From: Antedon mediterranea
Taxonomy: Eukaryota; Echinodermata; Crinoidea; Comatulida; Antedonidae
Reading direction: 5' to 3'
DNA length: 64,000 nucleotides
NCBI RefSeq assembly: GCF_964355755.1
Contig: NC_092676.1
Span: 4,446,288 to 4,510,287 of the forward strand
The notes below the pieces were generated by a model that searched no databases, was not told where the DNA came from, and worked only from the letters and a program-made list of their open reading frames with translations. A program made the position numbers and the translations under genes. Of the stretch, positions 1-64,000 are shown one piece after another (the stretch's first letter is position 1; each line of letters starts with the position of its first letter).

Positions 1-620
1 ATTATAATTGATTAATATTATTACATAATTGCACAATTTGTGATCGTATAAAAAATATCTTTATAAATCACAAGTTTTTAGTTCATCCACCATGAATGAA
101 CTTTATTTTTGTGTAATACATAATAATTCTGAATTAATCTTAAATGTAAAATTTCACAATATAAATATCATTATAATGATTGTTATACTAATTAATTAGT
201 ATTTGTTTATGTAGTGATTTTGTTTTATGATAATAAAAATTATTAAAATATAAATATATATTTTATATTTTTACATCATTAAAATGTTGATACAATACAT
301 TGCATGTATTGTAGGATCAATTGTAATAATGGACTAATAATATGTACCTTATGATTCCATGATTATTTACAGTAAAAACCAATTTTAAAATCAACATTTT
401 TAAAATGTATCCACCATGATTGAACTATTTATTTTTGTAAGATCTAACAATTGAAACTGAATCTGAATTACATATAGATAATACATTTATTATATGGTTG
501 CTATCAAACAATTTGAATTTGTTGACATTTTGTTTTCAGAAAATATGTTAATCAAATAAATTTACAACATTTTTATTTTAACATAGTATATTTTGACATA
601 ACTAAAGTACATACAATAGA

Positions 621-651
621 GTACATGCAGTATAACTACTGTATAATGTAC
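621..651 (+). promoter_or_regulatory. Conserved intronic hairpin, copy 1
   Basis: Imperfect hairpin: outer stem GTACAT/ATGTAC, inner stem CAGTA/TACTG, loop TAAC. It ends 107 nt before the LRR exon at 759. Confidence 0.55.
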
Positions 652-758
652 AGGAATGCAGACATTTCAACATTTGAGGTGACAGAAAAACCAAAATAAT
701 TTAAAAACAGCTTGGATATTGTGATTTACTTATACTGTGCATTCTTTTTACTTTTAAG

Positions 759-830
759 GGATTTGGAAAATAACCAAATAAGTACATTACCAGCCAATGT
801 ATTTGCTGGTTTGACAGCATTGGAATACCT
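759..830 (+). CDS. LRR exon 1 in window (72 nt)
   Basis: Preceded by a ttttaag acceptor and followed by a gtaagt donor; phase 2 at both ends. It encodes one LRR with framework NQISTLPANVFAGLTAL; the concave-face residues are D, E, N and the exon ends in E-Y before the shared Leu. Confidence 0.88.
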
Positions 831-3800
831 GTAAGTGTATTGCTTATGTTTGCTTACTTTTAACAATTTGGTTTTAATTTCGAAATTAAATTACAAATTA
901 TTTTACATTGTTGGTTAAGAAATGATAATGGATTAATATTATTATATAATTTCACAATTTGTGATCTTATAAAAAAACTTAAAAAAGCAATAGTTTTTTG
1001 CTCATCCAACATGAACAAACTTTATTTTTTGGAATAATATTATAATAATTCAAAATACATTTTTATTGTAAATGTCACAAATATAAATATTATTATAACA
1101 AATGTTAATAAATAATTAGTATTTGTTTATTTAGTGATTTTGTTTTATGATAATAAAAATTAATAAAATATAAATATATATTTTGACATTAAATATTGAT
1201 ACAATACAGTGCATGTATTGTAGGATCAATTGTAATAATGGACTAATAATATGTACTTTATGATTTCATGATTATTTACAGTAAAACCAATTTTAAAATC
1301 AACATTTTTAAAATGTATCCACCATGATTGAACTATTTATTTTTTTTAAGATATAACAATTGATACTGAATCTGTATTACATATTAGATAATACATTTAC
1401 TATATTGTTGCTAACAAACAATTGAATTTTGTGTAGAAAATTTGTTTTAAGAAAATAAGTTATTTGAATATATTTACCACATTTGTATTTTAACATAGTA
1501 TATTTTGACATCACTAAAGTACATACAATAGAGTACATGCAGTATAACTACTGTATAATGTACAGGAATGTAGACATTTCAACATTTGAGGAGACAGAAA
1601 AACTAAAATAATTTAAAAACAGCTTGGATATTGTGATTTACTTATACTGTGCATTCTTTTTACTTTTAAGGTTTTTGTACAGTAACCAAATAAGTACATT
1701 ACAAGCCAATGCATTTGCTGGTTTGACAGCATTGGAAACACTGTAAGTGTATTGCTTATGTTTGCTTACTTTTACAATTTGGTTTTAATTTAGAAATTAA
1801 ATATAAAATTATTTTACATTGTTGGTTAAGCAATGATAATGGATTATTATTGTTACATAATTGTACACTTTGTGACCTAATAAAAATATCTTTATAAATC
1901 ACTAGTTTTTAGTTCATCCACCATGAATGAACTTTATTTTGGTGTAATACATAATAATTCAAAATTAATATTAATTGTAAAATTGTACAATATAAATATC
2001 ATTATAATGATTGTTATGCTAAATAATTAGTATTTATGTTGTAATTTTGTCTTATTAGAAAAAAATCATCAAAATATAAATACATATTATATATTTTGAC
2101 ATTATTAAAATATTGATACAAACAGTGCTTGCATTAATATTATTATATAATTTCACAATTTGTGATCTTGTAAAACATATCTTAAAAATCACTAGTTTTT
2201 TGCTCATCCACCATGAATGAACTTTTTATAATATATAATTCAAAAATAATTGTTATTGTAAATATCACAATATAAATATCATTATAACAAATGTTACTAA
2301 ATAATTAATATTTGTTTATGTTGTAAGTTTGTCTTAATTATAAGAAAAAAATTATTGAAATATAAATATATATTGTGATCATCTTTTAAAAAATCAATAG
2401 TTTTTAGTTCATCCACCGTGAATGAACTTTATTTTTGTGTAATACATAATAATTAAAAATAATAATAATAATTCAAAATCAATCACTATATAAATATCAT
2501 TATAATAATTACTATTTGTTTATGTAGTGATTTTGTTTTATGAGAATAAAAATTATTAAATATATATTTTATATTTTGACATTAAAATGTTGATACAATA
2601 CAGTGCATGTATTGTAGGTTCAATTGTAAAAATGGAGTAATAATATGTACTTTATGATTCAATGATTATTTACAGTAAAACCAATTTAAAAAGCAACAAT
2701 TTTGTAATGTATCCACCATGATTGAACTATTTATTTGTGTAAGATACTAAATATGTATTACATATTAGATAATACATTTATTGCATGGTTGCTAACAAAC
2801 AATTTGAATTTGGTGTAAAAATTTTCTTTTGTGAAAATAAGTAATTTAAATATATTTACCACATTTTTATTTTAACATAGTATATTTTGACATCACTAAA
2901 GTACATACAATAGAGTACATGCAGTATAACTACTGTATAATGTACAGGAATGTAGACATTTCAACATTTGAGGTGACAGAAAAAATAAATAATTTAAAAA
3001 CAGCTTGGATATTGTAATTTACTTATACTGTGCATTCCTTTTACTTTTAAGGTCTTTGAGCTATAACCAAATAAGTACATTACAAGCCAATGCATTTGCT
3101 GGTTTGACAGCATTGAAAAGACTGTAAGTGTATTGCTTATGTTTGCTTACTTTTACCTATTTTGTTTTATTTTGTTTTTTAAATTACGGATTCGGATTCT
3201 AACATTATTGACCTTTGACCTTGATTTATCATATCTTAGCAACCACTAATCTGAGAGACACACAATATGGCTCAAACTGTTCAGAAACTACATATTTATA
3301 TTTAGTCTAATGGCATGTTTTTGCAAAAAATGGCCGATTCTAACATTATTGACCTTTGAACTTTGCACTACATAAAATCGCATAACTTTGAAAATATTGT
3401 ACATATGAAATTATTTTTAGTGTCAAATTATTCAAAACATACATGTTTCTATAGAGTCCAATGACACATTATGTCCAATAATGACCTATTGTATGGTTAT
3501 TAACATTTGAACTATATTTGAAAAGGATTTTTAAACCCGGAATCTTCTTCATGTAGGCATTCATTAGAACATGTGATTTGGCACTACTTGTTTAGAATAT
3601 GGTGGTAATTTAAAGTGCATGTAACCAGTTGATTTAAATTAAATTTAAAAACTGAAAATATTCACTTAAAAAAAAATATTAGACTATATATACATACATT
3701 ATAGGTTTGGATTATTAATACATTTTTAATTAGGTCTTACATCTTACTCAGGAGAAAGTTGGTGTTGACACTATTAACAGAGCCAACAAAAATGTATTTT

Positions 3801-6800
3801 TTTTTATGATATATTGTACATACTTTAAATAGGCCATGCCATTTTGCAGGTTTATTAACGTTTTTTTCAAGTTAGTAATTTATTTTATTATCAAATTAAA
3901 TTGCCATTAAATGGCATATTCAAAAAAACAAATTTCTAAAGATTATTTAGTTTATATTTTGCTAAGGATAGCATCACTCTTGAGGGCATTCTTTTAGGTT
4001 GAAACATAGTCTTATTAAGAAGGCATTTTCTACTAATAGACGCATTGTTGACAACTGGAATTTTAAAAGATCGATATTAATGCAACATATTTAGTTTAGT
4101 TTAATTAATTGGCTATCGAGACTCATAATTAGGCTGACCACCACTTGCAATATTTTCGCCGTATACAGTAAAAACCTCAGTTTCTTATGGAATTTATTTA
4201 TTTATTTCAATAACCATATACAGTACGACTACTAGTGGTGTATAGTTTTTAAGCTTTTATAACTTGTTTTTGTACTTTTTTTACGTGAATGTATTGTGTA
4301 TGTACTATGTTTCTATGTGGTTTAATTTTTACCATTTTTTAACCATCAATTTTAATGCTTTTAATATAAATATCTTGTAATTCAGCTTCAGCTGCGAAGA
4401 CGATAAGAAATAAAACTTGTAGGCAGTTTGTGGATGAATGCAATAGTTTATGCTTATAAATTTAATGTACCATGGCCTACTTTAAACTAAACATAATAAG
4501 TCAACGTTGCAACTCTTACATTTTAGAGTGCCAAATCACATGTTCTAATGGATGTCCACATGAAGAAGATTCCGGGTTTAAAGACTTTTCAAATATAGTT
4601 CAAATGTTAATAACCATACAATAGGCCATTATTGGACATAATGTGTCATTGGACTCTATAGAAACATGTATGTTCTGAACAATTTGACACTAAAAATAAT
4701 TTCATATGTACAATATTTTCAAAGTTATGCGATTTTATGTAGTGCAAAGTTCAAAGGTCAATAATGTTAGAATCGGCCATTTTTTGCAAAAACGTGCCAT
4801 TAGACTAAATATAAATATGTAGTTTTTGAACAGTTTGAGCCATATTGTGTGTCTCTCAGATTAGTGGTTGCTAAGATATGATAAATCAAGGTCAAAGGTC
4901 AATAATGTTAGAATCCGCCATTTTTTGCAAAAACATGCCATTAGACTGGATATAAATGTGTAGTTTCTGAACAATTTAAGCCCTAATTTGTATTTCTCCA
5001 ATTAGGGGTTGCTGAGATATGATAAATCAAGGTCAAAGGTCAATAATGTTAGAAATAGCACTTCCATTCATTTTTGGACAAACTTTTTCATTAAAGTGAA
5101 TATAAAAACATATATTCTAACGATTTTGACACCATAATTAAGTATCTGTGACTAGCGGTTTCCAAGATACAGAGTACGTTATTAAAAATGGCGGCCATTT
5201 TTAATTATGCAAATTAGGCTACTTCCTTTTGTCGAAAAATGTCCTAACGTTGATAAATGTGTTCAGTAGGGTCTAAAGAACACATTTCATCAAAAAAACC
5301 TTTTCTTGCAATTTGTGTGAGTTAAAAGTCTAAATCCCATTGACTAGTATTGTAGGATCAATTGTATTAATGGACTAATAATATGTACTTTATGATTTCA
5401 TGATTATTTACAGTAAAACCAATTTTAAAATCAACATTTTTAAAATGTATCCACCATGATTGAACTATTTATTTTTTAAATAACAATTTAAACTGAATCT
5501 GTATTATATATTAAATAATACATTTATTTTATGGTTGCTATGTGTAATACATAATAATTCTGAATTAATCTTAAATGTAAAATTTCACAATATAAATATC
5601 ATTATAATGATTGTTATACTAAATAATTACTATTTGTTTATGTAGTGATTTTGTTTTATGAGAATTAAAATTATTAAAATATAAATATATATTTTATATT
5701 TTGACATTAAAATATTGATACAATACAGTGCATGTATTGTAGGTTCAATTGTAATAATGGAGTAATAATATGTACTTTATGATTTCATGATTATTTACAG
5801 TAAAACACATTTTAAAATAAACATTTTTTTAATTTATCCACCATGATTGAACTATTTATTTTTTTAAGATATAACAATTGAACTGAATCTGTATTACATA
5901 TAGATAATACATTTATTATATGGTTGCTATCAAACAATTTTTAATTTGTTGTAGAAATTTTATTTTAACAAAATAAGTTATTAAAATATATCACATTTTT
6001 ATTTTAACTTAGTATATTTTGACATCACTAAAGTACATACAATAGAGTACATGCAGTATAACTACTGTATAATGTACAGGAATGTAGACATTTCAACATT
6101 TGAGGTGACAGAAAAAATAAAATAATTTAAAAACAGCTTGGATATTATAATTTACTTATACTGTGCATTCTTTTTACTTTTAAGGTATTTGAGATATAAC
6201 CAAATAAGTACATTACAAGCCAATGTATTTGCTGGTTTGACAGCATTGAAATACCTGTAAGTATATTGCTTATGTTTGCTTACTTTTACCAATTTGGTTT
6301 TAAATTAGAAATTAAATGAAAAATTGTTTACATTGTTGGTTAAACAATGATAATGGATTAATATTATTATATAATTTCACAATTTGTGATCTTATAAAAA
6401 AACTTTAAAAATCAATAGTTTTTTTGCTCATCCAACATTAACAAACTTTATTTTTTTGAATAATATTATAATAATTCAAAATACATTTTTATTGTAACTG
6501 TCACAATATAATTATTATTATAACAAATGTTACTAAATAATTAGTATTTGTTTATTTAGTGATTTTGTTTTATGAGAATAAAAATGATTGAAATATAAAT
6601 ATATATTTTATATTTTGACATTAAAATATTGATACAATACAGTGCATGTATTGTAGGTTTGATTGTAATAAGGGAGTAATAATATGTACTTTATGATTTC
6701 ATGATTATTTATAGTAAAAATAATTTTAAAGTGAACATTTTAAAAAGTATTCACCATGATTGAACTATTTATTTTTGTAAGATCTAACAATTGAAACTGA

Positions 6801-9800
6801 ATCTGTATTACATATAGATAATACATTTATTATGGTTGCTATCAAACAATTTTTAATTTGTTGTAGAAATTTTATTTTAATAAAATATACATTAAAATAT
6901 ATCACATTTGTATTTTAACATAGTATATTTTGACATAACTAAAGTACATACAATAGAGTACATGCAGTATAACTACTGTATAATGTACAGGAATGTAGAC
7001 ATTTCAACATTTGAGGTGACAGAAAAAATAAAATAATTTAAAAACAGCTTGGATATTGTAATTTACTTATACTGTGCATTCTTTTTACTTTTAAGGTATT
7101 TGAGATATAACCAAATAAGTACATTACAAGCCAATGTATTTGCTGGTTTGACAGCATTGGAAACACTATAAGTGTATTGCTTATGTTTGCTTACTTTTAC
7201 CAATTTGGTTTTAATTTAGAAAATTAAATGAAAAATTGTTTTACATTGTTGGTTAAACAATGATAATGGATTAATATTATTATATAATTTCACAATTTGT
7301 GATCTTATAAAAAAACTTTAAAAATCAATAGTTTTTTTGCTCATCCAACATTAACAAACTTTATTTTTTTGAATAATATTATAATAATTCAAAATACATT
7401 TTTATTGTAACTGTCACAATATAAATATTATTATAACAAATGTTACTAAATAATAAATATTTGTTTATTTAGTGATTTTGTTTTATGATAATAAAAATTA
7501 ATAAAATATAAATATATATTTAGGCATTAAATATTGATACAATACAGTGCATGTATTGTAGGATCAATTGTATTAATGGACTAATAATATGTACTTTATG
7601 ATTTCATGATTATTTACAGTAAAACCAATTTTAAAATCAACATTTTTAAAATGTATCCACCATGATTGAACTATTTATTTTTTTTAATAACAATTTAAAC
7701 TGAATCTGTATTATATATTAAATAATACATTTATTTTATGGTTGCTATGTGTAATACATAATAATTCTGAATTAATCTTAAATGTAAAATTTCACAATAT
7801 AAATATCATTATAATGATTGTTATACTAAATAATTATTATTTGTTTATGTAGTGATTTTGTTTTATGAGAATAAAAATTATTAAAATATAAATATATATT
7901 TTATATTTTGACATTAAAATATTGATACAATACAATGTATGTATTGTAGGATCAATTGTAATAATGGACTAATAATATGTACCTTATGATTTCATGATTA
8001 TTCACAGTAAAACACATTTAAAAAGCAACAGTTTTTTTAATTTATCCCCCATGATTGAACTATTTATTTTTGTAAGATATAACAATAGAAACTGAATCTG
8101 TATTATATATTAGATAATACATTTATTATATGGTTGCTAACAAATAATTTTTAATTTGTTGTAGAAATTTTATTTAAACAAAATAAGTTATTAAAATATA
8201 TCACATTTTTATTTTAACATAGTATATTTTGCCATCACTAAAGTACATACAATAGAGTACATGCAGTATAACTACTGTATAATGTACAGGAATATAGACA
8301 TTTCAACATTTGAGGTGACAGAAAAACTAAAATAATTTAAAAACAGCTTGGATATTGTGATTTACTTATACTGTGCATTCTTTTTACTTTTAAGGTATTT
8401 GAGCGATAACCAAATAAGTACATTACCAGCCAATACATTTGCTGGTTTGACAGCATTGGAAACACTGTAAGTATATGGCTTATGTTTGCTTACTTTTACC
8501 AATTTGGTTTTAATTTAGAAATTAAATTACAAATTAATTTGAATTGTTGATTAAGCAATTATAATGGATTAATATTATTACATAATTGCACAATTTGTGA
8601 TCTTATAAAAAAACTTTAAAAATCAATAGTTTTTTGCTCATCCAACATTAACAAACTTTATTTTTTTGAATAATATTATAATAATTCAAAATACATTTTT
8701 ATTGTAACTGTCACAATATAAATATTATTATAACAAATGTTACTAAATAATTAGTATTTGTTTATTTAGTGATTTTGTTTTAAGAGAATAAAAATTATTG
8801 AAATATAAATATATATATTTTATATTTTGACATTAAAATATTGATACAATACAGTGCATGTATTGTAGGTTCGATTGTAGTAAGGGAGTAATAATATGTA
8901 CTTTATGATTTCATGATTATTTATAGTAAAAATTAATTTTAAAGTGAACATTTTAAAAATGTATTCACCATGATTGAACTATTTATTTTTGTAAGATCTA
9001 ACAATTGAAACTGAATCTGTATTACATATTGGATAACACATTTATTATATATTAAAAATTATTGAAATATAAATATATATTTTATATTTTGACATTTGAC
9101 ATTGCTTATGTTTGCTTACTTTTACCAATTTGGTTTTAATTTAGAAAATTAAAATTATTAAAATATAAATATATATTTTATATTTTGACATTAAAATATT
9201 GATACAATACAGTGCATGTATTGTAGGTTCAATTGTAATAATGGAGTAATAATATGTACTTTATGATTTCATGATTATTTACAGTAAAACACATTTTAAA
9301 ATAAACATTTTTTAAATTTATCCACCATGATTGAACTATTTATTTTTTTAAGATATAACAATTGAACTTTTACCAATTTGGTTTTAATTTAGAAATTAAA
9401 TTACAAATTATTTTACATTGTTGGTTAAGAAATGATAATGGATTAATATTATTATATAATTTCACAATTTGTGATCTTATAAAAAAACTTTAAAAATCAA
9501 TAGTTTTTTGCTCATCCAACATTAACAAACTTTATTTTTTTGAATATTATTATAATAATTCAAAATACATTTTTATTGTAACTGTCACAATATAAATATT
9601 ATTATAACAAATGTTACTAAATAATAAATATTTGTTTATTTAGTGATTTTGTTTATGATAATAAAAATTAATAAAATATAAATATATATTTTGGCATTAA
9701 ATATTGATACAATACAGTGCATGTATTATAGGATCAATTGTATTAATGGACTAATAATATGTACTTTATGATTTCATGATTATTTACAGTAAAACCAATT

Positions 9801-12800
9801 TTAAAATCAACATTTTTAAAATGTATCCACCATGATTGAACTATTTATTTTTTTAAATAACAATTTAAACTGAATTTGTATTATATATTAAATAATACAT
9901 TTATTTTATGGTTGCTATGTGTACATAATAATTCTGAATTAATCTTAAATGTAAAATCTTGTAAAAACAAACTTAAAAAATCACTAGTTTTTTGCTCATC
10001 CACCATGAATGAACTTTTTATAATATATAATATTTCAAAATGATTTTTTATTGTAAATGTCACAATATAAATATATTTTTGTAAATCAACAATTTCAGCC
10101 GTCGGGCTGCATGTTTTTTATTATATAAACCTGAATAAATAAATAAATAAATTATTACAATTGATCCTACAATACATGCACTGTATTGTATAAACATTTT
10201 AATGTCAAAATATAAAATATGTAATCACTACATAACAAATACTAATTATTTAGTATAACAATCATTATAATGATATTTATTGTGAAATTTTACAATTAAT
10301 ATTATTTTTTAAATTATTATGTATTACACAAAAATAAATTTCATTCATGGTGGATGAATTAAAAACTAGTGATTTATAAAGATATTTTTTATAAGATCAC
10401 AAAGTGTAAAATTATGTAAATTATGTAATAATATTAATCCATTATCATTATACAGTAGTTGTACTGCATGTACTCTATTGTATGTACTAGTGATGTCACA
10501 ATATACTATGGGTAAATAAAAATGTATATTTTAATAACTTATTTTATCAAAATAAAATGTCTACAAAAAATTAAAATGTTTTGATAGCAACCATATAATA
10601 AATGTATTATCTATATGTAATACAGATTCAGTTTCAATTGCTATGTCTTACAAAAATAAATAGTTCAATCATGGTGGATAAATTTAAAAATTGTTGATTT
10701 TAAAATTAGTTTTACTGTAAATAATCATGAAATCATAAGGTACATATTATTAGTCCATTATTACAATTGATCCTACAATGCATTCAATGTATTGTATCAA
10801 TATTTTAATGACAAAATATAAAATATATATTTATATTTTAATAATTTTTATTCTCATAAAAAAATCACTACATAAACAAAATACTAATTATTTAGTAACA
10901 TTTGTTATAATGGTATATATATATATGGAAACACAAATATTTAAAAAAATACCAAAATTTATACAAAACATTAACAAATTTGAAAAATTCAGTTAAAAAA
11001 ATAAAATTATGTTAAAAAAATTACATAATTTATATACAAAATGCTTAGGCCTATATATGTAAATATTTATAACATAGCCATCTTCAGCGTGATCAGTTTA
11101 GGTACTGTTTAAATTAAGGATTCTACTTATAGTAAGGGCAGGCGAGGTCTTAAGACGGTTAGTTCTACAAACAGGTATATTATTTAGGGGTTTATGGACT
11201 AATATGTACTTTATGATTCCATGATTATTTACAGTAATTTTGTTTTAAGAAAATAAGAAATAAGTTATGAAAATATATTTACAAAAGTATATTTTGACAT
11301 ACTAAAGTATACAATAGATGGATTACATGCAGTATAATGTATTTACTGTACTACAATTTAGTTTTAATTAAAAAGGTAAATTAGAAATTGTATTTTACAT
11401 TGTAGAACAATTATAACAAAATATTTAATATATAATTTCATTATTATGTGATTATAAGTTTAAACCCCACCTCACCAAAAAAATATATATACGTATATGA
11501 TAATATAATAAATCAAAAATCAATTTTCAGTTGTTATTTTACAATATAAATATCATTTAAAATATCATTTAAGTTAATTTTACTACATTTAGTATTTGTT
11601 TACTTTAACCAGAAAACAAACAAAAATAAAAGGGATAAATGCAGTGTTTATATTACCGTAAATCAATAGATAATTGGCAACTAACTTAATTAACTGCTCA
11701 AGCCCAAACTAGCAAGACCATAATGTGCATTATTTATCATATACTGTGTATTTTTTATCATTTAAGGTGGTTGGATGGTAACCAAATACACACATTGGAA
11801 GCCTATGCATTTGCCGGTTTGGAATCATTGACAGGACTGTGAGTATTTTTTCAATACTTTTACAAACTTCCTTATTTTTAAAAGAAACTTTATTTATTGT
11901 TGTTTTAGAACTATTCTAATTATTCCAGTTGATACTGTATGTCATGGACTGCCATAACATTGCTGTAACACAGATGTCAATCAACAATAGATTTACAACT
12001 AACAATATGACTTATATTATTATTTATAATTACTAGAGGGTGAGCTCGCTTCGCTCGCTCCCCCTCTAGGAAGTGTAGACGATGGTTCTCGGAATGATAA
12101 TGTTCTCCTTATACATTTTCTGTCGGTTACCATTATTGAAAATGCTTGACATTCGTAAAACTAAACTACTTTGTTTCACAGTGTTTTAGATGATTAATAA
12201 CATTTTAAAGTATAGTTTTTATTGTTTGGTAGGGCCCTTTGGGGAGGCGGAGGTCATTTGAGGGAGGTGCTTATTCGAGGGATATATGTTAAATTTTTTA
12301 GTTCTAATAATATGGTAACATTTATAATCAAATGAAATCCTCTCATAGATATGAAAAGTGGTAAAAAAGAATAACAAATGCTTGGTAAATTGCAGATAAC
12401 AGTGCGGTGAATTCTACTACAAATAGTATAATTGTGTTATTATAAATATGTGGATGGACGTTTATTAGATAGTTGGGTTGTGGGGGGGGGGGGGGGTTAT
12501 TATTCAAAGTGATGTTTTATTGGAGAGGCGTTTATTCAAATGAATACCATCCTAATAATTATTAATACATTATTTAATTTAATCATCTTTTGAAACTAAC
12601 TGCCGTGACAGAGTGGGCCCAAGAAAGAAGACATTACGGCTTGCAACATGGGCAGACATCTCGGTCCTAACGGGACACAGGAAGATAGCCTACAGTTATT
12701 CCTGCAAGCTTACTCAATAAAACTCAGGGATTTCACTCGAAAAATGTCTTATCAAATCTCCCTATGTAATTTTATAATACTATTCCCCACAATATATTCT

Positions 12801-15800
12801 GATTCTTTATGGCGTATATTTAATTTGATCTTTATTAATTTGCAGTATAATTCTTATTATTTAACTACTGTACCTTCACACACGTGTGGTATGTTTTAAA
12901 ATAAACAAAAAACTGAAATGGCTATGATTAATGGCCAATTTTTTTTTCGTCTTCCAAAGGGACACTGTATTGATTGATGGAAAGTGCCTGTTTCCAGTCA
13001 CCTTTAGGGTCAAATCTATTATTTTAACTGCTCCCTTGTGTATAAAAGAGAGAAAATATTTGAAACTAAGGTGAACTTATCTTAAACCCGGAAATTACTT
13101 TGACCGGAAGAATTGAAATTGAGAGGAAAATCCAATGTTGAAATCATAAATGTTGTTAAAAAACTCTTTATAATATCTTCCTAAGATATAAATATGGAAC
13201 AATAGCGTCGGCGTGCACACTAACGTTATCAAATCAACGTTTCGCGGTACATCTCGGATAGATAAGGTAGGTATCCAAGGCGGAGATTTGTACCGAAGTT
13301 TTTGCATTGTGCTCGCCTATGTCAGAATTAACCATAATTTATATATAGATTATACATGACAATTTGATTCAAAGATCTCTTTTGTCACAATTTTTTTTTT
13401 TAATAAAAATTTACCATATTACTGTATCAAACAACTTAGATACTGATCGAATTTCTGTTATGAGTATACAGTACTTGCCTTTACGACGCCTGAGGGAATA
13501 GACACTTGTGGAACAGAGATTGGAATGTTCCATTCATCGCAAATCAATACATTTGTATAAACGTATATTAAATCTATCAAAATAATACTTTTTAAAGAAA
13601 ATCGGCCTGTCTTCAACATTATGATGCTGTACTCGAGCTGTTCAGCCGGTTTTCAGCGATTAAAAACAATTATCGTAGGAGGAGATAGGAAAATGCGAAG
13701 CATCCTCGCATTATTGTATGCGGGTATTTTTCAAGATGGACATGCATTAGACAGTGTATACCACGATCGGAAAACACCCCTATTTGGAGCAAATCGTTGA
13801 ACCTAAATTCGTTTTAATCGTCAATAACTAATTATCGAACTCAATTTAATTAGTAAACAGGGTTACATCAGGTGGTTAAAATCAGTATCGAAAGTACGAA
13901 CCAACTTTATATACCATCGAGTAAACATTCTAGAAATAACGCGCGATTTACCGAATAAATCAAATATCAATTTTCAGTTGTTATTTTACAATATAAATAT
14001 CATTTAAAATATCATTTAAGTTAATTTTACTACATTTAGTATTTGTTTACTTTAACCAGAAAACAAACAAAAATAAAAGGGATAAATGCAGTGTTTATAT
14101 TACCGTAAATGAATAGATAATTGGCAACTAACTTAATTAACTGCTCAAGCCCAAACTAGCAAGACCATAATGTGCATTATTTATCATATACTGTGTATTT
14201 TTTATCATTTAAGGTGGTTTGATTTTAACCAAATACACACATTGGAAGCCTATGCATTTGCCGGTTTGGAATCATTGACAGGACTGTGAGTATTTTTTCA
14301 ATACTTTTACAAACTTCCTTATTTTTAAAAGAAACTTTATTTATTGTTGTTTTAGAACTATTCTAATTATTCCAGTTGATACTGTATGTCATGGACTGCC
14401 ATAACATTGCTGTAACACAGATGTCAATCAACAATAGATTTACAACTAACAATATGACTTATATTATTATTTATAATTACTAGAGGGTGAGCTCGCTTCG
14501 CTCGCTCCCCCTCTAGGAAGTGTAGACGATGGTTCTCGGAATGATAATGTTCTCCTTATACATTTTCTGTCGGTTACCATTATTGAAAATGCTTGACATT
14601 CGTAAAACTAAACTACTTTGTTTCACAGTGTTTTAGATGATTAATAACATTTTAAAGTATAGTTTTTATTGTTTGGTAGGGCCCTTTGGGGAGGCGGAGG
14701 TCATTTGAGGGAGGTGCTTATTCGAGGGATATATGTTAAATTTTTTAGTTCTAATAATATGGTAACATTTATAATCAAATGAAATCCTCTCATAGATATG
14801 AAAAGTGGTAAAAAAGAATAACAAATGCTTGGTAAATTGCAGATAACAGTGCGGTGAATTCTACTACAAATAGTATAATTGTGTTATTATAAATATGTGG
14901 ATGGACGTTTATTAGATAGTTGGGTTGTGGGGGGGGGGGGGGGTTATTATTCAAAGTGATGTTTTATTGGAGAGGCGTTTATTCAAATGAATACCATCCT
15001 AATAATTATTAATACATTATTTAATTTAATCATCTTTTGAAACTAACTGCCGTGACAGAGTGGGCCCAAGAAAGAAGACATTACGGCTTGCAACATGGGC
15101 AGACATCTCGGTCCTAACGGGACACAGGAAGATAGCCTACAGTTATTCCTGCAAGCTTACTCAATAAAACTCAGGGATTTCACTCGAAAAATGTCTTATC
15201 AAATCTCCCTATGTAATTTTATAATACTATTCCCCACAATATATTCTGATTCTTTATGGCGTATATTTAATTTGATCTTTATTAATTTGCAGTATAATTC
15301 TTATTATTTAACTACTGTACCTTCACACACGTGTGGTATGTTTTAAAATAAACAAAAAACTGAAATGGCTATGATTAATGGCCAATTTTTTTTTCGTCTT
15401 CCAAAGGGACACTGTATTGATTGATGGAAAGTGCCTGTTTCCAGTCACCTTTAGGGTCAAATCTATTATTTTAACTGCTCCCTTGTGTATAAAAGAGAGA
15501 AAATATTTGAAACTAAGGTGAACTTATCTTAAACCCGGAAATTACTTTGACCGGAAGAATTGAAATTGAGAGGAAAATCCAGTGTTGAAATCATAAATGT
15601 TGTTAAAAAACTCTTTATAATATCTTCCTAAGATATAAATATGGAACAATAGCGTCGGCGTGCACACTAACGTTATCAAATCAACGTTTCGCGGTACATC
15701 TCGGATAGATAAGGTAGGTATCCAAGGCGGAGATTTGTACCGAAGTTTTTGCATTGTGCTCGCCTATGTCAGAATTAACCATAATTTATATATAGATTAT

Positions 15801-18800
15801 ACATGACAATTTGATTCAAAGATCTCTTTTGTCACAATTTTTTTTTTTAATAAAAATTTACCATATTACTGTATCAAACAACTTAGATACTGATCGAATT
15901 TCTGTTATGAGTATACAGTACTTGCCTTTACGACGCCTGAGGGAATAGACACTTGTGGAACAGAGATTGGAATGTTCCATTCATCGCAAATCAATACATT
16001 TGTATAAACGTATATTAAATCTATCAAAATAATACTTTTTAAAGAAAATCGGCCTGTCTTCAACATTATGATGCTGTACTCGAGCTGTTCAGCCGGTTTT
16101 CAGCGATTAAAAACAATTATCGTAGGAGGAGATAGGAAAATGCGAAGCATCCTCGCATTATTGTATGCGGGTATTTTTCAAGATGGACATGCATTAGACA
16201 GTGTATACCACGATCGGAAAACACCCCTATTTGGAGCAAATCGTTGAACCTAAATTCGTTTTAATCGTCAATAACTAATTATCGAACTCAATTTAATTAG
16301 TAAACAGGGTTACATCAGGTGGTTAAAATCAGTATCGAAAGTACGAACCAACTTTATATACCATCGAGTAAACATTCTAGAAATAACGCGCGATTTACCG
16401 AATAAATCAAATATCAATTTTCAGTTGTTATTTTACAATATAAATATCATTTAAAATATCATTTAAGTTAATTTTACTACATTTAGTATTTGTTTACTTT
16501 AACCAGAAAACAAACAAAAATAAAAGGGATAAATGCAGTGTTTATATTACCGTAAATGAATAGATAATTGGCAACTAACTTAATTAACTGCTCAAGCCCA
16601 AACTAGCAAGACCATAATGTGCATTATTTATCATATACTGTGTATTTTTTATCATTTAAGGTGGTTTGATTTTAACCAAATACACACATTGGAAGCCTAT
16701 GCATTTGCCGGTTTGGAATCATTGACAGAACTGTGAGTATTTTTTCAATACTTTTACAAACTTCCTTATTTTTAAAAGAAACTTTATTTATTGTTGTTTT
16801 AGAACTATTCTAATTATTCCAGTTGATACTGTATGTCATGGACTGCCCTAATATTGCTGTAAACACCGGTGCCAATCAATTTACATCTAACAACATGAAT
16901 TATATTATTGTTTATATACATGAAAATTTGATTCAAAGATCTCTTTTGTCAATACATTTTTTTAATGAAAATTTACAATCATACTGTATCAAACAACTGA
17001 GTGTTGACAAAGTGCGAGGCAGCGAGGCACGCGAGGCAAGCGCGGCATGCGCGGCATGCCAAATATTTGTGCGAGGCATCATTTTATCATTTCCAAAAGT
17101 GCGAGGCATATAGTTTACAATTTCAAAAAGGTGCGAGGCATATCTTAACGTGCTATTATGCTATATTATAGGCCTAATAATCAATCGATACAAGCGTATC
17201 TAAATAGATTCGTGTATACACTCATCATGTTGTTTATTTTTATGTAACGATTGTTTTTTCATTCAAGTCATATCGTGTCAAATTTTACTTTTACAAAAGT
17301 GCCCAAACTACGGTTAAAAAATCTGAACGACAGTCTTCAACTTTCGATAAACAATAATTGTTATAGCAACACACTCATCAAATGACTGCAATGTTTGTTG
17401 GCATTTCGAGCGTGTTCACTCACATGTCTCTCGAACATAGCAGAGTGAAAATAATATTTTGTCACACCCCTGCGCCTAGATCCGGTAGACCCGAGAGATG
17501 GAAAATCCCTCTTTACTATTTAGCAGGTAGCGGAATGATTCAGCCCTCAGCTCAGAGGATTGTGGTGCATTCCCCTCCTATAGCACGTGGTTTCAGCAGC
17601 AACGCACAGACTTCTCTCTGAGCGGCGTGCCAAAGACATTTTTGACATTCCATTCTCTAGGAACAACACGTGTACCTCTCTCGCAAATAAGGTGAACAGC
17701 GATTGCCAGGACAAGTTCAATAACTGGCGGTGAATAAAAGGTAACTGATATGCCGATCCAATAACATGCCGCAAAGAAAAAAATTGCGACAGAATTCTGG
17801 AGCGCGTGTGAAAAAAGACTTACGTCCGACAATTGTAATACTAGGCCTAAAATTAAACTTTAGCTAATATGCTTAGCCCTAACCTAGATAAAGGCCTATG
17901 TAGAAAATAATTTAATCAATTTTGATAAAATAATAATTGGTGTAATATTTAATAATGATACACTATTCCTGTTTTAGTAAGCTAGGTATATTACGAACGA
18001 TTTTTATTTATTGTTGTCCATGTACGTACTAATAAACCTGGCGCTAGTTTCCTTCGCTTGTATGTTTACTCCAAATTTGATAACTAACTTTATCGTGTGA
18101 ATACCACACCTTAGAAGTATACCTCATGAGTACTTTAATGAAAGAATCACATAAAAAGTAACAAATAAATCCTTAAATTAATGATTTTACAGGCGTGTTT
18201 CTCGCACACTGTTCGCGAATTTCACTTATTCAATGTTCAATATTTTTGTTTCTATGGAGCGCCAAAAGAGCAACGATAATAGAGGACTAAAACTCAGTGG
18301 AATGCGTCAATTTCTCATGCATTTATTGGTGAAAAACACGTTTTATTTCAATATATTTGTTAATTTGTCAATAAAAATGTTGTAATATGTTACTGCTGAT
18401 ACTGTTCTGTTTTCAAAGAATAATAATCGATCCTAAATCAACATCACTACCTAGTCTAGACCTAGGACATCCTACTAAGGATATTATGATGAATTTTTCT
18501 ATTTTATTCTTTAAAAGGTTAACGAAACCGTGTACATTATCAACAGTAACATTTTTCCTTACTGACAGTGACAAAATCTATTGAAATTGTACTTGATTTT
18601 CACCAAATAATGCGTTAAATATAAATGGATTCCACAGAGTTTTTAGCCCTCTAATTAATTTTGCTCTTTTGGCGTTCCATAGAAACCAAAATATTGAACA
18701 TTGAGTGTGCGAAATGCGAGAAAAACAACGTCTGTAAAATCACCAATTTAATGGATTTATTGTTACTTTTATGTGATTTTTCTTCATTAAAGTATGCCTA

Positions 18801-21800
18801 ATTCTAAGCTGTGGTATTCAGGATAAAGCCTTGGTTAAATTACAAGGCAGGTGCAAAAGGAAACTAGCCTAGCGGGCCTAGGCCTAGGCTACTTCAATTT
18901 CGGTGATTTCCTGCCTTGCAATTTTGAGAAATGATAAAATGATGCCTCGCATTTTTTGATGATGGTAAAACGATGCCTCGCATAAATTTCTGACTTGCCT
19001 CGCATGCCTTCTCTGCCTCGCGTGCCTCGCTGCCTCGCACTTTGTTACTACCCATGTAGAATTAACAATAACAGATTATTATGTATTACCATAAAACTTT
19101 GAAAAGAAGGCAATTGCTGTTTCTTTTTTTAGGATTCTTGGGTGGGCTTCTTTTCGAGATATGCTAAATTTTGAGATGGGCTTCTTTTTGTGCCGCTCCT
19201 TTAGGAGCAGCACAAAACAAGCAAGCATTAGGAAACAGTTACCATTCGGAAGGTTACAGTTTGCTAGGGCTGAAAAAATGGGTATTTGGAAACCCGGACT
19301 GGGAATGGGGGCAAACCCCAAAATTATATAAGATGTAGAACTCAATAGATAATTTGCAATTAACTTACCTGCTCAAGCCTAAGCTAGCAAGACTATTATA
19401 CTGTGCATTATTCATCATTTAAGGCGGTTGGAAGGTAACCAAATACACACATTGGAAGCCAATGCATTTTCTGGTTTGGAATCATTGACAGAACTGTGAG
19501 TATTTTTTCAATACTTTTACAAACTTTATAATTTCAAAATAAACTATATTTATTGTTATTCCAGTTGATACTGTATGTCATGGACTTCCCTAACATTGCT
19601 GTAACACTGGTGCCAATCAATTGAATAACAACATGAATTATATTATTGTTTATATACATGATTATTTTATTCAAAGATCTCTTTTGTCACAATTTTTTTT
19701 TTAATGAAAATAATTACTATAACACTGTATCAAACAACTTGGATACTGTATATGATTTTCCTTACTGTGAATTATTTTTCTGTATCAAACAACTATGATA
19801 TAATAATTTTACTTACTATGAAATATGTTATTTTGAAGGCGTTTGAATGGTCACAAAATCAGTACATTGCCAGCTAATGCATTTAACGGTTCGACAGCAT
19901 TGACAACACTGTAAGTGTTTTCTCTTGTTCATAATACTTTTATATCTTTAATTAAAGTAGAACCCCTATAATAATGGGACACCTTCAAAACCAAAATTGT
20001 CCCCATAATAGAGGTTTTTGTTGAAATAAAAACCAAACTTTTAGCAACCAATGTTTCACCAATAAAAATTGTCAAGCCTGAGAAAGTATGTTTATTTTTA
20101 CGATATTCATTTTTGATCTTGTAGCAAAATTTAATTCAATTTTAATGAGAGATGATGAACCTGGAGCAAGTGGTTGACTGAAATTAAACTTTTGTACTAT
20201 AAAAGGGTTACTATCTATATATAAATTTACGTAAGGGCAAAATTCGGTAAATCACGCGTTATTTCTAGAATGTTTACTCGATGGTATATAAAGTTGGTTA
20301 GAATCTCGGTACTGATTTTAACCACCTGATGTAACCCTGTTTACTAATTAAATTGAGTTAGATAATTAGTTATTGACAATTAAAACGAATTTAGGTTCAA
20401 CGATTTGCCCCAAATAGGGGTGTTTTTCGATCGTGGTATACACTGTCTAATGGATGTCCGTCTTGAAAAATACCCACAGACAATAATACGAGGATGCTTC
20501 GCATTTTCCTATCTCCTCCTACGATAATTGTTTTTAATGGCTGAAAACCGGTTGAACAGCTCGAGTACAGCATCATAATGTTGAAGACAGGCCGCTTTTC
20601 TTTAAAAAATACTATTTTGATAGATTTAATATACGTTTATACAAATGTATTGATTTGCGATGAATGGAACATTCCAATCTCTGTTCCACAAGTGTCTATT
20701 CCCTCAGGCGTCGTAAAGGCAAGTACTGTATACTCATAACAGAAATTTGATCCATTTTTTTTTTAATCTGTGCTGCAGAGGTTGGATATAATTTTTTTTA
20801 AACGGATAATGAGCTAGCGTTTTCAGTCGCAGTATATTATGTAAACATCTTTATTATTGCATTTAAACCACCCACATCATCACCCCTCCCTCACTGGCAT
20901 GAGTAGCGTTGTAAAGCCAGTACAGGATAGGCCTACGGTGCATCACATCCCCTAAACGCAGAACAACTTTGGTGGGTAGGGTAAGAACCAACTTAAGTAT
21001 GAATTGGCTCTAAGAAACAATTGAAAACCATTAGGCCTACTAATTAAGTTGAGTTAGATAATTTAATATTTATTGACGATTAAATCGAATTTATGATTTT
21101 CCTCGAATAGAGGTGGTTTTCACAAATTGTTTTACATTATATAAACATACACGTCGTAGTGATGTATCGTTACATGTACTGTAGCCTACTATTTCAATCG
21201 ACTAGGACGGTGATAGTTTCAACAAAGTATTACATAGCAATGTTTTACTGTGTTTAGTGGTATATTATTTGTAAAACATGAAAACAATTAATATTTCGTT
21301 ACTAAATGGATAAAGAATATATTTAATATATTTAAAAATTTTTCCTCTTTGCACCCATCCTCTTCCCCATCCCTCACCCCTAATGTTACATACAAAACAC
21401 AAATTAAGTTTGTTTAAATTTGACTTAAACAATTGGTCTCATTTTGTGACAAGTTTCTCTTTCGGAAGTAATTCTCAGGGTGCTAATTTTAGTTGAGTAC
21501 ATAAATCATTGTCTATTTATTCGTTCCTGTAAACGACATGTATTATTGTAGGCCTACGTACATTTGAAATCGCCAGTTTTTTAACGCTGCAATTATTATG
21601 TATTCGAAAACCATCTGTGGGCACGACCTAGATGGTACGCGAGCGAAGCGAGCGTACCATCTAGTTCTTTAAAATAAAGGAAAACATTTACAGGGTGGGC
21701 AAGTAAAACTTAAAAGTGGTTTTGGTGGCCAACAAAGCTGTAATTTAAAACTTTACCCTGAAAAAAAGTGTATTACATGCAATTTTCTAACAGTATGCAA

Positions 21801-24800
21801 AATTTAAGGTAATTATCCTGTAGAGTAATTGTTTTAACTTCATTTAATAATTAATATTTTATTACATTTAAAACTCCCAACAATGGGCTTTGATGTCCCC
21901 TTAGGGAGGCCTTTCAGGAGGTCCAGTTTGCCTTAATATAATTTTCACTATTTCTATCAAAATTATATTCACTGTCATAAAGTATTTAGGTAACCGGTTA
22001 CAGGATTATAAATACATGAAAAACCCCCTTATTGTCAAAAATTGTCTGTGCCTATGAGAGGTGTGTTTGTGTTTGGATGTTCTGCTAAATAGGAAAATCA
22101 TTCAGGCCTTAATACTAGTGTCTTAATGGGATGTGTCTGGGAGTTTCATACCATACTGTATTACCATATTAGAAAAAAAAAAAAAACCTTCTTGAATATT
22201 GTAATTTTATTATACTGTTCATTCTTTTTCCTTTGTAGGAGATTGGATGGTAACCAAATCAGTACATTGCCAGCCCTTGCATTTAATGGTTTGTCAGCTT
22301 TGACAGACCTGTGAGTTTTTTCATACCATTTGCTACATTTACTAATTTATGTTATTTCACTAAATTAAATCATGCATGTAGAATTAACAATAACAGATTA
22401 TTATGTATTACCATAAAACCTTGAAAAGAAGGCAATTGCTGCCTCTTTTTTTAGGATTCTTGGGTGGGCTTCTATTTGAGATATGCTAAATTTTGAGATG
22501 GGCTTTTTTTTTGTGCCGCTCCTTTAGAAGCAGCACAAAACAAGCAAGCATTAGGAAACAGTTACCATTCGGAAGGTTATAGTTTGCTAGGACTGAAAAA
22601 TGGGTATTTGACAACTCGGGCTGGGAATGGGGGAAAACTCCAAAATTATATCAGATGTAGAACTCAATAGATAATTTGCAATTAACTTACCTGGACTATT
22701 ATACTGTGCATTATTTATTATTTAAGGCGGTTGGAAGGTAACCAAATACATACATTGGAAGCCTATGCATTTGCCAGTTTGGAATCATTTGGAGTTTCTT
22801 TTCAATACTCCCTAATTGTGGTTATTATAATTATTCCAGTTAATATGATATATGATAATCAGTCCTAAGTCACGGAAGATTCAATTGAAACCTATTATTA
22901 CAATTAATGGCAAAAGCTTAGAATATTTTGACTCAACCACATATCTTGGTCATGTTATCTCCTTGGATTTATGTGATGATTTCGATATAAAGCGGCAATA
23001 CAGATCTTTGTGTATCCGAGCCAACTCATTGGTAAGAAAATTTAGCATGTGTTCTGTCGATGTGAAATGTGTTGTATTTAGAACATATTGTGTAAATATG
23101 TATTGTGCTACATAATGGTGCAACTATAATCAAGGTACCTTGCGATCTCTTAAGGTATGCTACAATAATAGGTTAAGAATGTTGCTACAAAGGCCTCGAC
23201 ATTGCAGTGCCAGCCTTATGTTTACGGACATTAGAATTCCTTCTTTCTATGAATTGTTTAGAAAATCAATATATGGCCTGATGGGTAGACTAAATGCATG
23301 CGAAAATGTTTTAGTCTCAACGATTATAAGCAATGTCTTAGTTAAGTCGAAGATGCTCTCCAGGTGGAATGTCATCCTGAGATGAGTAGTAGTAATTAGT
23401 CTTGTTTATTTTATTTCATTTATATGTACTTTTTACTTTCTATGGACCAGAGATTCCGAAATAAAAGATTGAATGAATGAATGAATGAATACTGAATGTC
23501 ATATAGACTGCCCAAACAAACATTGAGTAAACACCAGTGTCAGTCAATGAAATTCGAATGAACAACATTAATTATAATTGATTAATTGATTCAAAGATAT
23601 TTTTTTTCAATAAAAAAGAATGAAATTTTATCCTAATACTGAATCAAACAAATTATATGATTTTAATTACTATAAATTATTTTATTTGTGGTGTATGGTG
23701 TAGTCAGCTCCAGATACACTTTTCTTTCATCATTACCTCTACTGTATATTAACTACTGTAGTTTCAAGCAGGAATGCTAGTTACTCTCAGTATAACATTT
23801 TAAATCGTAATCTAGTAATCGTAGTCTTAAAGATACATTGTCCGCATATTTAAAAAAAAAGGTCACAAAAGTCACATAAATATTTAAATTCACTTTGACC
23901 AAAAATGTGATTATTTACAGTAAAAAGAAATTTCAAATAATTTTAACATCAACATTTTTAAAATGTATACACCTTGACTGAACTATTTATTTTTGTAAAA
24001 TATAACAATTGAAACTGAATAACATATTAGATAATACATTTATTATATGGTTGCTAACAAACAATTTGAATTTGTTGTAGAATTTTGTTTTTAGAAAATA
24101 AGTTATTAAAGTTATTTACCAAATTGTTATTTTTTATTGTATATTTTGACATCACTAAAGTATACAATAGATGGATTACATGCAGTATAATGTATTTACT
24201 GTACTACAATTTAATTTTAATTAAAAAGTTAAATTAAAAATTGTATTTTACATTGTAGAACAATTATAACAAAATATTTAATATATAATTATATTATTAT
24301 GTGATTATAAGTTTAAACCCCCACCCTCCTCCCACCAAAAAAAACAACTGGTTTTTAATGAATTTACCATGACTTTTAAAAATTTTTCGTATAATAATAT
24401 AATAAATCAAAATAAAATATAATTTAAGTGAGATTTATTTAATACATTTAGTATTTGTTTATGTAGTATAGGTTATATAGAGATTTTGTTTGAGTTATCA
24501 AAATATAAATAATTTTTTTAATATTAACAATTACTTTGTATTTCTCTTACTTTTAAGGATATTGCACATCGGGCAAGTCACTGATTACAGGTATTTTTTT
24601 CATAGTTACTCTTATGAATTTCTTTTGATTAATAATTAATTAGTTCAATGTATGTACAGCAAAAATGAATGCAAAAATGCTACACAGTTTTAATCTTTGC
24701 CATTTAATTATTATCATTCCGTTCAGGGTTAAGTGACACTAGGCCTACTATCACTACAGTTTGCTGTTAAAAAATAGAAGATATTTTGTCATGACTTGCA

Positions 24801-27800
24801 ACATGCCTATAAAAAAAATGGCTACAACAAACAGAATTTACCCTTTAAAAGATCCATTCAGTTGGTAATACAAATAAAATATAATTATATTTTTATTTAC
24901 TGTTACAATCTACGGTACTGTTATATTTTATTTTGTAACATAATTTAGTTTAAACAGTGGGCTATGAGAACAACATTTCTATTTTTATACCTTAGATATT
25001 GAATATGAATGAGTAAATGAATGTGAACAAAACAGGGCTATCAAACTAAAGTTAATTGACAAACATCTCATATTTCTTGTCTTGCTGCTTAAACCTTTTC
25101 TTTTAAAATCAAAACTAAACTAAACATTATTTACATATTTATTGTTTCGTTTATTTCTACTTTTTAAATTCATTTTTTATTTATGATTATTTTATTTTAT
25201 GTGGTTTTCATAAAATGAAGCATCATTCAGTACCTGTTTCATTTATTGAGTTGCAGGCTGCACTGCAGCAGTGGAATCAGGAATAAAAAAAAGTGGGGGG
25301 TATGTGGGTTTACAAAAATAACTGAATTTTGATGTATCTGTGTTGTCCACCTATATCACTAGAGTGTTATCCCGTTGAAAACAAAGAAAAGTACCTTTCA
25401 CAACCAGACAAAAAAAAACACAATATTGAATTCAATTTTGTGATAATTACCCAGTCGGAGAATTAGAATTCTTAGATCTAATCTTTAATGGTAACTAATG
25501 GTTTTAAATTATAGTTTATAGTAGTATACATAGTTTTGAATACTGCAATTTTTTTTTACTGAACTTTATTTTTTTTAGGCCTAACCTGGTGGAATCTAAT
25601 CAAATACGTACACTAGAAGCCAACGCATTTAATGGGTTGACATCACTGCCAGAACTGTGAGTATTTTTTGGGTAGGAATTTCTACAAAATTTCTAAAAAT
25701 TTCAAATAAAACTAAATTTTAGAAACTTTTTTTTCCAAACTAAAACCAACAGAAAAACATGGCACAAAATGGTATAATCATTATATTATAATAACGACGC
25801 AAAACTACAATTACAATCCTGTTGGTGCAGTACCCGCTGCTTACTTGGGCTCGAATCTAACCACTAGCCATCAGCGCAAGCTCGGTGGTCTAGAGGTATG
25901 AACGCCAGGCTAGTGATCTGGAGGTCGTGGGCTCGAGTCCCACCCGAGAACTACTTGCGAATTTTTTCGCAAGTATTCTCAAATGTACTTAGTATAAAGT
26001 ACAAATTACGTCAGAGTAGGGCAAAACATCTAATTTATTATGTAATACATAATATCTCAAAACATGAAATGTATTTAATGGTCTGCTACTTGGTTTACTA
26101 CATTGTTTTTCCTTGAAAAGGTGGTTGAGAGATTTCAATATAAGTACATTACCAGCAAATGCATTTTTAGGTTTGACAACATTGACATTGCTGTGAGTAT
26201 TTTTTCATGCTATATACTTATAATAATGATTGAATTACTTCATAAAAAATGATGTATAGCGTCTAATTCTCCGATATAAAGGCTATTTTAAAGAAAAGTA
26301 ACATAGATTTCAGTATTTAAAAATTGTTTTTAGAAAATAAAAAGTTTTTAGAAGTTATCTATACAAATAAAATGTTTTTCCTGTCTTCTTATGGAAATGT
26401 TTGAGATGATTTAAGATGGTACCAGGGAAAGTAATTCCACTCTTCCCTAATGGTATGTACCAATGCACTATATTGAATAAAAAGGACACACAGACTTTTA
26501 CGTGAGTGTCCTTTATGAGGTGTCCATTTACAAGTGGTGTCCACGGGAAGTTTTAACGGTATTATGGACCATATCTGAATAAGTATCTAAGAAAAGCGGA
26601 CACAATTTCTTAGATATTTTAATTTCTTTATATTGTGTATTTTTTGTAGGAGGTTGGACGGTAACCAAATAAGGAAATTGCCAGCAAATGTATTTAATGG
26701 TTTGATAGCACTGACAGACATGTGAGTATAATAAATGTATCCCAAATCACTACATTGTACAATTAGCAGATGCATGCTGAGTTTATCATTATAATAATGT
26801 GTAATTGAATTTTAATAAGAGATGATGAACCTGGAGCCACTGGTCAACTTGCCTGAAATAACACTTTTGTACTATGAAAGGGTTACTTTTCTCTAGTAGC
26901 AAAAGGAAAACATTTACAGGGTGGGCAAGTAAAGCTTAAGACTAATTAACGCATTGGTTTTGGTTGCCAACAAAGCTGTAAATGGAAGAATAACTTATAA
27001 AAACTTTAACCAGAAAACAAACAAAAATAAAAGGGATAAATGCAGTGTTTATATTACCGTAAATCAATAGATTTGCAACTAACTTAATTAACTGCTCAAG
27101 CCCAAACTAGCAAGGCCATAATGTGCATTATTTATCATATACTGTGTATTTTTTATCATTTAAGGTGGTTGGATGGTAACCAAATACACACATTGGAAGC
27201 CTATGCATTTGCCGGTTTGGAATCATTGACAGAACTGTGAGTATTTTTTCAATACTTTTACAAACTTCCTTATTTTTAAAAGAAACTTTATTTATTGTTG
27301 TTTTAGAACTATTCTAATTATTCCAGTTGATACTGTATGTCATACTGCCCTAATATTGCTGTAACACCGGTGCCAATCAATTTACATCTAACAACATGAA
27401 TTATATTATTTTTTATATACATGAAAATTTGATTCAAAGATCTCTTTTGTCAATACATTTTTTAAATGAAAATTTACAATCATACAGTATCAAACAACTT
27501 GGATGTATATGATTTTAATAACTATGAATCATTTTATTTTGAAGACGTTTGAATGCTCACAAAATCAGTACATTGCCAGCTAATGCATTTAATGGTTTGA
27601 CAGCATTGACAACACTGTAAGTGTTTTATTTAGTTCATAATACTTTTATAATTATCTTTTTTAATTATACATTTTAAAATAAAATTTAATGAGAAAAAAG
27701 ATAGATGCTGTTAATTTTATTCATTTGTTCTTTATAATGGTTCCGAAACGTTGTTCTTTTTTGTCATTACATTTTATTTTAAAGTTATGTAGTAAACGTC

Positions 27801-30800
27801 TCTTAATTTGTAATTATGAATTCCTTTTTAAATTATAGTTAAATGTAAATCATGCAATTTTCTAAATGCAAATTTTAATGTAATGGTCCTTAGAGTAATT
27901 GTTTCACTTCATTTAATAATTAATATTTGATTAAAACTCCGAACAATGGGTCTTGATGTCCCCTTAAGGAGGTCCAGTAATATCATTTTCAGTATTTCTA
28001 TCAAAATTATATTTACTGTCAAAAAGTATTTAGGTAACCGGTTACGGGATTATAAATACATGAAAAACCCCTTATTGTCAAAAAGTGTCTGTGTGCCTAT
28101 GGTAGGTGTGTTTGTGTTTGGATGTGCTGCTAAATAGGAAAAATCATTCAGGCCTTAATACTAGTGTCTTAATGGGATGTGTCTGGGAGTTTCAACTGTA
28201 GTACCACCATACTGTATTACCATATTTGGAAATAATCAACCTTCTTGAATATTGTTATTTTATTATACTGTTCATTCTTTTTCTTTTGTAGGAGGTTGGA
28301 GGGTAACCAAATCAGTACATTGCCAGCCAGAGCATTTAATGGTTTGTCAGCTTTGACAGACCTGTGAGTTTTTTCATACTATTTGCTACATTTACTAATT
28401 TATGTTATTTCACTAAATTAAATCATGCATGTAGAATGAGTGTTGACAAAGTGCGAGGCAGCGAGGCACGCGAGGCAAGCGCGGCATGCGCGGCATGCCA
28501 AATATTTGTGCGAGGCATCATTTTATCATTTCCAAAAGTGCGAGGCATATAGTTTACAATTTCAAAAAGGTGCGAGGCATATCTTAACGTGCTATTATGC
28601 TATATTATAGGCCTAATAATCAATCGATACAAGCGTATCTAAATAGATTCGTGTATACACTCATCATGTTGTTTATTTTTATGTAACGATTGTTTTTTCA
28701 TTCAAGTCATATCGTGTCAAATTTTACTTTTACAAAAGTGCCCAAACTACGGTTAAAAAATCTGAACGACAGTCTTCAACTTTCGATAAACAATAATTGT
28801 TATAGCAACACACTCATCAAATGACTGCAATGTTTGTTGGCATTTCGAGCGTGTTCACTCACATGTCTCTCGAACATAGCAGAGTGAAAATAATATTTTG
28901 TCACACCCCTGCGCCTAGATCCGGTAGACCCGAGAGATGGAAAATCCCTCTTTACTATTTAGCAGGTAGCGGAATGATTCAGCCCTCAGCTCAGAGGATT
29001 GTGGTGCATTCCCCTCCTATAGCACGTGGTTTCAGCAGCAACGCACAGACTTCTCTCTGAGCGGCGTGCCAAAGACATTTTTGACATTCCATTCTCTAGG
29101 AACAACACGTGTACCTCTCTCGCAAATAAGGTGAACAGCGATTGCCAGGACAAGTTCAATAACTGGCGGTGAATAAAAGGTAACTGATATGCCGATCCAA
29201 TAACATGCCGCAAAGAAAAAAATTGCGACAGAATTCTGGAGCGCGTGTGAAAAAAGACTTACGTCCGACAATTGTAATACTAGGCCTAAAATTAAACTTT
29301 AGCTAATATGCTTAGCCCTAACCTAGATAAAGGCCTACTGTATGTAGAAAATAATTTAATCAATTTTGATAAAATAATAATTGGTGTAATATTTAATAAT
29401 GATACACTATTCCTGTTTTAGTAAGCTAGGTATATTACGAACGATTTTTATTTATTGTTGTCCATGTACGTACTAATAAACCTGGCGCTAGTTTCCTTCG
29501 CTTGTATGTTTACTCCAAATTTGATAACTAACTTTATCGTGTGAATACCACACCTTAGAAGTATACCTCATGAGTACTTTAATGAAAGAATCACATAAAA
29601 AGTAACAAATAAATCCTTAAATTAATGATTTTACAGGCGTGTTTCTCGCACACTGTTCGCGAATTTCACTTATTCAATGTTCAATATTTTTGTTTCTATG
29701 GAGCGCCAAAAGAGCAACGATAATAGAGGACTAAAACTCAGTGGAATGCGTCAATTTCTCATGCATTTATTGGTGAAAAACACGTTTTATTTCAATATAT
29801 TTGTTAATTTGTCAATAAAAATGTTGTAATATGTTACTGCTGATACTGTTCTGTTTTCAAAGAATAATAATCGATCCTAAATCAACATCACTACCTAGTC
29901 TAGACCTAGGACATCCTACTAAGGATATTATGATGAATTTTTCTATTTTATTCTTTAAAAGGTTAACGAAACCGTGTACATTATCAACAGTAACATTTTT
30001 CCTTACTGACAGTGACAAAATCTATTGAAATTGTACTTGATTTTCACCAAATAATGCGTTAAATATAAATGGATTCCACAGAGTTTTTAGCCCTCTAATT
30101 AATTTTGCTCTTTTGGCGTTCCATAGAAACCAAAATATTGAACATTGAGTGTGCGAAATGCGAGAAAAACAACGTCTGTAAAATCACCAATTTAATGGAT
30201 TTATTGTTACTTTTATGTGATTTTTCTTCATTAAAGTATGCCTAATTCTAAGCTGTGGTATTCAGGATAAAGCCTTGGTTAAATTACAAGGCAGGTGCAA
30301 AAGGAAACTAGCCTAGCGGGCCTAGGCCTAGGCTACTTCAATTTCGGTGATTTCCTGCCTTGCAATTTTGAGAAATGATAAAATGATGCCTCGCATTTTT
30401 TGATGATGGTAAAACGATGCCTCGCATAAATTTCTGACTTGCCTCGCATGCCTTCCCTGCCTCGCATGCCTTCCCTGCCTCGCGTGCCTCGCTGCCTCGC
30501 ACTTTGTTACTACCCATGTAGAATTAACAATAACAGATTATTATGTATTACCATAAAACTTTGAAAAGAAGGCAATTGCTGTTTCTTTTTTTAGGATTCT
30601 TGGGTGGGCTTCTTTTCGAGATATGCTAAATTTTGAGATGGGCTTCTTTTTGTGCCGCTCCTTTAGGAGCAGCACAAAACAAGCAAGCATTAGGAAACAG
30701 TTACCATTCGGAAGGTTACAGTTTGCTAGGGCTGAAAAAATGGGTATTTGGAAACCCGGACTGGGAATGGGGGCAAACCCCAAAATTATATAAGATGTAG

Positions 30801-33680
30801 AACTCAATAGATAATTTGCAATTAACTTACCTGCTCAAGCCTAAGCTAGCAAGACTATTATACTGTGCATTATTCATCATTTAAGGCGGTTGGAAGGTAA
30901 CCAAATACACACATTGGAAGCCAATGCATTTTCTGGTTTGGAATCATTGACAGAACTGTGAGTATTTTTTCAATACTTTTACAAACTTCCTAATTTCAAA
31001 AGAAACTATATTTATTGTTATTTAAGAACTATCTAATTATTCCAGTTGATACTGTATGTCATAGACTGCCCTAACATTGCTGTAACACCGGTGCCAATAT
31101 ATAGATCAGAGCAACAATATGAATTAATTATATTATTGTTTATATACATGATTATTTGATTCAAAGATCTCTTTTGTCACTAATTTTTTTTTTACACCAT
31201 AATACTGTATCAAACAACTTGGATTTTCCATACTATGAATTATTTTTCTGTATCAAACAACTATGATATAATAATTTTACTTTATTATGAAAAAATTATT
31301 TTGAAGGCGTTTGAATGGTCACAAAATCAGTACATTGCCAGCTAATGCATTTAATGGTTTGACAGCATTAACAACACTGTAAGTGTTTTCTCTTGTTCAT
31401 ATTGTCCTCTTAGGGGTTGGCCATTGTGTTATAACATATATTGCCCATCGTTTGCGTAAAGTGTCTTCTGAATAGAGCTGTCCTACAGTAAATCTTACTC
31501 ATTATAGTAAATTAATTGGTTAAGCTAATTATATAATAGGGTCTGTTGATTTATCTTTTAACAGGAACTTAGATAACAACGCTATAACTACCATAGATCC
31601 TGAGGCATTTTCTTTTGTTGTTTCATCACTTTCGATTTTGTAAGTTAACACTGTGCAATTTGTCCATAACCTATATTGGTATGATTTATATCAGGATCAA
31701 GAGAGAGAACATCCACCTTTTATTGCCTCAATTAAATCATCCTTATCACTTTGGCCTATTTTTAATAAACAGTAATTATGTTTATGTACATAAGATTTAC
31801 CAATAAAATCTATTGACGTACTCTTCAATTTCAGAAATCATAGATCCAAATACTTGATAATTGCTTGACTCTATTACATGGTTATATATTGCAGAAATTG
31901 ATTGATTTTTTTTAAATTGAAGAAATTTAGTGTTAGTTACTTTGACGTGGTCATGTACTAACAAGTAAAACCACCTTTAAAAAAAACAAACTACAATAAC
32001 TAAACACTCGAATATAAACATATTATTAGAAGTTCTGTACAGTATTATATTATTATTATTATTATTTATTATTATAATAAGAAATGTTATGTATACAACA
32101 TAGATATATTAAGTAAGTAATGAATGAAAGAAGAGAAAGTGTGAAACATACAGAGTTCTAGACAAAAAAAAGTTGATACAAAGAAAAACACCTGAAATAA
32201 TAATTTTGGCAACTCTGGTAATTCTTCTTGTACATTCTTAACAATGTTTAATTTAGTGTTTGAATTTGTTATTTTTAGAAAGTTAAGAGGCAACAAGTTA
32301 AAGGTTTACAGAGATAGAACTTTTCAGCAATTTACAAACTTAAAAGAATTGTAAGCATTGATAGATCTACATACAAAACTTCAACTTATTATTCATAAAA
32401 GAGAAATATTTTGGCACATATGGCATTTCATACGTATACTATTTGAGCTTAAAACACCAAGTGTAACGTAAACAAGACAATAAATACAGACTTAGGGTAA
32501 ACTTAAAAGTATTGCAAAAGACATGTAGAAAACATGAATTTAAAAATTTTGAAATGTTGGTCCTGATCTATTTAAAACATCCTAAAATTTAATGAAATTC
32601 CTGTAAGATACAACAAATAATAACTTAGCATATGTTGCTATTTTTTATTCTTTTAGGTACTCGGAATACTCTAGTCTCTGTTGCCTTGTTGGCGCCATCG
32701 ATGTCTGCGAGCCTTCAGATGCATTTGCATCGTGTGAAGACTTGCTAAAAAATGAACTTCTCCGTGTGTTGATGATGATTATCGGGTTATCTTCGGTCAT
32801 TGGGAATGTTGTTGTTATCGTTTCACGAAAGTTTAAAAAAGATAATGATATTAACAATGTTAACAAAGTCCAAACCACACTAATTACCAACCTCGCCGTG
32901 TCTGACCTGCTGATGGCAGTCTACCTGATCATCATTGCCAGTGTGGATATACATTACAGAGGAAGATACGGAAAGGTTTCCAGAGTTTGGAGAAATAGTG
33001 TCCTTTGCAGTTTTGCAGGGGCTATTTCTACACTCTCTGGGCAATGCTCAGTGTTTACACTGATGCTGCTGAGTGTCGATCGAGCTATTAACATTGTTAA
33101 TCCATTTAGTACGAAACGCCTCAACCGTACAAAATGTCGAATCATTATAAGCTTCGGATGGCTATTCTGGATTGTGCTGAGTTTTCTTCCAGTAATAGCC
33201 AATGAATTAAACTTATCGTATTTTGGTGACAATTATTATGGAAAGGAAAGTGTGTGCCTTGCACTACCTTTAACCAGAAGTCGGTGGCCAGGTTGGGAGT
33301 ATGCTGTTGCTATTTTTGTTGCCTTTAATGGCGTCGGCTTTTTTGTAATTGTACTTAGTTATCTGACAATTTTCTTGTCAGTGAAAAGATCGGGGGCCAC
33401 TGTCAATAGAAGACAGAGGAGGAAAGAACAGTTAAAAATGGCGAGAAAACTAGGCTTAATAGTTTTCACTGATTTCTGTTGCTGGGCCCCGATTATAGTA
33501 ATGGCAATTGGTTCCGAGACGGGTTGGATGACGATTCCTGATGACATATATGTTTGGGCAGCGACATTCATCATACCCATCAACTCCTCAGTCAATCCGT
33601 ATCTTTACACAATTGCTTATATGTTTAAGTGCAAAGTGCGTCAACCGGCACCTGTACAGATTCCACTTAATACATTGTAA
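759..33680 (+). CDS. LGR-type GPCR with giant LRR array (gene, 5' incomplete)
   Basis: This is a leucine-rich-repeat-containing G-protein-coupled receptor at the cell surface, closest in layout to type C LGRs (relaxin-receptor-like or GRL101-like). Seen in sequence: LRR exons at 759-830, 1671-1742, 3052-3123, 6185-6256, 8395-8466, 11767-11838, 14214-14285, 16661-16732, 19424-19495, 19839-19910, 22239-22310, 25579-25656, 26121-26192, 26650-26721, 27165-27236, 27545-27616, 28292-28363, 30886-30957, 31307-31378, 31565-31639 and 32279-32350, then a 7TM exon at 32657-33680. Damaged exons lie at 7096 and 22727. All splice in phase 2. If all intact exons are used, the in-window product is about 847 residues. 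Family members usually carry roughly 7-18 LRRs, so 21 or more is unusual. The 5' exons are outside the window. The ligand is unknown. Whether all exons are used in one mRNA cannot be seen. Confidence 0.85.
1533..1563 (+). promoter_or_regulatory. Conserved intronic hairpin, copy 2
   Basis: Same hairpin sequence, ending 107 nt before the exon at 1671. Confidence 0.55.
1671..1742 (+). CDS. LRR exon 2 in window (72 nt)
   Basis: Same frame and splice signals as the previous LRR exon. Framework NQISTLQANAFAGLTAL; variable residues F, Y, S and terminal E-T. Confidence 0.9.
2915..2945 (+). promoter_or_regulatory. Conserved intronic hairpin, copy 3
   Basis: Same hairpin sequence, ending 106 nt before the exon at 3052. 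Confidence 0.55.
3052..3123 (+). CDS. LRR exon 3 in window (72 nt)
   Basis: Phase 2/2 LRR exon; variable residues S, S, Y and terminal K-R around the same NQISTLQANAFAGLTAL framework. A fold-back element begins about 60 bp after its donor, which makes the following intron longer than its siblings. Confidence 0.9.
3184..5339. mobile_element. Fold-back element 1 with GACCTTTGACC-type repeats
   Basis: Arms at about 3,189-3,600 and 4,520-4,920 are inverted copies. The left arm runs from GATTCTAACATTATTGACC to the CTTCTTCATGTAGG region, and the right arm is its reverse. The right side continues to about 5,330 with two further degenerate copies of a module of about 140 bp (GGTCAAAGGTCA, then a gccattttttgc stretch, then a ttgctaagatatgataaatc stretch). 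No transposase is visible. It splits the intron after the LRR exon at 3052. Confidence 0.75.
6047..6077 (+). promoter_or_regulatory. Conserved intronic hairpin, copy 4
   Basis: Same hairpin sequence, ending 107 nt before the exon at 6185. Confidence 0.55.
6185..6256 (+). CDS. LRR exon 4 in window (72 nt)
   Basis: Phase 2/2 LRR exon, donor gtaagt. Variable residues Y, R, Y and terminal K-Y. Its sequence is almost identical to the damaged exon at 7096. Confidence 0.9.
6958..6988 (+). promoter_or_regulatory. Conserved intronic hairpin, copy 5
   Basis: Same hairpin sequence, ending 107 nt before the donor-less exon at 7096. Confidence 0.55.
7096..7167 (+). pseudogene. LRR exon with destroyed splice donor
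   Basis: The exon body is an intact 72-nt LRR (variable residues Y, R, Y; terminal E-T), but the expected GTAAGT donor reads ATAAGT at 7168-7173. A normal GT donor is therefore absent and the exon is probably skipped. Skipping is harmless to the frame because the exon is symmetric. Exact AT donors are used only in rare AT-AC introns, and no matching acceptor was recognised. Confidence 0.75.
8257..8287 (+). promoter_or_regulatory. Conserved intronic hairpin, copy 6
   Basis: Same hairpin sequence, ending 107 nt before the exon at 8395. Confidence 0.55.
8395..8466 (+). CDS. LRR exon 6 of the first array (72 nt)
   Basis: Phase 2/2 LRR exon with gtaagt donor; variable residues Y, S, D and terminal E-T; framework NQISTLPANTFAGLTAL. 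It is the last intact exon of the 0.9-kb tandem-unit array. Confidence 0.9.
10076..10153 (+). repeat. Possible retroelement 3' tail with (AATA)n
   Basis: A short GC-richer stretch (agccgtcgggctgcatg) is followed by aacctg and (aataa)n, like the 3' end of a LINE or SINE. It lies where the tandem units switch orientation. Confidence 0.35.
10140..10920 (-). repeat. Inverted copy of the intron repeat unit
   Basis: This stretch is the reverse complement of the unit intron: it contains the reversed tgcatgtattgtaggatc segment twice and the reversed hairpin near 10,450. No LRR exon is visible on either strand here, so only intron sequence was inverted. The following 10,920-11,500 is worn unit sequence without a recognisable exon. 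Confidence 0.7.
11767..11838 (+). CDS. LRR exon, HT type, first copy of 2,447-bp unit
   Basis: Phase 2/2, donor gtgagt. It belongs to a second exon subtype with framework NQIHTLEAYAFAGLESL. Its strand reads W-L-D-G before the Asn and it ends T-G. It lies in the first copy of an exact-length tandem duplication. Confidence 0.9.
12033..13349 (-). mobile_element. Helitron-like element, copy A
   Basis: On the minus strand it begins TCTATATATAAATT at 13349 (preceded by A) and ends in an imperfect palindrome closing with CTAG at 12033 (followed by T). These are the classical Helitron features: 5' TC, 3' CTRR after a hairpin, and insertion between A and T. No Rep/helicase reading frame is visible, so it is non-autonomous. 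The short ORF at 12648 has no recognisable family. Confidence 0.7.
13440..13951 (-). mobile_element. 5' fragment of a Helitron-like element
   Basis: Reverse complement of about 20,240-20,752, the 5' third of the intact Helitron-like element at 20214. It stops at ttaccgaat, the unit junction. A second copy lies at 15,887-16,398. Confidence 0.65.
14214..14285 (+). CDS. LRR exon, HT type, second copy of 2,447-bp unit
   Basis: It lies exactly 2,447 bp after the exon at 11767. The strand reads W-F-D-F instead of W-L-D-G: three G-to-T differences within 9 nt, while the flanks are nearly identical. It ends T-G. Confidence 0.9.
14480..15796 (-). mobile_element. Helitron-like element, copy B (duplicated with the unit)
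   Basis: Exact-length copy of 12033-13349, carried along by the 2,447-bp duplication and not by a separate insertion. Confidence 0.7.
15887..16398 (-). mobile_element. 5' fragment of a Helitron-like element, duplicated
   Basis: Copy of 13440-13951 in unit B. Confidence 0.65.
16661..16732 (+). CDS. LRR exon, HT type, third copy (partial unit)
   Basis: It lies exactly 2,447 bp after the exon at 14214 and shares its W-F-D-F strand, but ends T-E instead of T-G. The unit diverges soon after the exon because the Helitron-like insertion is absent here. Confidence 0.9.
17002..19054. mobile_element. TIR element with GCGAGGCA repeats, copy 1
   Basis: Left end TGAGTGTTGACAAAGTGCG and, inverted at the right, TGGGTAGTAACAAAGTGCG, followed by variable GCGAGGCA/GCGCGGCA minisatellite in both terminal regions. 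The interior is itself palindromic: about 18,050-18,300 pairs with about 18,640-18,865. No transposase is recognisable; the short ORFs inside are unassigned. Its left flank differs from that of copy 2. Confidence 0.75.
19424..19495 (+). CDS. LRR exon, HT type, in 2.9-kb duplicated block
   Basis: Phase 2/2, donor gtgagt; strand R-L-E-G, framework NQIHTLEANAFSGLESL, end T-E. It is identical to the exon at 30886 in the paired block. Confidence 0.9.
19839..19910 (+). CDS. LRR exon, ST type
   Basis: Phase 2/2, donor gtaagt. The usual Asn-Gln is His-Lys (HKISTLPANAF), and the usual Gly-Leu is Gly-Ser (GSTAL), so this repeat has lost two framework residues. Close relatives lie at 27545 and 31307. 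Confidence 0.85.
20214..21664 (+). mobile_element. Complete Helitron-like element
   Basis: It begins TCTATATATAAATTTACG (A before it) and ends in a perfect 13-bp stem, CTAGATGGTACGC ... GCGTACCATCTAG, with T after it. A|T insertion, TC start and CTAG end fit Helitrons. It is 1.45 kb with no Rep/helicase, so non-autonomous. It sits in the receptor intron between the exons at 19839 and 22239. Confidence 0.8.
22239..22310 (+). CDS. LRR exon, ST type
   Basis: Phase 2/2, acceptor tttgtag, donor gtgagt; strand R-L-D-G, framework NQISTLPALAFNGLSAL, end T-D. Its downstream intron is paralogous to that after 28292 but lacks the TIR element found there. Confidence 0.9.
22727..22791 (+). pseudogene. 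Truncated HT-type LRR exon without donor
   Basis: The acceptor and first 58 or so nucleotides match HT-type exons (strand R-L-E-G, framework NQIHTLEAYAF). After GLESL-equivalent codons the sequence changes to ggagtttctttt, so the last residues and the gtgagt donor are missing. A LINE 3' end lies about 55 bp downstream. The exon is probably dead. Confidence 0.75.
22846..23491 (+). mobile_element. LINE 3' end (5'-truncated retrotransposon)
   Basis: One open frame, interrupted by a single in-frame TAA at 23,113-23,115, encodes the C-terminal part of a non-LTR reverse transcriptase protein, with motifs such as TYLGHVIS, IRANSLVRKFSMCS and YCVNMYCA, then W-C-N-Y and LRMLLQRPRHCSASLMF. It ends with (TGAA)n at 23,470-23,491, a usual LINE tail. 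It inserted into a module-C intron just after the dead LRR exon at 22727. Confidence 0.85.
24558..24590 (+). other. Possible 33-nt phase-2 mini-exon or truncated LRR
   Basis: The tacttttaag acceptor context matches the LRR exons, and 33 nt later comes a possible donor (cag|gtattt). The phase is 2/2. It reads I-L-H-I-G-Q-V-T-D-Y, resembling a worn LxxNQIST start. It may be the remnant of an LRR exon. No function is assigned. Confidence 0.25.
25579..25656 (+). CDS. LRR exon, 78 nt
   Basis: Acceptor tttttttag, donor gtgagt, phase 2/2. It encodes NQIRTLEANAFNGLTSLPEL with two extra codons before the Asn compared with the 72-nt exons, so this repeat is 26 residues long. Confidence 0.8.
25879..25950 (+). 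repeat. tRNA-like sequence (SINE head or tRNA pseudogene)
   Basis: 72 nt with A box TGGTCTAGAGG and B box GGCTCGAGTCC, a 5-bp anticodon stem around loop CTAGTGA (anticodon AGT, Thr-like), a T stem GTGGG/CCCAC, but only five of seven acceptor pairs. A hairpin with T6 (ttgcgaattttttcgcaa) follows, usable as a Pol III stop. A related sequence near 57,787 shows that it is a repeat family and so not a functional tRNA gene. Confidence 0.6.
26121..26192 (+). CDS. LRR exon, ST type
   Basis: Phase 2/2, acceptor cttgaaaag, donor gtgagt. The strand reads W-L-R-D then F-N-I-S-T-L, so the usual Asn is replaced by Phe with Asn one place later. It ends T-L. Confidence 0.85.
26650..26721 (+). CDS. LRR exon, ST type
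   Basis: Phase 2/2, acceptor tttgtag, donor gtgagt; strand R-L-D-G, framework NQIRKLPANVFNGLIAL, end T-D. The codon shared with the next exon would start AT rather than CT. Confidence 0.88.
27165..27236 (+). CDS. LRR exon, HT type
   Basis: Phase 2/2, donor gtgagt; strand W-L-D-G, end T-E. The surrounding 27,001-27,370 is paralogous to the intron and exon of the 2,447-bp unit. Confidence 0.9.
27545..27616 (+). CDS. LRR exon, ST type
   Basis: Phase 2/2, acceptor ttgaag, donor gtaagt; strand R-L-N-A, then HKISTLPANAFNGLTAL, end T-T. It begins with A rather than G, so the shared Leu codon would be CTA. Confidence 0.88.
28292..28363 (+). CDS. LRR exon, ST type
   Basis: Phase 2/2, acceptor tttgtag, donor gtgagt; strand R-L-E-G, framework NQISTLPARAFNGLSAL, end T-D. 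The next intron carries a 2-kb TIR element starting near 28,440. Confidence 0.9.
28440..30515. mobile_element. TIR element with GCGAGGCA repeats, copy 2
   Basis: Nearly identical to copy 1, with an extra CATGCCTTCCCTGCCTCG-type repeat at the right end. Flanks show a short target duplication (TGTAGAA, perhaps ATGTAGAA) next to the ends. The uninterrupted site is present in the paralogous intron at about 22,372-22,385, which confirms an insertion. An 8-bp duplication would suit a hAT-type element, but that class is inferred. Confidence 0.78.
30886..30957 (+). CDS. LRR exon, HT type, second copy of 2.9-kb block
   Basis: Phase 2/2, donor gtgagt; strand R-L-E-G, end T-E. Identical to the exon at 19424. 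Confidence 0.9.
31307..31378 (+). CDS. LRR exon, ST type
   Basis: Phase 2/2, acceptor ttgaag, donor gtaagt; strand R-L-N-G then HKISTLPANAFNGLTAL, end T-T. It keeps framework residues that its partner at 19839 has lost. Confidence 0.9.
31565..31639 (+). CDS. Divergent LRR exon, 75 nt
   Basis: Acceptor taacag, donor gtaagt, phase 2/2. It reads N-L-D-N-N-A-I-T-T-I and then DPEAFSFVVSSLSIL. It is not a recent copy of the array exons, so it probably represents the ancestral LRR set near the hinge. Confidence 0.88.
32279..32350 (+). CDS. Last LRR exon before the hinge
   Basis: Acceptor tttttag, donor gtaagc, 72 nt, phase 2/2. It reads K-L-R-G-N-K-L-K-V-Y then RDRTFQQFTNLKEL. Divergent from the array exons and single copy. 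Confidence 0.88.
32657..33680 (+). CDS. Hinge and seven-transmembrane exon of LGR-type GPCR
   Basis: One exon encodes 340 residues after the shared Leu codon. A cysteine hinge comes first (LCC near residue 8, then two more Cys by residue 26), as in LGRs. TM1 holds the GN motif (VIGNVVVIV); TM2 has NLAVSDLLM; a Cys precedes TM3 (SVLCSFAG) with a partner Cys in loop 2 (ESVCLALP). The end of TM3 is SVDRAINIV, a DRY variant. TM4 is near CRIIISFGWLFW, TM5 is near WEYAVAIFVAF, TM6 has DFCCWAPI and TM7 has NPYLYTIAY. The TM6 and TM7 motifs resemble relaxin-receptor-type LGRs. The intracellular tail is only about 17 residues, so little room remains for arrestin sites. The stop is at 33,678-33,680. 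Confidence 0.93.
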
Positions 33681-35087
33681 TTTGGCTATTTATTGCATTC
33701 AATCTTTGATCAGAGAGTTGCAATTAAGAACTCTCTGCTTTGATCTTGTTTTAATCACATTTTTATCACTGTACCTGTAAACTTTTTACTAATATCATTT
33801 AAAAGCATTTTATTATTATACAATTATCTTAATTCTTGTACAATTCATATTTTTGTTTGTGCTAAAAAGATTTAAGAATTTATATGTCAAGATTGTAGAA
33901 TATTTAATGAATTCATCAATGTAGTTTGCTAATTTAAATTTTCAAGATTTCAGTATATTTATATGCCCAATTAAATTATTCATCAATGTATTTTGGTAAT
34001 GTTGTTTTATAATTGTCAAGATTTTAGTATATATAATTTATTCAATTTATTTTAAGTTTTGTCACGATTTTAAAGAAATACATCTATTCCTAATTAGTAA
34101 TTTCATTATTGATCTGTGGATGTTTCATAGATTCAAACTACTTTATTCATTAATAGTTGTAAATTATTGTTAATTGGTAACTAGTTTGGTGAATATTACG
34201 CGAGTTCTATCTAAACCATCTATGGTAATTTGGTTTTTATAAATATGTCTGAAAAACTTTTAGTATCTTCTAAATACATAAGTCAATCTAGTCTAGTTTT
34301 AGTTTAAACAATGTTTTGAGTTAAGTACTCCATTAAACATGGTTTAAGTTGTCTAACATTGTTTGAAACATGAAAAGAAATCTGATTTTATCAATAAAGT
34401 AAAATTAAATAATATTTGTTGAATCCCAGTATTTCATTTTTGTTTTGGAATTTATAAATAAGACAGCTAATTCTTAAACTCCCATTGGTGACAATATGAC
34501 CAACTTTTACTTTCAAAACTTTACAATATTAATACTGGAAATGAATGTTTCATGAGGACTACTTCTAAAAGCAAAATCTATACGTGACTACGACCTATGA
34601 TAGACAATTTTGACAGACTTGATTTGGTGTTTTATACAGGATAAGAAAAATGTCAGCCATTTTGAAGTATATTTTAACCATCTTGTATTTTTAAAAGTGA
34701 TTTTCTTGCCAAAATCGGATGCTTTAATACTAATATTTGGGTAAAAGAGAAAACGGCCATTTTTTGTTTAGTTTTTTTTCTTCCTTTTCTCTATTTTTGA
34801 TATGTTGTTCAGATGGGTCTTAGGAAGTACAACAAAAATAAATTCTGTTCTAATTTTGTCTAGGTCAAACCATAGTTTGACCGGACTAATGAATGGTCTT
34901 TCACACATGCTCCAGTCTGGTACAGCAAATTAAACATTTCATGACGAAAACGCGATATACGCGTAGCATCATTTATCGTGTAAACAAATCATGCATGGAA
35001 AGCAGCCAGCAGATGTTGAAAAGGCATTACAATATTACATTATTATACTAACATTTCTAAAATGAAAATTGTGTTTAAATAGAAAAA
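33681..35087. other. Gene-free stretch after the LGR gene
   Basis: 3' UTR and intergenic DNA between the receptor stop and the convergent SAT1-like gene. I see the poly(A) signal at 34,393 and worn repeat-like sequence at 34,640-34,780, but no coding region. Confidence 0.5.
34393..34398 (+). other. Probable poly(A) signal of the LGR gene
   Basis: AATAAA about 710 nt after the receptor stop codon, in otherwise gene-free DNA. The choice is inferred from position only. Confidence 0.4.
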
Positions 35088-35258
35088 TTAAGAATTAGTC
35101 ACAAATGTTAACAATTGAGGCTTAAACATTGTATACATATGCCAGTCCTCAGTTGCTGTTAAATCTATTGAGTTGATTGTTTTATACATATTAATTGCTG
35201 GTTTATTCCAACCCAGCACTGCCCACTGCATTCTCTGGCAACCTTTCTCTAAACCAAT
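35088..35258 (-). CDS. SAT1-like exon 4
   Basis: Acceptor ttttttcag, phase 0, 56 residues and TAA. It holds the GWNKPAINMYK stretch aligned to the SAT1 W-N-E-P-x-I-N-x-Y-K segment, and a C-terminal tail of usual length. Confidence 0.85.
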   Translation of the reverse strand: MGLEKGCQRMQWAVLGWNKPAINMYKTINSIDLTATEDWHMYTMFKPQLLTFVTNS

Positions 35259-37588
35259 CTGAAAAAAATTAGAATGTTGTTATGAGTTAGAAATTATTTA
35301 TATTATATATTCATTAATTATTCACGTTTTTCAGTTATTTTTTGACATAATTACCTCAGCAACCCTTCTCATCAAAATTCTTCCGTAACCTCTTTCTATA
35401 AAATTTAAGCAAAGAATAACATTGATATTTTCTTTTTTGGTGACATGCTATTGACTTTTTATTGAAATTTGGTTTATATTACCAGAAAGCATTTTTTAAA
35501 TATTAAAACCATTTTTAGTCGCGTGGAAGCGACTCTATAGTTCACTATGTCGGTCGGTCGGTCGGTCTGTCTGTCTGTCTGTCTGTCGGTCCGGTATCAC
35601 TATGCGTTTTATCGCTTTATGACCTTATCTTGATATCAGTTTAATCTAGCTAAATCAATTTTTCACAGAATATTCCTTATGGCCAGGAATCGATGTGGTT
35701 ATGTTTTCACGGTGCGCAATAAAAAATTACGCGGTCTACGCACGATTTAACGAAATCACGTTTGTAATCATATCTTAACAACCATGAATCACAATTAAAT
35801 AAAATTTGGTACTCATAAATTTCAGGGCATAAATCATCATATGGCAATACAATTACGTGCGTAGCGCATGTAACGCATGCGTACGCGCGCCTAAAATTTT
35901 CAAAATTTATTTTCGATGAAATAAGAGTACGTTTCAGGCAATTTTAAGCGTTTACAAAATTGCCATGAGTGCGCAGATTTTTGCGCGCGCACTACGCGTT
36001 AAATGTTATTGCGCACTCTTTTTGCCCGATTTCTGTTTTCTTGACTTACTTTTCAACTCGAAATTACGTTATACGAGCACGTCAAAAGTGACAGGCTACG
36101 CACGTGTAAATTAAAAAAATATAAATGTTTTTAAACATTTCAACATTTTTAAACATGTTCAGTAATTTCGGTCAGTATAGTTCACTATGTCGGTCGGTCC
36201 GTCTGTCTGTCGGTCTGTCTGTCTGTCGGTCTGTTTGTCTGTCGGTCCGGTATCACTATGCATTGTAGCACGCGACTTAATGGCTGTTGGCCTTGTTTTG
36301 GTTTTGGTTGGATTTCAACTAAGAATGTTCAGTTTTAGCAGAGAAAAATAATAATAACATAGTTAGAAATACACATCACTTTAATTTTGACCGATTGCAA
36401 CCAATCAAAATCTTTGGATGCATTCAGATACCTTAAAGGTCAGTTAGTAGTAGGTCATAGGTCAGTTAGTAGGTCATTTACATCTGAACTCTTTCATGAT
36501 ATACAGGTCTTCCATATAAACCACCTTTCCCTTCCAAGTACTGTATGTATAGAAGAAAACGCTGTAACCAATTACTTTAAATGTCTCTACTTCTGGTCTT
36601 TTATATTCCGCTACTATGCAAGACACAATGCTTCCTGGATCAAATATATCCTTCTGTAGACCTGAAAAAACAAGAGTTTTAACAAGTTCGATAAACATCT
36701 CACAGGAAAGCTACATTTCAGAAGACAAGTGTGCAAGTGCGAGTTTTAATTATGTACACTTTTTTGCACAAACCTTTATAATAATAAACACCGGCTCACA
36801 TTAAATTGTTGAAATGAAATAGACAGTAGACTTCAATGACATGCATGACGTATGGTACCATATGTAATAGACAGTAGACTTCAATGACATGCATGACGTA
36901 TGGTACCATATGTAATAGACAGTAGACTTCAATGACATGCATGACGTATGGTACCATATGTAATAGACAGTAGACTTCAATGACATGCATGACGTATGGT
37001 ACCATATGTAATTTCAGAAAAGACAGTATAGAAGAATAGATTTTGCAAGTGACGCATCAGGAACAGTGCCTAAAAAGTGGTTTCCCAAAATAATGGTATT
37101 TTTCCGGGCGGAATTTGTATGTGCTCAAAAATTTATTGAAACGATCTATATATTATTCAAAGAGCCAGGCTTCCGGGGCCCTTGGCGGTCCCCAGCCTAA
37201 TGGTGCTCGCTTTTCTCACAAAGTATTTAATTTTTATACGTTGTTGTTCAATCGTTTGAGATTATGGTGAAAAAGAGTAAGATTTTAGTTCAGTGGCATG
37301 AGAGCTTGCAGTTGGGTAAAACTGAAAGCCTCACTAATCTGTACTGGACATGTATGGGTAATTTGTGCTTAAATTTAGTAATGTTACAATAGTGTACCCT
37401 ATTTAATATACCTATACTGCACTACTCCTTGTATTTTGTATTTTTAATGTAATGTGCAGTATACCTTCAGTAGTGTTTTCTACTTGATCTTCAGAATTTT
37501 CAAACACTGCTAATTCCACAATCATCTTCATTATCGCAGCGCAATCCTCCGGTCTTGCATCTCGTATACAGAAGTTGCCATCTTCCAT
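35088..37588 (-). CDS. SAT1-like spermidine/spermine N1-acetyltransferase (possibly broken)
   Basis: This is a GNAT-fold enzyme family that uses acetyl-CoA to acetylate polyamines (or thialysine) in the cytosol. Exons on the minus strand are 37588-37465, 36661-36482, 35395-35355 and 35258-35088. They add up to 516 nt, 171 codons plus stop, the same length as vertebrate SAT1. Recognisable stretches are IRDARPEDCAAIMKMIVELA (N-term), VIGYSVFFYTYSTWKGK, VVYMEDLYIMKEFR, RGYGRILMRRVAE (acetyl-CoA loop) and GWNKPAINMYK with the catalytic-type Tyr. Joining exons 2 and 3 by canonical sites makes the codon T|AA, a stop. The gene may therefore be a pseudogene or allele, or the junction is not as I read it. 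Confidence 0.8.
35355..35395 (-). CDS. SAT1-like exon 3 (41 nt)
   Basis: Acceptor attttatag, donor gtaatt. Two leading A bases finish the split codon (giving TAA), then RGYGRILMRRVAE continues the R-x-x-G-x-G loop and the next helix. Confidence 0.7.
35517..36279. mobile_element. Repeat element with AGTCGCGTG ends and GTCG/GTCT microsatellites
   Basis: Left end AGTCGCGTGGAAGCGACT (hairpin) and right end CACGCGACT form short inverted ends. Inside both ends stands the direct repeat ctatgtcggtcggtc with (GTCT)n and a final ggtccggtatcactatg. The body (35,600-36,130) is homologous to 56,800-57,350. It sits in the SAT1-like intron between exons 3 and 2. The class is unknown. Confidence 0.6.
36482..36661 (-). 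CDS. SAT1-like exon 2
   Basis: Acceptor tttttcag, 180 nt, phase 1 in and out. It carries the central beta strands (VSCIVAEYKRPE and YMEDLYIMKEFR). The donor T|GTAAAT follows the Arg of the acetyl-CoA loop. Confidence 0.85.
36818..37009. repeat. 48-bp tandem repeat, four near-identical copies
   Basis: The unit starts aatagacagtagacttcaat and contains two palindromes, CATGCATG and ATGGTACCAT. Four copies are virtually identical. It lies in the SAT1-like intron 1. Confidence 0.95.
37465..37588 (-). CDS. SAT1-like exon 1
   Basis: Start ATG at 37,588. It encodes 41 residues beginning MEDGNFCIRDARPEDC, the usual GNAT beta1-alpha1 start, and ends in phase 1 at a gaag|gtat donor. Confidence 0.85.
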
Positions 37589-39099
37589 TTTCCTGCTACT
37601 GTACTACTTCTACTATATATAGGATATCAGAATGTTTGTAAATGTTAACAATGCATGACAGCATTAGACATTGAATTTCATTTTGTTATTTCCATAAACT
37701 CTTTAATACCTTACTTTATACTGTACAGCATCGCTCTATGCTCTTACAGGAAGATAAACTGAAACAATATTTATTTCGCTTACCTGCTAACTAACGAACT
37801 CCTGATTTTACAGAATAATGCAAAATATTTAATAACTAAATGAATGATGGGTTTATTTTGATGGATCTTTTATCTTTATAAAAGAAAACTAATAAAAATC
37901 TGGCCTACAGTAGCTGCTTTAAACCAACCAGAAATAGGTAAAAATCAGGAGGCGATAGAGAAATACTTACATTAACATTTTTACTAATATTAGCAGTCCT
38001 GTCCAAATAATGGTGCATATTGATAACGTTTAGTCCATACACAAATTCATCATTAGTGTGCCGCTGATGAAATATTTATTTTCCTCATTTTGACAATGCG
38101 GTATGGAGGAACATAGGATAACTACCAAAACCGCAAATGGAAGTCATCTAATATTATATGATGTTTGTCATGAAAAATGAATCATGAAGTACTGCAGGTA
38201 CTGTATTTTGGGATATATTTTTTTCTTTTTTGCTTCTGCTGCAGAATCCAATTTAAAAACATTCACCTGCTCGGCAGTAATAGTCCGGTCCCTAAGGGGA
38301 AATGATGTTACCATAGTGGATACAAGTGTGCCCTTTGGCATGTTGATAGAACATGATATGGAGATACCAAAACAAAGTTACTGGAAATCTGATTTGACCT
38401 CTGTGACCTCTGACCTCAATTTTTATATTTCTATCTTAAACAGCCATATCTCGGCAACGGGTTGGACAATTGAAATGATATTGGTGTCAAATAGGTCAGA
38501 GGGTACATATTTATATTCGCTCTAATAGAACTTTTTAAAAATAAACGACCCGAAATGTAATTTCTGAATGTTTTGACCTTTGACCTCGGCTTACTATATC
38601 TCAATAACTACTGGTCAAAATTTTTTGAAGTTTGTTTCAAATTGATAAGAGCATACATATTTATATATACTCTAATTAAACATGTTCTTCCAAATTCACA
38701 GGAAATGTCATTTACTGACCTTTGACCTTTACTGTTTGAATATTTCTGTATCTCTGTAACCAAATGTCAAAAAAAGTTCAGTTTGGTATCAAATTGTTCA
38801 GAATGTAAACATTTATATTAACTCTAATAGAAGATGTTATCATATTTTTACTGAAAATGCCAGTTATCGCAGTTTGAGGTATGACCAGGATATACTGTTA
38901 AGTGTGCGCGTGTCATACTTATATACCCAAAATATAGATTTAATGGACCAGAACTTTATCCAATATCCTAGTTAGTTTACCTCTTACAATTTTCTTTAAA
39001 CTTAAATTTTCATTTAATTTCAATATATAATTCCATCGCATGGTAGGCCTACACCAAAGAGCAACACTCAATATCAACATAAAATTAGATAAACTTAAA

Positions 39100-40075
39100 G
39101 TTGATTAACATTTTAAAAAAAAGAAAGAAAATCAAGAACTTAAAGAAATAAAAGAAGAATTAACCAATGCGTTTTGATACTCATAAAACATATGACCTAA
39201 TTACCAATTCATTGCTTGAAGTATGCTGAAAAAATGAAATGTTGAAAACAGTGAGGAAAAAGCGAAGAAAAAGTGAAAAATAAAAACATATGCTTAAAAT
39301 ATTAGAAATCTGAAAAGGATCAAAGACAAATTAATTACAAAGCTGATTTCTTTCCAAGAACATTCTGTAGTGGAATATAAAAGGAAAACGAACCAGTTAG
39401 CATTCAAAAATATTACCATCTATTCTTGTAGAGAAAGTGAAAGAGGCTTTAAGGCAAATGCAAGAAAACAAAGCTCCAACACTGATGATGAAAAATGAGG
39501 CAATGACACATTCAGTTCATAACAATTACAACAAAATCTTTGAAACCAGAATAACTGAAGAGAAGCAATGATCTACTTTAATCCACAAAATCATGACAAA
39601 ACTGACATCAACCATTACCGACCAAATGAAAATTATCACATGTACACAAATAATTTACAAAAGTAATAAAAAAAAATCAGAGACCGACTAGAAGTAAATA
39701 AACCAAGATATAAGGCTTCATAGAGTAGGACCATCTTATAAACTTTATCAATCAATTAAAATAAAAATGAAATGAATTGCACTAAATCTTTGATTTAGAG
39801 ATTATCAGAAAGCATTTGACTCAATAAAACAGGCATTACCATATTAGAGGGAATTATTATACCTCAACAAAATAATATTGATTATGATCGCTCAAAGAGA
39901 AATTAAGGAAGATTAGTAAGACAAGGAGACATTTAAGATCTTCACTGCATTGGAAGAGGTGTTTAATCAAAGAGCTAATCTAAGAAATAGAGTAAATATC
40001 ACTTATAAAAAATTAACCAAAACCACATTGACTTCCTGCCTATGTTTTGCTTTAAATTACATTTTTTTAGGTATG
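39100..40075 (+). pseudogene. Degenerate LINE reverse transcriptase remnant
   Basis: Fragments in broken frames resemble non-LTR reverse transcriptase: VEKVKEALRQMQENKAP at about 39,430, then TDINHYRP at about 39,603 and an FRDYQKAFDSI-like motif near 39,796. Many stops and frame changes show it is long dead. Fold-back element 2 encloses it. Confidence 0.65.
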
Positions 40076-40416
40076 CACTATATCATTTTTTTTTTCGATC
40101 CAATTTTTGGTGAAAGTGAATAACTATTATGTGACATTAAAATTGCATATTCAACAAAAATATTTGTAAAAATTACTTTGTCAGGGGGACAATAATTATA
40201 TATATAATTAATAATATAATTAATAATTATAGCATGTGATATTATTAGCAAATATTTCAAATGTAGTTTTGAAACTTTCCCATTACAAACAATTGCCATA
40301 ATTCTGATAACATTACAATACACCCATCCTCTGGGACTTATTTTTAAATGTAGCTTAAAACAGTACAATTCTGGCCATTTTTATGTGTATAGATGCATGC
40401 AGTACAGTAGCATTGG

Positions 40417-40681
40417 AAAAGAAAGAGAGGGGAGGTGGTTGGGGTGGATGGAGAGACACATTTTTGTTACATGTTTGTCTACACTATCAAACTAGTTTAA
40501 CAAAAAAGGTTTGATGTCCCCAAATATGGTAGTGATGATGTCCTCGTGTCCATATATGGGCACATCACATTTGTTTGTCACATAAAGTTTGATAGTGTAG
40601 ACAGAGTTTAACATTTGTGTAACAAACATGTAAAAAAATATGCGTCTCTCCATCCACCCCAACCACCTCCCCTCTCTTTTT
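40417..40681. mobile_element. Palindromic MITE inside a longer inverted repeat (copy A)
   Basis: Core 40,477-40,610 has ends GTCTACACTATCAAACT and its inverse. It is flanked by a further inverted pair, gaggggaggtggttgggg at 40,424 and its reverse at 40,655. It is nested in fold-back element 2. Confidence 0.75.
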
Positions 40682-41340
40682 ATAGATTATTAGTTGCTAA
40701 ATATATGCAAAATGATGGGTCATAGCTCAAATTGACATTTCCAATTGAATTCTGACAAAATATTTTGTTACAGCAAATATAAATGTGTATATTCTGAACA
40801 ATTTGACACCAAACTGAACTTTTTAGGACAAATAGTTACCGAGATATCGACATATTCAAACATTAGAGGTCAAGGGTCAAAAAAGCTTAATTTATGGTAG
40901 TTTTTTGAAAAAAGTTTCCATTAGACTAAATATTAGATTTATTTTCTTAACATTTTGAGCCCATTCTCAAATCTCTGAGATTGCGCGTTATTGAGATATT
41001 AGGCGATCAAGGTCAAAGGTCAAACTAAAAAATAAAGCATTTGCGGCCATTTTTTTTAAATTTTTTTCATTGTAGCGAATATAAATATGTATCTTCCAAG
41101 CATTTTGACAACAAAATTAATGTAAAATGTCCATGCGTTGTCAAGATATGGCGATTTTTAGTTATATAATAGAAAAATATAAAAATTGAGGTCAAAGGTC
41201 ACAGAGGTCAAATCAGATTTCCAGTAACTTTGTTTTGGCATCTCCACACTATACTCTACCAAACTGCTATATTGAATAATTTGTATCCAGTCTGGTAACA
41301 TCCCACCCCTTTTTCTCCCCTTAGGGACTGGACTATAATG

Positions 41341-42340
41341 CTGAGTGACTGTGAAGTCTAATACTTACAGCAGCGATTTCAAGTTACGAGAGGTGACCGC
41401 TTACGGGAGGTTCTGACGATATTGGGCCAAAATCACGTATTATGGCTATGCACAATATTTTTCGCCATTCTTAACGCAACAGGCCTCTTCCCAATATTCT
41501 CCAGCTAATTGTATTTTATTGTTTATGATCAGGTTGTTTATTATTATTTATGATTTTCAGACAAATTGGTCAGTCAAAAGCTGTGTAGTTTTCTCATCGC
41601 ATCTAAAAAACACAGGAATGTTCTTCACAGAAATATATTTAAAACCGCTACGAAATAAAGCTACTGTAATATAATAATTAATATATAAAGCACAAATGTA
41701 TCAAAATTAATACAAATTTTTATGATGACCACTTTACGGGAGGTAATTTACCATACAAAAATCTAATTTGTAGTAAAAAAAAAAAAAAGTGGCCGACGCC
41801 GTGGCTGCTTACTGGGCCCGCCAGGGGGTATAGGCCTAGCCGCTTAATTACAGGAGGTATCAAATGCACTAATTAATTAGATACGAAGAAAACAAGCTTT
41901 TGAAAGCCTCCAAGGAGGTTCAACTGGTCTGTAGGTGCAAAATTATTAATGCCAAACTCAGTAAATTATTACTCTTTCTGCGTGTCATACATATCCATGT
42001 AGCAAGCATCAGAATCGACCACACACATTATTCAGTCACTTTCTCCTATCGGAAATACAGTATAAACCAGAAATAAATGTATAGAGAGGGAAGCTGCAGG
42101 CCTACCTAGCTAGGCTGATATGGAAGCAAACACTTATGTACTTTATGATATTTTATAAGTCAGAAGCCTTTACTTACTCTACTACTTTTATTTCCTTTGT
42201 GTACACTACTGCGCGTGTGTCACACGCAAAAGGAGAAGTCTTGATCAGGTGATCAGAACACTTGTCGTATCACATGATATACTCCACAAACAACAATAAC
42301 TTCATCCACGATCTGTTTTTTTTGGGAATTAAATATAAAA
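41341..42340. other. Gene-free stretch upstream of COMMD2
   Basis: This holds the presumed COMMD2 promoter and 5' UTR. No TATA box or other convincing element was recognised, and no coding region. Confidence 0.45.
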
Positions 42341-42407
42341 ATGCTTTTGATGCTAGAAGATGAGCATAAGGACCATCTTAGCTTTCTAACCCAAGTTGAA
42401 ATAGATG
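42341..42407 (+). CDS. COMMD2: COMMD2 exon 1
   Basis: ATG at 42,341; 22 codons plus one base; donor GTGTGT. The start is supported by alignment to family N-termini. Confidence 0.92.
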
Positions 42408-45400
42408 GTGTGTTAATAGTCTTCAGTTTTCTATTAGTATTAAAAACTGAACTCTCTAGCTGGCCTAAACTAGACTAGGCTAGGCCTAGGCCTACTAGAA
42501 GGAAGATTACAAACATAGCAGCCAGCCAGGGTCTCATTGCATTGGCTAAACTCTATAAGCTGGGCTTACGAGACTAAATTATAGGCCTAGCTAGGTAGAG
42601 CTATATTTAGGACGTAGTACTGTAATTGTAAGTTTTAAATCACTGCCTCTTTAATGTCACTAAAAGTGACTTGATTACTAAATAAAAGGTAAGCATCAAT
42701 CCCAGCCAGATACCATGCTTTTAAAACGAATTTACTTTTTCAGTGGTACAAAAGTTCTGCCAGATTGCTCTGGATTTTATCAAGAATGGTTCAAATCCAA
42801 AACTGTACCAATCAGCTGCTCGTAAGTTAAGCCCTATCTACACTATCAAACTTTAAACGACATGATGATGTCATATCACTACCATATTTGGCCACATCAC
42901 ACTTTGACAGTGTAGACAGAGCTTTATATAAATTCATGCATTTGATTAAAAGTGAAAATATTACTTTGTTTTATTACAGTACCTATTATGTATTATACTT
43001 CAAATATCTTGTGTTTGCCTGAATGATGATATAAAAAAAATGAAATAATTTTTACTACAGAAAAACTATCAGTTGATGCTCTTACAGTTCAGAATGGAGT
43101 TCAGGGACTTATGTATTTACTGACAGAAAGTTCTAAATTAATGGTAAGTGTGTTGAGAGGTACAGTATTGTGCCCCTTGGTGCCCCTCCCCACTTTAAAC
43201 TTATATCATTGTCGTAGAGGAACCTGTAAAGTGAACATTTTCTATGTTAAGAATTGAAAGCTAACTTTTATGGCCGACTTCTATGTCAACTAGTCTTACA
43301 TTCATCTGAATGTCCAGTGCCCACCTTAACCAGAGGAGAGGCATAAGCCAATATGTCTGAGGCAGATACTAGATACAGGGGCTCCATAAGAGTCGGCAGT
43401 GCTGATTTCAAATGCCTAATGAGTAATGGTACCCCAGCTCTATATACAGCACCCGGTATTCCCAGATGGTCTCCCATCCAAACTCTAACCGGGCCCAATG
43501 TTGCTTAACTTTGGTGATCTGACGAGAACCGGTGTTTCAACGTGGTAAGGCCGTATATCTATATAAGATAACTTACCTATTACCATATTAACTTGCATTT
43601 AAGCCCTTAAAAAAAATATCTCTTACTATAAAAAAAAAAGCAATAACATCAATGAGATTTGTCTACGCTATCAAACTAGTTTGACCAAAAAGTGTGATGT
43701 GCCCAAATATGGAAGTCATATGACATCATCATGTCCATATATGGGCACATCACACTTTTTTGAGAGCTTAACAAATGGAAAGCTAAACACACACTGGCTT
43801 GCAGAAAACCATTGGCATAACCCATTTCATTTATAATCAAACTTGCATAATTTATGCCATAATTAATGTCATGCATGCACACGTTGAGGATAAAAAATAA
43901 TGCTTCCTTGAAAAACATTTAATTAATGTTAAATTATCATCTTATTATGTTGCTACTGTCAATTGAATGCATGCTTTACAATAAGTTTAAATTTGTGAAT
44001 AAAAATGTTCCATTCGTAACAGGTATCAGAAATCGACTTTCAAGACTCTATTCTAGTTCTTGGCTTCAGTGAAGAACTGAAAAAAGAATTGCTTCAGATG
44101 TACATGGAAAATCGGAAAGAAATCAGGGAAATCATGTTGGAAATGTCGATGGATTTTCCTCATTATCATGACTTGGAATGGAGATTGGATGTCGAGGTTG
44201 GTAATAAAAAAACAAAATGAAAAAGTATTGTTTTTTGTCTGAATCTGAGTTTGTTTAACATTTCACCTCTAACCTTTCACTGTAACATATATATCCTTGA
44301 TACAAAACATTGTCAGAATTATTTAGGTTTTTATATTGCAATACCTCTCTTGCATCTCCACCTTCAGGCCTGTACACTACTGTAGTTTGTAAATCAACTA
44401 AAATGCTCTGAATATATCAACTTTTCTCAAATTTGTACCTTCAGTAGCAGTGGGACACAGAGCAAAAGAGCCTGACATTCTGTAATTGATCTGTAGCTGG
44501 GTGGTTAACATGCTTGCCTTCCAATCCCAAGGTCTACCTGACCTAGTGCCTTCAACTACACTCCCTAAGCCTCGAATGAGACTTAGGGTATGTTCAGACT
44601 CACGGAGTTACGGTGGAGTTATCAACGCAAGGCGTACGGTAATCCGTGGCGTTAAAAGCGAAGGTGTTCAGACACAATGATCAACATTCCAATGCCTTGC
44701 GTTTAAAACACTCTGATCAGGTCAAAGCAGATAGAACTATATGTATACATTCATGACAATGCATGAAAGTTTACATCCTTTACATTGTTTTTTTCATTTT
44801 TATTTATATAATGTTTACCTTCAAATATACTGATTTTTTTCTTACTACTTGTAGAATTTCATTTTAATTCAAAATAATTTAAAACGTAATTGTTACATGG
44901 ACAATTATCTGATTAATTGATTTAATTTATGAAAATATCATATTACTGACGCCAACTTTACTGTTCTTTAAAATCTGAACCTGAAAATACATTTGACATA
45001 GCTATTTCGCTGTCGTATCATAGGGTACGGGTATGTAGTTGCTGTCTGCTAATCGTGGTCGTGTATTTTCATTGGTTAAGGTTAAAATCACTGATGCATC
45101 ACTGGATTAGCGTTATGAAATCTACCCTCTCCCGCTAGAGTTATTAACGCCACTGGCGCGGAGTAACAGCTTCCTAACGCTAATCCGCGGCATGGTTCAG
45201 ACACAAAAATATGTACGCCGCTTACATAACTCCACCGTAACTCTGGGAGTCTGAACATACCCTTAGTTTATAAAAACAACAAATTATAAATAGTTTATCC
45301 ATCCTGTAATGGGTGAACTGCTACCTGTTCTTCCTTATATCTTATTCTTATTAACACAAAATTATTTTTACTAACAAACATTACTATTTGTATGCCTAGT

Positions 45401-45936
45401 GTGTAAACATTATTGACATAATTTCATAAACATCTTCATGTTGTACAACTACTCGTAACATTTTTTCTCAACTTTCTATCATCTAAAAGTCGTAGTTAGT
45501 CATGCCTCGGGTCACATTCTATGGTCACCGTACAGGTAGGCTACTACATTAGTACTTCTATGAATGGATGACTAGCCGGTGACAATAACGCTAGTTGGTC
45601 ATACCCAGTACCGTTTTGATTTTACGATCATTCGGGAAACCACCTCACGACGTATGAAAGGGCTTACAGAGTCAAAGTTTAAAACTTTTCAACTTTCGTT
45701 TTATATATGTTGCTTTATTTTGTTCTGTTTTGCAGTTGGCAAGTCGCTCTCTCAGACATCAAGTGATTCCGAATATACTGTTGAGATTCCACACCAAGGA
45801 GTATGACGAAAACAAATCAATGCTGCTTCAGACTGACCCGGTCAATCTAGTCCACATGACAGAAGTTTTAGAAGATGCTCTAGACCAAGTTAAAACACAA
45901 CATAGTCGAAGAATTTTAAGAAATATCAATAAATAG
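42341..45936 (+). CDS. COMMD2: COMM domain-containing protein 2 (COMMD2)
   Basis: COMMD proteins are subunits of the Commander complex, which works with retromer-like sorting of membrane proteins from endosomes, and they also touch NF-kB and cullin control. Five exons: 42341-42407, 42744-42821, 43061-43143, 44023-44196 and 45736-45936, together 603 nt, 200 residues. The start MLLMLEDEHKDHLSFL matches the usual COMMD2 N-terminus. The N-terminal helical domain fills exons 1-4 (KLYQSAAQKL, GLMYLLTESSKLM, LDFQDS-like EIDFQDSILVLGFSEEL). The C-terminal COMM domain starts near HDLEWRLDVE and ends with RRILRNINK. Length and intact frame suggest a functional gene. It is convergent with CEP295. Confidence 0.95.
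42744..42821 (+). CDS. COMMD2: COMMD2 exon 2
   Basis: Acceptor ctttttcag, donor gtaagt, phase 1/1; VVQKFCQIALDFIKNGSNP and KLYQSAA. Confidence 0.92.
42829..42925. mobile_element. Palindromic MITE, copy B
   Basis: Ends CTACACTATCAAACTTT and inverse, interior gatgatgtcatatcac; in COMMD2 intron 2. Confidence 0.7.
43061..43143 (+). CDS. COMMD2: COMMD2 exon 3
   Basis: Acceptor tttactacag, donor gtaagt, phase 1 in and 0 out; GVQGLMYLLTESSKLM. Confidence 0.93.
43260..43557 (-). repeat. 5S rRNA-like sequence, probably a 5S-derived SINE
   Basis: Minus strand 43,557-43,441 matches 5S rRNA over its whole length (about 117 nt). Recognisable parts are TACGGCCTTACCACG, CACCGGTTCTCGTC, the A-box region AAAGTTAAGCAAC, TTGGATGGGAGACC and GGGAATACCGGGTGCTG. 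It carries point differences expected of a pseudogene. A further 180 bp that is not 5S follows downstream and may be the tail of a SINE3-type element. It lies in COMMD2 intron 3. Confidence 0.8.
43661..43770. mobile_element. Palindromic MITE, copy C (right end truncated)
   Basis: Starts GTCTACGCTATCAAACTAG and has the cccaaatatggaagtcat interior; the right inverted end is replaced after cacacttttttgag. In COMMD2 intron 3. Confidence 0.7.
44023..44196 (+). CDS. COMMD2: COMMD2 exon 4
   Basis: 58 codons, phase 0/0; ends HDLEWRLDVE at the start of the COMM domain; donor GTTGGT. Confidence 0.93.
44586..45262. mobile_element. Harbinger-like MITE, 677 bp
   Basis: Inverted ends GGGTATGTTCAGACTC with about 40 bp of matching TIR, flanked on both sides by TTA, the target duplication usual for PIF/Harbinger. 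The subterminal regions contain further inverted CGCCACTGGCG-like motifs. No transposase. In COMMD2 intron 4. Confidence 0.75.
45736..45936 (+). CDS. COMMD2: COMMD2 exon 5
   Basis: 66 codons and TAG; the COMM-domain strand LASRSLRHQVIP leads to the C-terminal helix. Confidence 0.94.
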   Translation: MASRSLRHQVIPNILLRFHTKEYDENKSMLLQTDPVNLVHMTEVLEDALDQVKTQHSRRILRNINK

Positions 45937-46313
45937 ATAATACTGTAATTGTTATTTCACATACATAATATTACATCTTTGTTATTTTATATAAATATTA
46001 GTACACCTGTATTTCATATTCATATTAGTACACCTGTGGTCAATAATATTTATATAAAATCATGAGTAATTATTTGATTGGGCAATATCAGGTATCTCGA
46101 TCTAGTACACATACAGTAAATGTAACTTGACTGTATATACAACTGCCATTCAATAGTGTATGTTACTGTATCATTAAAAAAAAAAAGTTATTTTGTCATC
46201 AACTGCCTTCCATATTTTGACATGAATTTTTTTCTAGAATATTCTCACAGTGCCATTTTTGTGTCTATCAGTTGTAAAACCACACACGGATCAGGGTGTT
46301 CTTGAATTATACT

Positions 46314-46319
46314 AATAAA
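46314..46319 (+). other. Possible poly(A) signal of COMMD2
   Basis: AATAAA about 380 nt after the COMMD2 stop. Other A-rich candidates lie closer, so the choice is uncertain. Confidence 0.3.
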
Positions 46320-46765
46320 AAATAAAATTACGGCACGGTAGCAACAACATTTTACACCTGCCCCTATGTTATATAACAGAAAACAATTTTAATTGTTTTA
46401 ATTGTTTGTTAAAATATTAAAAAATATTTTCATAATTGAAGTAGAAATCAGTTCCATGCCATACATAAGAGCAAAAGTGTGCTCTTTTTAAAAAAAGCAA
46501 CATAACCTATGAGTTACAGTTAAAGCGTGGTTTTTACTACAGACACAACGCAAGAAGGCCAGTTGACCAATGACAGTTCAATTAATCCATCGCTTATGAT
46601 TGGTCAAATCACTTATTTTGCGTTGCATCTAGTGTGATCCTTTAGAGGTACACATGCATCAACTAATTTTAGATAAATATTATTGAAAAAATTTCCAGGT
46701 GCATGTTCTAATACAGTACATTGATGCTAATAAAAAGGACTTTTATATATTTTACAAAAGTGTTG

Positions 46766-46771
46766 TTTATT
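46766..46771 (-). other. Possible poly(A) signal of CEP295
   Basis: AATAAA on the minus strand about 940 nt beyond the CEP295 stop. Confidence 0.3.
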
Positions 46772-46871
46772 TAATTAGATACTCTATAACAGTTATTTAC
46801 AATATAATTCAAGAAAATAAATACAATATTATAGAGTAGTATCAAATGTTGACAATATGCAGTAGTCTGAA

Positions 46872-46980
46872 TTAAGCCCTGTCTACAAATATGGTAGTGA
46901 TATGATGTCATCGTTTGCATATATGGGCACCAGATTATTTGTCGCATAAAGTTTGATATAATAGTGTGGACAGAGCTTAA
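46872..46980. mobile_element. Palindromic MITE, copy D
   Basis: Worn copy flanked by TTAA on both sides; contains caaatatggtagtgat and the inverse end AGTGTGGACAGAGC. It lies between the convergent COMMD2 and CEP295 genes. Confidence 0.65.
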
Positions 46981-47082
46981 GTTAAAATATACCTTGTTGC
47001 CATTTGTTCTCTATTTGGGAGAATGCAATTTCACAACAAGAAGGAACCAACACTTGGTTTTAGTGAGTCGTAGATTTGGTAT

Positions 47083-47372
47083 GATAATAATATCCTGGAT
47101 TTATATAGAGCCTAATGTTGTGAAACCTCTAAGCACTGAACATTATTATCCAAGTCATTTTTTTTTTTATCAAACACGTATGGAAACATACTCCAATAAT
47201 GCAGCTAGTAATCAGCGCAAAGTTGTATCTTGATCTAACCGGGTACCCATTTATACACCTGGGTGGAGAGAAGCAAACGTAAGTAAAGTATCTTGCCTAC
47301 AAGCAATGCGGCGAGAGTTGGGTTCGAACCTCAATCTCGCGATCAGTAGTCCAACGCACTGCGCCACACGCC
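47083..47372 (-). repeat. tRNA-derived SINE
   Basis: On the minus strand a tRNA-like head (A box TGGCGCAGTGCG, B box GGTTCGAACCC) is followed by a body shared with 55,936-56,095 and 54,759-54,870, ending near tccaggatattattat, a short ATT tail. Confidence 0.75.
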
Positions 47373-47709
47373 CTTACATGATTGTCGGCAACATTCTGCA
47401 GACTTTTGCATACACATTGCCTTGAGAATTAAACAGCATCTGTCACGATCATCTTATCAAAGGAAAACTGAATTTGCATGAATTTTGTTAGTTTGCAAAG
47501 ACAACTTACAAGCCTTACATCTCTAGGGCTCAACATAGATTGATACTCTGCTTTTAAATGTACCAGTCAAGTACAAGCTAATTGGAAGGTTTTGAACAAG
47601 TTTATGTGGCGCAGCGGCATGTACGTCCATAAATTACAAGCAACTATTGAACTTTTTTTTACAGGAACAAAAAAGAATAAAAGTCTACAAAATCAGGTTA
47701 CCAGTGGAA

Positions 47710-47857
47710 TCACTTCTTGTTTTGTGAAGCACGTTTTTTAAGGTGCGATTGTACTTTATCGTGAAAGGCTTTCATTTTCTTTCTATTTTCCTCATAAAAC
47801 TTTTTCCTCTCTTCTTCTTTCTTTTTTGTCTTCACCTCTTCAAGTTGATTGTACAAT
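47710..47857 (-). CDS. CEP295: CEP295 last exon
   Basis: 148 nt, phase 2 in, TGA at 47,712-47,710. RLYNQLEEVKTKKKEEERKK and the following basic helix form the end of the ALMS region. Confidence 0.88.
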
Positions 47858-50800
47858 CTATAAGGATGACCAAATTGTAATCATGTAAGTCGTATTTTGA
47901 GTTTTTGTTCAAACTCACGTTGTTATCCAAACAATTTCAACAATAGTTGTTTAATTCTACACTTACAGTACTAACTTTATTCATCTAGGTTGTGCTAAGA
48001 AAACTACACCTTATCGCCTTTTTTTTCAATTATTTAAATGTATATTTCTTGTTACTAAACATAAAGTTGAAAGTGACAGAAATCCTACACCAGTTTTTGA
48101 TCGGACTCACTAAAAGAGAGCCTGTTTCCATTTATGCAAATTTAATTGAATATGTATATACTATACTTTGAATTTGCCTAGTGGAAACGGGTATTAGTAA
48201 TGTCATACAGTACCTCAAGTTCCTTTGTAACTTGTCTTTTTCAGAATCCTTCCTCTTTTTTGGTGCAAGTGTTTTCTTGGATAACTTCTTAGTTTTTGTT
48301 CCTTTGTTCCTTCCATTTGTACCAGCAGAATTTGATGAATTTTCATTCGGACTACTAGATTCATCTACGATAAAGATATAAGACATGAATTGAATAACAT
48401 TGGAGTGATTATTAAATATCACTCTTACTATTTTTCACCATCAATCTTTTAGATATCTTTATTAAAAAAACAGATTTTAAATAAAAGATTAACTTTTTTG
48501 ATGCAAGGCCAAATTTTGCAAATAGAAACATGAAAAAATGAACCAATATTATGTGGGTCAAAACCATTTGACTTTCACAAGTTGCAATGACTACTCTAAA
48601 ATAGCTGTAGTAGTGTTTAGTAAAAAAATCTACTCGATTTAATCTCTGTATATTAATCTTACCTAAATTTAGTTTCTTCATAGCCTTTTTCTTTGTTAGT
48701 TTTTTACCAACAGTGGTTTTTGGTGGATGCTGTTCACGATCAATGACCTTGTCTTGCCTGGTTTTAGATGAAATTATGAACTTCTTTTTATGCCTAGCAA
48801 ATGCCTCTTGCAGGCTGAGAGAGCTTTGTCCAGCACCTGACGTGTCTGAAATAACACAATGCAAGTACCAGTAAAAGAAAAAAAACAGCAAGAAAAATTA
48901 GGCTTTCATGGTTATTATTACCAGTTTAACTATTATTACCAGTTTAGCTAACAATTAACAGTTTTACTATTACAGTATAACCAGTTTATCTAACTACTAA
49001 CAGTTTTACTATTACAGTATTACCAGTTTAGCTAGCTATTATATTAACAGTTTAACTATTACAGTATTACCAGTTTATACTATTATTACCAGTTTTACTA
49101 TACAGTATTACCAGTTTAGCAACTAACAGTTTAACTATTACAGTATTACCAGTTTAGCTAACTATTAACAGTTTTAGCAATAAAAAAGACTAGGCAAATT
49201 GTTTTGTATTACTATTACTATTAAAAACTGAACTTCTACAAAAATCCAATGCTAAACTGAGTTTCCATGCAATATCTTGAAAGTAATTTAGTTACCTGAG
49301 CTTTGAAAAGAGCTAGAGGTCATTACATTGTCTTGATGTATTTTCTGCACTTTCTGTGAAAATGGTGTTGCAACTTCTGATTCATGTTTTTGAAATGAAA
49401 GCAGTGATTCACTAATGTCATCAAAACTTGCAGAAAAATCTGCTCCTTTGGCTTCTGACAGTCGCTTGAAAGGCAGACTTTCTGTAAATGACCTTTCACT
49501 TAGAGCCTCTACAGCAGAATAATACATTATCCTTCCTTCGGACAGTGGCTCCAGATGTGTTCTGCCATTTGCCGTAAGACTTTCTTCACTCATAGAGCTT
49601 GCAGCAGAATTATCGGTTATCCTTCCTTCTGACAGAGGCTCCAGATTTTTTCTGCCATTTGCCATAAGTGCTCCTTCACTCATAGTCAAAGTGCCTGAAA
49701 CAGAATTATCGGTTATCCTTCCTTCTGACAGACGCTCCGGGGGTTTTCTGCCAATTATCGTAAGTGTTCCTTCACTTATAGTGGCTGCAGCAGAATTGTC
49801 AATTATCCTTCCTTCTGACTGAGGATGTGGATGTTTGCTACCATTTTCAGTAAGCGTTCCTTCACTCAGACAAACATTAGCTGTAGTCTCTACTATTCTC
49901 TCTTCTGATAGTGAATAATTCCGTCCCAGAGGTTGATTTTCATCTCCGGTAAGTATTCCTTCACTTAGAGAAGCACTGGTTGAGTCATCAATGATTCTTC
50001 CTTCGGATAATGGTTCAAGAGGTGCAAATTCCTCTTCATTAAGCAAACTTTGACTTAGAGTTGCCATTGCAGAGTAATCTACTATCCTTCCCTCTGATAA
50101 ACCTTCTAAAGTCTGATTACTGGTTTCAGATATTAAACCTTCACTCATGGCAGTTACCTGGTCAAAACTCCTAAACAGACTTTTACTAAGTTGCCCTTCA
50201 GATAATCTGGTTCCAATATCACTTTCTGATAAAGAATTGTGGAAAGACCCTTCTGATAATGAAGCCTCCGAAACTGGTCCTTCAGAGATGGTTGTGTCTG
50301 GAATGGAAACCAGTGTTAAATCTGGCTCTTCCATTATACCATTTGATTTTTCCTACACAAATAAATAAATTAAGTTAATCTGTAGAGGAATTAAGAATAC
50401 CAAATTCTAAACTGAACTTCACTAATAATTTTAAGACAAAAATTAAACATAAATTTCACACAACTTTTAGATGTAACTGAGTAAAAAGTATATTTTGAGT
50501 AAAAAGAGATGAAAATTGTTTACCCCTATACAGTATAGAAATAGTATACTCCTGAAAATAAATAAAATATCAAATGTGTCATAAAGGATATATAATCTTA
50601 CCTTTTCCTTTGGAAGTGGTTCTGTCAATTCCTTTTCAGTTTTCTTCTCTGCTTCATTGATTTGTTCTAATTTCTGCTTCTGATAGTAATCTTGTTCTCT
50701 GATTTGTTTCGATTTCTCAATCATCTGGATCAATCGATCAACTTGTTCTGATTCGCTACTCTCTGTCGAACTACCACCATAACCAACAACTTTTGACGTA

Positions 50801-53800
50801 TATCTATCAGAGTTTAATTTCTCTGGATCGTCTGAAACTGATGACTGCGACTTCGAGGATGATCTTTTCCTGACAAAAGTTGGCATGGTACCACTTGGAA
50901 GGTCTACCCTTTCCTCCTCACTAACTTGTCCCAAACCACTCAGTGTTCTGCTGGACACCAGCTGTGACAAATCTCTTGACAAGAAGCTTGGTCCTTCAGA
51001 AGACAAACTATGTTGACTGAATGACACATCGGAAAACATTTGCAGTCCTTGACTGTGTAATGTTCGTCTGGACATAACTGCTTGAAGCATTCTTTTCAAA
51101 TCATCTTTGTTACTAGACTGATCATTAATGTTCTTCTGATTACTGATGGTTTGAGAGTCATCGTTTGTATCTAGTTCACGAGAATGAACTTGATTTAAAA
51201 CATTGTTATCATCTTGGCTTGCACTTACATCTCCTGACTTTAAGCTTAATCTATTAAACAAATGTTCAAAATCGTCATTTAATGCATCTGTAACATTTGT
51301 TTTATTTCTATTAATGGATGAACTTGTGGAATTTGTTGAGGCTCTGCTCATTGTTATGCCATCATGTTGAGACACTGAATCAAACTCTTGTTTAGGCAAA
51401 TGAAAACTGTATTCACCAGGTAAAGATATGTCAGGTTTAGAAGAAGTTCCTGATACATACAGGGGCAACGGCACAAGTTGTGATTCATTTCCAGATTGTT
51501 TAACTTTATGCCTGATCTCTCCCAGGTCAAATTCATCAGTAACTTTTACTGGCTCTATTGAGTAATCACTAAGAGCAGGTGATACAGAAGTTTTAGCATG
51601 TTCGCTGTCTTTGGGAATTGTAAAAGAATCTTTTGAGGTATCCAGAGAATGTGTACTAAGAGTAGCATTTGCTGTTAACTCCGCTTGAAGTCTGTGGAAG
51701 AGTACTGGACTTTTATTTACTAAAGAGTAACTGGACATGTCTGCGGTGACTGATGTATCTTTAGATGCACTTGTTAAGTCTAGTAGGTTAGGAAGTCGCA
51801 ACTGTTCATTTGTATCTGAAATATCTCTCTTGTCTTCACTTCTTGGTACTTTTTGTGAGTACCTATTCATGTATTCACTTAATGTTTGAGAAATCAGAGA
51901 TGATGTATTAACTAGTTCACGATCTTGTGATTTATCTGGATATTCAGACAATGTACTATATTGAGAAATACTGCCTCTGCTTCCTCTCTTATCAATTGTA
52001 TATTCGCTGAGTGCAGTCTTGTTTGAATTCCTAATTTCTGGGTTGCTGATATTTTCTCTGCTTGCTTCTGTACTGTGAAATGTACTTACATAAGTACTTC
52101 TTTGATCCTGAACTGGGTTATCCTCTAAGAAGCTTTGTTTTAACTTTGGTGTTGGGTGTGTCAAAATATCTTTCCAGATAGGACCTTTAGTAAAAGAGGT
52201 TTTTGTGGCAGATACCACAGAGGGGGGAATGGATGATTCCAAGCTCTCAGAATTCTGTGTTGAAGACTGGAACTCATGTGGTTTAAACTGAGGGAGATCT
52301 TCAATCTCTTGTCCAACACCACGAAAGTCAATTTTCTCTCTATCAGAAACAGGAAAGTCTTCTTCTATTACAGGATTTGAAATGTTGATAATAGCTTTGG
52401 GTGATACTTTAGAGGTATAACCATTGTTGCTTTTAACTTCTGGGGAGTACATCTTCATATTGTAACTTTCTACTGTGGGATGTTTTACCATATCAAAATG
52501 GCTGTGAACATCATTTGTTTTCCAGTCCGACTCATCCTGGGTGTCAGAAGTATTATTTTCCGAAATTTCTTCAGCCGTCAGAGATTTAAACTGTAGAGAA
52601 GAAAGTTCATCTTGGAATACGGAGTGTGACTGGTTTTTTGGACTTTCCATCTCATGGATTGTGCTCAACTCATGACCGTTTAATTTGACATCAACAGGAA
52701 TCACCTTAGGGATGCTAACTGGCGGGTATGTTCTCTGTCTCACGGTAGTTTGATAAGGAACATGTTCACGGTCATCATAAAGAACACCATGTTCATTAAA
52801 AGGTAGTTTGTCAACATCTGGTGTTACAGATGGTCTGTCAACATCTGGTGTTACAGATGGTCTGTCAACATCTGGTGTTACAGATGGTCTGTCAACATCT
52901 GGTTCTAGCACACTATGTATATCTTCATTGACTATGTCTTTTTTCAAATGTAATAGTTCTTTCTGTTGTATAAATTCCGGATACAGTTTATTGAATGTTA
53001 TTGGTGATGTCCTTGTTGCAGGACTGAATGATCTAGGACTAATGGACTTTTGTCTAGTTATCTGTACTTCACTGTCAGACATATTTTCCGTAGCATCTAC
53101 TGTGGGTAGATGTTCCCCTCTCAAGTGACACTTAAGTTGCATTTGCTTTTCTTCTAAACTTCTTTTTTGCATTTCCTGATGTTTGAAAAGAGTTTCCCTT
53201 TGCTTTTGCATTAATTCTTGTTGCTCCCGTAGCCACTTTATTCTAATTTCATGCTCTTTATAAAATTCAGTAATACGTTCTTCGTCTTTAATATGTGGAT
53301 ATTGTGTAATGGGAGCTTTTAAATTTGTATGAGATGAAACAGTCTGATATCTGTGTGTTTGGTCTTTTGTTGGAAAGTAAGTTTCTGACTGATCTCTGAG
53401 ACTGATGGGTTGATGTGTAGATGATGGTATTTTAGTGTTATAATAGGTATCAGTAGGTAAAGAAGTCTCATGTTTGTTTGCATCTGATGTTGCCGCAGAG
53501 ATGTCATGTTCAATTTTGGAATTAGTGGTCATCACCAATTCGGAATGACTTATATCAGGTGCTGAAGAGATGGTATGATCATCTGTAGACAGAGCATATG
53601 AATGTGGTTCTAAAGACTCGGTGTAAGACTTTGGAACTGAAGACTCAGTGTCTAACTGTGGTACTGAAGACATAAGGTATGACGGTGGTACTGAAGACAT
53701 AGGGTATGACGGTGGTACTGAAGACATAGGGTATGACGGTGGTACTGAAGACATAGGGTATGACGGTGGTACTGAAGACATAGGGTATGACGGTGGTACT

Positions 53801-56800
53801 GAAGACATAGGGTATGACTGCGGTACTGAAGACATAGGGTATGACTGCGGTACTGAAGACATATGTTTCTGTTGCTCAAAGAGTTGCTCTGTAGTCAGCT
53901 TTAATTGCTTTTGTACACTATTAATATCCTCTTTTTTTCTTCTGTGTTGTTGCAGAAGATGCTGTTGATATTGACGTATTCGCTGCAGGGCTGGATCATC
54001 CCTTTCACTACTACTTCTAGTCACACTTGTAATTTCTATATTACTTTGAGGATGTGTTGTTGAGATAGAACTGGTGTTTGGTTCCTCCCTCCAAGACATA
54101 ACTTCATATGGATGTACTTGAAACTTTCTCCTTTCAGGATATTGATGTTGTATCTTCTGAGTAGCCTCTTCTACATCTTCAGCTTCTTTACAAGGAGAAT
54201 TGTTCAACGTATGATCTTTAATCATGGGTTCTTTTGAAGGCACTGATCCAATTTCTTGGTGCTGTTTTCTCAATTCCATCAGTCGACGTTGACTTTTTGC
54301 ATAAAGAACTTCTTGCTCTTCAGTATGCTTCTGTAGATCAACCTGAATAAATACAAATTAATTAAGTAATAATCAATTAAATTCACTGTTTGTGATGGTA
54401 ACCATTATTTTATATTGATTATATTACTTAATATCATAGAGGAGAAAAAGTTAGGGAAGTTAAAAGGTTTTAACAACATGGAACACACAACCAGAAACTT
54501 TTTTCACTGGACAAATTGAGTACTTGTAAATCTGCTAATGTATAATCTATTTATTTTTAAACTTATTTTACATGGATGACATTTTCATTAAAATAACGTT
54601 CTTACAAATGGTCAATGATTGCTGAACAATCATGAACAATGAACATTGATAAGTTACAAAAGTTACAATTTTTTTTTTTATTTTTTTTTTTTAGGATTAT
54701 AGAAAGACATACTAGAACAATTGCAACTGGGCCCTCTGGGAGACCAGTCTTTGACTGAAGAGGTTACCCAGTATAAATATATATTTCAATCAATAATATC
54801 ATGGATTTATATAGTGCCTAATGTGCTGAACATTATTGCCCCGGCCATTTTTTTTCGATCAAACAACCTCCTTAAACACACACATACATTACCATTTACC
54901 TGAACCCATAAACAGGCTTTTTACAATAGTAAATTTATGTTAGAGATTCAATTTACATAAACATAAAGAAATCGTATTCTATGACTATATTCTTATCATT
55001 ATTTTAGTGTTACCTTAGCTCTGATCAAAGCTGCCTTCTCAAGTGGATGCAGTAGCGTTGGACTACCAGACAATATGGGTTCTTCCTGTTCATCTGGACA
55101 CGGCTCACTCTTATCTTCCTCATTTTGATTACTACTGCCGACACTGATGTCTGCAGGCTGTTTAGAGATAGGATCAGTTGACGCTGGTACACTACTCTGT
55201 TTACTGTCGTCAATTGGATATTGAGATAAGTCACTTGGTTGACTGGAGGATGATGTAGTAGCCATTGTAGAAGTACTTATCTCATTTTGACCTGGAATAA
55301 AAAAACAAAGTACTTAGTACAAAGTATAAAACAAATTGGCTAAAAACAAATCATTGTACACTTAAACTCAATCTACAATTTATGTTTGAGTGGAGACGTA
55401 GCTTGGTGGTTATCCCAGGGTATTTTATACTATATTTACTTCAGTAACAATTTCAAATAAAAACAATCAATCATTCAAATTTATGTAGACCATCTAGGAC
55501 TCACTTAAGGTGCATTCACACCGCGCTACAAGACCGCGCCGTTGAATTCTCTATATGAGTTTCCATTATTTAACAACACAGTGTGAATGAAGCTTTATGG
55601 TCATTTTTTACAATATATAAATAAACTTTTACCAAAATTGTATTGACTGGAATGAATATCCTAAAGCTCTGATTACACTATCAAACTAGTTTGACAAAAA
55701 AGTAGTGATATTCCCAAATATAGTAGTAATATGACATCATCATGTTCATATATGGGCACATCACATGTTGTTACATAAAGTTTGATAGTGTGGACAGAGC
55801 TTAATGACCAAAACTAAAATAACTTGCTTGATGTTTCTTTCTTTTGTCCTCTAATACGTAGAAGTAACCTACCAAGAGCTTCTAAAAATAAATCAGAAAA
55901 ATAAATAAGAAGTTTGTAAAATTACAGTAACAAAAGTAAATTCGAGACACAACTTTGCGCCAATTACTAGCTGCATTATGGGAGCATGTTTCCATATATG
56001 TTTGATCTGGGGAAATAATATGTACAATGCTTAGAGGTTTGACAACATTAGGCGCTTTATAAATCCAGGACATTATTATTATTAATATTATTATTTATTA
56101 ATGGCTGTGAAAAACTCAGTGTATAGTACTTCTTGTGTTTCTGACAGTGACACACTGTACTGAATGATCACCTATTATTACATACCTGATCTTGGCAGAA
56201 TCTTCTTAGTTGGGAGAGCCTCACCAGTATGTTTATCTTCTGTCAAAGCTGATGAACTATCCTCTTCCAGTTGGCTATCGACTCCAATTGGAAACTGCAC
56301 CAGACCTCTTGTGACTAAACCAGCAGATTGTGGAGAGGTTGTTTCTTCAGATGATGTCATCACCTTCTCTGGATAATCTTCTTCTGATATAGGAATACTT
56401 CCAACTGGAGCATTCCTTTGTGGAGGCATTCCCGATGGCTGTAGTATGTCAGTGTCAATTGTTGATTCGGTTGTCAGATCAAGATCATGGTCACTAGAAG
56501 GTGGCTGAGGATCAAGTGCCAATGTGAGATCACCAGCGAAATCTGCAATCAAAATGTTTAAAAAGTTGAAAAGGCAAGCAAGCTTAGAAAGATGCTTCTT
56601 GCTAAGACTGTTTTATCTGAAATATTTCTGTGTGATTGTATCTTGGCACTAATGTGTGCACCCTTGTGGCAATCAATAGTGTTGTCACTATAGTTAGTTA
56701 GTTAGTTTGAAAGTCAATTTATTAGGTTATATGCATTAATGCATATAACCTCTTGATTCTGTCAAAATCTTTATTTATTTATTTATTTATTCTTTCCTTA

Positions 56801-59800
56801 GCACTATTCTGTCCGTGCATTATCTTGGCATCAGTTTCATCTAGCTAAGTCAAGTTTTCAGAGTATATTCCTTATGGCCAGGAATCGATGTGGTTATATT
56901 TTCACGATGCGCAATCAAAAATTACGCGGTCTACGCGCGATTTTACGAAATCACGTTTGTAATCATATCTTCACAAGCATGAATCACAATTAAACAAAAT
57001 TTGGTACTCATAAATTTCAGGTCATATTTCATCACATGGCAATACAATTACGTGCGTAGCGCATATAACGCTTGCGTACGCGCGCTTAAAATGTTCAAAA
57101 TTGTCAAAATTTATTTTCGATGAAATTAGAGTACGTTTCAGGCAATTTTAAGCGTTTAAAAAATTGCCATGAGTGCGCCGATTTTTGCACGCGCACTGCG
57201 CGTTAAACGTTAATGCGCACTCTTTTTGCCCGATTTCTGTTTTACAATCTTTCTTTAATAATATCATCATATTTGATTCACGTTTCAACTCGAAATTGCG
57301 TTATACGAGCACGTCAAAAGTGACTGACTACGCACGTATAAGTTAACAAAATGGTGAAAATATGCTAATTTTTAAAATTAATATATATCGTCAGAATGCT
57401 GGGGAACACCTATTTTTTATTTCATTTTCTTGAAGTGTATGTATCATATGTATGATTTATTATCAAATTAAGAGAACAAAAGTTGATTAAGTCTTCATTA
57501 ATTGCATATTAAATAAAAAAATAATAATTTCGACAATCAAACAAATTATGACATTTTCTTAGGCCGAAATAACAAACTTAACATTAACTTTCTTTCTTAA
57601 GAAGTTCATATATTAAAGTTAAAAGTATATAGTTTGACAGTGCATCATTTTTTTACATTTTTAAAGATGTCATCATAGTAAAAAATTATAATTCATTGCG
57701 GTATGTAATAATCTATTTGCACCAAAGTGGTTACTGCATAGTAAATACACGGAGGAATTTTTCTACAACGTTTAGTCAGTTGTGTATGGCTCGATGGTCT
57801 GTGCTCGTGTCTATGGCATTCAAGGTACCGAGATCGAGTCCCACCTTGGGAAACTAAATAAGATTTTTTTTTTTATTATCCGTATTGTTTGTTCAAATTT
57901 ATTTCTTAGTGTATAGATTATACACATGATTTATAATGAAATTTATTTAAAAACACAAAATGTGGTTTATGACATTATATACGCAGAAGGATCTTTGATC
58001 GGATTATGATACCGGCTATTGTATTTGCGTTAGCAAGATCCTATCATATATTATAAATAACTAAAGATTCTGAGAAAATCAATCAATCAAAATATCTTAA
58101 ATCAATCAATTATCTTTATTTAAATCAATGCATATAACCTATAATTCGTCATAGTGACGAATTAAATCTAGTTTTATTTATTTTTTAAAAACTTTATTTT
58201 GTTTATATTTTAAGAATCTATTTTGAAAAAACAAAATTTAGTTACTGACCTGACAAGACAGTTTCAGTGCTCCTTTCACGAGCAGTTTCTTTATTTTGTT
58301 TATAATACAGAGCAAAATTGAAAACCAAGACAGAACAAGAAGTATCAAAATGCCAAACTCCTATGATGGGCATATTAGTGAGCTTGCGATTAGCAACGAA
58401 CGATGACTAACCTAGGTCAGGGCAATCGATGAGTCATTGGTCGTCACCTAGACCTAGACACCATTACCAACACACATCCCTAAACATCTCTGCATGCGCA
58501 ACAATGACTTAACATGACATAGTTTGGTCATCGCAAATCGAAAGTTCTCTAATATCGGCGTCTACTTTACCTGTTTTAGCCATGTACATGTCTTCAAATG
58601 CTTCTTCTAGATTCTGCTGGTGTTGCAGTCTATCTTCTAATCGTTTATGTGGAGGTTGAAACACTTGTTTCTAATATTGTAAATTAAAATATAAAATTGA
58701 ATTGATATATTCATTTTTAAGCACTAACTTTACATAGAGGGGACAGGATTTAAGTTTCTATAAAGAAACATACAAGGATGGGGCGGTAGGTGAAACTTAA
58801 CTTGATAATGGCCCAATACCAGGAGGCAAAAGTGAGTTAAATGGCCAAGCGGTAAGGCAGGGGCCTACCTAAAAGAGCCAACAATATCGGCAGGGGTTCG
58901 AGGCTGACTTGCTCCTAGTTTTGGTGGTGGAACAAGTCTTCTTGGATAAGGACAATAAACCATAGGTCCAGTGTACACAGTTATTAAACCTGTGTGCACT
59001 TTAACGAACCCAGGTCATCATTCGAGATGAGTAAGGGGTTACCCCGGTGAACTGGTTCACAAAATAGCCCATGTATCAGGGGATTACAACCTATCTGATA
59101 GGACAGTGATTAATTACTATTGGTACTATTAGCCACATGTGCCTAAAGACACAAAGTAACAAAAACTGTTTCTGTGGATACATGCTAAGTGAAAATGTAA
59201 TTAGGTAGAAGGCAGTAAAATAAAATCTTTTGATTGAATATTAAACCACCCAACTTTGTCTTTATAGCAGTATAATATAAACTCACAGGTATTGAGGCTA
59301 CAACCGCTTGTCTCCTTCTTCTGTCCATTTGCTCAAGGTGTCCCAGCTCATTCAATAGGTGATCATAATCTTGTCTCAGTAATTCTTTTTCTCGTGCGTA
59401 TTTGTGGCGGAGTACTGCTTTCTCGTGTCTTTCTTTGATTTCTCTCGATCTTTCTTCCTCCTCTTCTTTTGAACGCTGTATTTCTTCGACAGCAGCTACA
59501 CGCGCATCAGACTGTTTCATTTCATTAATTTTATGCATCCAAGAGAGAAATATCATTTTTTTTTTTAAAGGAATAAAAGAAATTAAAAGATGAAAAGGCT
59601 AAAATCTAGTGTACGTGGTTGATGACATAAACAACTTACTAAACAACAATAAAAAAATTAATACAGTAAAAAAAAATATATATATATAGTTAAAAAGTAC
59701 GTATGAAAAAGTTACAATAGTATCAGCAGAACTTATTAAATAGATTCAACTTATATAATTTGTTGAATACATTATTGGCTATAGGTATTAAATATCAATT

Positions 59801-62375
59801 ATTTATTATAAAAAAAATCATCTTTAATTTAATTAATCATCTCAATCAATCAATTTAAAGCTGGTTTGGAGATTGAAACACTGGTCTGACCAGGGTAAAT
59901 TTTTTTCTTAAAAATAATTTTTTGTAATAGTTTCTTTCATGGGAATAATAAGTACAGTCCTAAAAGTCTCAAGAACAAGGTATATAGAGGTATAAAGGCA
60001 ATATAATTCTTCCTAACAATAATATTATTTGTGTACCTGTTGATGTGTGCTTGCCTTTTCAGCATAACCCGCTGTCACATGATAGTGAGTCGTAGATAAC
60101 CCTGTCTCACTTGTAAGCTTCACAGTGTGCACCTCTGGACCATCATCTAAATTCCATGCCTTTTCAGGGGGAGGAAGCTTAGCTATTTCAGCAGCTCGTA
60201 TTCTTTCAGCTTCAAGAGCAGTCTTACGGGCCATGATGTGTGAATTCTCCCTCTGCCACTGAGCATCCTGCTTTTTGTGCAGGTTGTCCAGAGCTACGCT
60301 GTATCTTTCTTCTGCTTTTCTGTTGTTATGTATTGAAGTTATTGTCCTTTCAATATCTGTTGGTTTCTGATAAACACAAAATTAATTTAGCAAGGAGCAA
60401 AACAGGACAATTATAATAAATGATTGGCATGTGAACGATAACAAAACTATACTATTTGTTTTTAAAAAAAGCACAGTAAGCTATAATAAAAAAAAAAACA
60501 GGCACTGTAATCATACATGGTATTTAACACGTTTTCCTCATATCTCAGGGTCCTGTGTTCAAGTCCTGGCTAGGGTACCCATTAAAGGCTTTCTAAGGAT
60601 CTAATATAGATTATAAAAAATGTCTGAATAATGATTGAGGATACCTGTTCTGATGCCTCTTTGTGGCCTTGTCCAATGCTTCGTAGATTGCAACTATACA
60701 ACTTCTGAAGGGCTTCAATTTTGTTGCGTTGTTCCCTTAGCCAATTCTCTCGCAGCTGACTGCCTAGAACTTTCACCTCCTCCTCTTTCTTTTTGCTCAC
60801 AGCATTACGAAGCTGACGGGCAAATAGTTTCTCTTGTTCCCTTACCTAACAATGAATAATAAAGATATGTAGATATGGATAAGCCAGTTTAATTGTGTGC
60901 GGTCAAAGAGAGGAACAATTTTCTACTAGCTAACCCTATACACAGATTTAAGCTCTGTTTACACTATCAAACTTTATGTGATGTGCCCATGTATAAATGG
61001 ACACGATGACATCATATCACTACCATATTTGGGCACATAACACTTTTTTTCGTCAAAGTTTGATAGTGTAGACAGAGCTTGAGGTTCTTACTGTATTAAA
61101 TGATTTGAATATCGATAGTAAACCTGTGCAAACTTAACATGAAAATTATTTTCTATTCCTTAAGTTTTCAATTGGAATTGTTAATTGTGGGTTGTAAAGA
61201 TAAACAACCAAATCAAATTTAAGGTGCATGGTCAACCGTGCAGTTACAGAAAAGATTAAAATAGAATATACCGTTTAATTACGGTCAACTAATCCAGGTT
61301 GAGGGCCTTCATATATTGACCATCAACAATTGTATATTCTATTTAACAACAATGAAACGTAATAATAAGGTTTAAAAAAAGAAAATGTAAAATTACGTAC
61401 AAATTCGAGAATCATTAAAAGAATGTCACTGTTTCTAGAAAAATAAATTTCTTTTTAAATAAAAAATTGAAAGCAAAAGGTGGCAACCTCCAAAGGCAAG
61501 CCTGAGTGGGAGGAGTCAAACATTAACCAAGTTTCGAACAAAGGTTCACACACAGAACAAACAGTCAAGATTCGGAAAAAATATTCAACTAGAAAGACAC
61601 TCCGAGAGTGCATACCTCCGCCTACTGTAAAATTCTCCTACATAAGATTTCTCGGAATTTGAAAAATAGGTTTTTTAAACTACTCGCATCAAAAAACGTG
61701 CACATTAAATCAAATTATGTTTTAAAATTACAAATCACAAATTATAACTCTTGCCTCTTGTTCAAAAATGAAGTTTTTTGGACAAGTAGTTCTCGAGAAA
61801 ATGCAATTTCAGTTTACTTGTTACTTTAAGACTGCTCGCCGGCTTTTGAAAAATTCTGTCCTATCTTTTAACACTAGCAGGTCTGAAAAAGTATACTAAA
61901 AAGTGGTCCAGAATTGGGACTGTGGTCCCAAATGGTCCCAAAATTTAATGGAATGGTCCTTGACCACATATCTATCTGTCTACTCCTTTTGGTAAAGATC
62001 TTGTGATTACTTTTTGAGTAATCCTGCTAACAAACAAACAAACAAACAAAAAACCAAACAGATCAACATACTGTACTTGGCCAATTTTCAATTTGGCCAA
62101 GTAACAAACAAACACACGCTACCGATTACACATACCTCCTTGGCGGAGGTAAATGAAATTAATATCCAGAAATAAAGCATTTTTTTAACTTTGAAGAAAA
62201 AACCTGATCACATTTATTTAATAACTTACACAGTTAACCGTGCCGATCCCCCATTGATATAAATGAATATCTTTACCTGTTGTAATCTTTGTTTTCTTCT
62301 TTTATCTTTCTCTTTTTGAATCAGTGCAGCCTCTTCATTTGGACTTAAACGGTAACCTCTACCAAGTGAAACCAT
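47710..62375 (-). CDS. CEP295: CEP295-like centrosomal protein (ALMS-motif protein)
   Basis: CEP295 (fly Ana1 relative) is needed for centriole-to-centrosome conversion and recruits pericentriolar material. Coding exons, 5' to 3': 62375-62277, 60845-60645, 60366-60037, 59511-59287, 58670-58571, 58288-58250 (uncertain), 56542-56186, 55291-55014, 54342-50602, 50352-49296, 48845-48663, 48364-48214 and 47857-47710. Phases agree throughout; the sum is 6,909 nt, 2,302 residues (the human protein is about 2,600). The N-terminal RLSPNEEAALIQKE and basic coiled coil match the family, as does the LLHPLEKAALIRAK segment. The ALMS motif (SLSLQEAFARHKKKFI) and a basic coiled-coil tail close the protein. 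Three lineage-specific repeats occur (9-residue twice, SEGRI type). A 5' UTR exon probably lies upstream, since an AG acceptor precedes the ATG. Confidence 0.9.
48214..48364 (-). CDS. CEP295: CEP295 exon 12
   Basis: 151 nt, phase 1 in and 2 out. Ser/Asn-rich then very basic (KKLSKKTLAPKKRKDSEKDK); donor GTACTG. Confidence 0.85.
48663..48845 (-). CDS. CEP295: CEP295 ALMS-motif exon
   Basis: 183 nt, phase 1/1. QSSLSLQEAFARHKKKFIIS matches the start of the ALMS motif shared by ALMS1, CEP295 and C10orf90, which directs proteins to centrioles. A Lys-rich tract follows. Confidence 0.92.
48910..49170. repeat. Intronic tandem repeat (CAGTTT/ACTATTA type)
   Basis: Six or more worn copies of accagtttagctaactatta and acagttttactattacagta in CEP295 intron 10. 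Confidence 0.85.
49296..50352 (-). CDS. CEP295: CEP295 SEGRI-repeat exon
   Basis: 1,057 nt, phase 0 in and 1 out. It contains about eight repeats of some 30-36 residues, each with LSEGRIIDxS followed by LSEGxLT. The repeats differ at many sites, so they are older than the 27-bp minisatellites. Their role is unknown; the Ser-Glu-Gly pattern could be a phosphorylation or interaction scaffold. Confidence 0.9.
50602..54342 (-). CDS. CEP295: CEP295 large central exon
   Basis: 1,247 codons in one open frame, phase 0/0, donor GTAAGA at 50,601. It begins VDLQKHTEEQEVLYAKSQRR, a coiled coil continuing the LLHP segment. It holds two 9-residue repeats (MSSVPPSYP near 53,650-53,870; DVDRPSVTP near 52,800-52,905), a second coiled coil (KWLREQQELMQKQRETLF) and a long Ser/Thr-rich region with many SQ/SEY motifs. 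A final coiled coil (RLIQMIEKSKQIREQDYYQK) ends the exon. The frame stays open past the donor into intron 9, which should not be read as protein. Confidence 0.92.
52800..52908 (-). repeat. CEP295: 27-bp coding minisatellite (DVDRPSVTP), about four copies
   Basis: Nearly exact tandem 27-bp units inside the large CEP295 exon, each encoding nine residues. The antisense frame is also open but is only a shadow. Confidence 0.95.
53648..53872 (-). repeat. CEP295: 27-bp coding minisatellite (MSSVPPSYP), about eight copies
   Basis: Tandem 27-bp units within the large CEP295 exon. Central copies are identical and edge copies differ slightly (PQSYP, PPSYL), a usual sign of slippage or unequal exchange. 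Confidence 0.95.
54759..54870 (-). repeat. SINE tail fragment
   Basis: Shares the atggatttatatagtgccta body with the SINE at 47,083; no tRNA head. CEP295 intron 8. Confidence 0.6.
55014..55291 (-). CDS. CEP295: CEP295 exon 8
   Basis: 278 nt, phase 1 in and 0 out. Ser-rich region followed by SPTLLHPLEKAALIRAK, which matches the conserved Leu-Leu-His-Pro segment of CEP295. Confidence 0.9.
55661..55804. mobile_element. Palindromic MITE, copy E
   Basis: Ends ATTACACTATCAAACTAG and AGTTTGATAGTGTGGACAG; interior catgttcatatatgggcaca. CEP295 intron 7. Confidence 0.75.
55936..56095 (+). repeat. SINE body fragment
   Basis: Shares gcgccaattactagctgcat through tccaggacattattattatt with the SINE at 47,083, in opposite orientation. 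CEP295 intron 7. Confidence 0.65.
56186..56542 (-). CDS. CEP295: CEP295 exon 7
   Basis: 357 nt, phase 1/1, acceptor ttgattgcag, donor gtatgt. Acidic, Ser/Thr-rich, low-complexity region (DFAGDLTLALDPQPPSSDHD). Confidence 0.88.
56728..58171 (+). mobile_element. Helitron-like composite repeat
   Basis: The 3' end is a perfect 9-bp hairpin (AATTCGTCA/TGACGAATT) followed by aaatCTAG and T at 58,172, as in Helitrons. A palindrome with GGTTATATGCAT near 56,735 is partly repeated at 58,128. The body 56,800-57,350 is homologous to the repeat at 35,517-36,279, and a tRNA-like sequence lies near 57,787. The 5' TC end is not certain. In CEP295 intron 6. Confidence 0.55.
57787..57846 (+). repeat. tRNA-like sequence
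   Basis: GGCTCGATGGTCTG and GATCGAGTCCCACC resemble A and B boxes and match the tRNA-like repeat at 25,879. A T-rich tract follows. Confidence 0.5.
58250..58288 (-). CDS. CEP295: Possible CEP295 39-nt cassette exon
   Basis: AG at 58,289-58,290 and a tcag|gtcagt donor bound 39 nt in phase 1/1 reading E-T-A-R-E-R-S-T-E-T-V-L-S. The frame works with or without it. The acceptor lacks a pyrimidine tract, so this is tentative. Confidence 0.35.
58571..58670 (-). CDS. CEP295: CEP295 exon 5
   Basis: 100 nt, phase 0 in and 1 out; ends LEEAFEDMYMAKTG-. The AFEDMY stretch is conserved in the family. Confidence 0.88.
58840..59060 (+). repeat. tRNA-derived SINE (Leu/Ser-like head)
   Basis: A box TGGCCAAGCGG and B box GGTTCGAGGCT about 60 nt apart, followed by a non-tRNA body ending near ttaacgaacccaggtcat. 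CEP295 intron 4. Confidence 0.6.
59287..59511 (-). CDS. CEP295: CEP295 exon 4
   Basis: 75 codons from SDARVAAVEEIQ to RRRRQAVVASIP, a basic coiled coil; donor GTGAGT. The acceptor (gaaacag) has a weak pyrimidine tract, so its edge is the least certain part. Confidence 0.82.
60037..60366 (-). CDS. CEP295: CEP295 exon 3
   Basis: 110 codons, phase 0/0; coiled coil KAEERYSVALDNLHKKQDAQ, then ARKTALEAERIRAAEIAKLP and a THYHV motif seen in the family. Confidence 0.92.
60645..60845 (-). CDS. CEP295: CEP295 exon 2
   Basis: 67 codons, phase 0/0. VREQEKLFARQLRNAVSKKK begins a charged coiled coil; LQKLYSCNLRSIGQGHKEA matches the conserved family segment. Confidence 0.92.
60948..61082. mobile_element. 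Palindromic MITE, copy F
   Basis: Ends GCTCTGTTTACACTATCAAA and TTTGATAGTGTAGACAGAGC, flanked by TTAA at the left and TTGA at the right. CEP295 intron 1. Confidence 0.75.
62277..62375 (-). CDS. CEP295: CEP295 coding exon 1
   Basis: ATG at 62,375; 33 codons, MVSLGRGYRLSPNEEAALIQ then KEKDKRRKQRLQQ; donor GTAAAG. A tttttag acceptor lies 8 nt upstream of the ATG, so a UTR exon is expected further right. Confidence 0.88.
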
Positions 62376-62439
62376 TTCTACTTCTAAAAACAAAAGACAA
62401 TGTGATTCATTCCAATAACCTACATACCTGTACTATATT

Positions 62440-62545
62440 TTATTTATATGGTTGACTTACTGTGTCTATAGAAAATGTAGATTACAACTAACACAATTAT
62501 TTGGCTGTGCTGTCAAAAGTTGTACACCTAACTTTTAAACTCAGT
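62440..62545 (+). pseudogene. Copy of the 3' end of the unknown gene at 63,850
   Basis: About 95 bp match 63,850-63,945, including gtgctgtcaaaagttgtaca and the shared ending QLFGxAVKSCTPNF then stop. The rest of the coding part is absent here. Confidence 0.6.
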
Positions 62546-62739
62546 GTTGTGAACGGCGTCCACTGGATGAACAGACCACCACTCCAACCGAACGAGGGCG
62601 TCGCCCGATAGCCTGAGTGGAATACACAGGGTATGCAAATGTTAACGTGGGACCTTGACGCCGCCCAAACTGGACTATTCAAAGCAGGAAACCAAGGGAA
62701 CAAGATGGAACATACACCGATATACTTTAACTTTGACTT

Positions 62740-63135
62740 GCTTAACGAAATCTTGTGTGATTTATACAGGAAAGCAGGACTAGTAAGGGTAAGCCTAGTT
62801 GCTGTACTATTGTCTGGAACAACTTAGATATGACTTTTAAAAATGCAAAATCCATCAATGTTTTTAAAAAATTATATAAGTTGTATCTAATTACCATAAG
62901 TACAAATCATAATTTCTGCCGATGTTAATGTTATTTTATATTTATATATTAATATATTGTATATATCCTTTTATAGATTTAGCTGTTTAGTTTTTTTAGG
63001 TCTTCAACCTTGTACAAGCTTTTAGCTTTTTGTTGTTGATCCTTTTCATCTTTTATGCATTTTTATCTTTGACATGTTTTAAAATTTTTAATTTTTTTTT
63101 TTGATGAATAAAATGAATGAAATGAAATGAAATGT
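62740..63135 (+). mobile_element. LINE 3' end fragment
   Basis: A short frame reads T-T-W/S-N-N-L-D-M then TFKNAKSINVFKKLYKLYLI, the usual last helix of non-LTR ORF2 proteins. An AT-rich 3' UTR and a final (ATGAA)n tract at about 63,105-63,135 follow. Confidence 0.5.
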
Positions 63136-63239
63136 ACTTATTACAGTGCTGACTGAAAATCACAAAATACTGTAACACTATATACTGTATTATATACAAT
63201 AAGTAGGAGTTTTCCTGAACACATCACATATTAAGCGGA

Positions 63240-63945
63240 GCACAGTCTTCAAAATCATAGATAGTGAAACAAGCAATGATAAGTTCAATGTTTTACTAAA
63301 AGAATATTCTAAACATCGTTATGGAGTCAAATTCAAATGGTTGATGTGTCTTTTACACAATTTATTAACAATTTACATGTTTAGCGAATCAGCATTGCAT
63401 TTGTTCTCCGATAGTAGTCAACTTAAATTTAAACATCATATCTCTTTTTATGATGTGGAAATTTTGTTGGAAATTGCGAAATTGACAGGACAAGATGCAG
63501 CTAGAGAGCTTGTTGAAAAATACAAACAATGTACTATTGGATATAATCCCCAAAAAAATGTGAAAGGTTGACACGATATAGAAGAAAACTTTTTGAGTCG
63601 CTTAGAGAATTTGGAATGGAATTTCCTAAAATTGATGTGTACTATAAGAAAGGCAAAGAGAATATTAAGGATATATGGGACTTTGCTTTCCTTCTGGAAA
63701 TAGATAACAAAACATCTTCAAAAATAAGAAAATTTAAATTACAAAACCAAAAAGCTGCAAATAAATTCATTAACTGTCCAGAGACTCCTCCTGAGCCACA
63801 TATACTAGATGTTTCTCCAGGGGTTAGAAAAAGAAAATCACTAAATTTATTTATATGGTTGAATGTGTCCATAGAAACTTTAGATTACAATTACAATGCA
63901 CAATTATTTGGCCGTGCTGTCAAAAGTTGTACACCTAACTTTTAA
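63240..63945 (+). pseudogene. Unrecognised gene, frameshifted, possible death-fold-like
   Basis: Two overlapping open frames follow each other. Frame 1 (about 63,250-63,571) ends with FYDVEILLEIAKLTGQDAAR and ELVEKYKQCTIGYNP. Frame 2 (63,568-63,945) carries RYRRKLFESLREFGMEFP and a DIWDFAFLLEID stretch, then a basic RKRKS motif and the SCTPNF end. The passage near 63,555 (seven A, then tgtgaaagg) looks like a frameshift of one gene. Helical, charged, Leu-rich sequence is compatible with a death-domain-type bundle, but I do not recognise the family. It may also be an exon of a gene running off the right edge. Confidence 0.4.
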
Positions 63946-64000
63946 ACCCAGCCAGTCACACTACTGTACTGTGTCTGATACCCCTTTTACACCGCCGAGC

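Follow-up and report, generated by a model that had tools for sequence, protein, structure and literature searches.

Divergence concentrated at predicted binding-face codons of leucine-rich repeat exons in an LGR-type receptor gene of the crinoid Antedon mediterranea

INTRODUCTION

What kind of receptor carries an array of leucine-rich repeat (LRR) exons that differ from each other almost only at the x positions of the LxxLxLxxN motif, and what process produces such a pattern? The question is raised by a 64,000-nt stretch of the Antedon mediterranea genome (contig NC_092676.1, positions 4,446,288 to 4,510,287), referred to here as the window. An earlier note on the window, made from the sequence alone, described six such exons, suggested diversifying selection on the ligand-facing side of the repeats, and likened the pattern to agnathan variable lymphocyte receptors (VLRs) and plant resistance proteins. 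All positions below are those of the window, and all features lie on the forward (+) strand.

RESULTS AND DISCUSSION

The array exons are a predicted part of an LGR-type receptor gene

The array (array 1) extends beyond the six exons originally described and comprises 15 LRR exons, where the six are the 3'-most and the other nine lie upstream of the window, from -7222 to -91 (starts at -7222, -6428, -5635, -4765, -3686, -2776, -1999, -1079, and -162). The exons inside the window are located at 759..830 (DLENNQISTLPANVFAGLTALEY), 1671..1742 (FLYSNQISTLQANAFAGLTALET), 3052..3123 (SLSYNQISTLQANAFAGLTALKR), 6185..6256 (YLRYNQISTLQANVFAGLTALKY), 7096..7167, and 8395..8466 (YLSDNQISTLPANTFAGLTALET, the 15th and final exon). 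Each of these six is 72 nt long, with phase-2 introns and the acceptor CTTTTAAG, and together they contain all of the residue alternatives that had been listed for them. A near-identical intron block of about 190 nt precedes the array-1 exons, for example at 570..758. All 15 exons are open, and 14 have a GT donor. The donor of exon 7096 is mutated to ATAAGT, so this exon is probably skipped in splicing, which would leave the frame intact since the exon is 72 nt long.

Twelve further LRR exons follow in the 3' direction, at 11767..11838 (WLDGNQIHTLEAYAFAGLESLTG), 14214..14285 (WFDFNQIHTLEAYAFAGLESLTG), 16661..16732 (WFDFNQIHTLEAYAFAGLESLTE), 19424..19495, 19839..19910, 22239..22310, 26650..26721, 27165..27236, 27545..27616, 28292..28363, 30886..30957, and 31307..31378, the last one being located ahead of the hinge. 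Near 22,727 there is a further open, LRR-like stretch that lacks a GT donor and is not included in the gene model. The exon at 32657..33680 encodes the hinge (CC..CEPSDAFASCEDLL) and a rhodopsin-like seven-transmembrane (7TM) domain of the LGR type, which matches the Pfam domain 7tm_1 (4.1e-31). The Cys-containing hinge, YSEYSSLCC...CEPSDAFASCEDLL, lies immediately N-terminal of TM1, and we take it to resemble the hinges of LGRs. Among solved structures in the PDB, the 7TM domain matches RXFP1 (8.3e-47) and FSHR (1.9e-31), with LHCGR and TSHR also among the top matches, and the closest solved structure for the LRRs is LGR4.

When the exons are joined in silico, leaving out exon 7096, the resulting protein matches LRR_8 (3.5e-182); the joins are phase-compatible, and splicing to the 7TM exon is predicted from the DNA. 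A Cys-rich CPTYCTC exon upstream was recognized by eye; the Pfam search gave no LRRNT match. For this gene, neither an LRRCT-type cap exon nor a signal-peptide exon was identified. No LDLa domain was found within 124 kb by a stricter pattern, and a looser pattern gave only a Cys-Leu tandem repeat, matched three times in each of two regions, whose sequence is unlike LDLa. At the DNA level, the gene is composed of a putative Cys-rich N-cap exon, about 26 LRRs, and a 7TM domain resembling those of relaxin and glycoprotein hormone receptors. This is the anatomy of an LGR-type G-protein-coupled receptor (GPCR), with the array-1 exons predicted to encode part of its ectodomain, and the germline copy looks complete.

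The array exons also occur elsewhere in the genome. Allowing for up to 3 mismatches, the exon pattern has 341 matches genome-wide, compared to 1 in the control. There are 88 exact matches, and for 85 of them an LGR-type 7TM match lies downstream within 45 kb.

Divergence at the x codons exceeds the framework and the neutral yardsticks

We compared the five x positions of LxxLxLxxN (the x codons) with the framework across 43 distinct exons drawn from five loci, three of which are covered by 28 kb only. The exon finder returned 53 exons; dropping 9 of the 3' type and 2 exact duplicates and including 1 further exon manually gave the set of 43. A looser finder returned 46 exons, comprising this set, both duplicates, and an exon from the C5 locus that had been missed (SLSRHQIST...). 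The C7:4.06 Mb locus has two near-identical copies, where the first copy alone was used. Recombination breaks tree-based dN/dS estimates, and divergence was measured as pairwise counts, between paralogous exons and not between alleles. In a comparison of paralogous exons, ancient divergence combined with homogenized flanks could mimic part of an excess at the x codons.

The pN of the x codons is 0.397, compared to a pN of 0.038 and a pS of 0.017 for the framework, whose constancy is flattered by the exon finder having demanded some framework residues; over the 11 codons left free by the finder, the framework pN is 0.061. Divergence of the introns is 0.058 for the adjacent upstream, 0.086 for the distal upstream, and 0.121 for the downstream sequence. 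As the intron block proximal to the exons is unusually uniform, the fairer neutral yardsticks are the distal upstream and downstream introns and the pS of the 7TM exon, which against one paralogue is open with a pS of 0.080 and a pN of 0.0056 (pN/pS of about 0.07). The x-codon pN is about 5 times this 7TM pS, and bootstrapping gives ratios of 7.0 (4.9-16.2) to the upstream intron, 3.2 (2.4-5.4) to the downstream intron, and 10.4 (8.6-13.6) to the framework pN. The x codons are higher in all five loci, with a pN of 0.30-0.46 versus 0.008-0.046 for the framework. Within the 15 exons of array 1, the nucleotide difference amounts to 0.40 for the five x codons, against 0.035 for the remaining 18 and 0.015-0.04 for the ~190 nt of upstream intron closest to the exons.

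The x codons hold 76% of the nonsynonymous differences in the 43 exons, which bears out the earlier claim that changes fall mainly there, and of the 33,649 ways to choose five codons, only 3, one of them being the x set itself, reach that number of nonsynonymous differences. The minor variation that had been reported at Pro/Gln and Ala/Val/Thr sites corresponds to the non-x codons 11 and 14, which vary as well. Among the x codons, codons 22 and 23 are less variable than codons 1, 3, and 4. A further point against selection on the x codons alone is that their pS (0.077) is itself above the framework pS. In favor of it, x divergence is uncorrelated with intron divergence (r of -0.15 and 0.02), and in the twelve LRR exons on the 3' side of this gene the contrast is weaker, with an x pN of 0.31, a framework pN of 0.19, and a pS of 0.23.

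The variable positions of LxxLxLxx are described as surface exposed on the concave LRR sheet (PMC8226289), in agreement with the proposed ligand-facing side, and LRR geometry suggests that the x residues of the array would form one surface. Taken together, the sequence comparisons support the reading of diversifying selection on the LRR face, with x divergence above both the framework and the introns, contrary to the outcome that the earlier note had named as refuting it.

Exons are duplicated and exchanged

Exon 14214 is a chimera of its neighbors, the 5' part corresponding to exon 16661 and the 3' part to exon 11767, and its flanking introns differ by 1 nt in 2375. The four-gamete test is failed by 300 of 496 site pairs, and in this gene and at the C5 locus, introns that are 0-2% different flank exons with unlike x codons. 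The C9 locus offers a counterexample: of its three near-identical intron pairs, two have the same exon residues beside them, which is plain duplication. Both exon duplication and recombination are seen in this LGR gene family. The earlier note included neither the nine upstream exons nor the recombination signal.

The failed site pairs and the similar introns beside unlike x codons would also be expected if the diversity at the x codons were old and late gene conversion had evened out the introns and the framework, sparing the x codons. We regard this as a possible but less favored account. Conversion should drag the x codons along unless their variants are selected, given the homogeneity of framework codons only a few bases from them; this account therefore also needs selection and merges with the explanation we prefer.

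Other readings of the array

The single length and phase of all 15 array-1 exons keeps the frame safe for any subset, and the uniform ~190-nt block ahead of the exons shows modest single-stranded folding (z of -2.29 for 590-700 and -1.99 in a second copy). These features could indicate that the phase-matched 72-nt exons are used combinatorially, by Dscam-like alternative splicing or by somatic rearrangement, giving many receptors per gene. However, LGR genes are usually described with a single LRR per exon and one phase, so the phase match alone is already expected, and the germline gene looks complete, making a combinatorial use improbable in our view.

It is slightly harder still to explain the array by relaxed constraint, with any residue tolerated at exposed x positions, constraint kept on the framework and the flanking intron, and no need for positive selection. 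The x positions are indeed expected to be solvent exposed, and uniformity is unusually high in the proximal intron and in the exon framework, but relaxed sites should stay at or below the neutral level, whereas the x-codon pN is above every neutral yardstick tried. Moreover, among the 129 codons at positions 1, 3, and 4, the third base of the column is kept in 113 of 113 pyrimidine-ended codons. The residues at these codons are restricted to Y, S, D, G, R, N, E, W, and F in the 43 exons (Tyr 40, Ser 31, Asp 21, Gly 10, Arg 10, and Asn 10 of 129), with rare H, I, and T among the 88 genome-wide places. We therefore set relaxed constraint aside.

A decaying or noncoding repeat array, for which the broken donor of exon 7096 and the stops in some relatives' 7TM matches might speak, is very improbable given the open exons, the 14 intact donors, and the 7TM exon under purifying selection.

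Relation to known receptor systems

The gene shares the LRR ectodomain, the Cys hinge, and the rhodopsin-like 7TM domain with the LGR family (glycoprotein hormone receptors, LGR4-6, and RXFP1/2). Mammalian LGRs are hormone or R-spondin receptors. Known types have fewer LRRs, with 16-18 reported for type B and about 10 for type C (PMC4561518), compared to about 26 here, including a recently duplicated hypervariable block. Among invertebrates, the GRL101-like LGRs of the SudRes2 cluster in Biomphalaria sudanica, from a region linked to schistosome resistance (PMC12297450), are described as clustered and expanded with gene presence/absence, the expansion of LGR-type receptors being shared with Antedon. 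They carry LDLa and C-type lectin domains; for the gene described here, the LDLa patterns gave no LDLa-like match. The description of SudRes2 includes no hypervariability at x sites.

The pattern is analogous to that of VLRs and plant resistance proteins, but the architecture, which the earlier note left unstated, is that of an LGR-type GPCR. VLRs are assembled somatically from flanking LRR cassettes and have no 7TM domain; they share LRR modules with this gene, whereas the germline gene here looks complete and has a 7TM domain. A VLR homologue was rejected as a candidate because the array is followed in phase by a 7TM exon and the arrayed exons have splice sites. The antigen-binding surface of VLRs is likewise described as the concave one (PMC4731796). 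In highly variable plant NLRs, variability at the concave LxxLxLxx positions and in repeat number is described (PMC8226289), yet there it is allelic variation of intracellular receptors and here it is found between paralogous exons of a GPCR. The Eriocheir sinensis VLR2, likewise an invertebrate LRR receptor, has isoforms differing in LRR length, its diversity being reported to come from alternative splicing (PMC10045472), and its summary mentions no GPCR domain, unlike this gene. Among the literature matches listed, covering titles, the starts of abstracts, and few subscription papers, there was no published LRR-GPCR with hypervariable exon arrays.

A proposed mechanism and its significance

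We give a probability of about 0.8 to the explanation that the ligand-binding face of an expanded LGR family has been diversified in the germline through the duplication and exchange of exons together with diversifying selection. Array 1 would be the variable part of the LRR ectodomain, where each 72-nt exon yields one LRR and its five x codons supply side chains to the concave beta-sheet. The predicted binding face would be reshuffled by duplication of exons in tandem and by unequal crossing-over or conversion whose breakpoints fall within or next to exons, and diversifying selection on the x codons would keep altering it, while purifying selection would hold the leucine/asparagine framework and the 7TM domain. 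We infer that the array exons are spliced together and that the face binds varied ligands, with microbes, parasites, other individuals, and the environment as possible sources; we consider immune or self/non-self recognition somewhat likelier than chemosensing. More speculatively, and in our estimate unlikely, the family could form an antibody- or VLR-like repertoire of Tyr/Ser/Asp-rich LRR cassettes, generated by exon duplication and exchange, perhaps combinatorial through splicing, and wired to G proteins for self/non-self or pathogen recognition.

The DNA of this GPCR family has caught unequal exchange, and its predicted binding face diverges several-fold faster than the neutral yardsticks, with the signaling half nearly frozen. 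If the recognition of pathogens or other individuals is true, these receptors would be another independent diversified use of the LRR concave face, here G-protein coupled, and would bear on the presence of an LGR cluster in the invertebrate resistance locus SudRes2.

Gene structure

The six array exons of the earlier note (at 759, 1671, 3052, 6185, 7096, and 8395) proved real, each being 72 nt long with an AG acceptor and phase-2 introns, and their donors read GTAAGT in five of six and ATAAGT in exon 7096. The 7.3 kb before the window hold nine further exons of this type (array 1, 15 exons), preceded at about -8685 (negative coordinates being upstream) by a Cys-rich exon, CPTYCTCN...C, which we labelled putative LRRNT type; the Pfam search returned no LRRNT match. 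Downstream of array 1, a second type of LRR exon is present in 12 copies spanning 11767 to 31378 (the 3' exons), followed by an exon (32657-33680) that encodes a rhodopsin-like 7TM domain together with a Cys hinge. Joined in phase, 14 array-1 exons (without 7096) and the 12 3' exons give an open frame of 26 repeats. The 7TM domain scores best with RXFP1, followed by glycoprotein-hormone receptors, and the top score for ten array-1 repeats is LGR4. From this anatomy and these scores, the gene is read as a predicted LGR-type receptor with about 26 LRRs. No LDLa was found by pattern scans.

A roughly 190-nt intron block preceding the array exons (570-758) is far more uniform than the remaining intron and may be a splicing element; the folds of two copies were somewhat better than those of shuffled sequences. 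Between exons 3052 and 6185, the intron holds the two 338-nt arms of an inverted repeat (3193-3530 and 4580-4917), which are 98% complementary; it looks like a foldback-type inserted element. Copies of array-1 intron sequence lie at 10151-10864 in the orientation opposite to the array, as inverted repeats, where no LRR motif was reported on the minus strand. The minus-strand ORFs at 48412-59598, one Ser/Gln-rich with tandem MSSVPPSYP repeats and another with repeated LSEGRI motifs and no Pfam match, are predicted to form a separate gene or genes.

Divergence of the exposed LRR positions

PMC8226289 describes the variable residues of the LxxLxLxx motif as surface-exposed on the concave sheet of LRRs. 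Here one array exon contributes two of them (residues 22 and 23) and the following exon three (1, 3, and 4), so that each strand spans a splice junction. The earlier note held that variation in the array at 759..8466 is concentrated at these concave-face positions (x codons), and this is borne out. Among 43 distinct exons from five loci, nonsynonymous divergence (pN) is 0.397 and synonymous divergence (pS) 0.077 at x codons, versus 0.038 and 0.0165 in the framework, the remaining codons; 76% of nonsynonymous differences fall in the x set, one of the three highest-ranking among 33,649 five-codon sets. The x pN exceeds the framework pN in each locus separately, three of the arrays being partial sequence: 0.45 and 0.046 in this gene, 0.46 and 0.019 at C7:4.06 Mb (C denoting contigs), 0.30 and 0.040 on C5, 0.37 and 0.034 on C9, and 0.36 and 0.008 at C7:3.18 Mb.

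Framework constancy is partly built in, because the exon finder required several framework residues. The 11 framework codons whose residue was left free have a pN of 0.061 (0.068 in this gene), which is 6.5 times below the x pN, and a looser finder gave one exon more. As an internal control, the 12 3' exons have an x pN of 0.31, a framework pN of 0.19, and a pS of 0.23, an x/framework factor of 1.6 compared with about 10 in array 1, and the x pN is only 1.4 times the pS. The sharp contrast is a property of the array-1 exons and not of all LRR exons.

The nucleotide difference among the 15 array-1 exons is 0.40 at x codons and 0.035 at their other codons. For the ~190 nt of intron immediately before them the figure is 0.015-0.04, a yardstick that flatters the contrast because this proximal intron is unusually uniform. 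The mean difference is 0.086 in the more distal upstream intron and 0.121 in the downstream intron, and a comparison of this gene's 7TM exon with that of a relative 394 kb upstream gives 17 differences in 212 synonymous sites (pS 0.080) and 4 in 715 nonsynonymous ones (pN 0.0056). Set against neutral divergence, the claim also held: the x pN is 3 to 5 times the distal and downstream intron and 7TM pS values.

In the 43 exons, codons 1, 3, and 4 vary in their first and second bases. Of these 129 codons, 113 end in a pyrimidine, and every one of the 113 has the same third base as the rest of its column; synonymous AGA/AGG is present.

Exon duplication and exchange

A single nucleotide in 2375 separates the intron between exons 11767 and 14214 from that between 14214 and 16661. 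Exon 14214 itself matches 16661 in its 5' part and 11767 in its 3' part, flanks included: it is a product of unequal exchange within the exon, here in the 3' group. A larger duplication, about 11.4 kb apart (17000-21500 and 28440-32960), carries LRR exons 19424/19839 and 30886/31307, with 192 differences in 3838 aligned positions of a rough alignment.

In array 1, the introns -7222 to -6428 and -6428 to -5635 are identical save one gap, and those from -3686 to -2776 and from 6185 to 7096 have 16 differences in about 838 nt, the flanking exons differing at 4/5 (left-hand) and 3/5 (right-hand) x residues. Two intron pairs of the C5 locus, with 2 and 9 substitutions, likewise have right-hand exons unlike at x sites. 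On C9, three intron pairs are nearly identical, and for two of them the exon residues on either side are identical as well, the result of plain duplication. All four combinations occur in 300 of 496 pairs of two-state sites in the four-gamete test, for which recurrent mutation can be another source. Divergence at x codons shows no relation to that of the introns (r -0.15, 0.02).

Related loci in the genome

Across the genome (354 Mb, 18 contigs), whose genes point to an animal, the exon-start pattern gave 341 matches with up to 3 mismatches (control 1) and the exon-end pattern 109 (control 0), these being pattern matches, not individually confirmed exons. Among the best 100 of the 341, 88 places have zero mismatches, and positions 1, 3, and 4 carry 56 distinct triples of residues there; in 84 of these places, counted without the segmental duplicate, differences in the free framework columns are 0-0.09, and codons with another third base are present in the C7:8.27-8.31 Mb cluster. 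For 85 of these 88 listed starts, a same-strand 7TM match follows within 45 kb downstream, free of stops in 68 cases; the other three (C7:5.02 and 5.24 Mb) have none. At least 122 7TM matches were found (124 of 250 first-look candidates scored); of 72 taken on, 66 cover 296 or more of the 322 residues, 58 of these being stop-free.

The 7TM domains of the relatives on C5, C7, and C9 are 97-99% identical, and their arrays are unlike in x residues and, over the sequence fetched, in exon number. Two receptor loci 119,118 bp apart (C7:4060432 and 4179550) share the same five array-1 exon proteins and a 7TM identical over 930 nt; identity is only 0.59 over 40 kb at this fixed offset, presumably because length changes break the register. 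The pair may be a recent segmental duplication or an assembly duplicate. Array exons adjoin 7TM matches with stops at C7:8266118-8309603 and C3:10809623-10851434, apparently broken relatives. Nine array-type exon ends at C7:22105521-22132934 (+) have no downstream same-strand LGR-type 7TM among the matches listed, possibly marking a non-GPCR gene with the same LRR cassettes.

Possible function

Diversification of the exposed face itself is, in our judgment, well supported (probability about 0.8). We infer that the receptor has a ligand; a role in non-self recognition is a tentative reading, at slightly less than even odds. For a starfish GRL101-like receptor, chemosensory function is suggested in PMC6267866. 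In Biomphalaria sudanica, PMC12297450 places a cluster of LGR-type (GRL101-like) receptors in a schistosome-resistance-associated region, where the strongest variants are found in a neighbouring gene; by analogy with this location, an immune role is plausible. A uniform scaffold combined with rapid change on the exposed face and an almost unchanging signalling domain would be the outcome expected from selection for varied ligand recognition.
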